This document shows, piece after piece, positions 1 to 64,000 of a stretch of 64,000 nt of DNA (position 1 is its first letter; every line of letters starts with the position of its first letter). The stretch is from positions 26,518,501 through 26,582,500 of the forward strand of contig OX327695.1 in NCBI GenBank assembly GCA_946807835.1, given 5' to 3'. The notes under the pieces were generated by a model, which was not told where the DNA came from, searched no databases, and worked only from the letters and a program-made list of their open reading frames with translations. The position numbers and the translations under genes are program-made. Origin of the DNA: Ailanthus altissimus (lineage: Eukaryota; Streptophyta; Magnoliopsida; Sapindales; Simaroubaceae).

Positions 1-1625
1 AACAAAAACTCATTTCACCCAAATGATAGAGGAACAAGACAATTCCTTTTTTCTGTAAACAATATAAAAGAACAAAAATGACAGAGGAATGAGACAATTC
101 CTTTTTATCTTCATTTGACCCACCATCAAACATGGCGTCTTTCACCCAAATGCTACCTTATGCACCAAGACCAATGACTAAATGAGAATGCTTCTAGTTT
201 TGCATTGAATTTTGCTTATCGACTTTTGCTCCATTATTTAAAAATGTCTTTGGATGACTGATGAAGTGGGTGAATACGACTTGCGTTCATCACCTTCTCT
301 CATGCTTTTTATTTTTACCTATATTACTATTACTGCAATTATTATACAAGAAAACAAATGCATCATTGTTAATTCGAAGAATAAGTTTCCGAAATCGCCA
401 TAGTTTTGAAAATCCAGTTGAGTTGCTATTCTTGCAGGTTCCCACGACGCTTCCTTTACTGTTTTTATTTTTTAGGTTATATTAAAATGAAGAATTTCAA
501 GTTTAACTTATAATCCTAATGTTTTTATACAACGGAATAACTTGTTAATCAAGTAAAATAGTAATAATTTAAAATAAAATATAAAAGAGTACAACACAAT
601 CTTACGTGGGTCGGCCAATTGCCTATGTTCACTGGAGATTCAAGAATTCTAATCTCTCATATTAACTCTTTAGAGATTTTATAAAAAAAACCTAATTTGA
701 AAAACCCTTAAAGGACCTAATGTTTAATGAACCCTTATTCTATCATGAGCAATGATCATTCAAACGACGGTTCCACTTTAGTGCACACAAGCACTTAGTG
801 CCTACTCCTTTTAGAGTATCTCTTAATGCTTAATCTCAACTAAAGGGTTTACAAGTGTTTATATATGGTGTATTTCGTGTCTACTAACCCTATTCTTTAT
901 TGGAATAAGAGTCCACTTGTTTTGGAAGTTCAAAACTTTTTAAAATTTGAAATTCGGATCAAAAACGAAAATCTTATGCGTTTGGCGCTCGTCCCTGGGG
1001 GCCGCGGCCCTAGTCATTATCTCACCCATCGCCGTGGAGCTGGACTTCTGTAATGGACGTCGCGGCGCTCATACCTGGCAGCTCCTCCCACATTTTTTTC
1101 ACTTCCTTCACATCTTCAAGTCTTGTTTTACTTCTCCTTTTATATCTCATATATCTTAAATTTTTTCATGCGTATCTCATACGTTCTAAATTTTTTTGTG
1201 ACTTTTCACTTTTATATTTATTTTAATTTTTATCTAATCAAAATTATTAAATCATTAATTTTTCAACAATTTTGTTACCAGATGACCACTTGCAGAATGG
1301 TCCACTAGTTCTTCTTCCTTCAATTTTGGTCTTTCTTTAATGAATTGCTTCCTTTACTACGAGGTACATTTCCTAAAAGCGTCCAAACAAATATATTCAT
1401 TTCCATTGAAAATTAAGAGCACGTGGATTTGCAAATTTGAAAAAAAGAAAAATAAAAAAATATTTTTTGTTTTACCATTTTTACTATTTTTCTATGCAAC
1501 AGTGTTAAGATAACAGTAGCATTTCCTTTTATACGAGCAACCAAATAAAAATTTGGCCATCAATTCGAAGGCCACTCACCAAAAAGCCACCCAGCCACTA
1601 AAACAAAGCATGTGTAAAAGAATAA
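1..1625. other. Intergenic, repeat-like flank
   Basis: No convincing gene. The open frames here are short and unrelated to known families. Around 590-660 a stretch containing ACGTGGGTCGGCCAATTGCC followed by a GC-rich block near 980-1080 looks like dispersed repeat DNA rather than a host gene, but I cannot assign a family. The last few hundred bases are AT-rich and precede the broken PPR gene without an obvious promoter. Confidence 0.4.
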
Positions 1626-3657
1626 TGGCATGTTGGAGGATCCCAGTTATCTGGACATGTAGACGTCCCGGAGGTCAATTCTCAGCTAAAGCATCTATTG
1701 AAAACCGGCCACTTACATGATGCTCGCAAAAGGTTCGACACAATGCCTCACCGAGACGAGATTACGTGGACCTCTATGATATCTGGCTATGTCAATGCTA
1801 TGGACTCCACTGAAGCTTTAGCACTTTTTTCTAGAATGTGGGTTGAACCGGAAATGAAGATGGACCCTTTTATACTTAGTCTTGCTCTCAAGGCTTGTGC
1901 ACTCAATGTGAATGTGAATTACGGAGAAGCTTTACATGGATACACCGTCAAAACAGCTTTTGTGAACTCGGTTTTTGTGAGTAGTGCCCTTTTGGATATG
2001 TACACCAAAGTTGGCAAAATTGAGCTGGGTTGTAGAGTTTTTGAGGAAATGCCTTTGAGAAATGTAGTATCGTGGACTGCTATTATTACGGGGCTTGTTC
2101 GTGCTGGTTACAATAAAAAAGGGTTGGATTACTTCTCTGAAATGTGGAGATCAGAAGTGCAGTGTGATTTGTACACGTTTGCTATTGCATTGAAGGCATG
2201 TGCTGATTCTGGTGCTTTGAGTTATGGGAGGGAGATTCATACTCACTCAATAAAGAGAGGTTTTGATGTCATTTCATTTTTGGTTAACTCTCTTGCTACT
2301 ATGTATAACAAATGTGGGAAACTAGACTATGGTTTGCATTTGTTTGAAAGAATGAGCATGCGGGATGTGGTTTCATGGACAATGATAATAACAACTTATG
2401 TTCAGATGGGTCAACAAGAAAATGCTTTGGAAGCATTTGTAAAGAATGCGAGAATCAGATGTGAAACCCAATGAGTTTACTTTTGCAGCAATAATCTCTG
2501 CTTTGGCGAACCTTGGGAGAATTCTATTGAGCAAGCAGTTACATGCCCATGTTTTGCGTTTAAGCCTCGTGGATTCTTTGTCTGTAGCCAATTCAATCAT
2601 GGTCATGTATTCAAAATGTGGAGAGTTAATTTCAACTTCAATGGTATTTCATGGGATGAGCAAGAGAGATACTGTTTCATGGAGCACTATAATTGGAGGG
2701 TATTCTCAAGGAGGCTGTGTAGAAGAAGCTTTTGAGTATCTATCATTGATGAGAAGGGAAGGACCAAAACCAGATGAGTTTGCCTTTGCTAGTGTGCTGA
2801 GTGTGTGTGGAAATATGGCGATCCTTGAGCAAGGCAAGCAACTCCATGCTCATGTAATGTCTGTTGGTTTGGAACGTACAGCTATTATAAAAAGTGCTCT
2901 AATCAATATGTATTCAAAATGTGGGAGTATAAAAGAGGCTTTGCAAATCTTTTATGAAACAGAAAGTGATGATATTATCTCATGGACAGCCATGATTAAT
3001 GGGTATGCTGAACATGGCTACGGCCTGGAAGCCATTGATTTGTTTGAGAAGCTTCCCAGGGTTGGTTTGAGACCAGACTGTGTGACCTTCATTGGTGTAC
3101 TAACTGCTTGTAGCCATGCAGGACTTGTTGATCTTGGTTTCCATTACTTCAATTTGATGAGTAATGAGTACCAGATTAATCTTTCTAAAGAACACTATGG
3201 TTGTATGATTGATCTCCTTTACCGAGCTGGATGACTTAGCAATGCTGAGAGTATGATCAAAAGTATGCCCTATCAACAGGATGATGTTGTTTGGTTAACT
3301 CTGCTTCGAGCCTGTAGGCGCCATGGTAATGTTGATTGTGGAAGACGCGCAGCGGAGAAGATTCTTGAATTAGATCCAAATTGTGCAGGTACTCACATTA
3401 CTCTTGCTCACATTTATGCTGCCAAAGGAAGATGGACGGAGGCAGCAGAAGGTAGGAAGGTGATGAGATCAAAGGGGTTGATTAAGGAACCCGGATGGTC
3501 TTGGATTAAGGTAAAGGATCAGGTGTCTGCATTTGTTTCTGGTGATCGGTATCATCCATGGGTTGAAGATATATACCATGTACTAGATTTACTAGCTTCA
3601 AGGGCAGAAGTTGCCACGGACGAATTGGATTCTCTAGTACACGAGGCTGAATATTAG
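1626..3657 (+). pseudogene. PPR protein pseudogene (PLS class, E/E+ tail)
   Basis: PPR proteins bind organellar RNA in plastids or mitochondria. This one has alternating PLS-type repeats, for example VVSWTAIITGLVRAG near 2067 and DTVSWSTIIGGYSQGG near 2670, then an E/E+ C-terminus (VVWLTLLRACRRHG near 3286, KEPGWSWIKVKDQVSAF near 3484) and no DYW domain. It resembles the Arabidopsis At3g47840 type. Three defects are visible. No in-frame ATG exists between the upstream stop at 1623 and PPR-like sequence starting near 1641; the first in-frame ATG (1743) is already inside a repeat. One extra A near 2445-2446 shifts the frame. A TGA at 3232 sits where the family has Arg, consistent with CGA to TGA. 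Apart from these the ~676 codons are well preserved, so inactivation looks recent. Confidence 0.85.
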
Positions 3658-4897
3658 CAGAAGGTGGATCTATATGATGATTTTTTATTATTACGGATTG
3701 ATGCTATCTTCAGTATACACGGTTGACTGTTTATTACAGACAACAGCAAGCCAAACCTTGGCGATACAAATAACTGACAACAGCAAGAAGCTGGCTTTAT
3801 GTTAACAAAATTATATAAGAACGTGGACAGCATTTAATATTATGAGCCTTGAAAGCCTTTAAGTAAATGAGACGAAATCTTCATCTGCAGCTTAAGCATT
3901 ACCTCCCAATGCTCGTTACCGACCAGTCGTTTGGTAATTCAGGTCACAGTGGTTTTCTGGTCCTACGCACTCAAGTGCTTCTTAAAGCACAATTATAATG
4001 GTTGTGCTTGTCCAACTCCCGGAATCTGCCAACTTTTGGAATACTTTGTCGGGCTAAAGAATCCAGAATCCCGATAGTAGAGTGATATAGCATCCAATAT
4101 GTTGGTTTCTTAAGGATCACCTATGGTATTAAAGGCGGCCAAGAAGATACAGAGGTTGGAACAATGTATATTTGCTGATGGAAGCTGTAGATGGGAAGTG
4201 GTCTGCTTACCAGGCTTATACTTAAACAAGTTAGTTAATGCTTATCAGGCTTATACTTGAACAAATTAGTTAACACCGAAGATCTCAAGGTTTCGCAAAC
4301 TGTATCTGGCTGCAAAACTGAGATAACTTGAGTTTTGGTTGGGTTGCTCAAGCAAAATGAATTGCTGCCATTGATTTATTATCTTAATATTTTGCTTTTG
4401 GGTTGGTCGAAGTAAAGGTTAACCCAGAATTTGTTCACCTCCCATGACTATGACTAGATAGTGCATGCAAATCTTTCATTCTCTTCTGTTTTTCTCCCAT
4501 ACACGTGTAACAAAAATTTCCATTAAAATGTAGAAATGATCATCCAGGATCCAATTAGAGTCAGTTGCCCCATATCTAAAAAAATAAGGTCACAAAAGAA
4601 CAAATCAGAGCAGCCTACTTGAAGTCGCCTAATCATTATTGGCTTTGACAACCTAAGTGGTAAAGTAAATAAATTTGAACAGGTGACAGTTGATGCATGG
4701 AGCTTATTTCAGTTTTCTTATGTCACCATATAATCTAAAAGAAGTTTGTGGAAGTGCTCAAGTAAATGTGTACATGACGCCAGATCAGTGAAGAGAGTCA
4801 TGGTGCAGTTCATTTAATGATGCCAACTCAATTTCAGACATGAAATCTCATATGCAATTTGAAACTTTGTGACACAAGAATTATCCATTCACAAAGC
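3658..4897. other. Intergenic between PPR pseudogene and LPP gene
   Basis: Lies between the 3' end of the PPR pseudogene and the 3' end of the convergent minus-strand lipid phosphatase gene. It probably contains both 3' untranslated regions. I see no coding frame, RNA gene or clear repeat. Confidence 0.5.
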
Positions 4898-7676
4898 TCA
4901 TTCATCGTCCTTGAGCCAATATCGAATAACATACAAAGAAAACCCTAGGCAAAATACAGCAGCTCCCCCAAAAACAAGAATCTGTACCAGTTGATTGGAA
5001 TTAAAAGCTTCCAGCACAAAAGCTTTCCAAGACAAAAACCATAAAATGGAAAAAGTTGACCCCACAGCAGCACCAACTACCACTTGGCTGGTTGTATGAA
5101 GTTGTTGTGATATTCGTAACCATGACTGCAAATTCAATATAATAGGATAGAGATAAGCAGCCAATTTCTTCTATGCTCAATATTTTATTAGTTAAAGGGC
5201 TTCAAAGAGTAACGGTCATTTAACAAAGTGCATATTTTAGCAATGACAAATTTTAGCATTGCTAATTCATCTATTGGAAATTATCATTTTGTTCAACGCT
5301 ATCTAGCAAATAACCACTAAGAATCCACAGCAATTAACATCTTCAGTCAAATACTCTGTTGAAACCAGGCAAGCAGGTGAGAAGGAAATAGAGTCATTAT
5401 CTAGTAAATAACCACTTTGAATTACAGTAATAAATACTGAAAAGAAAATATAGTTATCATCCAATCACACCAGCATTTGCAAGACCATAATTAAGTAATT
5501 CTTCTCGAAAGACTACTATTGTAAACTTCAGTGACAATCTAGCCATGTCTTCTAACCAATATTTACAAGCATGACGTCAGCGAACGTCTAAAAAAATGGT
5601 TCAATCTTAAACCACAATAAATTTGTGCATAAATGACAAAATAACTTTCAGCAAGGAAACCAGTTGTTTGTGGGTTCTGTGACTAACTCCAGCGTAATCA
5701 TAACCCTTCCATTACTGACAGACTACTAAATTGCCTCACAATTTAAGTTTGTGATAGAAACTAGCTGTATTAGATTTTAGTCTTATAGAAGAACTTGGAG
5801 AATTTTGCTGCCATGGAGTGACTGACCAGAAACTAAAATAATTAAACATCATGTTTATTTAGATTTAAGTTCCTTCCATAATCAATGATCTTGGAGCATT
5901 TAAAATTAACATGTAAAGCATAAAAACTGAGACCACTTTTTATAATACTTACCAGATATGAACCAAATGCCAAGGCCAGTCCACTTATTGTCAATGTAAC
6001 TTCGTTTATCCCCAGCCATTCCACAACTTCAACAGCATGCAAAAAATACTTCACTATAAGTCTAAACAAAGCCAAAATATAGATTACACTAAACCACTAG
6101 CCTGAACTAAGAACAACAATCAACATCTTCAATAACATATTCCCTTCCCCATCCCCATAATAGATCCTGAAGGGGCAGACACATAGCAGAAGGAAGTTAT
6201 AGTCTATTTGTATGAAACTCTTTTCAATGAATTTGTCTCACACAAGAATGCATTCTGTTGTAACAGCAACTGAAAGGGAAAAGTAAACCAACATCATTCC
6301 AGGAAACCAATATACTCTGACAAAAAACTTTTCACTCAGCTGATTAATTAGAATTTTGAAATATGAAGATTTAAGATCTGCCAATCAGAAGATTCGGCCA
6401 TTGAAGAGTTCAAATTGTTGTTCTTATTATTAGTGCTTCTCTTTGTTCTAAATCATATATTGCAATTAATGGAACAAAAAGAAAGTACTCCCACATGGCA
6501 AAAGTTTCACAAGATACAAATCATCTTCAAATATGCCATAGTCAGATTAAGAATTCATAAACCAAAAATTATCACTCAAGAGAAAACATAATAACTTAAC
6601 AATCACTCTTTCCGTATAAATGTTATAAAAGGAAGTACTTACTTGACAGAATAATAAAGCTAAAAATGAAAAAAATGGATTGTGCATGAGAAGATGGCAT
6701 CCCAGGATCAGATTTTAAAGTGGGAACGGGTCTTTCTTGGTTTAGAATCTGTTTCAGTGCAACAGATAGCATAGCATTGACAACAGATCCCATGAGAGCC
6801 CATAATGCTTCACCATCATGCCTCGCCATAACGATAACACCAAATAATCCAGATACCAGCCACTTGCTCTGTCACCAACAACAAACAAACAACTAACAGC
6901 CTTATCAAATTTCAATCTTTTTTAACTTTCTAAAGTATAGCTTCCTATGTTACTCAGGCAACATAATTAATAGTGTGCTTGCTAGCATTTTCTGTTCTGT
7001 CAATAGCACTTTCAAATAGTAAAAAGCACTTTTAATTTCCATTATGTAGTGTTTGTCAAAAGTGAAAGGAAAAAGGAGGTTTATAAGATCAAAAAGAGCA
7101 ATTGAAATGCTTTCTGAAGAAGCAGCAATGCGCTTTCCTAAAATAGTTCCTAACTAAAGCGAACTCACTGGTCAACAATAACTCATTGGTTTAATTCAAT
7201 TCAGAACCTTTTGCAAATCATTTCTTTCAAACAAATAAAAACAATAGGCCAAAATACACAATTACAGAAATAAAAACTATATGTGTAGCACCAAAAGGAA
7301 CATAAATAAAAATTGACAAGTCTATGGACAGAAATATACAAACCAGACGATTAATAGTGGACTCCAGGCCAGAAGCCGCGAGCTTATCTGACCCATCAAT
7401 CAAAGTTTCTTGTTCAAACACTTCAACACCTTCCTCAAAATGACTACTGCTACTCCTACCACTCCTAAACGACGACGTTTTAACCATTTCAGTCATAGAA
7501 ATCCCGGAAAACCCACCACAAAATCCGGACCTTTTGGAGGAGAATCGGACCAACGAACTAGATTTCAAAGCATTAAACTTAGACGAGCGACTGCGAAGAA
7601 TTCTGGAAGGGGGTCTGAGCAAAGTGCTAACTGTGGCTAACATTTTTTCGAATAAATAAATAGATAATCGTTGCAT
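4898..7676 (-). CDS. LPPE: Plastid lipid phosphate phosphatase, LPP epsilon type (4 exons)
   Basis: Family role: dephosphorylates phosphatidate to diacylglycerol in plastid membranes. Exons on the minus strand are 7344-7676, 6643-6868, 5953-6053 and 4898-5125; every border is GT..AG and the phases agree (888 nt, 295 codons plus stop). Residues 1 to ~95 are Ser/Arg-rich and poor in acidic residues at first, like a plastid transit peptide. The PAP2 core follows: motif 1 KQILNQERP (150-158), motif 2 PSSH (169-172), and a motif 3 variant with R224, H230 and Gln where classical PAP2 enzymes have Asp, as I recall for the plant epsilon group. Several hydrophobic segments follow motif 1 and the protein ends in KDDE. 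Met12 (codon at 7641-7643) is an alternative start that gives a length closer to known family members. No disabling change is visible. Confidence 0.9.
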
Positions 7677-7796
7677 TTGGACTCATGATTTTTAATTCTC
7701 CAACTATCCTGAAAACTCCAAATGGGTATCTTGATTGGAGCCTTAATTTTCAGGTCCCGCATCCAAAACCCAGAGAGCTAAAAGAGTTCAATGTTC

Positions 7797-7802
7797 CACG
7801 TG
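7797..7802. promoter_or_regulatory. G-box CACGTG upstream of LPP gene
   Basis: Palindromic CACGTG lies about 120 bp upstream of the first ATG of the minus-strand LPP gene. In plants this is the core site for bZIP and bHLH factors (HY5, PIF and ABF families) and is common in promoters of light-responsive plastid genes. A single hexamer can occur by chance, so this is only a candidate. Confidence 0.35.
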
Positions 7803-8487
7803 TATTGCGCCTAAGCCGCTGAACTTTTGCTTTAATTGCGTTTCCACGCGGGAATTCTTAGGTGCCTCGGGCGCCGCGTATTACGTTATTATATATACAT
7901 ACATACATATTATTTTATATATTTAAAATTTAAATTAATAATAATTTTTATTAAGATGGTACAAGAAGAGAAATGAGTTAAAAAAAAAAGTTCGCGTTTA
8001 AATAAACAAAATTGTCATATAAAATTTTGACGGAGATAAATGTAGAGGGCGATTTTTTTTTTTAAGAATACTTTAGAAGATAAAAAAAGGTAATATTATA
8101 TTGTAGGAGGTAACTTATAAATAGAAGTTTATTAAGTATTTCAAATGTTAAAAATATGGTTTTGATGAGAAATTATGTCGGTCAAAAGGGGTTGTTAGAA
8201 CAACCAAGAGAATGAGGCTTATAAAACTCATTTTAAAAATCAAGAACAAACCATGCATAAGGAAGGCTAGATTGGGATGTTGGAACAAAAATCAAACGAG
8301 AATAGAATGAGGGATGCAACAATAATGGAACAAGCACCAGAGGGGAAAGGCTCTAATGTTCAGGTAGTTGATAGATTCAATCTGAGGAAGATTATTACTT
8401 TGACGTATGAGGTGAGAATTATTGGTGTGGGTCGACGAGTCATAAGAAATTCTATATCCCTTACTAAGGGATGATGATTGCAAGCTA

Positions 8488-9090
8488 GAATATCCAGGGT
8501 CTTCATGACCCCTATAAATAATCAGAGGTGAAAACTTTGATTAAAATGAGAAATTTATGTATTTTGGGGTTGTTAAAAACAAGAGTTAAACTATCTAATA
8601 TAGAGACTGTTTGGAGGAAGTTAGAATTGAGAGATTGGAAGATGGAAAATAATTCTGATTACTTTGATATGGGAAGAATTTGGATTGTTTTTAATTCTGC
8701 TAGATGTAATATGGTGATCTTGGAAAAACATTGGTAATTTATTCATTGTAAAGTTCTTATTGATAACAGTGAGTTTCTCTGGACTATTTTTTATGGGGCA
8801 TCTTCTGCAAGAGATAGGGAAAGTCTCTAGACGGATCTTCGGGAAAAGATGGCTCCAAACACTAAACCTTGGCTGATTTAAGGTGATTTCAATAATGTTC
8901 TCAACAACAATGACAAATTTGGTGGCCAATTGGTTAATGATATCATAGTGAACCCAATTAAGGACTGGATCTCTAGACTGGGGTTATTCGAGTTAAAAAA
9001 CTACAGATGCAGATTCACATGGTGCAATAATTAGATAGGAGATCAACGTATTTGGAGGAAAAATAATTGGGCCTTCATAAATGGAAATTA
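8488..9090 (+). pseudogene. LINE endonuclease domain remnant
   Basis: Degenerate apurinic/apyrimidinic-type endonuclease, which in LINEs nicks the target DNA. Recognisable blocks are NIQGLHDP near 8490, CILGLLKTRVK near 8557, GRIWIVFNSARC near 8673, and KPWLI followed by GDFNNVLNN near 8864-8910 (the conserved GDFN motif), with a stop just before GDFN. Several in-frame stops interrupt the domain. Confidence 0.75.
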
Positions 9091-9610
9091 GTTGGATACG
9101 TGTGAGGCTTTTGAGTTTGAAGTATTGCCAGCTAGTATTTCAGATCACTCTCATCTTGTTGTCCATATTTCCAAGAAATTCTCTGTGGGAAAAGTTCATT
9201 TCAAGTTCTTCAATGCTTGGTGCTCCCACTCTGATTTCCTCAATATCGTTAATTAGGTTTGGTAGCGAAATTGTTATGGCCCTCCAATGTTCTGCATATA
9301 GACTAAACTCAAATCTTTAAAATTTGAATTAAGGCAGCTTAACAAAGAATTCTTCACTGATGGTTCTCAGAAGATCGAAGATTGCAAGAAGATATTATTT
9401 TCTCTTTAGGATAGCATGGTTCACAACTCTTTCAATAAAACTTTTCAGGATGAGGAATGATGTGTTTATCAACATTTAAAGAAGCTTATTTAGGCAGATG
9501 AAAGTATCGTTAGACAAAAATCAAGAATTAAATGGGTCAAACTAGGGGATTCAAACACCATATATTTTCATAACTCAACTAAGCAGAGAAGGGCCATAAA
9601 TAAAATCACT

Positions 9611-10316
9611 TTGATAGAATGTCAGAACGGGGAAATCACTCATGATCCAGAGATTGTAAAAATTGCTATTGTGGGTTACTACAAAGATTTGTTAGGGACC
9701 AACACAACTACCAAGAAGACCATTCAAAAAGAAATCATAGACGCAGGCCCTAAACTGAAGACAGATGATAAAGATATGTTAAATGCTCTTGTATCTACAC
9801 AAGAAGTTGAAAATGCTATGTTTAGCATCAAGGGAGATGAAGTTTTAAGACCTGATGGATATAACAACTTTTTTTCCAAAAATACTGGCACATAGTGGGC
9901 TAAGACGTAACTAAAGCTGTGCAGTAGTTCTTTTCTTCAGGTCAGTTCTATAATCTTATTAATACCAATGCCATCACTCTTGTACCAAGGTGCCTAACTC
10001 TCAAGGCTTAGAAGACTATAGACCGATTGCATGTTGCACTATACTTTATAAGTGCATCACAAAAATAATCACCTTCAGATTGAGGAAGGTGGTGGACTAT
10101 CTGGTGAACCCTAGTCAGTCAGCTTTTATCCCTCATAGAAAGATAGTAGATAATATCTTACTGGCTCATGAATTGGTGGGGGGTTATGATCATAATTATA
10201 GTGTGCCGAGATGTGCCTATGACTCGGGTTCTTGAGATTATATTGAAGAAGTTTTAATAGGGCTTGGCTTTCTATACTCTTTTATCTGGCTAATCATGGT
10301 GTGTGTTAGAACTTGC
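9611..10316 (+). pseudogene. LINE reverse transcriptase, N-terminal part
   Basis: Frame-broken RT sequence with family landmarks: GYYKDLLG near 9675, LEDYRPIACCTILYKCITKI near 10010, and SQSAFIPHRKIVDNILLAHE near 10117. After 10235 the reading continues with stops to MVCVRTC at about 10297-10316, where the solo LTR interrupts it. The reading resumes in the expected motif order immediately after the LTR. Confidence 0.8.
10312..10316 (+). repeat. Target-site duplication CTTGC, left copy
   Basis: CTTGC immediately precedes the LTR at 10317 and is repeated right after its end at 12787-12791. Removing the LTR and one copy restores a continuous LINE reading, which supports this as the true target duplication. 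Confidence 0.85.
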
Positions 10317-12786
10317 TATTGGGATTTGTGCTTACGTGCCATCCCATAATGTATAAATACATAGTGATTGTATTTATACAATTATTATTTCTAATAAAAT
10401 CGTTAATATTATTTTTATTAAATGGTAAGATGCTTGTAACATTTTAGACATTGTATGATCTGAAGGAGTTCAGATTTGGTCTAAAAGAGTTTAGACCAGT
10501 GCTAAAAGTTAGCAACGCTAATAGTTATAAACACTAAAAGTTAGTGGTACTAAGAGTTAGCAAAATCTAAGGAGTTAGAGCCTTGTCTGAAATGGGACAA
10601 TGACCTAAGAATATATTAGTAATGACATAGCTGTAAGGAGTTGCAGATGGTGCTAGAAAATGTCATTATGTAAGTATGTTCTCAAATATAATGTTCCTAA
10701 TCTAATTTCATCGATGCGAGTCTATCGGTGGAACCCATTAATATAGATTAATGTATGTCTATATCTGGATGGTCCAGATGGTTAGTCTTAGCAAACCATG
10801 AGCTTAGTAGGAAGCTCGTATAGAGATACAGGTATTCAGTAAGGACTGGATATTGAACAGACTCACGAAGACATCCAATAGACATCTCATAAAGCCGTCA
10901 ATGGAGGGTCTTCCGAGTTGAGTAATATTTGTGGTCCTTTGACTTGAGCGCCACTGTGGGCTTGTGAGTGATCCACCATGCTTTGGTTCCACACTTGTTA
11001 GAAACCTTTCATGGTCTGACCGCTGGGTATGGTCCGATGCTCATGGAGTTCGGTGTGCGTAGATATGGGATCCATCAGCTCATATGAGTGGGTTGTATAT
11101 CCTAATGCTCCGAGATTGTATTTCAGAAAGTCTTGTGGCCGCAAGCATAAACCTCGGAAAAGATATTCCGGAGGAATAAACAATATCATAAAAGTGTTTG
11201 TGGATATTGTTTAATGAAATATAAATCTGGAGATAAGTTCATGGTTGAGCAAATAGAGATTTGACGGTGATGATCTATATATCTGCTCTTCAAGGATATA
11301 AATGATGGAAGGATTATACGAATATGTAATAACCTCAACTTGTATGGTCTAACATGCTAATTTGTAATATCCGTAACGTGTGTGTGGGATATTGTTCACG
11401 GACGTATGGAGGAGCTCTATATGGCAAATTAGGTGTGGACCTAGAGAGTCTCACAATATGAAGTATACTCGTTGTGCACTGGGGTAGTGGATTGGATTGA
11501 ATAGTTCGATCCAATAAATTTCAGCAAGAGAGAACGATTGTTTAGGGATCCCTCGGATTGTACATTTGTCAAGACTTAATTGTTAAGTACATCACTTAAT
11601 TAATTAACAAGGGTTGTTAATTAATAGAATATTGACAAATGACAAAATTTGTTCCATGATTTGATTTTATATTTTTACCATTTAACCATGGTAGTAAAAA
11701 TTAGTAAGGTAAAAAGTAATTATTCAAAATTGTTTTGAATAATTAAATCATATATTATTATTATATTATTAGATAATATTATAATATATATAGATCATGG
11801 CATTGTATTTTAATACAATGAGGAGTCTAGATGTTGGCCATTTAATTACCCATTATAATTAAAGTAATTATAATTGTTAGGTAAAGATTAATTTTGGTGG
11901 CCATTATTCTAGTGATTGGTTTAATTAATTCTAAATGGGAGACCAACAATAAAATTGGTGAAGCACTTCATTTTGTTTATTTTTGTTTAATCAAAGTGTT
12001 GAATAAACAAAATGAATTTTGGCAAAACAATTGAATTCATTCATTCAATTTTGGGAGAAGAATTTGGCAATGGGAGGAAGAGAAGTAAGAGAGAGTTCTT
12101 TGAGTTTTATTCTTTTAAGTGTTGAAAAATAAACAAACTTCTCTTTATCTCCTTCTTTAATGGATGACAAAAAATGAATGATATGTAAATGGAGAAAAAG
12201 ATAATTATTTTGCAAAGAGTTGTTCAAAATAATTATCATGTAGAAATTGTTTCTAAGATTAATATACAAGAGTTGTATGTTAAAGATTTTTAATTAATAC
12301 AAGATTTGTATAGAAAATATTTACCATCTCTATTTAAGAAACAAATATTGTATTCAAAAGAATTTGAATACAAGTGTTGAAAATTCTAAATACTAAGCTA
12401 CCATTCCAGCTCCTTAATCCCACCAAAAGTTATGGATTAGAATTGTTCAACATATATTTCAAGGTGAGTTCTTCACATGGATTGGTGAAAGACTTGAAGA
12501 TTTTGTAAAGCTACCTTCATTAGGTGAGTATTTTACATTATGTGTTATAATACAACATTGTTCAACATGTTTATATTTGTATAATTGTTATACTTGTTCA
12601 TATATGTGATATATGTTGTTCATCATGTTCATAATTGTATAATTGTTATACTTATGCATATATGTGATATATGTTGAATTTGTTAAAATGGGTGTATTTT
12701 GTAACATGCTTCTGCTGCGCATATAGTAATTTTTGAAATTACGCATACACTCGTATAATCACACACTCTATGATAAACACCCAACA
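10317..12786. repeat. Solo LTR (2470 bp) nested in the LINE
   Basis: The sequence begins TATTGGGATTTGTGC (the expected TGTTGGG start with one G-to-A change) and ends ACACCCAACA. It is flanked by perfect 5-bp CTTGC duplications. No primer site, polypurine tract or gag/pol is inside, so it is best read as a solo LTR left by LTR-LTR recombination. The large size and TGTTGGGATTTGTG-like start suggest a SIRE/Angela-like copia lineage, but that is a guess. A ~60-bp tandem duplication lies near its 3' end. Confidence 0.8.
12562..12680. repeat. Tandem duplication inside the solo LTR
   Basis: Two adjacent ~60-bp copies share TGTATAATTGTTATACTT and CATATATGTGATATATGTTG with a few substitutions. This is a local duplication within the LTR, possibly enhancer-like, but no function can be read from it. 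Confidence 0.7.
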
Positions 12787-12791
12787 CTTGC
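12787..12791 (+). repeat. Target-site duplication CTTGC, right copy
   Basis: Right-hand copy of the 5-bp duplication that borders the solo LTR. It is followed by LINE sequence encoding MFSVVVNDSL. Confidence 0.85.
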
Positions 12792-14310
12792 ATGTTCTCG
12801 GTGGTGGTAAATGACAGTCTGTTGGTTTTTTCCCAAGGAAAAAAGGGTTGCGCCAAGGAGATCCATGTCCCCCTTACTCTTTGTGTTAGCTATGAAGTAC
12901 CTGAGCAGAAGCTTAAGTTATATTCCTTAGAATTAGTTCACCTTTCATAAAAGGTGTAAGAGACCAAGGTTAAATTATTTGATATTTGCTGACGATTTAT
13001 TTCTATATTCTCATGGCGATGTGAGCTCGGTTGGCTATTTTAAGAAAGTACTAGATGACTTCTTCATGGTTTCTGGTCTGCAGATCAACATAAATAAGAG
13101 CTTCATCTTCTTTGAGAATGTCTTTTATCCTACCAAAGAGGCTATTTTGCAGTTTACTCAATTTCAAACTGGTTCATTTCCTGTCAAATACTTAGGTATT
13201 CTTTTGATCTCTGGGAGACTTAAGAAACACTTTTGTTAGGAGCTAATTAGCAAGATTACTACTAGAATATCTAGTTAGAGTATGAAGTTTCTGAGTTTTA
13301 CAGGGCGGTTACAATTGATAATCTATGTCTTGATGAGTATGCATATATACTGGTGTTCAATGTTTGTCCTCTTAAAGTCTATCATCAAAGAAATTTAAAA
13401 TAAATGTCGCAAGTTTTTGCGGCATGGACTTGACCAATAGAGGAATAAAGGACTAGTGGTCTAGGATGAGATTTGCAAAAGTAAAAAAGATGGATCCAAT
13501 CATCTCTTGAAATTTGGTGGCAGTCACCAAACATATTTGAGATTTGAACGCAGTAGAATTTTCGCTATGGACTAGATGGGTGATTGACAACAAGATTGTA
13601 GGCTCAATTTTTGGTGTATTACAAAGTCAAAGGACTGTAGCTAGACATGGAGAAAAATGTTAGACTTGAAGAGCTAAACAAAAAAGTTATTCAACTATGA
13701 TTTAGGGAATGAGAAATCTTTCTATTTCTTGTGGGATCCATAGATGCATGGGGAATTCATAGTTGAAAAATATCCTAATGTGAACATTAGCCATGCTGAC
13801 ATTCCACGGGATGCCAAGGTTTTTTATCTCTGACAGGCTCGACACTGGACTTTCCCAGATCCCTTGGACAATTATACAGATTATGTTTGGAATCACATAC
13901 GCAAAAACTTCTCTATTTCTTCAAAAGAGGATGTGATCTCCTGAAAGGGAAGTTCTCAATTGTAAGTACATAACGGTGTTTTACTAACTCCACTGTTAAG
14001 GTTGGGTGGTATAAACTAGTGTGGGGCTCTCATCATCTCTATAAACACAACTTTATTACTTTGTTGGCTCTAAGGAACAAGTTATTTACTAGGGAGTAGC
14101 TTGCAAAATGGGGACTCATACCCTCAACTATTTATCCTCTTTGTGGTCGTTGTAGAGAGATAGTCTAACATTTATTCTTTCAGTGCAGGTTTTTCCATGG
14201 AATCTGGCACAAGATCCTTCTGGCTTGCAATATCAACCATCGCCCAGTCAGTTGGCGGCGTGAGGTTTCTTTATTCTGCAAGAAAACCTAAGGCAAATCT
14301 CTCATAAGCA
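12787..14310 (+). pseudogene. LINE reverse transcriptase C-terminal part and zinc-binding domain
   Basis: Continuation of the LINE RT: KKGLRQGDP near 12843, the catalytic block IFADDLFLYSHGD near 12982 (family FADD retained), and FPVKYLGILLISGRLKK near 13170. A zf-RVT-like region follows, with FITLLALRNKLFTRE-type sequence near 14053 and PLCGRCREIV then LFFQC near 14132-14195. Many stops and frame changes prevent expression. Confidence 0.8.
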
Positions 14311-14611
14311 AAATCAGGAGAGTATCTTTTTGTGCATCGATTTACTTCATTTAGAGGGAGCGTAATCAGGCAGTATTCCAAAACAAAACTCCCTCTACCT
14401 CCAATGTACCCCATAATATTAAAGATACTATTTGGATTAGATGTCTAAGTGTTATAAATAGTCAAAACATAAATCACTTAACGAGTAAGTGGTGATTTTG
14501 GTTCTACTTTCTCCTATGGTGTAATGCCTTTGATCTAATACTTTGTCTTTTGTACTTGGTTATTTTCTGATTTTAGCAATAATATTCATTATTATTTACC
14601 CAAAAAAAAAA

Positions 14612-16240
14612 ATTGGTTGATTTCAAAATAATTGATAAAAATTAGACCGAATTGAATTATGCCCACCCAAGCTTGTTGTCATTCTTGAATTTGATTAATA
14701 ACAAAACATCTTGCTAACTGAAACTAGCATATTTTATTTTAGTGCATGGGTTGTGGCAACTAGTAAGAGCGAATAAATTTTCTTTTGAGGGATCAATTGG
14801 ATTACTAATAGCTTTCTAACACTGACAGCACATCCATGCAGTGTTAAGTAAGGACAAGTTTTCAGATCGTTTAAACTCTTAACTTCGGCTCTCTCTCTCT
14901 TTGTAGTAACTATGAGGCACGACCATAAATGAAAGGAAATAGTTGATCTTAGTTAAAAATGTTGTACAATATACTGCTAGCAGCTTAATATAATGTTCAC
15001 GTAACTCGCACAATTTAGCTTTATAGGCCTGTTCTCCTGTTCATTTTGCCAATCAAGCCCATTTTTGAATAAACATTGAGGGACATATAATTCTATTAAC
15101 ATTCCCTTCATTATTCCGTGAGAACTCAACATTTTTTTTTATTATTTATAGTTAGTTCTACCACTAGAGAAAATTATGTGAAAGGACAAATATAAAACTA
15201 AGCCTAAGTTTGTTTTCTTAATTAGAGTCTCTTAGCAGTTTGCACCCACAAATCATAAACTCCTTACTCTCTCTTAATTTTTATTTAATTTATTTTTCAA
15301 AATTATTTATAATTTTGAAATAATAAACAAATAATATAATGACAATGAGCTTGTTATGAGAAAGTGAATAATTGTTGTTATTTCTATAATAAAATATAGA
15401 TGACATATATCACTATATAATATTTTTATTATTTAAATAAAAATCTTAAAATGAATTCAATAAAATAAAATTAAAAAATTGAAGAAAAAAAAAGTGTGGT
15501 CTTATGTGGTAAATTGACTTATAGTTAACATCATCAGACTCAAAATTTTATAATTTATATAATGATAGAGTTTTCTTCAATGAAGTACTAAAGGAGTACC
15601 AAAAGTGAAAATAAGAGTGACAACACCTTCTGCAAATGATGACGGATGGATATGTACCACCACTTTTATTGGCTATATCACTAGTTGGTAATTTTAATGA
15701 TGGTGGCAATGTACCCCAAAATAGTGGCATTATGGTGGCCGCCATTTTTCACTTAATTGTTGACACTCTTTTGGTATTTTGTTGATGAAAACAATCTCAT
15801 CATAGTATAGATATCAAAATTTTAAGTATAATTATATCAATTATGAGTAAATTCGCTACCAATCACTAACCGTTGATAGGCAATGATAGTTATTGGTGAT
15901 ACTTACTAGATTGCTCCATTTTTAATTTTTAATTTAATTAATTTATTATAAATTTTTTGATTAAAATAATAAAATTGAGTAAATAAAAATGTGCCGCATA
16001 TCATTAAGTATATTTAAATTTTATTTAGAGGGTAAATAAGTTATTTAACTATTAAAAGAGTATTGTTGGAATTGGTAATTCAACAATTATGTATAAGTAT
16101 GAATTGAGATAGATACTAAATGAAGAGTCAGCAAAAAGTTTAGTATGCAGTGGTTGGGCAAAGGAGGAGCAAAATAGAAAGTTGGATGCGAGCAAGGGCA
16201 AAAAATGAGAAGCCATGAGCATGGTACTATTCACATGAAA
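14612..16240. other. AT-rich intergenic DNA
   Basis: No supported gene. It follows the A-rich tail of the LINE. The short open frames here match no family I recognise. Confidence 0.5.
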
Positions 16241-16373
16241 CTATTCCAACAGGCTGTCTCATATACACTGCTTCATTTAAGTGTCCATTCAAAAAGGCAT
16301 TATTAACATCAATTTTTTTAATAACCCATTTGTTTATCATTGCCAAACGCAGTACAACCTTTACTGTAGAAGG
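16241..16373 (-). pseudogene. Ty1/copia reverse transcriptase fragment
   Basis: The minus strand reads a short piece of copia RT: a KVVLRLAMINKWVIKKI-type block, then the conserved DVNNAFLNGHLNE and VYMRQPVG motifs. Only about 44 codons are recognisable, with no LTRs nearby, so this is an old scrap. It is unrelated in position to the two larger copia elements in the window. Confidence 0.75.
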
Positions 16374-17202
16374 ATTTATCATAAGATGCGATAATTTATG
16401 AGTATTTTCTATTTTGACTCAATTGATTTCTTTAAGTGAGATTTGGACTCCCACATGCAAAAAATATTTTTGTGTGTACTTGAGTGGAACCATAGGAGTA
16501 TCTTTGTTCTTGTGTGAATAAAAGAAATACTAATAAATCCTTTGAGAGTTCGGACTATTCTTGTATTCCTTAAAAAAAATCTCTTACGAATAATTTGAGG
16601 ATTGAGATGCGACTACTAAGTCCTAAAAGAATAAATAAATCAAACAAAAGAAACCAATTTTTGCAACAGCAAATACAGGTGATAATAAAAAGTAAATGCC
16701 CCTTTCCCATTTCCAAGAATTAGGTTCTGATCTCATCAAAGTTTAGTTTAGAATAGTAGTGGATTCTCTTGAATCCATCTTTTCAAATAGCTTTGTTCCC
16801 AATTGATCATACTCGATTGATTTTAGGCAGTGACAGTGATAGATGCAAACTTTAATTTATGTTATGAGAGAAGTGATAAAAGTTAAATTTATTCTCTTTC
16901 TGAGTCTATAGCAGTTCGTAATTCTAAAAATTATAACGACAAATATATTATGGTTTTACGGTTTACAAAGTTCTATTCGTTTTCTTTTACTAATATGTTA
17001 GAGATGGAACTAGTGAAAGAAAAATACAAAGAGACTCACCAAGAACTCCGACAATGTCTCATGGCTGAGCTTGGAGGAGACAAATTAGGGTTCACAGTTG
17101 CTGGGCTGAATGTTATTTCTGGAGTTTGATCGAAGATAATAGACGTTGTAGGATTGAGAATTTCAGTAATTGTCAGAGATAAGAGAGGGTACGTACGAGT
17201 TT
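16374..17202. other. Intergenic, no gene recognised
   Basis: AT-rich DNA between the copia RT scrap and the minisatellite. It may contain more decayed retrotransposon sequence, but no motif survives that I can name. Confidence 0.4.
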
Positions 17203-17372
17203 AGTCAATTTTTTTTATTTAACTTGTGAATATGTGGTAGTGGTAGTGGTTGAGCCAACTTATTTGACTTAAGCTGAAGTTGTTGAGCCAATTTATTTGA
17301 CTTATGCATAAGTGATAGTTGAGTCAATTTATTTGACTTGTGCAGAAGTTATTGAGCCAATTTATTTGACTT
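17203..17372. repeat. Minisatellite, unit 33-36 bp
   Basis: Four clear copies of TGAGCCAATTTATTTGACTT start at 17251, 17284, 17320 and 17352 (spacings 33, 36 and 32 bp). A degenerate fifth copy lies at about 17203-17235. Linkers between copies are related (GTGCAGAAGTT-like). Non-coding. Confidence 0.8.
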
Positions 17373-19218
17373 AACATAAAAAAAAAAATTAGTGTATGTA
17401 ACACTAAAATTAATAAAGACTTTTTTGTATTGTAAAAATTTATAAATAGGTTCATTTGGAGATGAGAGGTAACACTCATGTGACATAAAAAATATCAAGA
17501 AATAACAACAAAAGAGAAAAAGAAAAATTAGAGAGTGAGAAAAAAAATAAAATATTTATTTTTATTTTTCTATCTTGTATTAAACTCTTAAATTTAACTA
17601 AGAATTTATAGTGTACCTACTATTAAGATAATGAGAAATACTTATAATCTTAATTTAGTTTTCTCTTATAATAAGTTTAGTTTAATGGGTGATTGATAAA
17701 AAATTTATGAAATTGTAATTATTTTTACATAATATATTTTATTTTTAATAGTGTAAATATAAGTTTGATTTGAGCTGTATCAAGTAAATTTTTATATTAT
17801 TATTATTCTTTATTATTTTTTTGCATTACTATTTTATATTTTTTATAAAGTTCAATTTGAGAACAAAAAATAAAAAATCTCTATTTAATTACTTATGAAT
17901 TCTCTTTTTGCGTATTTTTTCCATCACCTCGAATCTGTGACTTATTTCATTAAAAAGAAGATTAGTATCTAACTAGAGGTTAGTTTCATCTTTATTTAGA
18001 CCACTAATCAATCCTCTCAAGCAGCGAAAAAGTAGGAACGAGGGTGTTTAATTCAAAGTAAAACTATCTCTATCCAACATCTTTTACATATATTCTCCAA
18101 GGTCTTTACAGGCAAGAAAAGTTTCATTATCGTGTTAAAAAAGTCTTTTACGTTGAAAATCATTTCTCCACCAAGAATATCTTCTTCAACCACTTTTAAC
18201 CGACAAGAGAGTCCTGATAGAAGTAATTTTCCACCACCACGGCAACTTTTTGTTCCTAGTCATTATATAATTTTATCTCTTCTTTAGGCTTTCAGGATAA
18301 TGGCGCATATGACATAACTTTGAAGATTGATATAACGTGCCTGCATAGAAACAACTCAAACAAGCAATACAGCCACCAAGCACATTATGTGTGGCTTAAT
18401 AATGGAGCCCCCTACAGGTCTCTATTAGTTTCGAATGAAAGCCAGATATAGATTAAACCCGGTAAAATTATGCAGATATTACTGCCCCAAATTCCTCATT
18501 GCTCCATTAGGACTTCACTGAAACCTTCGAAGTTTGAGGCTTTAATTTAGTTGAAAAATCTTAATTAATGCGAGCTAGATATAGTGCTCGAGACTTTGCA
18601 CCATTGGATTCAGATAAACAAGCAAATGTTTTTCCCTTGTGTCAGGGTTGCATGGATAAGTTTGACGACTTTATGGAGAAAAAAAAAACCTGAACTTCAA
18701 TTATAAATTTATAATTTATAGTTCAATAAAAAGTTTCATCTGCATATGGAGAGGGGGCCGGGGTACCTGAGATGAAATCAAGGGATGCGTGACACGTGTA
18801 GGGAGGGGATGTGATGAAGAGAATAAAGTGTCTGATATAAGAGAATAAAAAACAAGAGTTAAAGAGTGGGTGAGTTCTGTCCATCACCATGTCAATGTCA
18901 ATCTTGAAGTACAAAGAAGTTCACAGAAGCCTATTCGATTCAAATAGCAGTGATTAGTGAACTTGGGCATTAGGCCACTGTTCGAATCTTGTTTCATGTT
19001 GTGTTTTTCATAATTACTCTTCCATGGGGCAGCAGTAAAGAGTCAACGTTGAATGAAGTACCCTGACAACTGGCTATTGGCTACTAGCTATTAGCTAGTA
19101 CTAGACCACGATGACAACTCAAATCAATTTGCATGTACATCCGTATTGAAATTTGGAACCTGAGCTATATGTGAATGAACACACAAGGAAGACACAGATC
19201 AACTGAGATCATAATTTT
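17373..19218. other. AT-rich intergenic DNA
   Basis: No supported gene. The stretch is largely A/T homopolymer-rich, with a more complex part at 17900-19200 that shows no recognisable coding frame on either strand. Confidence 0.45.
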
Positions 19219-19989
19219 TAGGACAATTATCAAGAATATCCTTCAGTTAAAGTTTAATTATAAAAAAATTTATATTTTTAAAAAATAATACTAATACTCA
19301 AACATTTAAAAAATATGTAAGAATATCCTCACGTTTATTATGTTAAAATTAATAAATTTTTTATTCTCACATTATGAATATTATATTAAAATTAATAGAT
19401 TTTTTATCATTGCGGATTTGATGATTAAATTACTTTTTTAATACTAATTTTATATTCTTATCTTAATAAAAACTTTAATGAAAAATAAAACAATTAAAAT
19501 ATTTAAATAATAAAATAAAATTTAAAATAAAAATAAATAAAATTAATGATAATAAAATTAAAAAAACAAAAAAAACAATTAAACCATAAACCAACTAAAA
19601 ATAACATAAACTTATTAAAGAAATAAATCAACTAAAAAAAATAAACTTATTAAAAAAATTAAAAAATTAATTTTTTTTAAAAAAAAAGGTAAATGTTTAA
19701 AAAAGTGCAAGCCGTGCTGGTTGCTGTTCAATAAAGGACAGTGCCTTGTTCTGGCTACTGTTGTAGCGGCCAACTAAGGCCACGTACGGGGCAACTATAT
19801 GGTTTTAAGAAATTTTTTTAATTTTTAATTTAATTTATTTTTAAAAGTGTTAAGAATTGAGATTGAAGGGTGAATGACTTTTTTACCCTCAAGTATGTAA
19901 AGCATTTGGATATTGTTGTTATTTTTTAAACATATGAATTTTTTTATAATTAAGTCTTATCTTAAGGATATTTTTAATAATATCCCTAA
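19219..19989. mobile_element. Non-autonomous element with ~95-bp terminal inverted repeats
   Basis: The sequence at about 19219-19320 is repeated in inverse orientation at about 19895-19989. Both arms share AATATCCTT and TTTAATTATAAAAAAATT/CTTAATTATAAAAAAATT, then TTTAAAAAATAA, at roughly 75% identity by eye. Termini are TTAGGACAATTAT and TTAGGGATATTAT. The interior is A/T-rich with one GC-rich patch near 19710-19800 and no coding frame. Size and long TIRs fit a decayed MITE or Mutator-like non-autonomous transposon. I found no clean target duplication. Confidence 0.55.
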
Positions 19990-22185
19990 CTTTTATAATC
20001 GAGAATGATTATGTAGTTAGGTCAGTCTTGTTTCTCTTAAAATTTTGACAATATCCCCATTTTACTTTCTACTTCAAAAGTTCTGTAAAATTCTTATTAT
20101 TCAAAAGGCCTATAATTGGTATAGAAGCATGTCATTACTGAATCTGTTCCAAACTATATTGCTCATTTGGAAAGAGTAGCTGAGATATGGCTTTGCATTC
20201 TCATATCTTTGGAGGGTGATAGAAGCAGAAGCTGTACGTTATTATGGGGGCCATATCCCTAGCATCCCATTTATCCAACAGTAAAAAAAACAAAACAGCT
20301 TAAGCCAAGTCTTGCCAAGATATTATTATAAGGTACCCATCTCTTGATATTTGATAATATCAACCCTTCCAGCTAGCTGTTGCCTAAATTACATCCAAAA
20401 TGTATGTTAAAAGCACTCGACCTTAACATTTTGCCTAAGACAAAAAGCAGCGTGAATCAAGTTTTATTAAGCTCATTAAATCTGCTTTTTCGAAATGGGT
20501 ATGCAGTTATTAGCACATTCTGTTGTAAAAGCATCTTCTTTTTATATTAAAAAAAAAAAACTTAAAAACACAACGATAACATCTACTTGGGTATGGAGTA
20601 TGAGCTTTTCCCATGGCTTAACTAGATTGCCTCGGAAAAAAGAGAAAGTTGAGAGAATTCAAATTTGAAACAAAATTCGAAAAACCAATCGCGTGTCTGA
20701 CAATCACATCTATAGCTTTAGTTTTCAACGGTTTTGCTTTAATGCAAAATCTATCACCTCGGTACCTAACCTGCAAGAAAAGGAAACCTTCTAACTATTT
20801 TTACGTTTTAACCACGTCAAAAGGCTCCTTTGCACAGTGAGTTCAGGGAATCAAGGTCATGTGAATATACACATGCCAGCGGCCATAGCCCTGCTACTGT
20901 GTATGGACGTGTGATTATTAATTATCTGTAATATGTCCCATTGATAGTTTGGACTATGGTTCCTAAAACCCTACTGTAAATTGTAACTTACGCTCATTCA
21001 AGTTTTTTTTTATAGATTTTTCTAAACTATTAATGAAGGCAGAAAATGATTTGGGGAATCAATGATATCTTAGTCTTAGGTCATATACGATATGTTTTCT
21101 TAAAGGAAATTTGCTACAAAGCTAGATTAATTATTGAAAGCCTTATGATTATGCTGGGAAAATGGGTGGTTGATTGCGTGATTGTAAATAATTCAAGGTA
21201 AAACGTCTATGTAGTCTATTGAAAGATCAAGGTTGTGAATTGAAATTGCTAGAGAACAAGTGGAAAAGAAAGCGAAAAAGAGATTGTAATATGGACGACC
21301 ACATATTAAAACTTGTTGAATAAATACACTTTGTGAAAACGATGCAAAAAGGGCTGTGCATGAAAAAGAATATCACTCTCAACTCTCAAGGCTGTCGTGG
21401 TCCTTATTTCATAATTTCACCACCAACATCTCTCTTATTTTTCAACTTAAAGAAAATGTCACCAGTATAAAAAAATCCAGAGATGAAAATGAGGACATTA
21501 GTTATTATGATCCATCTTTTAATGTTCCCTACCTTGAAATTTTTTTAATCATCACTCAATTGGTTACATCTTAAAAACAGAGACAAAGAATGAAAGAAGC
21601 AGCAATGTTTAAGCTCTGCTATGTGTCGCAACTTAGCAGGCGATGGAAGAGAATGCGTTGCGAGAGGAGGAGAAGGGACATTAATGAATGACAGGCACAA
21701 GTTAGAACCAGAAATGGGATATCTCAGAAACAAAAGGGGATTTGAGTCCTTAAGAATATTTTGGTTAAAGAAGTCCTAGAGCTATAGCTGAAGACAAGAG
21801 GCTAAAGCAAGTGGAGAGATATAGGAGCTGCTAGCTGAAGACACAGTTGTTTCAACCTATGAGAGGGGGTTGGTTCTCGTCAGTTCTTCCTTTGTTACTT
21901 TTCTCTTGGGCATCTTACTGTGACGTTCTCAATCCTACACCTACCAAATCGAACTAACATGTAAACTATTGATTACCTCAACGGTTGTTGCGACAATATT
22001 TTGTTGTCATAAGCATAAATATGAAAATTCTAAGGGATAACTTATAAGTTATCACATCTAATATGAAACCAAAAGTGTCTTAGTTCGAATTGTTGTATGG
22101 ATCTTCAAATTCAAACCTACAATCCTTTTTTAATGTAAATATTATTACAATGATAAGGATACCATGCCATTAGTAATACAAAATA
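19990..22185. other. Intergenic, no gene recognised
   Basis: Contains only short open frames without family resemblance. No RNA gene was found. Confidence 0.45.
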
Positions 22186-22435
22186 ATACTGCTACATATG
22201 TGGATAACAGAAAATATGTCACCATATTCACAGATGATGTAGAATATGTTAGAATCCTATACTTTTATACTGTGGCAATAATAACTCTACATATGCGAAT
22301 GACAAAAAGTATACCACTATATGCAAGGATGACATAAAAGGTCATAATATTACTATGTGTGGATGGCATAAAATATGTTAACTATATATGGAGATAACAA
22401 AAAATATGTCAGAGTTCTCTACTTTTGTGGATGTA
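22186..22435. repeat. Degenerate tandem repeat array
   Basis: Roughly 40-50-bp degenerate units built around CTACATATGTGGATAACA and AAAATATGTCA recur about five times, with considerable divergence. Non-coding and likely an old minisatellite. Confidence 0.6.
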
Positions 22436-23430
22436 AAGACCAGAATTGAATCTCAACACAAGATGGGAAAATGCAATCTTGCAATTTTATATATGTATAT
22501 ATATAACAATGATCTTGCAACGTATATTTTAAGAGTTTGAAAAACCTTTTATTCTAGAAATTCTTTATACATGAAGTTACTAATTCAAAACGTGAAACAT
22601 GTCATTGCTGAAAACATAGGAATGGATAGACTCGATTTTAGATTGGTTCAATTCAGAACTAACTCGAAGTCGAGGCAATTGGTTGAACACATATTGCAGT
22701 TGATGGGAATTGATTCTCTCCATAGAATTGAATGAACAGGTTTAATTTGATTCTCATTTCTTATATACTTTTTAGTTTATTTTAATTTTATATTTTGTTC
22801 GATTTAATTTTTTAAAGAGCATAAAATAAAACCAAATTGATTAGTTCTCAAAAATAAAAATTAAAGTAGAACCAAATCAAAACCAAATCAATTCTTTTTT
22901 TCGATTAAGTTTGATCAGTTCAATCGACTCGGTCCAAAAAATACCCACCCTTAATAAAAGAAGCATCCTATATATATCTTATACAATTTCTAAAATTTTT
23001 ATGTCTACATTTTTATTGAATGCAAACATATTCTGCACTCAATTCAAAAATTTGGAATTGTTAGCATATATTAAAAAAAGAAAAAGAAAATTTAGAATGT
23101 GTATTGTAATACAATAATTCACCAATATATACTCCACTTTTTCTTTTTTCTTTTTAAAAAAATTTATAGTAACTATTAGGTAATCTAATAATCTTCAGTA
23201 TACATATACATACAAATAGTAATCTTTAGTATACTTATACATACATACCTCTATATTATATGATAAAATTTATTGATTAATTTTTATATAAATGACATGA
23301 TACAACAAATGTATTCTATAATTTTAAACAAAAAGAGAAATTAAGTCAAATACATCACATGATTTGTACTATATTAAATAAAATTTTACTACATAATATG
23401 TAAAAAAATTGATTTAGTTTGAGATGTTTT
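22436..23430. other. AT-rich intergenic DNA upstream of copia element A
   Basis: No gene seen. It ends with GTTTT, the left target duplication of the copia element. Confidence 0.5.
23426..23430 (+). repeat. Target-site duplication GTTTT, left copy
   Basis: Identical to 29952-29956 directly after the 3' LTR, which confirms the ends of copia element A. Confidence 0.8.
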
Positions 23431-23863
23431 TGTTAGATAATATCTAATTTTTATGTTAGATAATATTCTATTAAAATTAGATATTATCTCTTTAAAGTGG
23501 TCAACATTTAAAGTTTATAGGTGATGTGGTAACTACCTTATTAGATAACGTACATAATAAATTTGATAAATTTATTTTATCAGATAATGTACGTGAAAAG
23601 TGGGTAAGATAATTTTTATCTTGTAACTATCCACTTTCTTGATGGGAGAAAGTGATAAGGTTATTTCTATTTAAAAAAAACTGAGGGTTCCTATTCTAGC
23701 GATAAGAGAATTATGTTAATTTTATGCCTGTGAATCCATCATCAAACTCTCAGCAGGAATAAGATAGAAGACTTGAAGTTATTCATTTACTTGAACAACA
23801 GTAGCTGGAGGTACGATCTACAGTGATTATATTTTTATTAGTATTTACACAAATTGTGTTTCA
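23431..23863 (+). repeat. Copia element A 5' LTR
   Basis: 433 bp, begins TGTTAGATAATATC and ends GTGTTTCA. It contains short internal direct and inverted repeats of TTAGATAATAT at its start. The primer site follows 2 bp later. Confidence 0.92.
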
Positions 23864-23865
23864 TG

Positions 23866-23878
23866 TGGTATCAGAGCC
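23866..23878 (+). other. Primer binding site (initiator Met-tRNA)
   Basis: TGGTATCAGAGCC, the standard plant LTR-retrotransposon primer site complementary to the 3' end of initiator tRNA-Met, 2 bp after the 5' LTR. Confidence 0.92.
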
Positions 23879-25129
23879 ACCTTCATTTTTGTTGTTCAAT
23901 AAATATTTGTGTGAATCTATGTCTCTATTCTGGACATATTTAAAGTATGTTTATATGTATATGTTTACTTCCTGCCTCTCGAAAATCATATATTCATGTT
24001 ATTACTTGACTGAAAGTGAAATAATACATTTTTGTATTATTATAGCCTTTAAAGACAAGGAAGTATTACGTTTTTATATTAAAAAATTATTTTGCTTCAT
24101 TACAAGTCTTATACGCCATTTGAGAACTTGACTTGGTGTTTTGTGGCAGTGTAATTGCTTGACTCCATTAATAGTATTGAAAAGTTTCAATCTGATAAAG
24201 TGATAAAGTACTACCTCTAAGAATTTTGATGGCTTAAGAATTATCACGTGATTATGTCTTTTTAGATTTTTATTATTTTTAAATACAATTAAGTCATATA
24301 TATATATATATATATATATAAAAGGAGGTTAGATATTATGATAATTTTGGACGAGAGACAGTTTGACATTTGTTAAATTACTATTATGTCATGACTTTTT
24401 AAATGAATATATATGATTTGAAAATTAAGTTTTGTGTGCACTGTTAATGTATTTTGTTTTTCGTGATTGTAACATTTTATTAGAAAAAAAATAAGACAAA
24501 TCATTTTGAGTGCATTCTTTATTTAATACACGTTATCGTCATGAAATTTAATTTTCATAAATATTCTAGAGAATTTTTTAAAAAGCATGATGGCTATTAT
24601 TTTGGCAATTTCAAATAGCACATGAATTATGGATAAAATACTTAATTGTATTAATTCTGTGCTTTAATGCCTTAATAATATGATGCATATTGGTAAATTA
24701 ATGTGAGAAATATTATTCTAACCTTAAGAGTAGCCATAGCATCTTAAGCTATGATAATATTTATAAAGTATAAAATCACATATGAAATTATTCAAGTGAT
24801 ACAGTTATATGATATTTATCAATTAATGTTAATTCATTGAAATAATTATTTGGCCCTATAGGAAGATAGTTATTTTAATAAATTTTTTGAAAAATGAGAT
24901 TATAAATAAGATATTTATTAAATAAAATTTTCTAGGCCCATAGGTATGGAAATTCTATTATAGTTTCATATCTTTAATCTCATAAATAAAGTTTATGTAA
25001 ATTCAATGTGTGATACGATCTCTGCTCATAGGAAGGTTTGAATTTACAAATTAAATTTAACATTGGTTAATTCAATATATGGTTTAATTTTACTCATAGC
25101 ATTAATATTTATGTAACTTTTCCTATGCA
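23879..25129 (+). other. Untranslated leader of copia element A
   Basis: About 1.25 kb between primer site and gag without a family-like frame. It is AT-rich and includes a perfect (AT)n tract at 24296-24320. TTTCCTATGCAG directly before the gag homology resembles a 3' splice site, so a spliced leader is possible. Confidence 0.55.
24296..24320. repeat. (AT)n microsatellite
   Basis: About 12 uninterrupted AT units inside the copia A leader. Confidence 0.9.
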
Positions 25130-25915
25130 GTGATTCATAATATTTTTAATGATTCTCGTATTCCAATTCCATGTGGTGATAATTTTTCTGAATGGAAGGA
25201 GAAAATTCTCATAATTTTGGGGTGCATGAACCTTGACTTAGCACTTCGTGAGGATGAACCAATTGTCCCCACAGAATCAAGTACACTAAGTGAAAAGACT
25301 GCTTATCAATCCTGGGAGCGATCCAATCGCTTGAGTTTTATGTTTATGAAGAATTATATTAGCAAGAGCATAAGGGGTTCAATCTCAGAATGTGATAAGG
25401 CTAAAAACTTCATAAGGGTTGTCGAAGAGCAATTTGTAAGTTCTGATAAGGCAAGGGCTAGCACCCTTATGAGGAAGATTTCAGACATGAAGCATAACAA
25501 TTCTACCAATGTGCGTGAACACATTATAGAGATGAGGGACATTGCTGCTCAACTCAAGTATTTAGATATTGACATTTCTAAGTCATTCTTGATTCATTTG
25601 ATTATGAACTCTCTTCCTAAGGAGTATGGTCCATTTCAGATATCATATAACACATATAAGGATAAATGGACTGTTAATGAACTTCTGACTATTAGTGTTC
25701 AAGAGGAGGAGAGACTTAAGAATGAAAAGATAGAAGTTGCCAACTTCACAACTCATGATAAGGAAAATGACAAGAAGCTTAAAGGTGGTCCTAAAGGAAA
25801 GAAAAATAATGTGCCAAAACTCAAGAAAGACAATGATGTTAAGTGATTCTTTTGTAAGAAAATAGGGCACATGAAGAAGGACTGCTTGAAACACAAGAAA
25901 TGGCTCGAAAAGAAA
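25130..25915 (+). pseudogene. Copia element A gag
   Basis: Capsid-type gag with the usual N-terminal FSEWKEKILIILGCMNLDLA block (near 25187) and a charged Lys-rich tail. The frame begins at GTG where an ATG would be expected, so the start codon may be lost. A TGA at 25844-25846 falls exactly on the first Cys of the CCHC zinc knuckle; the rest of the knuckle (FFCKKIGHMKKDC) follows in frame to about 25890. Confidence 0.85.
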
Positions 25916-28900
25916 GGTATACCTTTCATTTATGTATGTCATAAATCTCATTTTATTGAAGCTCCTAATAATATATGGTGGATTGACTATGGTACTTCAA
26001 TTCACGTTGTCAATGTTATGTAGGGTTTCTTGGACCTGAGGAAACCACTGGCAAATGAGCAATACATCTATTCAGGAAATAGGATGAGCTCAAAGGTTAA
26101 AGGCGTGGGAACATTTAGATTAGTTCTGAATTCTGGTTTTTATTTAGATCTTAAGAACACTGTTTATATTCCATCATTTTCTAGAAATTTAGTTTCTGTT
26201 GCAAAACTAGTAACTTTGGGTTTTAAATTTGTGTTTGAAGATTTAAACTTCATTTTATTTAATAATGGTACTATTGTTGGCAATGGTTTTCTAATTGATG
26301 ATTTATATAAGTTTAATTTAGATCCCATGTATGAATGCAACCTATCAACCATGCAAAGTGTGAATGTTGGCACTAAACGTTGTATTATTAACGAGCACTC
26401 CTCTAAACTATAGCATCAGAGATTATGACATATCTCTATTGAGCGAATTAAAAGATTAGTAAATGAAGGAGTTTTACAAACTCTTGATTTTACTGATTTT
26501 GGAACTTGTATAGATTGCATCAAGGGAAAGTAACCTAACAAGAATTCCAAGGGTGCCAAGAGGAGTATTGAAACACTTGAGATAATATATACAGACATTA
26601 GTAGACCATATTCTTCCTGTCTGAATGGTCAAATGTATTTTATAACCTTTACAGATGACCATACAAGGTATATGTATTTCTATCTCATAAATCATAAGGA
26701 TGAGGCACTAGATGCCTTTAAGATTTATAAAGCAGAAGTAGAGAAATAAAGGGAGCGAAAAATTAAAATTGTTAGATCAGACAGAGGTGGAGAATATTAT
26801 AGAAGGTTCACTGAAAAGGGTCATATACCAGGTCCATGTGCTAAGTTTCTTCAAGAAGAATGTATTATTGCACAATACACAGTACCAGGAATACCACAAT
26901 AAAATGGTGTTACCGAAAGGAGAAATCGAACTCTAATGGACATAGTAAGGAGTATGATCAGCAATTCAAGTCTTCCTAAAGGTTTATGGAGTGAAGCTTT
27001 AAAGATCACTGTGTATATTTTAAACAGGGTTCCATCTAAGGTAGTTACTAAAACACATTTTGAATTATAGTATGGATGGAAATCAAGTTTAAAACATCTA
27101 CACATTTGGGGGTGTCCAGTTAAAGTGAGAATTTATAATCCTCAATTAAAGAAACTGAATCCAAGAACAATTAGCGATTTTTTCACAGGCTATCCAATAA
27201 ACTTAAAGGAGTATAGGTTTTATTGTCCCTCACACTCTACAAGAATTGTAGAAGTTAGAAATGCAAAATTTCTAGAGGATCATGAAGTGAGTGGGAGTGA
27301 ATTTCCTAAAAATGTTGAATTTCATGAAGAAATGGAAAACTATGAATCACCTCCTCAAAATGATTCAATAATTTATTTCCAAAGAAATACTTTGGAATCT
27401 AATGTGGAGCAATCTATTCAAGAACACACACTCAATGAAACTTATGAAGAGTCTACAACTCAAAATCTACCAAATAACAACGAGATTGTAGATTTGAGAA
27501 GATCTTCTAGAATAAAAAGATATACAATTTCTAGTGATTATGTTATATATCTTCAAGATTCTGACTCTAACGTTAGACTCGATAATGATCCAAGCTCATT
27601 TTCACAAGCCTTGAATAGAGAAAACTCTGTGTTTTGATATGATGCTATGAAGGAAGAAATGGAATCTATGGCTAAAACTCAAGTTTGGGATCTCGTTATA
27701 TTACCAGCTGGTCATACAATCATTGGTTGTAAATGGGCTTATAAAACCAAAAGAAATGCTACTTGCAACATAGAACGATATAAAGCCAGATTTGTAGCCA
27801 AAGGTTTTACTCAAAAGGAAGGCATTGATTACCATGAAACCTTTTCTTTAGTGTCTAAGAAAGATTCATTATGGTTTTGGTAGCTCATTTTGATTTAGAG
27901 TTACACCAAATGGATGTGAAAATGACATTCTTGAATGGGGATCTTGAGGAAGAGGTATACATGCATTAGTCTGAAGGATTCAATGAAAATAAAAAGGGTC
28001 ACCTTATATGCAAATTAAAAAAATCTATATATGGGCTAAAACAGGCTTCCCGTCAATGGTATTTGAAGTTTCATAATGTTGTTACTTCATATGAATTTAT
28101 AGAAAATATCATTGATCAATGTATATATCTTAAAATCAATGGGAGCAAATATATTTTTTTAGTCCTATACGTAGATTACATTTTGCTTGCAAGTAGTGAT
28201 TTGGGTTTGTTACATGAAACAAAAGTATTTCTTGCACAATATTTTGAAATGAAGGATATGGGTGAAGCTTCTTATGTCATTGGCATAGAAATTTACAGAG
28301 ATAGATCCAACAGGACATTAAGATTATCTCAAAAGGCCTACATTGAAAAAGTTTTGAAGAGATTTAGAATGAAGGATTGTACTCCTACTGTAGCACCCAT
28401 TGTGAAAGGGGATAAATTCAGTCAGAATCAATGTCCACAAAATGACTTGAAACGAGAACAAATGAAGAAAATACCTTACGCTTTTGCTATAGGTAGCCTA
28501 ATGTATGCCTAAGTCTGTACTAGACCTGACATTGCATTTGCAGTTAGTGTACTAGGCAGATATCAAAGCAATCCTGGTATGGAACATTAAAAGGCTGCTA
28601 AAAGAGTAATGAGGTATCTATAAGGAACCAAGGACTACAGACTTACATACAAGCATAGCAATCAACTAGAGGTGATTGGATATTCAGACTCGGATTTCGC
28701 TAGATGTTCAAATACAAAGAAGTCTACTTCAAGATATATTTTCCTTCTTACTAGAGGTGCTGTGTCTTGGAGAAGCGCTAAGCAAACAATAATTGCTTCG
28801 TTTACTATACAAGCAGAATTCATTGGTTGCTATAATGCTACTTCACAGGCATTGTGATTGAGAAATTTTATTACGGGCCTAAAGATTGTCGATTCTATAG

Positions 28901-29139
28901 CAAGGCCTCTAAGGATTTACTGTGATAACTCAGCTGCAGTATTCTTTGCAAAGAATAACAAAAGTGGAAGTAATAGCAAACATAGCGACATAAAGTTTTT
29001 GGTTGTCAAAGACCATATCAAAAGACAAGAAGTGGTTATTGGTCATATAAAGACTATATTTAATATAGCAAATCCCATGACTAAAGGATTGTCGGCTAAA
29101 TTGTACAAAGATCATATGAATAACATGAGATTTTTGGTC
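25916..29139 (+). pseudogene. Copia element A pol (protease, integrase, RT, RNase H)
   Basis: Protease region near 25975 reads WWIDYGTSIHV, so the catalytic D-S/T-G triad is changed to DYG. Pre-integrase and integrase span about 26400-27130, with IRSD-like VRSDRGGEYY near 26774 and [13 protein letters not shown] near 26902. RT starts near 27647 ([11 protein letters not shown]) and continues in a shifted frame from about 27871; its YVDD box near 28170 reads YVDY. RNase H follows (DSDFARCSNTKKSTS near 28688, CDNSAAVFFAKN near 28920) and ends at 29139. Stops are mostly at codons where family members have Gln or Trp, fitting C-to-T or G-to-A change. Non-functional. Confidence 0.88.
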
Positions 29140-29501
29140 TAGACTTGTCCTTAGTGTTGTTTTCATTCTCTGATTATATTTGTACGTACTCATTTGAATT
29201 ATTTTAATCATTGAAATATTTTGTGCACATAATGTTTATAAGTTTTAATCCATTAGAATTATTTAAGAGGACCCGAATAACTTATAAGAAGTTCATTCAT
29301 AAAGTCAATTACTAATTTGAAAATTTTTATACATGTGATACATGGAAGGAAATGTGTAATTATTAAAACACATGACCGCTATGATTCACGTATTGAGATT
29401 TTTCTTTAGATAAATAAAATTTCACTATGAATTGTTTTAGGGAGTTACCACAATTTTGTGGCCATAACAAGTTAATCACCCTAAATTTATAATTTAATAT
29501 G

Positions 29502-29518
29502 TGGACCAAGTGGGAGAA
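29502..29518 (+). other. Polypurine tract of copia element A
   Basis: Purine-rich GACCAAGTGGGAGAA directly abuts the 3' LTR and would prime plus-strand DNA synthesis. The AAGTGGGAGAATGTTAG context is typical of plant copia elements. Confidence 0.85.
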
Positions 29519-29951
29519 TGTTAGATAATATCTAATTTTTATGTTAGATAATATTCTATTAAAATTAGATATTATCTCTTTAAAGTGATCCACATTTAAA
29601 GTTTATAGGTGATGTGGTAACTACCTTATCAGATAACGTATATAATAAATTTGATAAATTTATTTTATCAAATAATGTATGTGAAAAGTGGGTGAGATAA
29701 TTTTTATCTTATAACTATCCACTTTCTTGATGGGAGAAAGTGATAAGATTATTTCTATTTAAAGGAAATTGAGGGTCCCTATCCTAGCGATAAGAGAATT
29801 ATGTTAATTTTATGCCTGTGAATCCATCATCAAACTCTCAGTAGGAATAAGATAGAAGACTTGAAGTTATTCATTTACTTGAACAACAATAGTTGAAGGT
29901 ACGATCTACAGTGATTATATTTTTATTAGTATTTACACAAATTTTGTTTTA
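29519..29951 (+). repeat. Copia element A 3' LTR
   Basis: 433 bp, the same length as the 5' LTR, with about 20 substitutions by eye (about 4.6%). It ends TTTTGTTTTA, the final CA having become TA. Confidence 0.92.
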
Positions 29952-29956
29952 GTTTT
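29952..29956 (+). repeat. Target-site duplication GTTTT, right copy
   Basis: Matches 23426-23430. Confidence 0.8.
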
Positions 29957-31817
29957 TTATGTATGGCGAATGATAATACACAGGGACATTGTCTCACTAA
30001 TCTATAATTTTAATTTTATTACAAGGCAATATATGTACAATTGCGTATTAATAATAAACCATATTGCTTATTAGAATATATATTGTTGGGGTAAAAAATG
30101 GTCATGGCCCAAACATTAAGAATTTATTTAAAAGAGGAAAATGAGTTTGTTGAGTTAATATGTGTCGTGAGATGGTCTAGATTAGTTTGAATGTTGTAAA
30201 ATATAGAGCACTAAATTGGATATTTTTAGGAGTATATGAAGGTGAAATAGAGTTGGTGGAAATCTGCAAAGCACAAAAATAGACTGGTCAAAGATAGGCA
30301 TTGATGGGGTAGCTGCAATGGTTCTTCGATGCTCAAGTGAGACAGTGGATTTAGTGGTGAATGTATTTTTAGGGTTATTTCCTTAGAAAGAGTTGTAGAA
30401 GAGGGAGAAAAATCATTTTGGGTTTCAAATGTTCTATTTTACTTGTGTTTAAAAGTTAAGAATATACCCTTAGCATGTAAGGAAAAAGAGTTTGGAGAAT
30501 TTCTCTTTAAGACAATACGTGGTTAGGGGCTCTTTGGTAATTGGGCTCTTTGGTAATTGAGCTCTTTGAGACTTGGAGTACATGTCCTTCCTCTGATTGA
30601 ATGCTTTAAGGGCAGTCATTTTTGTAAGACGGACAAAGAACACATAGTCCTTTATAATGGCACTTGAACTCTATCTGGTGTAGACTTACTCTACTTACTT
30701 TTGTTAACAAGGGATAAGGTGCTAGATATGCTAACACATTGATACAAAAATAAGGCTCTAAGATTACACCCCTTGGGACCTTATCCTCTTTTCCAACTAT
30801 CCGACAATAAGACTTTATTAGCAAACTGCTATAGAGCTTAGTGATTATGTGGGGGACCGACATAGTCTCATTGACATGTCTTTCGACATTTGAGTTCAGT
30901 AGTGACTAAACATAACCTCGTTGAAGTGTCCTATAATAAAAGGTTCAATGGTGGCATAGAGACTGGCATAGTCCCATTGACATACCTTTGACTATGGGAC
31001 TTTGTTGACACGGGGCTTTAAGTGACTTCTATCTAATTAACCCTACAATTTAAATACCAAACATTGATAGGCTTAGGCCATTTCTGAATCTACTTATACA
31101 ATTCTTATTTGGATTGATTAAGTCTTTATAGAAGTAAGTTTAATGGCTATTTGACCTATTTAGAGCAGTGTCATTAGAATTATCGCGAATATATATATAT
31201 ATATATATATATAAAACTTGAAATTGCAATATAATTATAACAATGAAAAAGAAAATTTGATATATGTACCATAATTTTATGAGAAAAATTGATGTAATTA
31301 GAATGATGTTAATAAGGCTATCCCAATAAAAATCTAACATATTTTAACTTCTTTCTTTCGTTATTATTAATATTATTATTGCTGCATTTCAAAATAAATG
31401 CAGGTAAGAATTTTATCAAAAGAGGGCATGGAAAATGCGATACACCAATTCCAGCTAAGATTTTCTTTAATTTTGTTGAACTGTCCTACTTCAATTTTTT
31501 TTCATATTAAATATCAGCATGTCATGTCCAGTCGCGAGGACCCACCTCCCCTATTTTTCTCTCGGTCAATCGTTATAACGAATTAAGTCTAAGTTAATCA
31601 AACATTAAAATTCAATGCATGCTTTCAAGCCTCCATAAAAGGAAAGGATCTGCCCCAGAACCAGAAGCTCTTCAGTTCTGTGAACTTGCAAGAGCTAGCT
31701 AGTTTTTGTTACTCGAACAAACCTTAAAAAGCCCACCTTTTCCTCTTTGCACTTTGCCCCCTCACTTTCAATACTCCACTCTCTTTAATATCACTTCTCT
31801 TATTTCTCTGTGTGAAA
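29957..31817. other. Intergenic, possible old repeat, then gene promoter
   Basis: From 29957 to about 31100 there are repetitive-looking phrases (CATAGTCTCATTGACAT and CATAGTCCCATTGACAT near 30860 and 30970) but no coding motif, perhaps an old LTR remnant. An (AT)n tract lies at 31189-31214. From 31640 the sequence becomes C/T-rich, as expected for the 5' untranslated leader of the gene at 31818. Confidence 0.45.
31189..31214. repeat. (AT)n microsatellite
   Basis: About 13 AT units, uninterrupted. Confidence 0.9.
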
Positions 31818-32567
31818 ATGGATCCCTATCACTATGATCATGACAACGTGGAAGCTGAGCAAGCTGGCGAGAATCGTCGGTTCGGAAGCTTGGCCAGGGC
31901 TTTCCAAACAATCGAGCTCTGTCTCGCTCTATTTTTTGCCTTGTGGCTCTTTATTCGCCTCCCATTCGTTTTCAAAATCTTAGCCCAGTTGCTCCGTCGA
32001 CTCGTCCTCATCGTCATCACTCCTTTGGTTACTTTCCTGATCTTCGCTGGTATCGCCATCGTTTTCATGTTCAAGTCTTTCAGGTTCTCCAACAAAGACG
32101 TCGCTCACGACAGTATGGCCGCAAAATTCTACGAACATATGGTCAACACCAGCGGAATGTACGTGTTTGAGGAAGTTGAATTGGATATAGGGTACGAGGT
32201 TGAAGATCAAATGCAGATGAACAAGCCGTTTTCAGAGGAAGATGATGAAGAGGAGTACGAGGACAAGGAGATCATCTCTGACGAAAACACGGCAACTCCC
32301 ATTTATGAAATCGATGATGACATGGAAACCGAGTATAGGGACATGGAGATCGGGCAGAAAGTGCACGAGCTGCGGCTATCAGAGGCTGCGACGGAGACAG
32401 CGGAGACGGAAAGGGTGATTATGTGTCCGAAAAATCAGTTGAGTATGGAGGACTTCAATAAGGCTATTGAGGATTTCATTACAAAGCAACATGAGGTACA
32501 TCGCCAGGAGAGGCGCAACGATTATAAGCAGAGGCTCATCTACAATAACAGTGTTGCTATTCGCTGA
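31818..32567 (+). CDS. Two-helix membrane protein with DUF761-like C-terminus
   Basis: Intact single-exon gene, 249 residues. The ATG at 31818 is chosen because the frame upstream offers only a GTG and the leader is C/T-rich and plant-like. Two hydrophobic segments, about residues 31-52 and 62-85, are joined by a short basic loop (RR at 60-61), so it is probably a hairpin in a membrane with a long cytosolic C-terminal part. That part is very acidic around residues 140-160 (EEDDEEEYED). The last 45 residues include LSMEDFNKAIEDFI then a basic QERRNDYKQR stretch, which resembles the DUF761/DUF4408 plant family often labelled cotton-fibre-expressed. Biochemical role unknown. It is the only intact host gene between the transposon-rich blocks. 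Confidence 0.8.
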   Translation: MDPYHYDHDNVEAEQAGENRRFGSLARAFQTIELCLALFFALWLFIRLPFVFKILAQLLRRLVLIVITPLVTFLIFAGIAIVFMFKSFRFSNKDVAHDSMAAKFYEHMVNTSGMYVFEEVELDIGYEVEDQMQMNKPFSEEDDEEEYEDKEIISDENTATPIYEIDDDMETEYRDMEIGQKVHELRLSEAATETAETERVIMCPKNQLSMEDFNKAIEDFITKQHEVHRQERRNDYKQRLIYNNSVAIR

Positions 32568-35500
32568 GTTGATTAACTTAGTTTCTGTTCAGTGTCATGT
32601 TTTAATATCCCTTTGTCTAAGCGCCTGTTATGCACAGTGTTAGTTTTTAAGTTTCGGTAAAATCAAACCCTGTTTATAGCACTAGCTGTGCTCTGTGAAA
32701 GCTCACTTTGTGAGTTTGTCTTCCTTCTTCTTTTTTTGGTCTTTTTAAATTTTTATGTATCAGCTGCTATGTTATTAATTTTTTACTTCAGATATAATAT
32801 TATTCGTTCGATCTTATATTATCCAATCTGAAATATTTTCGAAATTTACTCGAATGAATATTTGCTTTCTAATCGACCATGATTTAATTGAATTCTAATC
32901 TAGAGAGGTCAATACTTTTCCGGAATTTCTGACACTAGTTTTGTTTAGAGAAAGGATAGAGCCAATATTTTGCTTTGAAAGAAGATTGATCTTAGGATTA
33001 AGCATAAACAATAAATGGAATGTGGGGTGGTGGTGATCTTGTTATGAAAATAATGGCTAGAGTCATGATTATGGAACCTCTAAGAATCATAGGTGGGTAA
33101 ACCATCAGGCTTCTTTTTAATCATTATCTAATGACAAACATGGATCTTTATTTGAAAAAGAGATTGTTCTAAAAAAGTTCTACAGTCTTAATTGTTGGAT
33201 TGATGGGTAAATTAACGAGTCACGCCAAGTTTTCTTAATGGTGCCCATGAGCATAATGCCCCCACTCGGATAATTTCATAAACTTTTTTCTGTAAGCAAT
33301 AGGGTTAATTTCTTTTGCATCATAGCACCAATCATCATGCAATAATACAAATGTACTTAAAACTTTCATATCCCTGTATTAATCTCTCTAACAAACATCA
33401 CTTTAGCTTTTCAATTAAGAGATTAGATTCTTGCTGTAGTGATCTCTCGCTCTTGTTCCTCGCCAAACTTTTTGTATTTATTTTATTTGTTGCTCCTTTT
33501 ACCTTTTTCCCCATTAATAGGGCAGTTATGATTAATTCCACCAAAATAAACTATTGGGGTGGTTCAATTAGTCATCTCAGAGGATATTTAAACATTATTT
33601 AACCCAACTTTTGCATTCAATAATGGCTTCTTTATAGACATGTTGAAAACATACATCTTGTTCTTACCTTTTGCTTTTGCGCTTCTTTTTGATATGGCTT
33701 TTTGTTAATTTGTAGAAGATTAGGCGTGTTGTACTGGAGTTACTGATGGTTGTCAACAGACTATAATGCTTTCAAGAGGTAATGTATATTCATTCTATAT
33801 CTAGGGTTTAATTCCTATATGGAAATTTACCATTTAATTTACCTTTTAATAGATTTTTTAATTATAAAAAAATTTTTAATAATATTTGATAATATCTAAA
33901 AACCCTCGTGTCGTTATATTTATAATAATATAAATTAATTTAAAAAAAGTATAACAGTCATTTTATTTAAAATAATTAACAATAATATCGATACAATATC
34001 AAACAATAACAATGCACTGTGTAAACAATAAAATTAACTTGTATAATATAGTTCTAAATAGTTAAATAAAATTGTGTAAATAATAAATTTACATTGAATT
34101 ATAATTAATAACTTTTATATATTTGTTAAATTAATATGACAACTATTTTCAACAAAAATATAGATATTCATATTAAATAGTAATTCATAATATAATGAAT
34201 TCTCATGTTATTTTTATTAATTATTTAATAGTATAAATATACTAATTCTACTTATTTTTATTAATTATTTGATAGTATAAATATATTAATTCTACTGTTT
34301 ACAATTATACTATTATGAACACAAGTTTTTTTTAATATTATTAAATATTAAGAAGGTTTTAGGTAGTTAAAGAATTTAATAGCAGATTGCTCTTATCCAT
34401 TAGCTTTTTAGAAGATCTGCTACACAAATTCTTTTGTTGGTGAACATCTTTTTCTATTGCATTACTATAGGAATGTAAAAACTACAAATTCTCGCAAATG
34501 GTCTTACTCCAAATCTCACTCTTTTTATGGGATTTTTAACTAGTATTAGTCCATAAAATTTAAGTTAGAAACAAATTCATCTAAGAAATATAATATTAAA
34601 TTAGAAATGATCTTTTATGGACTAGATTGCAGTTCAGACTTCTCATCCACAAGAGAATCATTTATTATCTCAGCTGAAAGGGACTTGGTAAAAATTTGCT
34701 TTACTTTCTGCTTTTATCTCGCCGCTGCATCCAACTAGTTTTATGTGCCTAAATTTATCATATTAAATTAAGGTCCCACTTACAAAAACTTGTTAATTTA
34801 GTGAGCTCTCTATCTCCAAAATCCATTTCTTTTCGATAATAATTAAGCAACAGAATGGAATTTATAACTTCGTCCTTCTAAAATTAGGTACTTCACATTT
34901 TACAGAATTTTGACATAAAAATAAAATACATGAGATGAGGCATGAATTCCCTCAAATGGCCACGGGCAGCAGCATCTGCACTTATTATGCTATAAAAATG
35001 GCAGCACTATTATCTCCAAATCTGGTTTTCAAAGCTGTAGTTGGGGCTTTAACCAGAATTGCTCCATTGATTGGCCAGTAATTTGACTATTGCGACAAAT
35101 TCCAGATTATATGTTAGCCTAATCGACCAAGATAGCTTCAATTCACGAGTAGCTGGCCTAATTTGAAATGGTTCGTTTGGGTATCTTTGGAATTAAGTAA
35201 TGAGTTCTCTATTGTGAGAATGCATGTGACTCCATAGATTTTCCATTATCATGCAGACACATTATGCTTGCTTTTTCATTATGACAAGAATGGGCTTATA
35301 TCTGTGCCCCATTTTTGATGTTCTTATTACGGTAATTGCTATAAACAACTTCCGTTCATCTTTTAACTCAATGTAGCTAAAATTTATGGACTCGGGACTA
35401 GATAAAGCTATCTTCGCATGCCCATCAGTCAAGAAATACAGGCGATGACAATAATTGACCGATCGATACCACCATAAGGAATGAACTTGCTTTGGAAAAA

Positions 35501-35974
35501 CTTGAAATATAATGGGTCTTTGTTGCATAACATCAAAACTCATTGGCACTCTTCATAACTTTGGGATTGACAAAAACCTAACTGCAGATTGTACAATGCC
35601 ACACGTGCCTAGCAAATAACGTTAGTACATTCATTATCTGCTAGGGCCTATATTAGAATAAGAGTAATGACAAAAGTTAAAGTATCCTTATAATAGAATG
35701 TTATCCAGTTTGTTAGGTGGCCAAAACTACCATGGATTATTGTTGATCAATCAGATTGTGTTAGCTTTTTGCCGAGCAGGAAGAAGATTCTTGATGCTTA
35801 ACTATATCTTCTTTTATGTTTCTAGGATTAGTATCCAATAAGCTTGTACAGTTTACATATTTCATTTGAAGTTCTAGGAGTTAAATCTCTGGTGTTACCA
35901 TCTGGTTCATCAATTCATGAGGTAGGTTAAATTTCATATCTGAAAGGATGTCACTAGTTATTATATTTATGCAT

Positions 35975-36006
<32 letters not shown>

Positions 36007-37823
36007 CACACCCTTAAAGTAAAGGAAATTCGAATGATAATAATGTTAAATTTACTCAATGGTAGGTAAAAGGAAGAAGTAACTTCAGATGTGCTATTTT
36101 AAAACGAACGCCTCTTATATATTGATTTTACCACAAACATCGAACTTGATTGAACAGAAAATGGGTTCAAAGGGATGAACAAGAGGGAAATAATTTGTAG
36201 AATTCAGTCGCAAAAAAGTAACTTGAACTGCTTGCATAGAGGGACAAGCTAGCAGAAATAGGTTTGTTGGAAAAATTGACAACTTGTTTGAACTCTTATC
36301 GATTTTTAGGGTCTGGACGTGGCGGGGCCTATCCCATATTATTTGACCCTCTTCACTGTGGGTTATGATAATCTTTCTTTCGATGGCTCTTTTTTGTCCC
36401 TTGATAATGGCTTTTACTATGTATCCATTCTTTTTCGTGGAAAAAACTTTTTTGGTACAATTGTTCATCGATTCACTGGGATCGATAAGTCACGTCGACA
36501 GACTGCTAAAAATGGAAGACAATGATCTTTTTTCTGGGTTCTGCATTAATCAACTGAATTCATATACATATATATTAGCCATGTCCCCATGTGCTGGGCT
36601 GGTGAACATAATACCCGATATATGAAATTTGAACAGGCATAATCATGGTTTTTTCTGCTTTTCCTTTTGCAAGGATTAGGAAACTCTGGCCTTTCCCAGG
36701 CTACGTATAAAATTTTATATCACTCACTATAAATACGGACTTAGTCAGGTAACTCGACATTCACTGACTATCTTGGTTCATTTATCTAGTTGAAGTTCAA
36801 AAAGTTTGCCACTTTACTAACCTTACAAATTCCTTGGACTAGTTGCATCTTAATTATTTCTGGTTCATAATTCTGAGAGATGTAGAGGATTAGCTAGTCA
36901 CATTAAGAAAGCAGAGAACAGAGGATTTTATGAAATGAATGAAAACTACCTCCTTTCTGTATCTCATAAGCCAATTAAGCTTCTGTAAATAAGAACAAAA
37001 AGTGGAACCAAAAGTATAAATTAGATGACAACAAAACAAGGACCCTCGTGATCATTTTGCTCAATTTCTAAGTGCCACCATAAAACAAAACATGATTTTG
37101 GACTAATCTGTTACCCTGCTTAGTGGATGATGGTAGCAATGGCAGCAACGGGGGCCCTCACCTTTTTTCCATGTCCCCCAAATCCTTCTTAATCCACTGT
37201 TATTTTTCTGGTTGCATCATGATTTTTCTCTCTTTCACCATACTCCTTTGTTTATTTCTTTAAAGAACTTTCAGCAAAGAAAATTAAAAAAGAAGGAAAA
37301 AAAAAGTTATTGAAGATTCAAGTTTTATCAACGTATCATAGTCATAGAAAATTATATTCTTGCGCCGAGTCCTGAGTGAGCCCAATATCGTCCATAGCCT
37401 GTTTGCCCCCTTGCTGGGACAGCTGGGCCTTGGGGCAAACAACTTGTAGAGTATACCTTAAGCTTTTTCCGATCTACATTCTGTTTACATCCCTTAGTTC
37501 TTTTTTCTTTTTAATTAAAAAGTTAGCATCTTTTCTCGTTAAGATACCACCGTTCATTCGTAAAAATGGATATGTTGAGAACAAAAGGGGTGCCGGTCGA
37601 GAACCGATAGTATATCTATCTCTATTTTAATAGAGGTTTCCGAGTTTAAATTCACTCCCCATATAAAAAAAAGAGTGCCTTCGAGTTAACTCCAACAAAA
37701 TGAAAAGTTGTAATGATGAATACTCCTTTTTCTTATTTATTTGACCATCTAATAAATATACAGTATCACTATTTATTATTTATTTTATAATTAATTAGAT
37801 AATACATTTCGATAAAAATAAAA
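32568..37823. other. Long intergenic region
   Basis: The first ~250 bp are the 3' untranslated region of the membrane-protein gene. The remainder has no supported gene. Short open frames occur on both strands, but none shows family motifs apart from a weak copia-gag-like reading at 36115-36240 on the minus strand. Confidence 0.5.
35975..36011. repeat. Compound palindromic microsatellite (GT)n(AT)n(AC)n
   Basis: A GT run passes into an AT run and then an AC run. The tract is therefore self-complementary over about 35 bp and could form a hairpin or cruciform. Confidence 0.85.
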
Positions 37824-37976
37824 GTAATATTAAATATCCTAAATTATATTTTAAAAAGTCGCGTGTCAAGTAAATATTGAATGTAATAAATAATTTTAAA
37901 ATTTACACTATTTTACAATTTAATATTTATTTGACACATTACTTTTTGAAATATAATTTAGGATGTCTAACATTAC
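37824..37976. mobile_element. MITE-like inverted repeat, ~153 bp
   Basis: The left arm (37824-37880) and right arm (37919-37976) are inverse copies at about 85% identity over 57 bp. They share ATCCTAAATTATATTT, AAAAAGT and GTGTCAA-TAAATATT. The loop is about 38 bp. This is the structure of a small MITE or fold-back element; target duplication not resolved. Confidence 0.65.
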
Positions 37977-38883
37977 TCAAAAAATAATTAATCAATTAAA
38001 TAAAATTAAGTTTTCCAAAATAAAAAAATTTCACAAATCCAGAAACACAAATAAAATATTTTGAGAATCTGTTGTTAACTTAGTCATAGGAAACTTAAAC
38101 TAATATTGAATCAAACAATTTGAAATATTAAATCAATTTCCTCTTTATGGATTTTTATAATAATCACTTATTCTTTTTTTCTTCTTTTTCTTGATAATAT
38201 TTTTTTTTCTTTTTCAAAATTTGGAAAGTGACTCATTACCCCATAAGAGGGAAAAAATCGTAAATAATAATTATATGATTCTATAGAAAGTAATTGACAA
38301 ATTTCTATTATTGATTGATCAATTGAGATATTAGTTTTTTATTCAAAACTCTTCACTCTTCAATATATCATAAGAGGATAAGTTTTCTAGGTCGCCACAA
38401 AAAAAATTTTTGGGAGCTTTATTTTTTGGCATGTTCAAATGTCTGCTCTTTATAGCTTTTGATTGTAAAAATGGATTTGAAATGGACTGCGAAACATATC
38501 ACTAAAATATATATTTTTTAACGTTTAATTTTTTTTTAAAGTACTTATTTAGTAGAGTTGCTGCACATTAATTAGAAAAGGAAAGACACTTAGATTTATA
38601 AGGAAAAATGTGACTCTGCTTAATATACTAATTTTTAAATTCTATACTTGTATCTTAAACCAACCCCAAGTTGCATCTTTTTTCAGAAGTACTTTTAGAA
38701 AATATTCAGAAGCTGTCCCATGAATAGTTGCATTTTCTTTTGGTTTCTCAATTAAATTTCTTGTAGCAACCAAGCAAAAAAAAAAGAAAAAAAAGGCTTA
38801 GTTACTTACTATTAATTTATTAATTATATATTAGAAAGCAGCATTTCTAGCAAGCACAAGTACAAAGTTAAATATGTGGATGC
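37977..38883. other. AT-rich intergenic DNA
   Basis: No gene seen. It flanks the 3' end of the SABATH pseudogene. Confidence 0.5.
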
Positions 38884-38958
38884 TTAATTATTAGAACTCA
38901 CCAGATCTGCATGCATATTCAAGGAGTTCGCCACGACATAATAATATATCACGCACGA

Positions 38959-39290
38959 CTTCTTAAGAACAAGAACAAAGGTGAGGGGCTTGATTTCTTC
39001 TTTAGCCATTTCTTCATCCACCATTGTGCTGTAGATCTTAAACAAAGTGTCTAGAATTTTTTCCTCAATACCAAAATGGTGAGTGAGCATGGGTTCTTGA
39101 ATTGCCCTAACCGTCCTTGCAACCTGAGCGCCATAACTCTAAGCACAAGCTAATCTCCACTTCATTTGAAACATTTCAAGTTTGTCTATGTCAAAGGAAC
39201 CTTCTTTCTTGACTATCTATTCTATTTCATACTTTGATGGCGCATAGAAGTGGGCATGGTAAGAACCAACTTTTCTTGTCCTATTTCTCC
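38959..39290 (-). pseudogene. SABATH pseudogene exon 4
   Basis: Begins after a TTTATAG acceptor. Family landmarks are [44 protein letters not shown] and [15 protein letters not shown], matching the C-terminal cap of SABATH enzymes. Two in-frame stops and at least one base deletion near its start are present. Homology ends at about 38959 with TFVLVLKK; the frame then runs past the usual end to a stop at 38884. Confidence 0.85.
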
Positions 39291-39434
39291 CTATAAAGCA
39301 TTAAAAAGAAAAAAAAAAACGCAGTGTGATTTGACTTTACATCCATAAAGGTCAATAATTCAATATACTGTCAAGAAATATGCATTTTGAGTCACATGCA
39401 TGACCGCCAATTTGGGAGGTTTAATTTAGAGGAT

Positions 39435-39592
39435 CTGAGACGCCAAGATGGCGAGGGACCGCGAGAGAAGTTCCCAAAAGAATGAGTTGCCTCTGTCAAA
39501 ATGATCTGGACCTTCTCTTCCCTAGAAAATGAGCACCATTCGGCCTCCAGGGGAAAGCTCTTGGGAACGAGCTCGGAGGAACAAGGAGAAGC
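39435..39592 (-). pseudogene. SABATH pseudogene exon 3, distal piece
   Basis: Reads SLFLRARSQELSPGGRMVL then, after an in-frame TAG, a WELL block, matching the SABATH segment that follows the DF motif of the proximal piece. It directly abuts the left LTR at 39593. The last five bases (GAAGC on the plus strand) are the left target duplication. Confidence 0.85.
39588..39592 (+). repeat. Target-site duplication GAAGC, left copy
   Basis: GAAGC here and GAAGT at 55782-55786 flank the whole three-LTR array. They differ by one base. Both lie in the same SABATH codon context, supporting a single original insertion. Confidence 0.7.
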
Positions 39593-42447
39593 TGTCACGC
39601 CCCAGACCCAAAAGATCCGACACACGACATCACTTACATTCATTCACTGCATGTGCACTCATAAATAATATTACACAAAATTTTCAACTTTCATTCAACA
39701 CAGAAATCCTTAGCAAGTTGCTAGTAAGTTCAACACTAAAATCAACCATAACCTAACATATAAATATAAACTTCTCTTGACAATATTTAAACATTCATTT
39801 CAATTTCTTTCAGAATTATAGCAATTGAATTATGACTGGGACAATTATTAAACCGGAGATACGCAGAGTTTTCTCAGAGATTAACACTCTACTACGTCAC
39901 CAGTAGCAACTTTGTTACCGGGAGCCCAGAATATATCCATTGCAAATTCTTACTTAAAATCATCCAATAACCACACTTTATAAAACTTAAACCAAATCCA
40001 ATCCACACACAATGAAATAATACATAAGTATTTATTCAATAGGGACAAACCAAATATCCTATCCCACGTGTCCCCAAATGAAACACACAACAACCTAGCA
40101 ACTTAAGGAACCCAAGGAACAGCAGAAGCCTTGCCAAATCCGCTAAGCACACATGCACCTTATTTACCTGAAATCACCATAAACTATAATGAGTATAAAA
40201 CTCAGTAAGCATACTAGTTTTTCATATATCAAATACAAATACATATATGTACACAATGCATATGTATGATATGCTGTGATCAATCAAAATTATAATCTTA
40301 TCAAATCACATATCATGTAAGCGCTTACACATTCTTTCAAAACACATATTAGGAATACCATTACTCAACTACTACTTAGTAGGACTTACATATCACATAT
40401 CACATAATGAGCCAAATGTCACTCGTAGGTGACATACCGTATGAGAGGAATAGTACAAGTGAGGTCTTTAAATCACACATATATAACGCTTATGCCCGAA
40501 GGTAAAAGCCAAACCCTCACCCTGATCATCGGTGAGTCCTCTCACATGTACCTATACGCCACCACACGAATGTGATGACTCACACTTCCTTTAGGTACCA
40601 ATAGGATCCTCCCTACATACGGAACACATAACATATACCAATCCCGAAGGAAAGGCCACACATAAAGGCTCCACAAATCACATAAAATGCCTACTAAGTT
40701 AACAGTGAGTTCAAGTATCCTCAAATCACAAAATATTTCTCATGGACATATTACACTTCAAAAGGTTTCTTTGTTAAACGCATCTTATTTTGGAAAGCTC
40801 ACTTTCAAAAAAACACATGTATGTCCATGCTCAATGTCAATGCTCACATTCATAAACATATATTCACATTTCATATCAAAATATACTTTGACATATCATA
40901 AACATATTCTTAACCCCATTTACAAAATCATGCAAAACAATTATTATGTTTATTGTGATTCCAGTAGTAAGTCTAGTATACTTACCTCTTAACACTTTCA
41001 GCTACAAGGCTTAAATCTCCTTAACCTATCAATGGAGATTAATCCTTTCATAAGCCTCACAATTCACACAAAATACTTTAAATAGCTTACAAAATTATAC
41101 ACAATGCATTTATCACATCAAATTGGTATAAATATTTGGTTTCTCAAAACCTGTCATTCTGACCACTTACACTTAACAAAAATTTCTAATACATCAAATG
41201 ATGTCCAATTACTCCGAAATCAGAATATATCATTCTTGACTCATATATACTTCTTATATATGAATATTATATCAAAATTCCTACACAATCCATTCCATAC
41301 ACACCATCGAATCCAAACTACAAACCTGACAGGATCAAGATACTTACTGAACAGTATTCAATCTCCCAATTTTATAAAATCATATACTAACTCAAAAATT
41401 ATAAAACTACCACATAATTACTCTTGACACATATCTCAGTCCATGATAAATATTTTGCTTCCAAATAACTGCCAAAAGTATTTTAAAACTATTTTATTTC
41501 ATAACTTTAAAAATCTGTTAATCAAATACTACAATGAGCTGATACACTTTAGAAATTCATAACACTTCAACCACATTGATCCAAATTCTCAATTCCGAGT
41601 ATATCATATTAGACATATAAAATTATCATATTCCACAAATTCATAATTTTTAAAGATCATTCAGCAGGTCAAAAATTATTTTCCACTGTATCATACTGTT
41701 TACACAGGAAATTTCCAGAATTCCAGGGTCATTTTGGTAAATTCACTACAAATTCAATTTCCGAGATTTTCAGTCGATTCAAAGTCTCAGATGATCCTAA
41801 ACATGTCTAATTTCATATACTCAAAATTCAAAATCAGAATCGAATCACAACAATTTATAAAATTCCTAGATCAAGAGGTTATCCAGCAGAAATTCCATAA
41901 TTCATCATGATTTATCAAACTATCTTATAGATCATCATCAATTCTCACAACATCAAACGAAATACACATCAAATCCTTAATTATACATATTTCCAGAAAT
42001 CAAAACTTAAAGAAATTAACTTAATTAACACCAATAAATTGATAATTAGTTGTGATATACCTCTAAAGATCCAAAATTCCAATTTCTTCTTCTTTTTCTT
42101 CTTCTTCTTCTCTTTCTCTCTCCTTTATTTCTCTCTTCTCTCTCTAAAAATGGGTAGCTCGACAAAAATGAGAGAATTAGGGTTTTTAAAAGTGTATTTT
42201 TATACTAAGTGGTTAATTTTTGGTATTTACGAATTCACCCCCAAAACTTTCAAAGTATAACAATTTGGTCCCTAAAATAATTCCAAAGTCTTGCAAATAA
42301 ACCCAATACTAATAGTATATCCTTAACCTATAAAAACACTACTAATAACAATATATAAATCAAGGATCACCCACATACAAATAAAATACGTATATTTATA
42401 TATATAAATATACATATTCTTACCGGTTATGGATACTGGTTACTACA
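39593..42447 (-). repeat. LTR 1 (3' LTR of the array)
   Basis: 2855 bp. On the plus strand it starts TGTCACGCCCCAGACCC and ends GATACTGGTTACTACA. Diagnostic bases are C at 39699, G at 40014, A at 40106 and T at 40718. It contains a minus-strand TATA box and a long C/T-rich tract near 42086-42147. Confidence 0.92.
42177..42204 (-). promoter_or_regulatory. LTR promoter: TATA box plus telo-box
   Basis: On the minus strand TATAAAAAT (42196-42204) is followed about 10 bp on by AAACCCTAA (42177-42185), a telo-box typical of plant promoters near the start site. A GA-rich leader follows. This is a plausible promoter for the element's own transcript, and it is repeated in the other two LTRs at +6667 and +13334. 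Confidence 0.5.
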
Positions 42448-42461
42448 ATTCTCCCCTCCTT
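42448..42461 (-). other. Polypurine tract, first internal unit
   Basis: Minus strand AAGGAGGGGAGAAT directly abuts the LTR start TGTAGTAACC. It would prime plus-strand synthesis and fixes the element's orientation. Confidence 0.85.
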
Positions 42462-43332
42462 ATAAGAATTTCGTCCTCGAAATTCATAACTTAAGCACAT
42501 AGATGAGAATACTTAGATCTCATTTCTTATTCTCATTCTCAATTTTCCTTTTCAACTGTATAGTTTATTCATAAAACATTTACAAAGCAATCTTCCTTGT
42601 ATATAGGATTTGCTCATTGTGGTCCAAAATCCTAATAAATACTCATTCATATGTTAGATTATCTTTAAGTTGGCTCATAGCTGAGTATACGAGAGGAGTA
42701 CGAAACATATATCCATAAAATAAACATATGACACACATTATGGACTTATAAAATTATACACACATATTTTTATTCTTTTTTTTTATTCGTTCAATATTTA
42801 ATGGGTATCTATACACTTCACCTTTCATTCATTAAAGAATAACATAGATGTAGAATACTCATACTAATCTCTTACATAAAATTTTTAACTCTTCTGAAAA
42901 TTTTAATCCTTTCAACATATACTCATACGTCATAATATCATTCACTTCTTTGATATCATTCTAAAAAAATGTAGCATTTCTACGCAACTAAGTTGTCATT
43001 CAAATCAGAATATTGAAGGCATTATCTTAAATGATCAAAAATCAACTTCAATAAAATAAAATAAAAACCTTTAGTTCAATTGATTCTCAAACTATAGATC
43101 TCAACATTATATCTCTTACTCTAAATCTTTAAAAAAATAGTCCACCTTATTGGACATCATTTTCTCATTGAGACTGACATGTCTGCTTTTTCTAATATGC
43201 TCGATTTCAAATAGAAAAGATTCCACTAGCACAATTATTGCGATGGCAAATATGATTCTTTTAACTATTCCTTTAATGTCATTCACGTAAAAGGAAAGGA
43301 CAAAACGATTATTGATTTTCTTTCATAAAACT
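42462..43332. other. Internal non-coding region, unit 1
   Basis: AT-rich sequence between the polypurine tract and the TATA box of the 386-residue ORF. No coding frame on either strand. Confidence 0.5.
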
Positions 43333-43333
43333 C

Positions 43334-43342
43334 TATAAATAG
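43334..43342 (+). promoter_or_regulatory. TATA box of 386-aa ORF, unit 1
   Basis: TATAAATAG, 70 bp upstream of the ATG at 43404, the usual plant spacing for a start site about 30 bp downstream. Confidence 0.6.
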
Positions 43343-43403
43343 CCTAAATCTCATAATCACTTTTCTAGCAATAAATAAAACCAACCTTCTTACCATCTTC
43401 ATA

Positions 43404-44564
43404 ATGAATCCCATTATCATAACTCCTCATGTTCCTTTTTCTCCACCACAATTTCCAGACCTAATCAAAACCAGAACACTCCATTCCCGTGCCAAAGAAT
43501 TCATCAGACACTACGCCATCTTAGCAGTCCAAGAACACGGCCTCACAGTTCTTGGTGGCCCTTTGTTCAACTTAGAATACCCTTTCTTTCATCTGCACTC
43601 TTTTTTCCCATTTTCCCAATGGTCCAAACCTGTCCTTTACTTGTTATGGTACCTGTTGGATCTGTATACAATCGCCATGGAATTTCCATTACTTAGAACC
43701 CTCCAAAAATTAGAAAAATGTGATGAAAATCATCCAGCCCTGATTTTTCTCCAATGGTTTTACCCAAAGACATGGTGGATAACTAAATTTCAATACATGA
43801 TTGCAAACAACACAAATGCTGCAGTCCCCAAACAACATCTTTGGTCAGTCTTACTTTTCCAACGAAAGGGTATGATTATTTCTGATCATGAGATCCATTA
43901 TTACCCCACTGTTAAGGATTACTTCACATTTACCCTTTCACTAAAGGGATCGATTAAGCTCTGGCCTGAAGAAGTAATCCAACAAAAGAGAGAACTTGAA
44001 AGAATTCTTGCTCAGGAAAATCAAATAATTCCTCCGTCTGTTTGGATCTCCCCAGAAAATGCTGCGCCTTGGGAACAGGTTGAAGCTGACTTTGCAGAAG
44101 ACCTGAATTTTGCCAATATACTCAAATTCCAACAAAGACAAAAATATCATCTTTCACATCTCAGAAATACAAATTACTCTACCCACCATCACCATATCCC
44201 AAACATGACTTATTATGCCAGATACAGACAAGCAATGGATAACCTTCACCAATGGCCTCAGCTAGTTGTCCTGACAGAACCTACCCAATCTCAGCCAGTT
44301 GTCCCGACAGAACCTGACCAACGCCAACCCAATCTTGACTTATCCCTCTTTCAAGACTCACAACATTATCTAACCGACACCCAAATCCAAGAGGAAGCCA
44401 GCACATCCCTCATCCAGACCAGCTCACCTGCAGAAGATCAAGATATGGTAGACCCACATTCCACTCAGCCAGAGCCCTCATTCAATGCATGGGAACAACA
44501 ACTCCATAAGTTTCTCTCTCACGGATACGACACAGATGAAAGCGACCAGGGAGACTCATTTTAA
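43404..44564 (+). CDS. Unrecognised 386-residue protein, antisense to its retrotransposon (unit 1)
   Basis: Intact frame starting at an ATG in the context ATAATGAA. I do not recognise the family. The N-terminal ~25 residues are Pro-rich. Residues ~30-190 are compact and rich in aromatic residues, with a hydrophobic WYLLDLYTIAMEF segment and QWFYPKTWWITKFQYMI. A charged helix-like part follows (EEVIQQKRELERILAQE, ~195-211), then a His/Gln-rich stretch with HHHH. Two tandem 11-residue repeats (VVLTEPTQSQP, VVPTEPDQRQP) come next, and the end is acidic (DTDESDQGDSF). No transmembrane topology, protease, polymerase or zinc-finger signature is evident. An AATAAA lies at 44739-44744. The second copy encodes the identical protein. 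Confidence 0.8.
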   Translation: MNPIIITPHVPFSPPQFPDLIKTRTLHSRAKEFIRHYAILAVQEHGLTVLGGPLFNLEYPFFHLHSFFPFSQWSKPVLYLLWYLLDLYTIAMEFPLLRTLQKLEKCDENHPALIFLQWFYPKTWWITKFQYMIANNTNAAVPKQHLWSVLLFQRKGMIISDHEIHYYPTVKDYFTFTLSLKGSIKLWPEEVIQQKRELERILAQENQIIPPSVWISPENAAPWEQVEADFAEDLNFANILKFQQRQKYHLSHLRNTNYSTHHHHIPNMTYYARYRQAMDNLHQWPQLVVLTEPTQSQPVVPTEPDQRQPNLDLSLFQDSQHYLTDTQIQEEASTSLIQTSSPAEDQDMVDPHSTQPEPSFNAWEQQLHKFLSHGYDTDESDQGDSF

Positions 44565-45092
44565 CCTACATTGATGTTTCTGTTTTTCACAGAAATTAGA
44601 TCCGTGTTGTTCTATCACATCAAAGAGAGACTGACTACTGCTTTATCTTTATGTCAAGTGTGCTTTATCTTTCTTCATATCTGCTTTTAATCTATCGGCC
44701 AAAAATCAATGTTAAGACCACAAAAAATTTTTATAATTAATAAAGTTAATTTGGCCTCATGTCCAAAGTCCAGTTGGTAGCTTAAAAAGTCTTCAAGTCA
44801 TATATGCATTGTCGCCCATTAGTGCCAAAACGGCAAAGTCCCTAAATCCATAAAATAGGCATTTATTAACTTTTCTTAATCATCTTACCTAACTCATCAC
44901 GCTTCCGACACAATTTTATTACACTTACATATCAACAAATATTTATTCAAAATTTTGCGGCCTATTGTCCCTTATAGAATAATAAAGTAAAACTCATTTT
45001 TTTTTTCTTTTTACCTCACAAGAATTGAGAAAAACGTATATACTTGAACATACTTACACATATGCTCCACAGCTATTATCAATTTGTTTCTC
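44565..45092. other. Spacer between the two internal genes, unit 1
   Basis: Holds the 3' region of the 386-residue ORF (AATAAA at 44739) and the LOG promoter. A single A/T difference from unit 2 was seen at 44727 (51394 in unit 2). Confidence 0.55.
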
Positions 45093-45100
45093 TATAAATA
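45093..45100 (+). promoter_or_regulatory. TATA box of LOG gene, unit 1
   Basis: TATAAATA, 68 bp upstream of the LOG ATG. Same motif and spacing as for the neighbouring ORF. Confidence 0.6.
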
Positions 45101-45160
45101 CATTATTATTCCATCCTTATACAAACTCGAAAACATTCAAAGATTAGGGTGGGCATAACA

Positions 45161-45814
45161 ATGGAGGAAACCTCAGCTCGTCGATTCACAAAAATTTGTG
45201 TCTTTTGTGGATCTAACCCTGGGAATACTGAAGAGTTTACAAAAGTTGCAGAAAATCTTGGTAAGGTATTAGCTGAGCGAAATATACATCTAGTATATGG
45301 AGGAGGTAACCGTGGGTTAATGGGGTCTGTAGCAAAAGCAGCACACAATAATGGTAGTCGCGTTTTGGGTATCATTCCAAAACCTCTAGCTATTGAAAAT
45401 ATTGTAGGAAAAACAGTTGGGGATGAGTTACAAGTCTCATCTATGCACGAACGAATGGCTCAAATGCTTGGGCATGCAGATGCTTTCATAGCTCTACCAG
45501 GAGGTTTTGGGACCTTAGAGGAAATTTTTCAAATTGTCTCATGGGCACAATTACAAATCCACCAAAAACCCATTGGTTTGTTAAATGTTAATGGTTTTTA
45601 CGACGGGTTGATATCTTTCCTTGACTATGCAGCGGGAACACAATTCATCCCACTTCTAGCACGACGGATTCTTATTTCAGCTCCAACTGTTGATCAACTG
45701 ATTGATCAATTGCAGTCTTTTATTCCTCTGTCTAATCCAACATTGCATCAGTTAGATTGGTCTACTCATGACAGTCAGAAGAAGCGCAAAATAGACTTAA
45801 ATCTCACTCCGTAG
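45161..45814 (+). CDS. LOG: Intronless LOG: cytokinin riboside 5'-monophosphate phosphoribohydrolase (unit 1)
   Basis: LOG enzymes release active cytokinin bases from their nucleotides in one step, in cytosol and nucleus. The 217-residue protein covers the whole fold: ICVFCGSNPGN near the start, YGGGNRGLMGSVAKAA, the signature LPGGFGTLEEIFQIVSWAQ (catalytic PGGxGTxxE) and KPIGLLNVNGFYD. Arg of the substrate-binding HxR-x-x-x-M segment is present (MHERMAQM), although plant enzymes usually have RKAEM. The C-terminus adds KKRK and DLNLTP. Plant LOG genes normally have several introns; none is present, implying capture through RNA. ATG at 45161 is chosen over an upstream in-frame GTG. AATAAA lies at 45869-45874. 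The gene is antisense to the element. Identical in unit 2. Confidence 0.92.
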   Translation: MEETSARRFTKICVFCGSNPGNTEEFTKVAENLGKVLAERNIHLVYGGGNRGLMGSVAKAAHNNGSRVLGIIPKPLAIENIVGKTVGDELQVSSMHERMAQMLGHADAFIALPGGFGTLEEIFQIVSWAQLQIHQKPIGLLNVNGFYDGLISFLDYAAGTQFIPLLARRILISAPTVDQLIDQLQSFIPLSNPTLHQLDWSTHDSQKKRKIDLNLTP

Positions 45815-45868
45815 CCTCTATTGTATTTTTGTTGCTGCTATTGTTGTTGTGTTGTTGTTTTCCTTTTC

Positions 45869-45874
45869 AATAAA
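45869..45874 (+). terminator. Polyadenylation signal after LOG, unit 1
   Basis: AATAAA 55 bp after the stop codon, in a T-rich context, as in plant 3' ends. Confidence 0.5.
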
Positions 45875-46239
45875 AGTTGTTTCAATTGATGTCTTCAATA
45901 CTCTACTTCTCTATATTTTGTCATTGAGAAAATTATCTCAATTTGCTCTATCACATGCAAATTATCATTATAAGATATTCAACATCACTCTTACTAAGCA
46001 TATTAGTCATAACTTAAAAGAAAATCTAAATGGTAACATTAAGATCCACAAGGTACCATTATCCACAACAACAACAATCTTAGCAGCTCTTGGATACTGT
46101 GTCATCTTCACAAAATCATACAAAATTTAAGGAATATGTCAAACTTTTACACAACAAAGCTACAAATACAATCCTAAGGATTTGGCATCTGCTCGGTTCC
46201 CTTGACTCGACACTTAAAAGTCTACAGAATCATATCTTA
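45875..46239. other. Internal non-coding region between LOG and primer site, unit 1
   Basis: Short frames of 81-93 codons are present but have no family resemblance and overlap the LOG 3' region. Confidence 0.5.
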
Positions 46240-46251
46240 GCTCTGATACCA
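46240..46251 (-). other. Primer binding site, unit 1
   Basis: Minus strand TGGTATCAGAGC, complementary to initiator tRNA-Met, 8 bp from the LTR end (GTGACA). It shows that the element is transcribed on the minus strand. Confidence 0.88.
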
Positions 46252-46259
46252 ATAAAAGC

Positions 46260-49114
46260 TGTCACGCCCCAGACCCAAAAGATCCGACACACGACATCAC
46301 TTACATTCATTCACTGCATGTGCACTCATAAATAATATTACACAAAATTTTCAACTTTCATTCAATACAGAAATCCTTAGCAAGTTGCTAGTAAGTTCAA
46401 CACTAAAATCAACCATAACCTAACATATAAATATAAACTTCTCTTGACAATATTTAAACATTCATTTCAATTTCTTTCAGAATTATAGCAATTGAATTAT
46501 GACTGGGACAATTATTAAACCGGAGATACGCAGAGTTTTCTCAGAGATTAACACTCTACTACGTCACCAGTAGCAACTTTGTTACCGGGAGCCCAGAATA
46601 TATCCATTGCAAATTCTTACTTAAAATCATCCAATAACCACACTTTATAAAACTTAAACCAAATCCAATCCACACACAATAAAATAATACATAAGTATTT
46701 ATTCAATAGGGACAAACCAAATATCCTATCCCACGTGTCCCCAAATGAAACACACAACAACCTAGCAACTTAGGGAACCCAAGGAACAGCAGAAGCCTTG
46801 CCAAATCCGCTAAGCACACATGCACCTTATTTACCTGAAATCACCATAAACTATAATGAGTATAAAACTCAGTAAGCATACTAGTTTTTCATATATCAAA
46901 TACAAATACATATATGTACACAATGCATATGTATGATATGCTGTGATCAATCAAAATTATAATCTTATCAAATCACATATCATGTAAGCGCTTACACATT
47001 CTTTCAAAACACATATTAGGAATACCATTACTCAACTACTACTTAGTAGGACTTACATATCACATATCACATAATGAGCCAAATGTCACTCGTAGGTGAC
47101 ATACCGTATGAGAGGAATAGTACAAGTGAGGTCTTTAAATCACACATATATAACGCTTATGCCCGAAGGTAAAAGCCAAACCCTCACCCTGATCATCGGT
47201 GAGTCCTCTCACATGTACCTATACGCCACCACACGAATGTGATGACTCACACTTCCTTTAGGTACCAATAGGATCCTCCCTACATACGGAACACATAACA
47301 TATACCAATCCCGAAGGAAAGGCCACACATAAAGGCTCCACAAATCACATAAAATGCCTACTAAGTTAACAGTGAGTTCAAGTATCCTCAAATCACAAAA
47401 TATTTCTCATGGACATATTACACTTCAAAAGGTTTCTTTGTTAAACGCATCTTATTTTGGAAAGCTCACTTTCAAAAAAACACATGTATGTCCATGCTCA
47501 ATGTCAATGCTCACATTCATAAACATATATTCACATTTCATATCAAAATATACTTTGACATATCATAAACATATTCTTAACCCCATTTACAAAATCATGC
47601 AAAACAATTATTATGTTTATTGTGATTCCAGTAGTAAGTCTAGTATACTTACCTCTTAACACTTTCAGCTACAAGGCTTAAATCTCCTTAACCTATCAAT
47701 GGAGATTAATCCTTTCATAAGCCTCACAATTCACACAAAATACTTTAAATAGCTTACAAAATTATACACAATGCATTTATCACATCAAATTGGTATAAAT
47801 ATTTGGTTTCTCAAAACCTGTCATTCTGACCACTTACACTTAACAAAAATTTCTAATACATCAAATGATGTCCAATTACTCCGAAATCAGAATATATCAT
47901 TCTTGACTCATATATACTTCTTATATATGAATATTATATCAAAATTCCTACACAATCCATTCCATACACACCATCGAATCCAAACTACAAACCTGACAGG
48001 ATCAAGATACTTACTGAACAGTATTCAATCTCCCAATTTTATAAAATCATATACTAACTCAAAAATTATAAAACTACCACATAATTACTCTTGACACATA
48101 TCTCAGTCCATGATAAATATTTTGCTTCCAAATAACTGCCAAAAGTATTTTAAAACTATTTTATTTCATAACTTTAAAAATCTGTTAATCAAATACTACA
48201 ATGAGCTGATACACTTTAGAAATTCATAACACTTCAACCACATTGATCCAAATTCTCAATTCCGAGTATATCATATTAGACATATAAAATTATCATATTC
48301 CACAAATTCATAATTTTTAAAGATCATTCAGCAGGTCAAAAATTATTTTCCACTGTATCATACTGTTTACACAGGAAATTTCCAGAATTCCAGGGTCATT
48401 TTGGTAAATTCACTACAAATTCAATTTCCGAGATTTTCAGTCGATTCAAAGTCTCAGATGATCCTAAACATGTCTAATTTCATATACTCAAAATTCAAAA
48501 TCAGAATCGAATCACAACAATTTATAAAATTCCTAGATCAAGAGGTTATCCAGCAGAAATTCCATAATTCATCATGATTTATCAAACTATCTTATAGATC
48601 ATCATCAATTCTCACAACATCAAACGAAATACACATCAAATCCTTAATTATACATATTTCCAGAAATCAAAACTTAAAGAAATTAACTTAATTAACACCA
48701 ATAAATTGATAATTAGTTGTGATATACCTCTAAAGATCCAAAATTCCAATTTCTTCTTCTTTTTCTTCTTCTTCTTCTCTTTCTCTCTCCTTTATTTCTC
48801 TCTTCTCTCTCTAAAAATGGGTAGCTCGACAAAAATGAGAGAATTAGGGTTTTTAAAAGTGTATTTTTATACTAAGTGGTTAATTTTTGGTATTTACGAA
48901 TTCACCCCCAAAACTTTCAAAGTATAACAATTTGGTCCCTAAAATAATTCCAAAGTCTTGCAAATAAACCCAATACTAATAGTATATCCTTAACCTATAA
49001 AAACACTACTAATAACAATATATAAATCAAGGATCACCCACATACAAATAAAATACGTATATTTATATATATAAATATACATATTCTTACCGGTTATGGA
49101 TACTGGTTACTACA
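46260..49114 (-). repeat. LTR 2 (middle LTR, shared by two units)
   Basis: 2855 bp, nearly identical to LTR 1. Diagnostic bases: T at 46366, A at 46681, G at 46773, T at 47385. It carries the same TATA and telo-box arrangement near 48844-48871. Confidence 0.92.
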
Positions 49115-49128
49115 ATTCTCCCCTCCTT
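49115..49128 (-). other. Polypurine tract, second internal unit
   Basis: Same AAGGAGGGGAGAAT on the minus strand as in unit 1. Confidence 0.85.
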
Positions 49129-49999
49129 ATAAGAATTTCGTCCTCGAAATTCATAACTTAAGCACATAGATGAGAATACTTAGATCTCATTTCTTATTCT
49201 CATTCTCAATTTTCCTTTTCAACTGTATAGTTTATTCATAAAACATTTACAAAGCAATCTTCCTTGTATATAGGATTTGCTCATTGTGGTCCAAAATCCT
49301 AATAAATACTCATTCATATGTTAGATTATCTTTAAGTTGGCTCATAGCTGAGTATACGAGAGGAGTACGAAACATATATCCATAAAATAAACATATGACA
49401 CACATTATGGACTTATAAAATTATACACACATATTTTTATTCTTTTTTTTTATTCGTTCAATATTTAATGGGTATCTATACACTTCACCTTTCATTCATT
49501 AAAGAATAACATAGATGTAGAATACTCATACTAATCTCTTACATAAAATTTTTAACTCTTCTGAAAATTTTAATCCTTTCAACATATACTCATACGTCAT
49601 AATATCATTCACTTCTTTGATATCATTCTAAAAAAATGTAGCATTTCTACGCAACTAAGTTGTCATTCAAATCAGAATATTGAAGGCATTATCTTAAATG
49701 ATCAAAAATCAACTTCAATAAAATAAAATAAAAACCTTTAGTTCAATTGATTCTCAAACTATAGATCTCAACATTATATCTCTTACTCTAAATCTTTAAA
49801 AAAATAGTCCACCTTATTGGACATCATTTTCTCATTGAGACTGACATGTCTGCTTTTTCTAATATGCTCGATTTCAAATAGAAAAGATTCCACTAGCACA
49901 ATTATTGCGATGGCAAATATGATTCTTTTAACTATTCCTTTAATGTCATTCACGTAAAAGGAAAGGACAAAACGATTATTGATTTTCTTTCATAAAACT
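49129..49999. other. Internal non-coding region, unit 2
   Basis: Copy of 42462-43332, with no difference noticed by eye. Confidence 0.5.
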
Positions 50000-50000
50000 C

Positions 50001-50009
50001 TATAAATAG
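50001..50009 (+). promoter_or_regulatory. TATA box of 386-aa ORF, unit 2
   Basis: TATAAATAG, copy of the box at 43334. Confidence 0.6.
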
Positions 50010-50070
50010 CCTAAATCTCATAATCACTTTTCTAGCAATAAATAAAACCAACCTTCTTACCATCTTCATA

Positions 50071-51231
50071 ATGAATCCCATTATCATAACTCCTCATGTT
50101 CCTTTTTCTCCACCACAATTTCCAGACCTAATCAAAACCAGAACACTCCATTCCCGTGCCAAAGAATTCATCAGACACTACGCCATCTTAGCAGTCCAAG
50201 AACACGGCCTCACAGTTCTTGGTGGCCCTTTGTTCAACTTAGAATACCCTTTCTTTCATCTGCACTCTTTTTTCCCATTTTCCCAATGGTCCAAACCTGT
50301 CCTTTACTTGTTATGGTACCTGTTGGATCTGTATACAATCGCCATGGAATTTCCATTACTTAGAACCCTCCAAAAATTAGAAAAATGTGATGAAAATCAT
50401 CCAGCCCTGATTTTTCTCCAATGGTTTTACCCAAAGACATGGTGGATAACTAAATTTCAATACATGATTGCAAACAACACAAATGCTGCAGTCCCCAAAC
50501 AACATCTTTGGTCAGTCTTACTTTTCCAACGAAAGGGTATGATTATTTCTGATCATGAGATCCATTATTACCCCACTGTTAAGGATTACTTCACATTTAC
50601 CCTTTCACTAAAGGGATCGATTAAGCTCTGGCCTGAAGAAGTAATCCAACAAAAGAGAGAACTTGAAAGAATTCTTGCTCAGGAAAATCAAATAATTCCT
50701 CCGTCTGTTTGGATCTCCCCAGAAAATGCTGCGCCTTGGGAACAGGTTGAAGCTGACTTTGCAGAAGACCTGAATTTTGCCAATATACTCAAATTCCAAC
50801 AAAGACAAAAATATCATCTTTCACATCTCAGAAATACAAATTACTCTACCCACCATCACCATATCCCAAACATGACTTATTATGCCAGATACAGACAAGC
50901 AATGGATAACCTTCACCAATGGCCTCAGCTAGTTGTCCTGACAGAACCTACCCAATCTCAGCCAGTTGTCCCGACAGAACCTGACCAACGCCAACCCAAT
51001 CTTGACTTATCCCTCTTTCAAGACTCACAACATTATCTAACCGACACCCAAATCCAAGAGGAAGCCAGCACATCCCTCATCCAGACCAGCTCACCTGCAG
51101 AAGATCAAGATATGGTAGACCCACATTCCACTCAGCCAGAGCCCTCATTCAATGCATGGGAACAACAACTCCATAAGTTTCTCTCTCACGGATACGACAC
51201 AGATGAAAGCGACCAGGGAGACTCATTTTAA
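50071..51231 (+). CDS. Unrecognised 386-residue protein (unit 2)
   Basis: Second copy, exactly 6667 bp downstream of the first, encoding the identical 386-residue protein with no stop or frameshift. Identity at protein level between units shows that the duplication is very young; it does not by itself show selection. See unit 1 for domain description. Confidence 0.8.
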   Translation: MNPIIITPHVPFSPPQFPDLIKTRTLHSRAKEFIRHYAILAVQEHGLTVLGGPLFNLEYPFFHLHSFFPFSQWSKPVLYLLWYLLDLYTIAMEFPLLRTLQKLEKCDENHPALIFLQWFYPKTWWITKFQYMIANNTNAAVPKQHLWSVLLFQRKGMIISDHEIHYYPTVKDYFTFTLSLKGSIKLWPEEVIQQKRELERILAQENQIIPPSVWISPENAAPWEQVEADFAEDLNFANILKFQQRQKYHLSHLRNTNYSTHHHHIPNMTYYARYRQAMDNLHQWPQLVVLTEPTQSQPVVPTEPDQRQPNLDLSLFQDSQHYLTDTQIQEEASTSLIQTSSPAEDQDMVDPHSTQPEPSFNAWEQQLHKFLSHGYDTDESDQGDSF

Positions 51232-51759
51232 CCTACATTGATGTTTCTGTTTTTCACAGAAATTAGATCCGTGTTGTTCTATCACATCAAAGAGAGACTG
51301 ACTACTGCTTTATCTTTATGTCAAGTGTGCTTTATCTTTCTTCATATCTGCTTTTAATCTATCGGCCAAAAATCAATGTTAAGACCACAAAAATTTTTTA
51401 TAATTAATAAAGTTAATTTGGCCTCATGTCCAAAGTCCAGTTGGTAGCTTAAAAAGTCTTCAAGTCATATATGCATTGTCGCCCATTAGTGCCAAAACGG
51501 CAAAGTCCCTAAATCCATAAAATAGGCATTTATTAACTTTTCTTAATCATCTTACCTAACTCATCACGCTTCCGACACAATTTTATTACACTTACATATC
51601 AACAAATATTTATTCAAAATTTTGCGGCCTATTGTCCCTTATAGAATAATAAAGTAAAACTCATTTTTTTTTTCTTTTTACCTCACAAGAATTGAGAAAA
51701 ACGTATATACTTGAACATACTTACACATATGCTCCACAGCTATTATCAATTTGTTTCTC
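51232..51759. other. Spacer between the two internal genes, unit 2
   Basis: Copy of the unit 1 spacer, with one A-to-T difference at 51394. Contains AATAAA at 51406-51411 and the LOG promoter. Confidence 0.5.
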
Positions 51760-51767
51760 TATAAATA
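51760..51767 (+). promoter_or_regulatory. TATA box of LOG gene, unit 2
   Basis: TATAAATA, 68 bp before the second LOG ATG. Confidence 0.6.
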
Positions 51768-51827
51768 CATTATTATTCCATCCTTATACAAACTCGAAAA
51801 CATTCAAAGATTAGGGTGGGCATAACA

Positions 51828-52481
51828 ATGGAGGAAACCTCAGCTCGTCGATTCACAAAAATTTGTGTCTTTTGTGGATCTAACCCTGGGAATACTGAAG
51901 AGTTTACAAAAGTTGCAGAAAATCTTGGTAAGGTATTAGCTGAGCGAAATATACATCTAGTATATGGAGGAGGTAACCGTGGGTTAATGGGGTCTGTAGC
52001 AAAAGCAGCACACAATAATGGTAGTCGCGTTTTGGGTATCATTCCAAAACCTCTAGCTATTGAAAATATTGTAGGAAAAACAGTTGGGGATGAGTTACAA
52101 GTCTCATCTATGCACGAACGAATGGCTCAAATGCTTGGGCATGCAGATGCTTTCATAGCTCTACCAGGAGGTTTTGGGACCTTAGAGGAAATTTTTCAAA
52201 TTGTCTCATGGGCACAATTACAAATCCACCAAAAACCCATTGGTTTGTTAAATGTTAATGGTTTTTACGACGGGTTGATATCTTTCCTTGACTATGCAGC
52301 GGGAACACAATTCATCCCACTTCTAGCACGACGGATTCTTATTTCAGCTCCAACTGTTGATCAACTGATTGATCAATTGCAGTCTTTTATTCCTCTGTCT
52401 AATCCAACATTGCATCAGTTAGATTGGTCTACTCATGACAGTCAGAAGAAGCGCAAAATAGACTTAAATCTCACTCCGTAG
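51828..52481 (+). CDS. LOG: Intronless LOG (unit 2)
   Basis: Second copy, encoding the same 217-residue LOG protein as unit 1, with all catalytic motifs and no intron. If both copies are expressed, the locus supplies two extra doses of a cytokinin-activating enzyme. AATAAA at 52536-52541. Domain details are given at unit 1. Confidence 0.92.
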   Translation: MEETSARRFTKICVFCGSNPGNTEEFTKVAENLGKVLAERNIHLVYGGGNRGLMGSVAKAAHNNGSRVLGIIPKPLAIENIVGKTVGDELQVSSMHERMAQMLGHADAFIALPGGFGTLEEIFQIVSWAQLQIHQKPIGLLNVNGFYDGLISFLDYAAGTQFIPLLARRILISAPTVDQLIDQLQSFIPLSNPTLHQLDWSTHDSQKKRKIDLNLTP

Positions 52482-52906
52482 CCTCTATTGTATTTTTGTT
52501 GCTGCTATTGTTGTTGTGTTGTTGTTTTCCTTTTCAATAAAAGTTGTTTCAATTGATGTCTTCAATACTCTACTTCTCTATATTTTGTCATTGAGAAAAT
52601 TATCTCAATTTGCTCTATCACATGCAAATTATCATTATAAGATATTCAACATCACTCTTACTAAGCATATTAGTCATAACTTAAAAGAAAATCTAAATGG
52701 TAACATTAAGATCCACAAGGTACCATTATCCACAACAACAACAATCTTAGCAGCTCTTGGATACTGTGTCATCTTCACAAAATCATACAAAATTTAAGGA
52801 ATATGTCAAACTTTTACACAACAAAGCTACAAATACAATCCTAAGGATTTGGCATCTGCTCGGTTCCCTTGACTCGACACTTAAAAGTCTACAGAATCAT
52901 ATCTTA
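52482..52906. other. Internal non-coding region between LOG and primer site, unit 2
   Basis: Copy of the corresponding unit 1 region, including the LOG 3' end. Confidence 0.5.
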
Positions 52907-52918
52907 GCTCTGATACCA
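52907..52918 (-). other. Primer binding site, unit 2
   Basis: Minus strand TGGTATCAGAGC, 8 bp from the end of LTR 3. Confidence 0.88.
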
Positions 52919-52926
52919 ATAAAAGC

Positions 52927-55781
52927 TGTCACGCCCCAGACCCAAAAGATCCGACACACGACATCACTTACATTCATTCACTGCATGTGCACTCATAAAT
53001 AATATTACACAAAATTTTCAACTTTCATTCAATACAGAAATCCTTAGCAAGTTGCTAGTAAGTTCAACACTAAAATCAACCATAACCTAACATATAAATA
53101 TAAACTTCTCTTGACAATATTTAAACATTCATTTCAATTTCTTTCAGAATTATAGCAATTGAATTATGACTGGGACAATTATTAAACCGGAGATACGCAG
53201 AGTTTTCTCAGAGATTAACACTCTACTACGTCACCAGTAGCAACTTTGTTACCGGGAGCCCAGAATATATCCATTGCAAATTCTTACTTAAAATCATCCA
53301 ATAACCACACTTTATAAAACTTAAACCAAATCCAATCCACACACAATGAAATAATACATAAGTATTTATTCAATAGGGACAAACCAAATATCCTATCCCA
53401 CGTGTCCCCAAATGAAACACACAACAACCTAGCAACTTAGGGAACCCAAGGAACAGCAGAAGCCTTGCCAAATCCGCTAAGCACACATGCACCTTATTTA
53501 CCTGAAATCACCATAAACTATAATGAGTATAAAACTCAGTAAGCATACTAGTTTTTCATATATCAAATACAAATACATATATGTACACAATGCATATGTA
53601 TGATATGCTGTGATCAATCAAAATTATAATCTTATCAAATCACATATCATGTAAGCGCTTACACATTCTTTCAAAACACATATTAGGAATACCATTACTC
53701 AACTACTACTTAGTAGGACTTACATATCACATATCACATAATGAGCCAAATGTCACTCGTAGGTGACATACCGTATGAGAGGAATAGTACAAGTGAGGTC
53801 TTTAAATCACACATATATAACGCTTATGCCCGAAGGTAAAAGCCAAACCCTCACCCTGATCATCGGTGAGTCCTCTCACATGTACCTATACGCCACCACA
53901 CGAATGTGATGACTCACACTTCCTTTAGGTACCAATAGGATCCTCCCTACATACGGAACACATAACATATACCAATCCCGAAGGAAAGGCCACACATAAA
54001 GGCTCCACAAATCACATAAAATGCCTACTAAGTTAACAGTGAGTTCAAGTACCCTCAAATCACAAAATATTTCTCATGGACATATTACACTTCAAAAGGT
54101 TTCTTTGTTAAACGCATCTTATTTTGGAAAGCTCACTTTCAAAAAAACACATGTATGTCCATGCTCAATGTCAATGCTCACATTCATAAACATATATTCA
54201 CATTTCATATCAAAATATACTTTGACATATCATAAACATATTCTTAACCCCATTTACAAAATCATGCAAAACAATTATTATGTTTATTGTGATTCCAGTA
54301 GTAAGTCTAGTATACTTACCTCTTAACACTTTCAGCTACAAGGCTTAAATCTCCTTAACCTATCAATGGAGATTAATCCTTTCATAAGCCTCACAATTCA
54401 CACAAAATACTTTAAATAGCTTACAAAATTATACACAATGCATTTATCACATCAAATTGGTATAAATATTTGGTTTCTCAAAACCTGTCATTCTGACCAC
54501 TTACACTTAACAAAAATTTCTAATACATCAAATGATGTCCAATTACTCCGAAATCAGAATATATCATTCTTGACTCATATATACTTCTTATATATGAATA
54601 TTATATCAAAATTCCTACACAATCCATTCCATACACACCATCGAATCCAAACTACAAACCTGACAGGATCAAGATACTTACTGAACAGTATTCAATCTCC
54701 CAATTTTATAAAATCATATACTAACTCAAAAATTATAAAACTACCACATAATTACTCTTGACACATATCTCAGTCCATGATAAATATTTTGCTTCCAAAT
54801 AACTGCCAAAAGTATTTTAAAACTATTTTATTTCATAACTTTAAAAATCTGTTAATCAAATACTACAATGAGCTGATACACTTTAGAAATTCATAACACT
54901 TCAACCACATTGATCCAAATTCTCAATTCCGAGTATATCATATTAGACATATAAAATTATCATATTCCACAAATTCATAATTTTTAAAGATCATTCAGCA
55001 GGTCAAAAATTATTTTCCACTGTATCATACTGTTTACACAGGAAATTTCCAGAATTCCAGGGTCATTTTGGTAAATTCACTACAAATTCAATTTCCGAGA
55101 TTTTCAGTCGATTCAAAGTCTCAGATGATCCTAAACATGTCTAATTTCATATACTCAAAATTCAAAATCAGAATCGAATCACAACAATTTATAAAATTCC
55201 TAGATCAAGAGGTTATCCAGCAGAAATTCCATAATTCATCATGATTTATCAAACTATCTTATAGATCATCATCAATTCTCACAACATCAAACGAAATACA
55301 CATCAAATCCTTAATTATACATATTTCCAGAAATCAAAACTTAAAGAAATTAACTTAATTAACACCAATAAATTGATAATTAGTTGTGATATACCTCTAA
55401 AGATCCAAAATTCCAATTTCTTCTTCTTTTTCTTCTTCTTCTTCTCTTTCTCTCTCCTTTATTTCTCTCTTCTCTCTCTAAAAATGGGTAGCTCGACAAA
55501 AATGAGAGAATTAGGGTTTTTAAAAGTGTATTTTTATACTAAGTGGTTAATTTTTGGTATTTACGAATTCACCCCCAAAACTTTCAAAGTATAACAATTT
55601 GGTCCCTAAAATAATTCCAAAGTCTTGCAAATAAACCCAATACTAATAGTATATCCTTAACCTATAAAAACACTACTAATAACAATATATAAATCAAGGA
55701 TCACCCACATACAAATAAAATACGTATATTTATATATATAAATATACATATTCTTACCGGTTATGGATACTGGTTACTACA
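52927..55781 (-). repeat. LTR 3 (5' LTR of the array)
   Basis: 2855 bp. Diagnostic bases: T at 53033, G at 53348, G at 53440, C at 54052. It differs from LTR 1 at three and from LTR 2 at two of the noticed positions. It abuts SABATH exon 3 on the right. Confidence 0.92.
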
Positions 55782-55904
55782 GAAGTCCTCCGCAAATTGC
55801 CTAAAATATGCACGGGCCGCATCCAGAGGGCTGGATTTTGAGATGTAAATGTTACCTTTGTTTATTGATTCTCCCCTCTCGACGTAAAGACCTAGGGAAC
55901 CTGC
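55782..55904 (-). pseudogene. SABATH pseudogene exon 3, proximal piece
   Basis: Reads [16 protein letters not shown] and [10 protein letters not shown], the conserved SABATH segment after the VPEGL motif. The start shows a stop and one-base loss relative to family (CCCTAGGTC). It is bounded on the left by LTR 3 and on the right by the copia 5' LTR; its last five bases CCTGC are the copia target duplication. Confidence 0.87.
55900..55904 (+). repeat. Target-site duplication CCTGC, left copy
   Basis: CCTGC also occurs at 61218-61222 directly after the 3' LTR. In the SABATH gene this is the 3' splice site region of exon 3 (GCAG/G on the minus strand). Confidence 0.85.
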
Positions 55905-56320
55905 CGTTGGATCATAAACTTGATCCGGGAGTCTAAACCCAAAATCAATTAAATTGGAGTCCAAATCCATAATCAAGGTCCAAAACTAATAACCTTCTAC
56001 CTAGAATCTTTTAGGGTATGGTAATTAAGCATGTGAATAATTTAGAAGGATGAAAAAGAATGAAGAAGAATGAGGTGTATGTATGGTTATTGTAATTTTG
56101 GATTAGTTTATTTGTGTGGTGTAGGATTATTCTTAAGTAGTATAAATACTCCTCTCCATTTTAGTTTAGGTATCAAGAAAAATTAAAAGCTTCTAAGTGA
56201 GTGAAGAAGCAAACTCTAATAAGAGTGAGTTGTAGTATCTTATTTTTGAATGAGAGTGTTCTTGTAATATTTGTTTGAGTTTGAATAAAAGTTGTTTATG
56301 TGAGTGTTTCATTTCTAACA
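55905..56320 (+). repeat. Copia element B 5' LTR
   Basis: 416 bp. Begins CGTTGGATCATAAAC (expected TG mutated to CG) and ends ATTTCTAACA. It has a TATAAATA-like promoter segment near 56140. Confidence 0.9.
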
Positions 56321-56323
56321 AAG

Positions 56324-56334
56324 TGGTATCAGAG
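56324..56334 (+). other. Primer binding site of copia element B
   Basis: TGGTATCAGAG, 3 bp after the 5' LTR, complementary to initiator tRNA-Met. Confidence 0.9.
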
Positions 56335-56470
56335 TAAGTTGGAAAGTATACATTATTGCATATCAAATTGAAGGTCTCGATGAGAGGAATCCAACGCCAC
56401 CAAATTCTCCCCAATCTGAGTTCTGACGCGCCCCCACGCGCCGCCGGAAGACTGCTGCCAGAGAATCGAG

Positions 56471-56647
56471 TTGACTCATCGAGTTGAGCCGAGTTAGAGC
56501 ATTAATCGAGCCGCCAAGCCAAGTTGACCGAGCCGTAAGCCTGTTGACCGAGCCATCCAAGCGAGTTGACTGAGCCGTCAAAGTCATTGACCGTTGACCA
56601 GGTTAGGGTTGACTTTGACCGTTGACCAAAAATTAAAAATTTTGACC
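56471..56647 (+). promoter_or_regulatory. W-box cluster in the leader of copia element B
   Basis: Ten TTGAC[C/T] cores lie on the plus strand within 177 bp, starting at 56471, 56524, 56544, 56566, 56587, 56594, 56609, 56615, 56622 and 56642. TTGACC/T is the core of the W-box bound by plant WRKY factors. The cores partly belong to a GTTGACCGAGCC-like minisatellite. Less than one would be expected by chance on one strand in this length. Confidence 0.6.
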
Positions 56648-56726
56648 AGGTTTGTCCCAAGGTTTTTCGGCATTCCGGATTCATCCGTGCAATCGAATTT
56701 TGCAAATTCTCATTATATTGAGAGAT

Positions 56727-58418
56727 ATGGCAAATGGTATGACACCATTCCAAGTTCCGACACTCAACAACAACAACTACGACAATTGGAGTATCAAAAT
56801 AAAAGCACTTCTTGGATCACAAGATGTGTGGGATATCATACAGAAAGGCTATAACGAGCCTGCGGATGATGCTGCTTTTACACCAGATCAAAAAACAACT
56901 TTGAAGGATTCAAGAAAGAGAGACAAGAAGGCTCTCTATCTCATCTATCAAGCATTAGATGATGATGGCTTTGAAAAGATTTCGAGTGCAAGCTCTAGCA
57001 AGGAAGAGTGGGAGAAGCTGCAAACCTTTTACAAAGGATCTGAGCAAGTAAAGAAGGTCCGTCTCCAAACATTAAGAGGTGAATTCGAATCCTTACACAT
57101 GAAAGTATCTGAGTCTATTTCGGATTATTTCTCAAGAGTAGTAACTGTTTCTAATCAATTAAAAAGAAATGGTGAAAAGTTAGAAAATGTGAGGATAATA
57201 GAGAAGATACTCCGTTCGTTGGATCCCAAATTTGAGCACATCGTCGTGACGATTGAAGAAACTAAAGACTTGGAAGAAATAACGATCGAGCAACTTCAAG
57301 GATCATTGCAAGCATACGAAGAGAAGCATAAGAAGAAGCATGGGTTTACTGAGCAACTCCTCAAGCTGCAACTCAAGGATATGCATGAAAGCCAACGCAA
57401 TGATAGAAACCAACGTGGTCGAGGCAGAGGTAGAGGCCATGGACGAGGTGGAAGTCGCGGTTATGGACGAGGCTGGAATTATAACAACAACAATTCCAAC
57501 AACTATGAGAAAGGAGAAAGCTCAACACGAGGCCGTGGAAGAATCAATCCGAACTCAAGGTATGAAAAATCTCAAGTTCGATGTTATAATTGTCAGAAGT
57601 TTGGGCATTATACTTCAGAATGTAGAGCTCCCAACAATAAAATTGAGAAGAAGGTCAACTACGTAAAGGAGAAGACAGATGGCAAAGAAACTCTTCTTTT
57701 AGCACGAAAGGAAACTGATGGTGGACAAGCAAATTCCTGGTATCTTGACAGTGGTGCAAGCAATCACATGTGTGGAAGGAAAGACATGTTCGTGGAGCTA
57801 GACGAGTCAGTAAACAGAAATGTTTCGTTTGGAGATGATTCCACAATAGCAGTGAAAGGGAGAGGTAACATCCTTATCCGTTTGAAAGATGGGAGACATC
57901 AGTTTATTTTCAATGTCTACTATGTGCCCAATATGAAAAGTAACATCTTGAGTGTAGGGCAACTGTTAGAGAAAGGTTATGATATTCATATGAAGGATTA
58001 TAATCTTTCTATAAAAGATGATAAGAATAACTTCATTGCTAAAGTGCCGATGTCAAAGAATAGAATGTTCTTGATCAACATACAAAATGATGTTGCAAAG
58101 TGCCTGAAAGCTTGCTACAAAGATACATCATGGCTTTGGCATCTTCGATTTGGGCATCTCAATTTTGGAGGTCTAGAGCTGCTATCTAAGAAGGAGATGG
58201 TGAAGGGACTACCTCGCATCAACCATTCTGACCAGCTTTGTGAAGGGTGTCTAGTCGGGAAACAATTCAGAAAAAGCTTTCCAAAGGAGTCAAAGACAAG
58301 AGCCAAGAAACCACTCGAGCTCATCCATACCGATGTGTGTGGACCGATCAAGCCAAGCTCTCTCGGTAACAGTAACTATTTTCTTCTCTTCATTGATGAT
58401 TTTTCAAGAAAAACCTAG
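56727..58418 (+). pseudogene. Copia element B gag, protease and N-terminal integrase
   Basis: The ATG at 56727 starts the gag (MANGMTPFQVPTLNNNNYDN); the earlier in-frame start is not gag-like. Following in order: a capsid domain, an Arg/Gly-rich linker near 57410-57480, a CCHC knuckle CYNCQKFGHYTSEC near 57580, protease DSGASNHM near 57748, the integrase zinc domain (WHLRFGHLNF near 58132; CEGCLVGK near 58240) and the first integrase Asp in HTDVCGP near 58326. The frame ends in a TAG at 58416 where family members have Trp (G-to-A). Confidence 0.88.
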
Positions 58419-59341
58419 GTATATTTCTTGAAACAGAAGTCAGAAGTTTCGAAGTCTTCAAGAAGTTCAAAGCAGCAGTGGAGAGAGAAAGCGGTAGAAA
58501 GATCAAAGCCATGAGATCCGACAGAGGTGGAGAATTTACTTCTAGGCGGTTTCAAGAATTCTGTGAAGTAAATGGAATTCGTCGACCAATGACAGTTCCT
58601 AGATCCCCCCAACAAAATGGCGTGACAGAAAGAAAGAACAGAACAATCCTCGACATGGCACGAAGCATGCTCAAAAGCAAGAAACTACCCAAGAAATTTT
58701 GGGCGGAAGCAGTAGCGTGTGCAGTCTACTTGTTAAACCGATCTCCAACAAGAAGTGTATGGGGAAAGACACCGCAAGAGGTATGGAGTGGAAGAAAGCC
58801 TGGCATTTCCCACTTGAGAATCTTTGGAAGTATAGCCCATGTTCATGTACCAGACGAGAGAAGAACGAAGCTTGATGATAAAAGTGAGAGTTTTATCTTC
58901 ATCGGCTATGATGCTAATTCGAAGGGCTACAAGCTGTACAATACAGACAATAAGAAGATTGTGATTAGTCGAGATGTGGTCTTCAACGAAGAAGAAGAAT
59001 GGGATTTTAACTCTCATGCAGGTGACTTCAATTTCTTTCCTCAGTTTGAAGAAGATAAGCAGACAACGAGGGAGCAACTAGGACCTCAACAAGAGCTTGA
59101 AACTCCACCCACTTCACCAACATCAACCACTCAAGGAGACTCATCACCTTCGTCATCGTCAAGTGGGAGTCAAAGTGAAAGAGTTGTGCAACGTACAAGA
59201 AGCCTTAGAGATCTCTATGAGGTAACTGAACGACAAGATAATCTTACATTATTTTGTCTGTTTGTCGATTGTGAACCAGTGAGCTTTCAAGAAGCAGTAC
59301 GAGAGAAGAAGTGGAGAGATGCGATGGACGAAGAAAAATAG
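58419..59341 (+). pseudogene. Copia element B integrase core
   Basis: After a one-base loss near 58444 the reading moves to another frame and continues with SDRGGEFTS (second catalytic Asp), NGVTERKNRTILDMARSML (catalytic Glu region) and the integrase C-terminal part ending in a Ser-rich linker near 59140-59170. It stops at TAG 59339, which fits a Gln codon changed by C-to-T. Confidence 0.87.
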
Positions 59342-60823
59342 GCCATCGAGAAGAATGACACATGGGAACTCACCTCACTTCCCAAAGGACATAAGGCGAT
59401 AGGTGTCAAATGGGTGTACAAAACAAAGCAAAACGCCAAAGGAGAGATTGAAAGGCACAAGGCGAGGCTAGTTGCTAAAGGCTATAGTCAAAAGGCTGGA
59501 ATTGACTATGATGAGGTATTTGCTCCTGTTGCTCGATTGGAGACTATTAGACTAATCATTTCTTTGGCAGCTCAAAACAAGTGGAAGATACAGCAAATAG
59601 ATGTAAAGTCTGCCTTCCTAAATGGAGTTCTTGAAGAGGAAGTTTACATTCAGCAACCATCAGGCTATGAAGTCAAAGGCTACAAAGACAAGGTGTTGAA
59701 GTTGAAGAAGGCTCTTTACGGGCTAAAACAAGCACCAAGGGCATGGAATAGCCGAATCGACAAGTACTTCCAAGAGAATGGCTTCAACAAATGTCCCTAC
59801 GAGCACGCTCTATATATCAAGATCAAAGATGGAGATATTTTGATCGTATGCCTCTACGTGGACGATTTGATCTTCACCGGAAGCAACCCAAGCATGTTCA
59901 ATGAATTCAAGAAAGTGATGACGAAAGAATTCGAGATGACAGACATGGGGCTCATGGCGTACTACCTTGGCATTGAAGTTAAGCAACAAAAGGATGGAAT
60001 TTTCATTTCACAAGAAAGCTATGCAAAGGAGATCTTGAAGAAGTTCAAGATGGAGAATTGTAAGCCGATAAGCACACCAACGGAATACGGAATCAAGATG
60101 TCCAAACATGAAGAAGGCGAAAGTGTAGATCCAACATTCTTCAAAAGTTTGGTGGGAAGTCTACGCTATCTAACTTGCACAAGGCCCGATGTTCTTCACG
60201 CAGTTGGATTGGTCAGTCGCTACATGGAATCTCCAACAACCACCCATTTTAAAGTCGCAAAGAGAATTCTTCGCTATCTGAAAGGTACAATTGACTTTGG
60301 CTTGTTCTATTCAGTTTCTAATGATTACAAGCTTGTTGAATATAGCGATAGTGATTGGGGTAGAGACATAGATAATCGAAGGAGCACTACTAGATTTGTA
60401 TTTTTCATGGGAGATACTGCTTTCACATGGATGTCAAAGAAACAACCGATTGTCACATTGTCCACTTGTGAAGCGGTATATGTTGTTGCTACCTCATGCG
60501 TTTGTCATGCAATTTGGCTTAGAAATCTATTGAAGGAGATAGGCTTGATACAAGAAGAGCCTACCAAGGTTTGTGTCGACAACAAGTCAGTCATTGCCTT
60601 AGCCAAGAATTCGGTATTCCATGATCGAAGCAAACACATCGATATTCGCTACCACTATATAAGGGAGTGTGTTGCAAGAAAGGATGTGCAAGTTGAATAT
60701 GTGAAGTCACAAGATCAAGTTGCCGATATTTTTACCAAACCATTGACAAACGAAGACTTCATAAGATTAAGGAACTTACTAGGGGTCACAAGATCAAGTT
60801 TAAGGGGGGGTGTTGGATCATAA
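59342..60823 (+). pseudogene. Copia element B reverse transcriptase and RNase H
   Basis: Same frame as the preceding piece, separated only by the stop. RT motifs: [50 protein letters not shown], and an intact [11 protein letters not shown] active site near 59850. RNase [17 protein letters not shown] and [20 protein letters not shown]. The frame ends just inside the 3' LTR. This is the best preserved part of the element and is probably still translatable as a fragment. Confidence 0.9.
60802..60810 (+). other. Polypurine tract of copia element B
   Basis: AAGGGGGGG immediately before the 3' LTR. Confidence 0.88.
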
Positions 60824-61217
60824 ACTTGATCCATTATGGGAGCCTAAACCCAAAATCAATCAAATTGGAGTCCAAGTCCATAATCAAGGTCCAAAACTAT
60901 TAACCTTCTACCTAAAATCTTCTAAGGTGTGGTAATTAAGCATGTGAATAATTTGGAAGGATGAAGAAGAATGATGTGTATGGTTATTGTAATTTTGGAT
61001 TGGTTTATTTGTGTGGTGTAGGATTGTTCTTAAGTAGTATAAATACCCCTCCCCATTTTAGTTTAGGTATTGAGAAAAATTAAGAGCTTTTAAGTGAGTG
61101 AAGAAGCAAATTCTAATAAGAGTGAGTTGTAGTATTTTGTTTTTGAATAAGAGTGCTCTTGTAATATTTGTTTGAATTTGAATAAAAATTATTTGTGCGA
61201 GTGTTTCATTTCCAACA
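60811..61217 (+). repeat. Copia element B 3' LTR
   Basis: 407 bp, TGTTGGATCATAAAC to ATTTCCAACA. It is shorter than the 5' LTR because of small indels, including a repeat-slippage difference in GAAGAATGA. Confidence 0.9.
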
Positions 61218-61222
61218 CCTGC
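61218..61222 (+). repeat. Target-site duplication CCTGC, right copy
   Basis: Matches 55900-55904. Confidence 0.85.
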
Positions 61223-61306
61223 TTGCAGGAAATAATAATACAGCATGTATGCTCGTAGTGACAAAAATTACTAACTATAATTATAAGACGAAGAAGGGAA
61301 TCCCAC

Positions 61307-61717
61307 CTTAGACAACCGGTGCAAGCTGTTAGATGAATAAACAAAGTGCACAGATTTGTTCGGAAACAGCCTTCCATAAAACGAACCTGGGTAATCTCCA
61401 ATATAAATAGAGGGGCAATCATTACCAAGTTCTTGCCTGAGCTCCTTTAGAAAATCCGGCAAGGCCTTAAAGAGTGTGTTAAAGTCGTTTGCTGGAAGAT
61501 CATTCAGGTACACATGGAAGTGTTTTAATTTCTGGAAGATCAAACCACCAGTCCGTACAACATGTTTAAGCATTTTTTGCAGGATTGAAAGTGTATTGGG
61601 TCCAGAAGCACAGCCTAAATCAGCTACCACGAAACCCTCTGGCTTCGGAGTTATGTGATCAAAGGCTTCTTTTATTGCTTCCAGGGTTATGTGCTCCGCC
61701 TCATCTGTTGCTTGCAT
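61307..61717 (-). pseudogene. SABATH pseudogene exon 2 (intact frame)
   Basis: 137 codons without a stop, bounded by an acceptor TTGTTAACAG and a donor AAG/GTGGGA. It holds the SAM-binding motif VADLGCASGPNT, NDLPANDFNTLFKALPDF, and GSFYGRLFP followed by SVHFVYSSNSLHRLS, all hallmarks of SABATH methyltransferases. The exon itself is undamaged; the gene is dead because of downstream insertions. Confidence 0.9.
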
Positions 61718-61816
61718 CTGTTAACAAATAAAATATCAAATTAGAAACTGTCTTAAAGTAGGCATTAATTAATTATTGTTGACATTAAAGATGAAGAATG
61801 GAAGAGAATTATAAAC

Positions 61817-61897
61817 CACAAAGAAGGAATTTCTAGCATAGCTAGTCGAGCCAGTTCCTCCCAACATGTGAAAGATTTTCTGCAAATCCATGTTCAT
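61817..61897 (-). pseudogene. SABATH pseudogene exon 1 with start codon
   Basis: 27 codons from an ATG: MNMDLQKIFHMLGGTGSTS then YARNSF, the conserved N-terminal SABATH motif (HMxGGxGxxSYAxNS). The donor is GTG/GTTTAT, in phase 0 with exon 2 across a 99-bp intron. Confidence 0.85.
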
Positions 61898-63089
61898 TGG
61901 TGTTGTTAACTTTTCTCTGCCTCAGTTTTTGGTTGTGCCTTTAGTTGCTTGGTTTGGGTCTCTTCTTAAAGGCAAAATTTAGTCACGAAATTCCTTTTTT
62001 TTTTCTCCAACTTCTTCTGGGCTTGTCATTCTTTAATGCCTTAATTATGCATTAGTCAATTGTCATGGTTGTTCAAATTACATTTGATTTTGGGTTCGAT
62101 GATAAGTACAAGAGTGATGGTCGACCGGTAGGTGGGCACCAATCAGCATGCCAACCTCATCTTCAGCCTTTTTCCTAACCCATGCTTACGCATAATTTGT
62201 AAGTGGGCGTTTGGTTTCTTTTCCAAGATCTTTTGAGCAACATAGTTAAAATTATATTTAATTAGATTTTTTTTCATATTTATTTGGGAATTATAAAATA
62301 TAATTTTTACTTTTACAATTATAATTAAAAGGTTAAAAATAACTAAGAATGATTTTTGATAGTTTTCCAAAACAATGCTATACGTATTAAATTATATATA
62401 ATTTTTTTATATTTTTTTATAAGGTTATCATTTAAAATATAAAAAATTATATATAATTTTGACGTGATATTTAATATGTATAATAAAATCATACAATTTT
62501 TAAAAATATTTATTAAATTATTTATACATTCACATGATAAATGTTATATCGATAAAAATTTTAAATTAAAATTTGGAATGTGTGGTATTATTATATTTTT
62601 TTTAAAAAAAAACCAAATTCTCTTCCCTAATACATTCTTTACTTATTTTCAAAAATAACATTAAATGCTTTCTCTTACTTTTAAAAAAAAAAATACCGAA
62701 AGATATTTTCAACTTGAAAATACTTTTCTTTTTTATTTTGACAATAATTTTAAAACAAATACTTGAAAGATAATTCTAAACTCACTCAAGCCTACTTTAC
62801 AATTTTTCTCTGTGTTCCAACAATTCATCAAAGATGACACAACCTTGTCAATATTGTCTTGTATAACACAATAACTAACAAAGACGAGAGTTTTGGTTTA
62901 ATTAACGTATAACCTATTGTCAATCTCTTTGATTAATGATTGATGATTTTAATACTGTCCTTAGAGTTCATAAACAATAAGGAGGAGATTTTCCCAGACC
63001 GTTATCATGAACAAATTTTAAATATTTTATTGATTCTTGTTAGCTTATGAAAATTCTTTCTTCAGGATTATTATTTCTTTGAGCAAAGA
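61898..63089. other. Upstream region of the SABATH pseudogene, then AT-rich DNA
   Basis: Probable former promoter of the SABATH gene (61898 to about 62150), then AT-rich DNA without a recognisable feature. Confidence 0.45.
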
Positions 63090-64000
63090 CAATTGTTGCA
63101 GGTAGTCATATTGAAAAAAAATTGGATATGACTTTATTCAATCTGACTTGGCCGGATACTTGGAATTTGTCTTTATATGTAGTGCTCTCCCGTATTGTCT
63201 CTGACCACTTTCCATTGGTAATTTCTTTTAGGATTTATGATAAAGACCTTTCAGGTTCTAATCCATGTGAACTTTACACTCCGACTTTAAGGATATGATA
63301 GCTAAAGTATGAAATTCAAATCTTCATCATAGATGTCCAATGTTTATGGTTACAAAATATTTGTGAGTTCTGAAACACCACCCGCATAGATAGAATTGAG
63401 AGATTTTTAAGAACATCCATGATAGTATAAAGCAAGCTCAAGAAGATTTAGCTACAGTTCAAAGAGACATTGGTTTAAAAGGGGCCTAAGAGAAATTGCT
63501 TGAAGCAGAGACAACAACAAAGTTAAAGGTTGTACATATTACATGGGTACAGGTTACTTTTTGGCGTGACCGAGCTAGATTAAAATTGTTTAAGGATGGA
63601 GACAATACATCAGGTTCTTCTACTGCTATGCAAAATCTTGTGCGCTCAAATCACACTTTAAAGGGCCCCTAATTAATAGTGCTTGAAATGCTAGCATGTA
63701 AGAGGTGACTGGCCATATTATGAAGTATTACAAAGAGCTCTATACAGAGGTTGCAGTGGATGTCACTAGAGTTTCACAGGTTTATAATTATATTTTCTCT
63801 CTTGTTTCAGATTCAGATAGTCAAGTTCTAATTGGTATCCTGTCGGAGGAGGAGGTGAGATCGACTACTTTTCTATTAGACCCTTCTAGTGCTTAGAGCC
63901 TGAAGATTTTACTGGTATGTTCTTTTAGTATTGTTGGGAGATTATTAAAAAGGATGTAGTACTGGGCATTCAATAATTTTGTAGCCAGAATTATCCGCTT
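63090..64000 (+). mobile_element. LINE remnant running out of the window
   Basis: Decayed non-LTR retrotransposon. The end of the endonuclease domain is visible (SRIVSDHFPLVISF near 63187), then an FWRDRARLKLFKDGDNT block near 63563, then the segment before RT: IMKYYKELYTEV near 63718, LSEEEVRSTTFLLDPSSA near 63843 and, after stops, a CWEIIKKDVVLG-like reading near 63930. Multiple stops and frame changes. Distinct in sequence from the LINE at 8160-14611. Confidence 0.75.

Follow-up and report, generated by a model that had tools for sequence, protein, structure and literature searches.

How a retrotransposon that encodes neither gag nor pol comes to keep a cytokinin-activation (LOG) gene intact, and what that gene may do for it, is the question raised by a locus of Ailanthus altissimus. 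The window analysed here is a stretch of 64,000 nucleotides of contig OX327695.1, and a preliminary description, made from its letters, had placed at positions 39593-55781 a non-autonomous LTR element without gag and pol, carrying an intact, intronless LOG gene in antisense to the primer binding site and the polypurine tract, with a TATA box and a polyadenylation signal of its own.

A tandem dimer without gag or pol

All of these statements were borne out. The borders of LTRs and internal regions agree with the coordinates given and resolve the region as LTR-internal-LTR-internal-LTR, with the element on the minus strand and LOG on the plus strand (Table 1). The primer binding site, TGGTATCAGAGC, pairs with the 3' terminus of initiator tRNA-Met. 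The polypurine tract lies in a stretch, NFEDEILIRRGE, which we take to resemble the end of chromovirus (Tekay) pol; a DNA pattern derived from this remnant gave 0 matches in viral_contigs. There is no perfect target duplication at this locus, since the outer flanks (GAAGC/GAAGT) agree at 4 of 5 bases only. No stop-to-stop ORF of at least 140 aa was found on the minus strand of the element at this locus, and the 12 ATG-started ORFs of at least 100 aa between 38000 and 58000 are all on the plus strand, so that gag and pol are absent. The only genes of the element are two antisense, intronless ones, LOG and an ORF of 386 aa, with equally distant TATA boxes.

Table 1. Features of the element in the window (positions counted from the first letter of the window).
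Feature	Position	Strand	Remarks
LTR 1 (3' LTR in the element's orientation)	39593..42447	-	2855 bp; plus strand reads TGTCACG...TACTACA
Internal region 1	42448..46259	-	3812 bp
Polypurine tract	42448-42461	-	within short stretch 42448..42484 reading NFEDEILIRRGE
TATA box of 386-aa ORF	43334..43341	+	TATAAATA; 70 bp upstream
386-aa ORF, copy 1	43404..44564	+	antisense to element; no domain found
TATA box of LOG	45093..45100	+	TATAAATA; 68 bp upstream of ATG
LOG, copy 1	45161..45814	+	217 aa; intronless; single uninterrupted frame; antisense to element
C-terminal tail of LOG	45779..45811	+	KKRKIDLNLTP; basic patch KKRK and EAR-like DLNxxP (DLNLTP)
AATAAA 3' of LOG	45869..45874	+
Primer binding site	46240..46251	-	TGGTATCAGAGC; 8 bases from LTR
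LTR 2	46260..49114	-	common to both tandem units
Internal region 2	49115..52926	-	1 difference from internal region 1
386-aa ORF, copy 2	50071..51231	+
LOG, copy 2	51828..52481	+	protein identical to copy 1
LTR 3 (5' LTR in the element's orientation)	52927..55781	-

The structure in the window is not due to chance, because LTR-internal-LTR recurs in all 20 other copies that were fetched in full, each with its LTR pair (99.6-100% identical within a copy); the LTRs thus belong to the LOG-bearing element and not to an unrelated one flanking a host gene, an alternative that the preliminary description had raised. Perfect 5-bp target duplications, all different, were present in 18 of these copies, the primer binding site TGGTATCAGAGCTA in 20 and the NFEDEILIRRGE stretch in 19. 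A TATA box was found at -67/-68 of LOG in 19 of them, AATAAA within about 110 bp of the LOG stop in 16, and a TATAAA box at -70 of the 386-aa ORF in 17. With LTRs, primer binding site, polypurine tract, target duplications, dispersed copies and no gag-pol, the element is a non-autonomous LTR retrotransposon, and the window holds a tandem dimer of a recently active, many-copy family.

Further copies elsewhere, which the preliminary description had expected, were abundant: the union of three genome searches with LOG comprised at least 390 distinct places, and at least 407 on 32 contigs once copies chosen through the leader (see below) were added. The matched stretch was free of stops in 357 of the 390 listed places and interrupted in 33. 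In the first search each of the 150 listed matches spanned the whole gene with 98-100% identity, and only two contained a stop; in the second and third, stops occurred in 6/150 and 28/150 listed matches. Three LOG lineages, dS 0.55-1.9 apart and each with a full-length LOG frame, are present in the host genome; beside the lineage of the window element they comprise at least two many-copy ones, with a tail of the same kind. A recent single capture of LOG at the window locus is ruled out by the number of places and by the three lineages. Reevesia, Xanthoceras, Paulownia and Populus have proteins related to the element LOG, so the capture is at least old. Queries with LOG and the 386-aa ORF found no relatives in viral_contigs; LOG against genome_contigs returned one bacterial LOG (L001), which was taken as the outgroup. 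When host intron-containing LOGs were sought, element-type copies dominated the matches listed and no host LOG was found among them.

Purifying selection on LOG

The preliminary description had also asked for signs of purifying selection across copies, and these are present. For a neutral expectation of 2.46:1 nonsynonymous (N) to synonymous (S) changes, the variants in 61 LOG sequences were 6N:27S when shared by several copies and 32N:19S when singletons (Fisher p = 1e-4). Over 41 sequences, including 40 copies picked by LOG similarity, dN/dS was 0.09, and the copies thus chosen had a median of 3 nonsynonymous differences, where 36 were expected (for a single copy P is about 7e-13, or 4e-9 when multiplied by the 6210 candidates). 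A second sample was chosen with non-coding leader DNA, which gave 40 matches, 17 of them already in the LOG list (including the window's two); 20 copies were taken from the 23 outside that list, a sample that leans against conservation. In these 20 copies and the window, with L060 and L062 included by alignment, shared variants were 5:12 and singletons 26:9 N:S (p = 0.003), and dN/dS was 0.34 (0.19-0.64) in the 18 in-register copies plus the window, without L060 and L062. The contrast thus persists in leader-chosen copies, which rules out that the signal is an artefact of sampling by LOG similarity. Between the three lineages of the host genome dN/dS was 0.12-0.28, with dS near saturation (up to 1.9), and recent pairs in the other two lineages gave 0.90 and 0.49, values based on few changes and indicating weak constraint. 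Purifying selection has preserved LOG during the multiplication of the family, with the catalytic residues conserved.

For the 386-aa ORF, dN/dS was 0.31 (0.21-0.45), an interval that includes the lowest of the other five frames (0.40-0.85). Its variants were 43N:40S when shared and 99N:38S as singletons (p = 0.003), and 9 of 40 copies contained stops. It had no match in PDB, Pfam or NCBIfam, and the protein database held a single relative, P0121, within an E limit of 0.001. Both this ORF and the conserved tail of LOG described below had been missed in the preliminary description.

The LOG protein and its tail

The product of LOG belongs to the Lysine_decarbox/TIGR00730 fold family, with 134 bits (4.7e-39) against PF03641 (cut-off 27) and 182.7 bits against TIGR00730 (cut-off 96.35), and scores 124.7, below the cut-off of 300, against the prokaryotic equivalog NF058542. 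It holds PGGFGTLEE, an instance of the PGGxGTxxE motif, as well as the catalytic residues Arg98 and Glu121. Both residues were kept in 40/40 copies picked by LOG similarity; among relatives thinned at 85% identity Arg98 was present in 31/31 and Glu121 in 29/31, with Asp in the other two. Glu121Lys was seen in 2 of 18 in-register copies picked by leader DNA, and the start codon was lost in 3 of 61 sequences. A strict regular expression for the catalytic motif missed 24 of 120 relatives, at least two of them (P0018 and P0104) merely through Ile at a variable position, and these misses are not a tally of dead copies. The putative activity of the protein is that of LOG, the release of free cytokinin from its nucleotide.

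EAR motifs, LxLxL or DLNxxP, recruit TOPLESS. A motif of this kind ends the element protein and was found in 99 of its 120 nearest relatives, 95 of which also have the basic patch, but in 0 of 120 LOG1/LOG3-type proteins; the 21 relatives without it include a basal subclade of Xanthoceras and metagenome sequences. Such motifs are short and related sequences in these counts are not independent; shuffled tails would yield 10.8 of 110 by chance against 96 of 110 observed, and after thinning at 85% identity 27 of 31 relatives retained the motif. In those 27 tails Leu was invariant at -5 and -3 and present at -1 in 26, while positions -4 and -2 were variable. The basic patch and the EAR-like tail together suggest a nuclear protein that could recruit TOPLESS.

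Related elements and the possible role of LOG

Steinbauerova et al., in Genetica in 2011, reportedly described two elements of Athila-like type that resemble LOGL4. A LOG/YgdH domain is found in LTR-retrotransposon consensuses of two Citrus species and, under a weaker filter, of Populus, according to PMC9289625, which cites Steinbauerova 2011. LOG in Ty3/gypsy elements is thus already in print, contrary to the preliminary description, to which no such family was known. Those consensuses were built from regions located through reverse transcriptase (PMC9289625); like them the window element is an LTR retrotransposon with a LOG-type gene, but it lacks reverse transcriptase and two antisense genes replace gag-pol. 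Two Populus LOG proteins, which may be copies from such elements, fall in the same clade as the window LOG and have the same type of tail.

Non-chromoviruses, Athila among them, do not use a tRNA-Met primer binding site, which rules out an Athila-like identity; such a site is also compatible with Ty1/copia (PMC6317226). Together with 5-bp duplications (18/20 copies, and 4/5 bases at the window locus) its presence in 20/20 copies agrees with a chromovirus of the Tekay type; reverse transcriptase, integrase and chromodomain were not found in the window element, where the short NFEDEILIRRGE remnant is all that is left, and the element is not assigned to that lineage. Having no gag or pol, it does not belong either to the autonomous gypsy elements that bear an antisense extra ORF. 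According to PMC7264820 and PMC11963269, Grande gene23, RIRE2, Retand ORF4 and PvRetro13 have antisense ORFs conserved across copies, as here, and that of Grande has its own promoter. These ORFs, however, sit between pol and the 3' LTR, mostly in elements that have gag-pol, and code for TRP28, SMC or unknown proteins, not for a hormone-metabolism enzyme. Orchid gypsy elements carry an m6A demethylase, active in vitro, and resemble the LOG family in retaining a host-type enzyme over rounds of replication, but are Ogre-related, have gag-pol and encode an enzyme that acts on RNA (PMC9289625).

Large retrotransposon derivatives (LARDs) have long LTRs around a few kb of internal sequence without gag or pol, described as non-coding, and depend on a partner. 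The window element shares these traits, but differs in its two genes under protein-level selection. The literature searched, to which most subscription papers do not belong, held no report of a gag/pol-free LOG element, of selection on LOG or of the shared tail.

LOG most likely has an accessory role; the protein is probably nuclear and may bind TOPLESS, with a mode of action that we infer. On balance it seems probable to us that the family, lacking gag and pol, is copied by a partner while its selected LOG serves as a nuclear, TOPLESS-recruiting effector that helps its own lineage. The minus-strand RNA would be packaged and copied by Gag and Pol of an autonomous partner, probably of chromovirus (Tekay-like) type, and LOG would be expressed from its own promoter to the benefit of the lineage that carries it. 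Through its basic patch and its tail (LxLxL, here DLNxxP) a cytokinin-nucleotide hydrolase may have turned into an element-encoded nuclear effector, acting through nuclear cytokinin release, repression, or both. More tentatively, and with rather less than even confidence, the same could hold for a LOG clade carried by LTR retrotransposons of eudicots: the enzyme would have gained an EAR tail as well as a nuclear signal, TOPLESS would be recruited or cytokinin made at chromatin in favour of the element, and one lineage would have spread here gag/pol-free beside at least two others. How a diffusible enzyme encoded by a non-autonomous element could be under selection is difficult to see, except through action in cis, in a few source copies or via the host.

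The conserved catalytic residues, the conserved TATA box and the purifying selection would also suit an ordinary cytosolic cytokinin-activating enzyme. The element would then gain from higher cytokinin and more cell division in those meristem cells or precursors of the germline in which it is active, and the tail would be incidental or weakly functional. The frequency of the tail in the clade, its lack in LOG1/3-type proteins and its near-constant Leu positions make this reading rather unlikely. That LOG is a passenger, taken from the host in the distant past and of no use to the element, with a signal of selection reflecting host-gene history, appears improbable: LTR elements are known to transduce host genes (PMC7264820), the start codon or the catalytic Glu is missing from some copies, and the recent pairs of two other lineages are little constrained, but nonsynonymous changes are strongly depleted among shared variants and close to the neutral level among singletons, and all three diverged lineages retain the full-length frame.

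We consider it very improbable that the segment acts as RNA, antisense to the genomic RNA or as small RNAs against host LOGs, with the protein irrelevant. The orientation of LOG fits such a role, and antisense ORFs have been proposed to regulate through dsRNA (PMC7264820); however, 36 of 50 variable LOG sites (sample picked on LOG similarity) are at third codon positions, a pattern accounted for by selection on the protein but not by selection on RNA. The small-RNA effect on host LOGs, held equally possible in the preliminary description, would in particular be less likely because the window LOG is 45-47% identical, as protein, to six aligned host-type (LOG1/3) proteins. An assembly or duplication artefact at the window locus is hardly credible: the units are nearly identical (1 difference between internal regions; 3, 2 and 3 between pairs of LTRs), but each LTR has private differences, 14 same-strand LOG pairs 6.37-6.70 kb apart occur among the 150 copies listed, and tandem elements with a shared LTR are reported in sunflower (PMC11728184).

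Agrobacterium is a familiar case of mobile DNA that carries hormone genes. Here a retrotransposon family maintains a cytokinin-activation enzyme by selection, in a genome with at least 390 LOG places. As the matches of the relatives are many and dispersed, transposon copies are probably among the annotated LOG-like genes of Reevesia and Xanthoceras, and perhaps of Paulownia and Populus. The family raises the questions of whether a transposon manipulates hormone signalling or transcriptional repression in its host, and of how selection maintains a trans-acting gene in an element unable to replicate by itself.

Structure of the tandem element

An LTR retrotransposon lacking gag and pol, with an antisense LOG gene in each internal region, had been observed in the preliminary description, and the LTR and internal coordinates together with the ORF map confirmed it. 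The stretch 39593-55781 comprises two LTR retrotransposon units in tandem, with the middle LTR common to both. Differences between the LTR pairs amount to 3, 2 and 3 positions, transitions only, and private differences are present in each of the three LTRs; the outer flanks read GAAGC and GAAGT (4/5 bases the same). The minus strand adjoining LTR 2 reads GCTTTTAT and then TGGTATCAGAGC, which gives the element its minus orientation; we take TGGTATCAGAGC to be the complement of initiator tRNA-Met. At the opposite end of the internal region, AAGGAGGGGAGA directly precedes the LTR on the minus strand, and this tract is overlapped by a short minus-strand stretch, NFEDEILIRRGE, presumably the end of a Tekay-type pol. 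A DNA pattern derived from NFEDEILIRRGE gave 0 matches in viral_contigs, and inspection of ORFs in the sequence revealed no gag or pol in the element. According to the accessible text of PMC6317226, tRNA-Met primes Ty1/copia elements and most chromoviruses, not non-chromoviruses. The Ty1/copia-type element that adjoins the LOG element on the right is the older of the two.

Coordinates of features in the window
Feature	Position	Strand	Remarks
LTR 1	39593-42447	-	
Internal 1	42448-46259	-	
LTR 2	46260-49114	-	common to both units
Internal 2	49115-52926	-	
LTR 3	52927-55781	-	
386-aa ORF, copy 1	43404-44564	+	ORF call
386-aa ORF, copy 2	50071-51231	+	ORF call
LOG, copy 1	45161-45814	+	ORF call
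Ty1/copia-type element	55906-61217		gag-pol ORFs by eye; terminal repeats 88% identical
Second copia-like element	23431-29949		damaged, by eye; terminal 431-bp repeats 95.6% identical
ORFs resembling a pentatricopeptide-repeat protein	1626-3657		by eye

Each internal region carries two plus-strand ORFs, the 386-aa ORF and LOG. A plus-strand TATAAATA was found at just two places in the internal region, 70 bp before the start of the former and 68 bp before that of the latter. Of 20 further copies, 19 have a TATA box at -67/-68 of LOG (the start codon was not located in the remaining one) and 17 have one at -70 of the 386-aa ORF, positions kept despite divergence of the intergenic spacer (89-99% identity to that of the window); AATAAA lies downstream of the LOG stop codon in 16 of these 20 copies. 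The LOG product matched PF03641 (4.7e-39) and, in PDB, Arabidopsis At2g37210 and At5g11950, which we take to be LOG3 and LOG8. The 386-aa ORF had no match in Pfam, NCBIfam or PDB and a single protein-database relative, P0121 (source label lgn). It contains another EAR-like word, LDLSL, which could be due to chance, and an in-frame 33-bp repeat that varies among copies.

Copy number and mobility

In the 939-Mb genome, the window LOG gave 6210 first-look candidates, which are not equivalent to copies; the best 150 scored were all full length, with 98-100% identity, and 148 of them were stop-free. A distant relative (P0007) and a canonical LOG3-type protein (P0124) each located at least 150 places. 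Pooling the three queries yielded at least 390 LOG places, or at least 407 when 20 copies chosen by their non-coding leader were added, on 32 contigs, all of these counts being lower bounds; a stop was present within the matched stretch in 33 of the 390 (hand count). With the 386-aa ORF as query, 2612 candidates were obtained, and the best 107 scored all aligned over residues 1-386. LOG was found at the expected side and distance in at least 49 of these 107, a lower bound because the LOG places listed are incomplete. The 366-bp leader gave 1249 candidates, and each of the best 40 scored, including both window copies, was 100% identical.

Twenty full-length copies were taken from the top of the LOG match list, leaving out tandem pairs. 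Two LTRs flank the internal region in all 20, and 18 (L018, L020 and L022 among them) show perfect 5-bp target duplications, all different; in L019 4/5 bases agree, and L026 is the copy without resolved flanks. Identity between LTRs was 99.6-100% (in L020, from a 1992-bp part), and the insertions are therefore recent. Among the best 150 LOG matches there were 14 same-strand pairs (28 copies) at 6.37-6.70 kb, the spacing of the element, so that tandem units recur in the family; these pairs were judged by spacing, the shared LTR itself being observed in the window pair. Tandem elements with shared LTRs are described in the accessible part of PMC11728184.

The genome holds three LOG lineages: that of the window, the P0004 type (73-74% identity to the window LOG) and the P0089 type (60-62%). 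The latter two occupy many places.

Selection on the two antisense genes

In the first 40 copies, dN/dS of LOG was 0.09, a value that is biased because they were picked by LOG similarity. The median copy differed from the window by 11 synonymous and 3 nonsynonymous changes, with 36 nonsynonymous expected. A neutral LOG combined with this biased choice was rejected as an explanation, since the deficit survives multiplication by the 6210 candidates. In the leader-chosen sample (17 of the 40 matches were already in the LOG list, and 20 of the other 23 were fetched), dN/dS was 0.34 (0.19-0.64), one copy had an internal stop and 2/18 carried Glu121Lys, with loss of the catalytic Glu. The best test of selection was the contrast between shared and singleton variants, for which neutrality predicts a nonsynonymous:synonymous ratio of about 2.5:1. 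In 61 sequences, variants in at least three copies were 6 nonsynonymous and 27 synonymous, vs 32 and 19 for singletons (p = 1e-4); in the 20 leader-chosen copies plus the window the ratios were 5:12 and 26:9 (p = 0.003). Changes after insertion are therefore near neutral, while those passed on by copying have been filtered. Between lineages, dN/dS was 0.12-0.28, at dS of 0.55-1.9, partly near saturation. Against selection count the loss of the LOG start codon in 3/61 sequences, that of the catalytic Glu in 2/18 copies, and the recent pairs within the two other lineages (dN/dS 0.90 and 0.49, few changes).

Selection at the protein level also acts on the 386-aa ORF, which played no part in choosing the 20 full copies. 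Its dN/dS was 0.31 (bootstrap 0.21-0.45) vs 0.40-0.85 for five other frames, the lowest of which falls inside the bootstrap interval, and shared variants (43N:40S) differed from singletons (99N:38S; p = 0.003). Compared with the window, 21/40 copies (hand count) have 33 bp inserted in frame; frame-breaking indels occurred in 4/40 and stops in 9/40.

The LOG clade and its C-terminal tail

Reevesia pubescens contributed 39 of the 120 nearest database proteins listed (hand count of names), with 17 chromosome labels; Xanthoceras, Paulownia and Populus were also represented. Three annotated Xanthoceras proteins (P0002, P0003, P0005) consist of two partial LOG copies fused, perhaps gene models spanning neighbouring copies. 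In a tree of 60 proteins with tails removed (44 relatives, 15 canonical LOGs, limited to LOG1/3 type and AtLOG8, and one bacterial), the relatives of the window LOG fell on one side of a branch (98/95). Their C-terminus ends in a basic patch and an LxLxL motif, which is replaced by DLNxxP in proteins of the window type. Both motifs resemble the EAR motifs that recruit TOPLESS; a basal subclade is devoid of them. The EAR-like motif was present in 99/120 relatives listed vs 0/120 LOG1/3-type proteins, and together with the basic patch in 95/120. Among the 110 relatives of 205-222 aa it occurred in 96, while shuffled tails would give about 11, and it was kept in 27/31 after thinning at 85% identity. 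In those 27 tails Leu is invariant at -5 and -3 and present at -1 in 26, positions -4 and -2 being variable. All 40 LOG-chosen copies end in KKRKIDLNLTP, and four of the five pieces of the other two lineages (L070-L074, on C18, C4, C16, C14 and C3) in IDLTLRL or FDLTLRL; L073 stops short of the tail.

Steinbauerova 2011 is said to describe two Athila-like elements with similarity to LOGL4. The preliminary description knew of no described family with LOG, but the accessible text of PMC9289625 reports a YgdH/LOG domain in LTR-retrotransposon consensuses from Citrus sinensis and C. clementina, and also from Populus trichocarpa under a weaker filter, in stated agreement with Steinbauerova 2011. 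LOG in gypsy elements is therefore already known, and the earlier interpretation stands in part, as regards a mobile LTR family with a selected LOG. For Populus, 13 LOG genes are given in the part of PMC3866579 available. Antisense extra ORFs are described in PMC7264820 and PMC11963269, LOG not being named in the text accessible in either. No title or abstract retrieved on LOG and the EAR motif, or on TOPLESS/EAR motifs and retrotransposons, describes such a case and, as far as our searches show, there is no published report of the gag/pol-free form at such copy number, of selection on LOG or of the tail.

Selection acts on both of the antisense protein-coding genes carried by this recently mobile family of gag/pol-free LTR elements. 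Gag and Pol would be supplied by a partner element, and LOG probably acts as an accessory protein with conserved catalysis, for which its sequence points to a role that is probably nuclear and co-repressor-binding.
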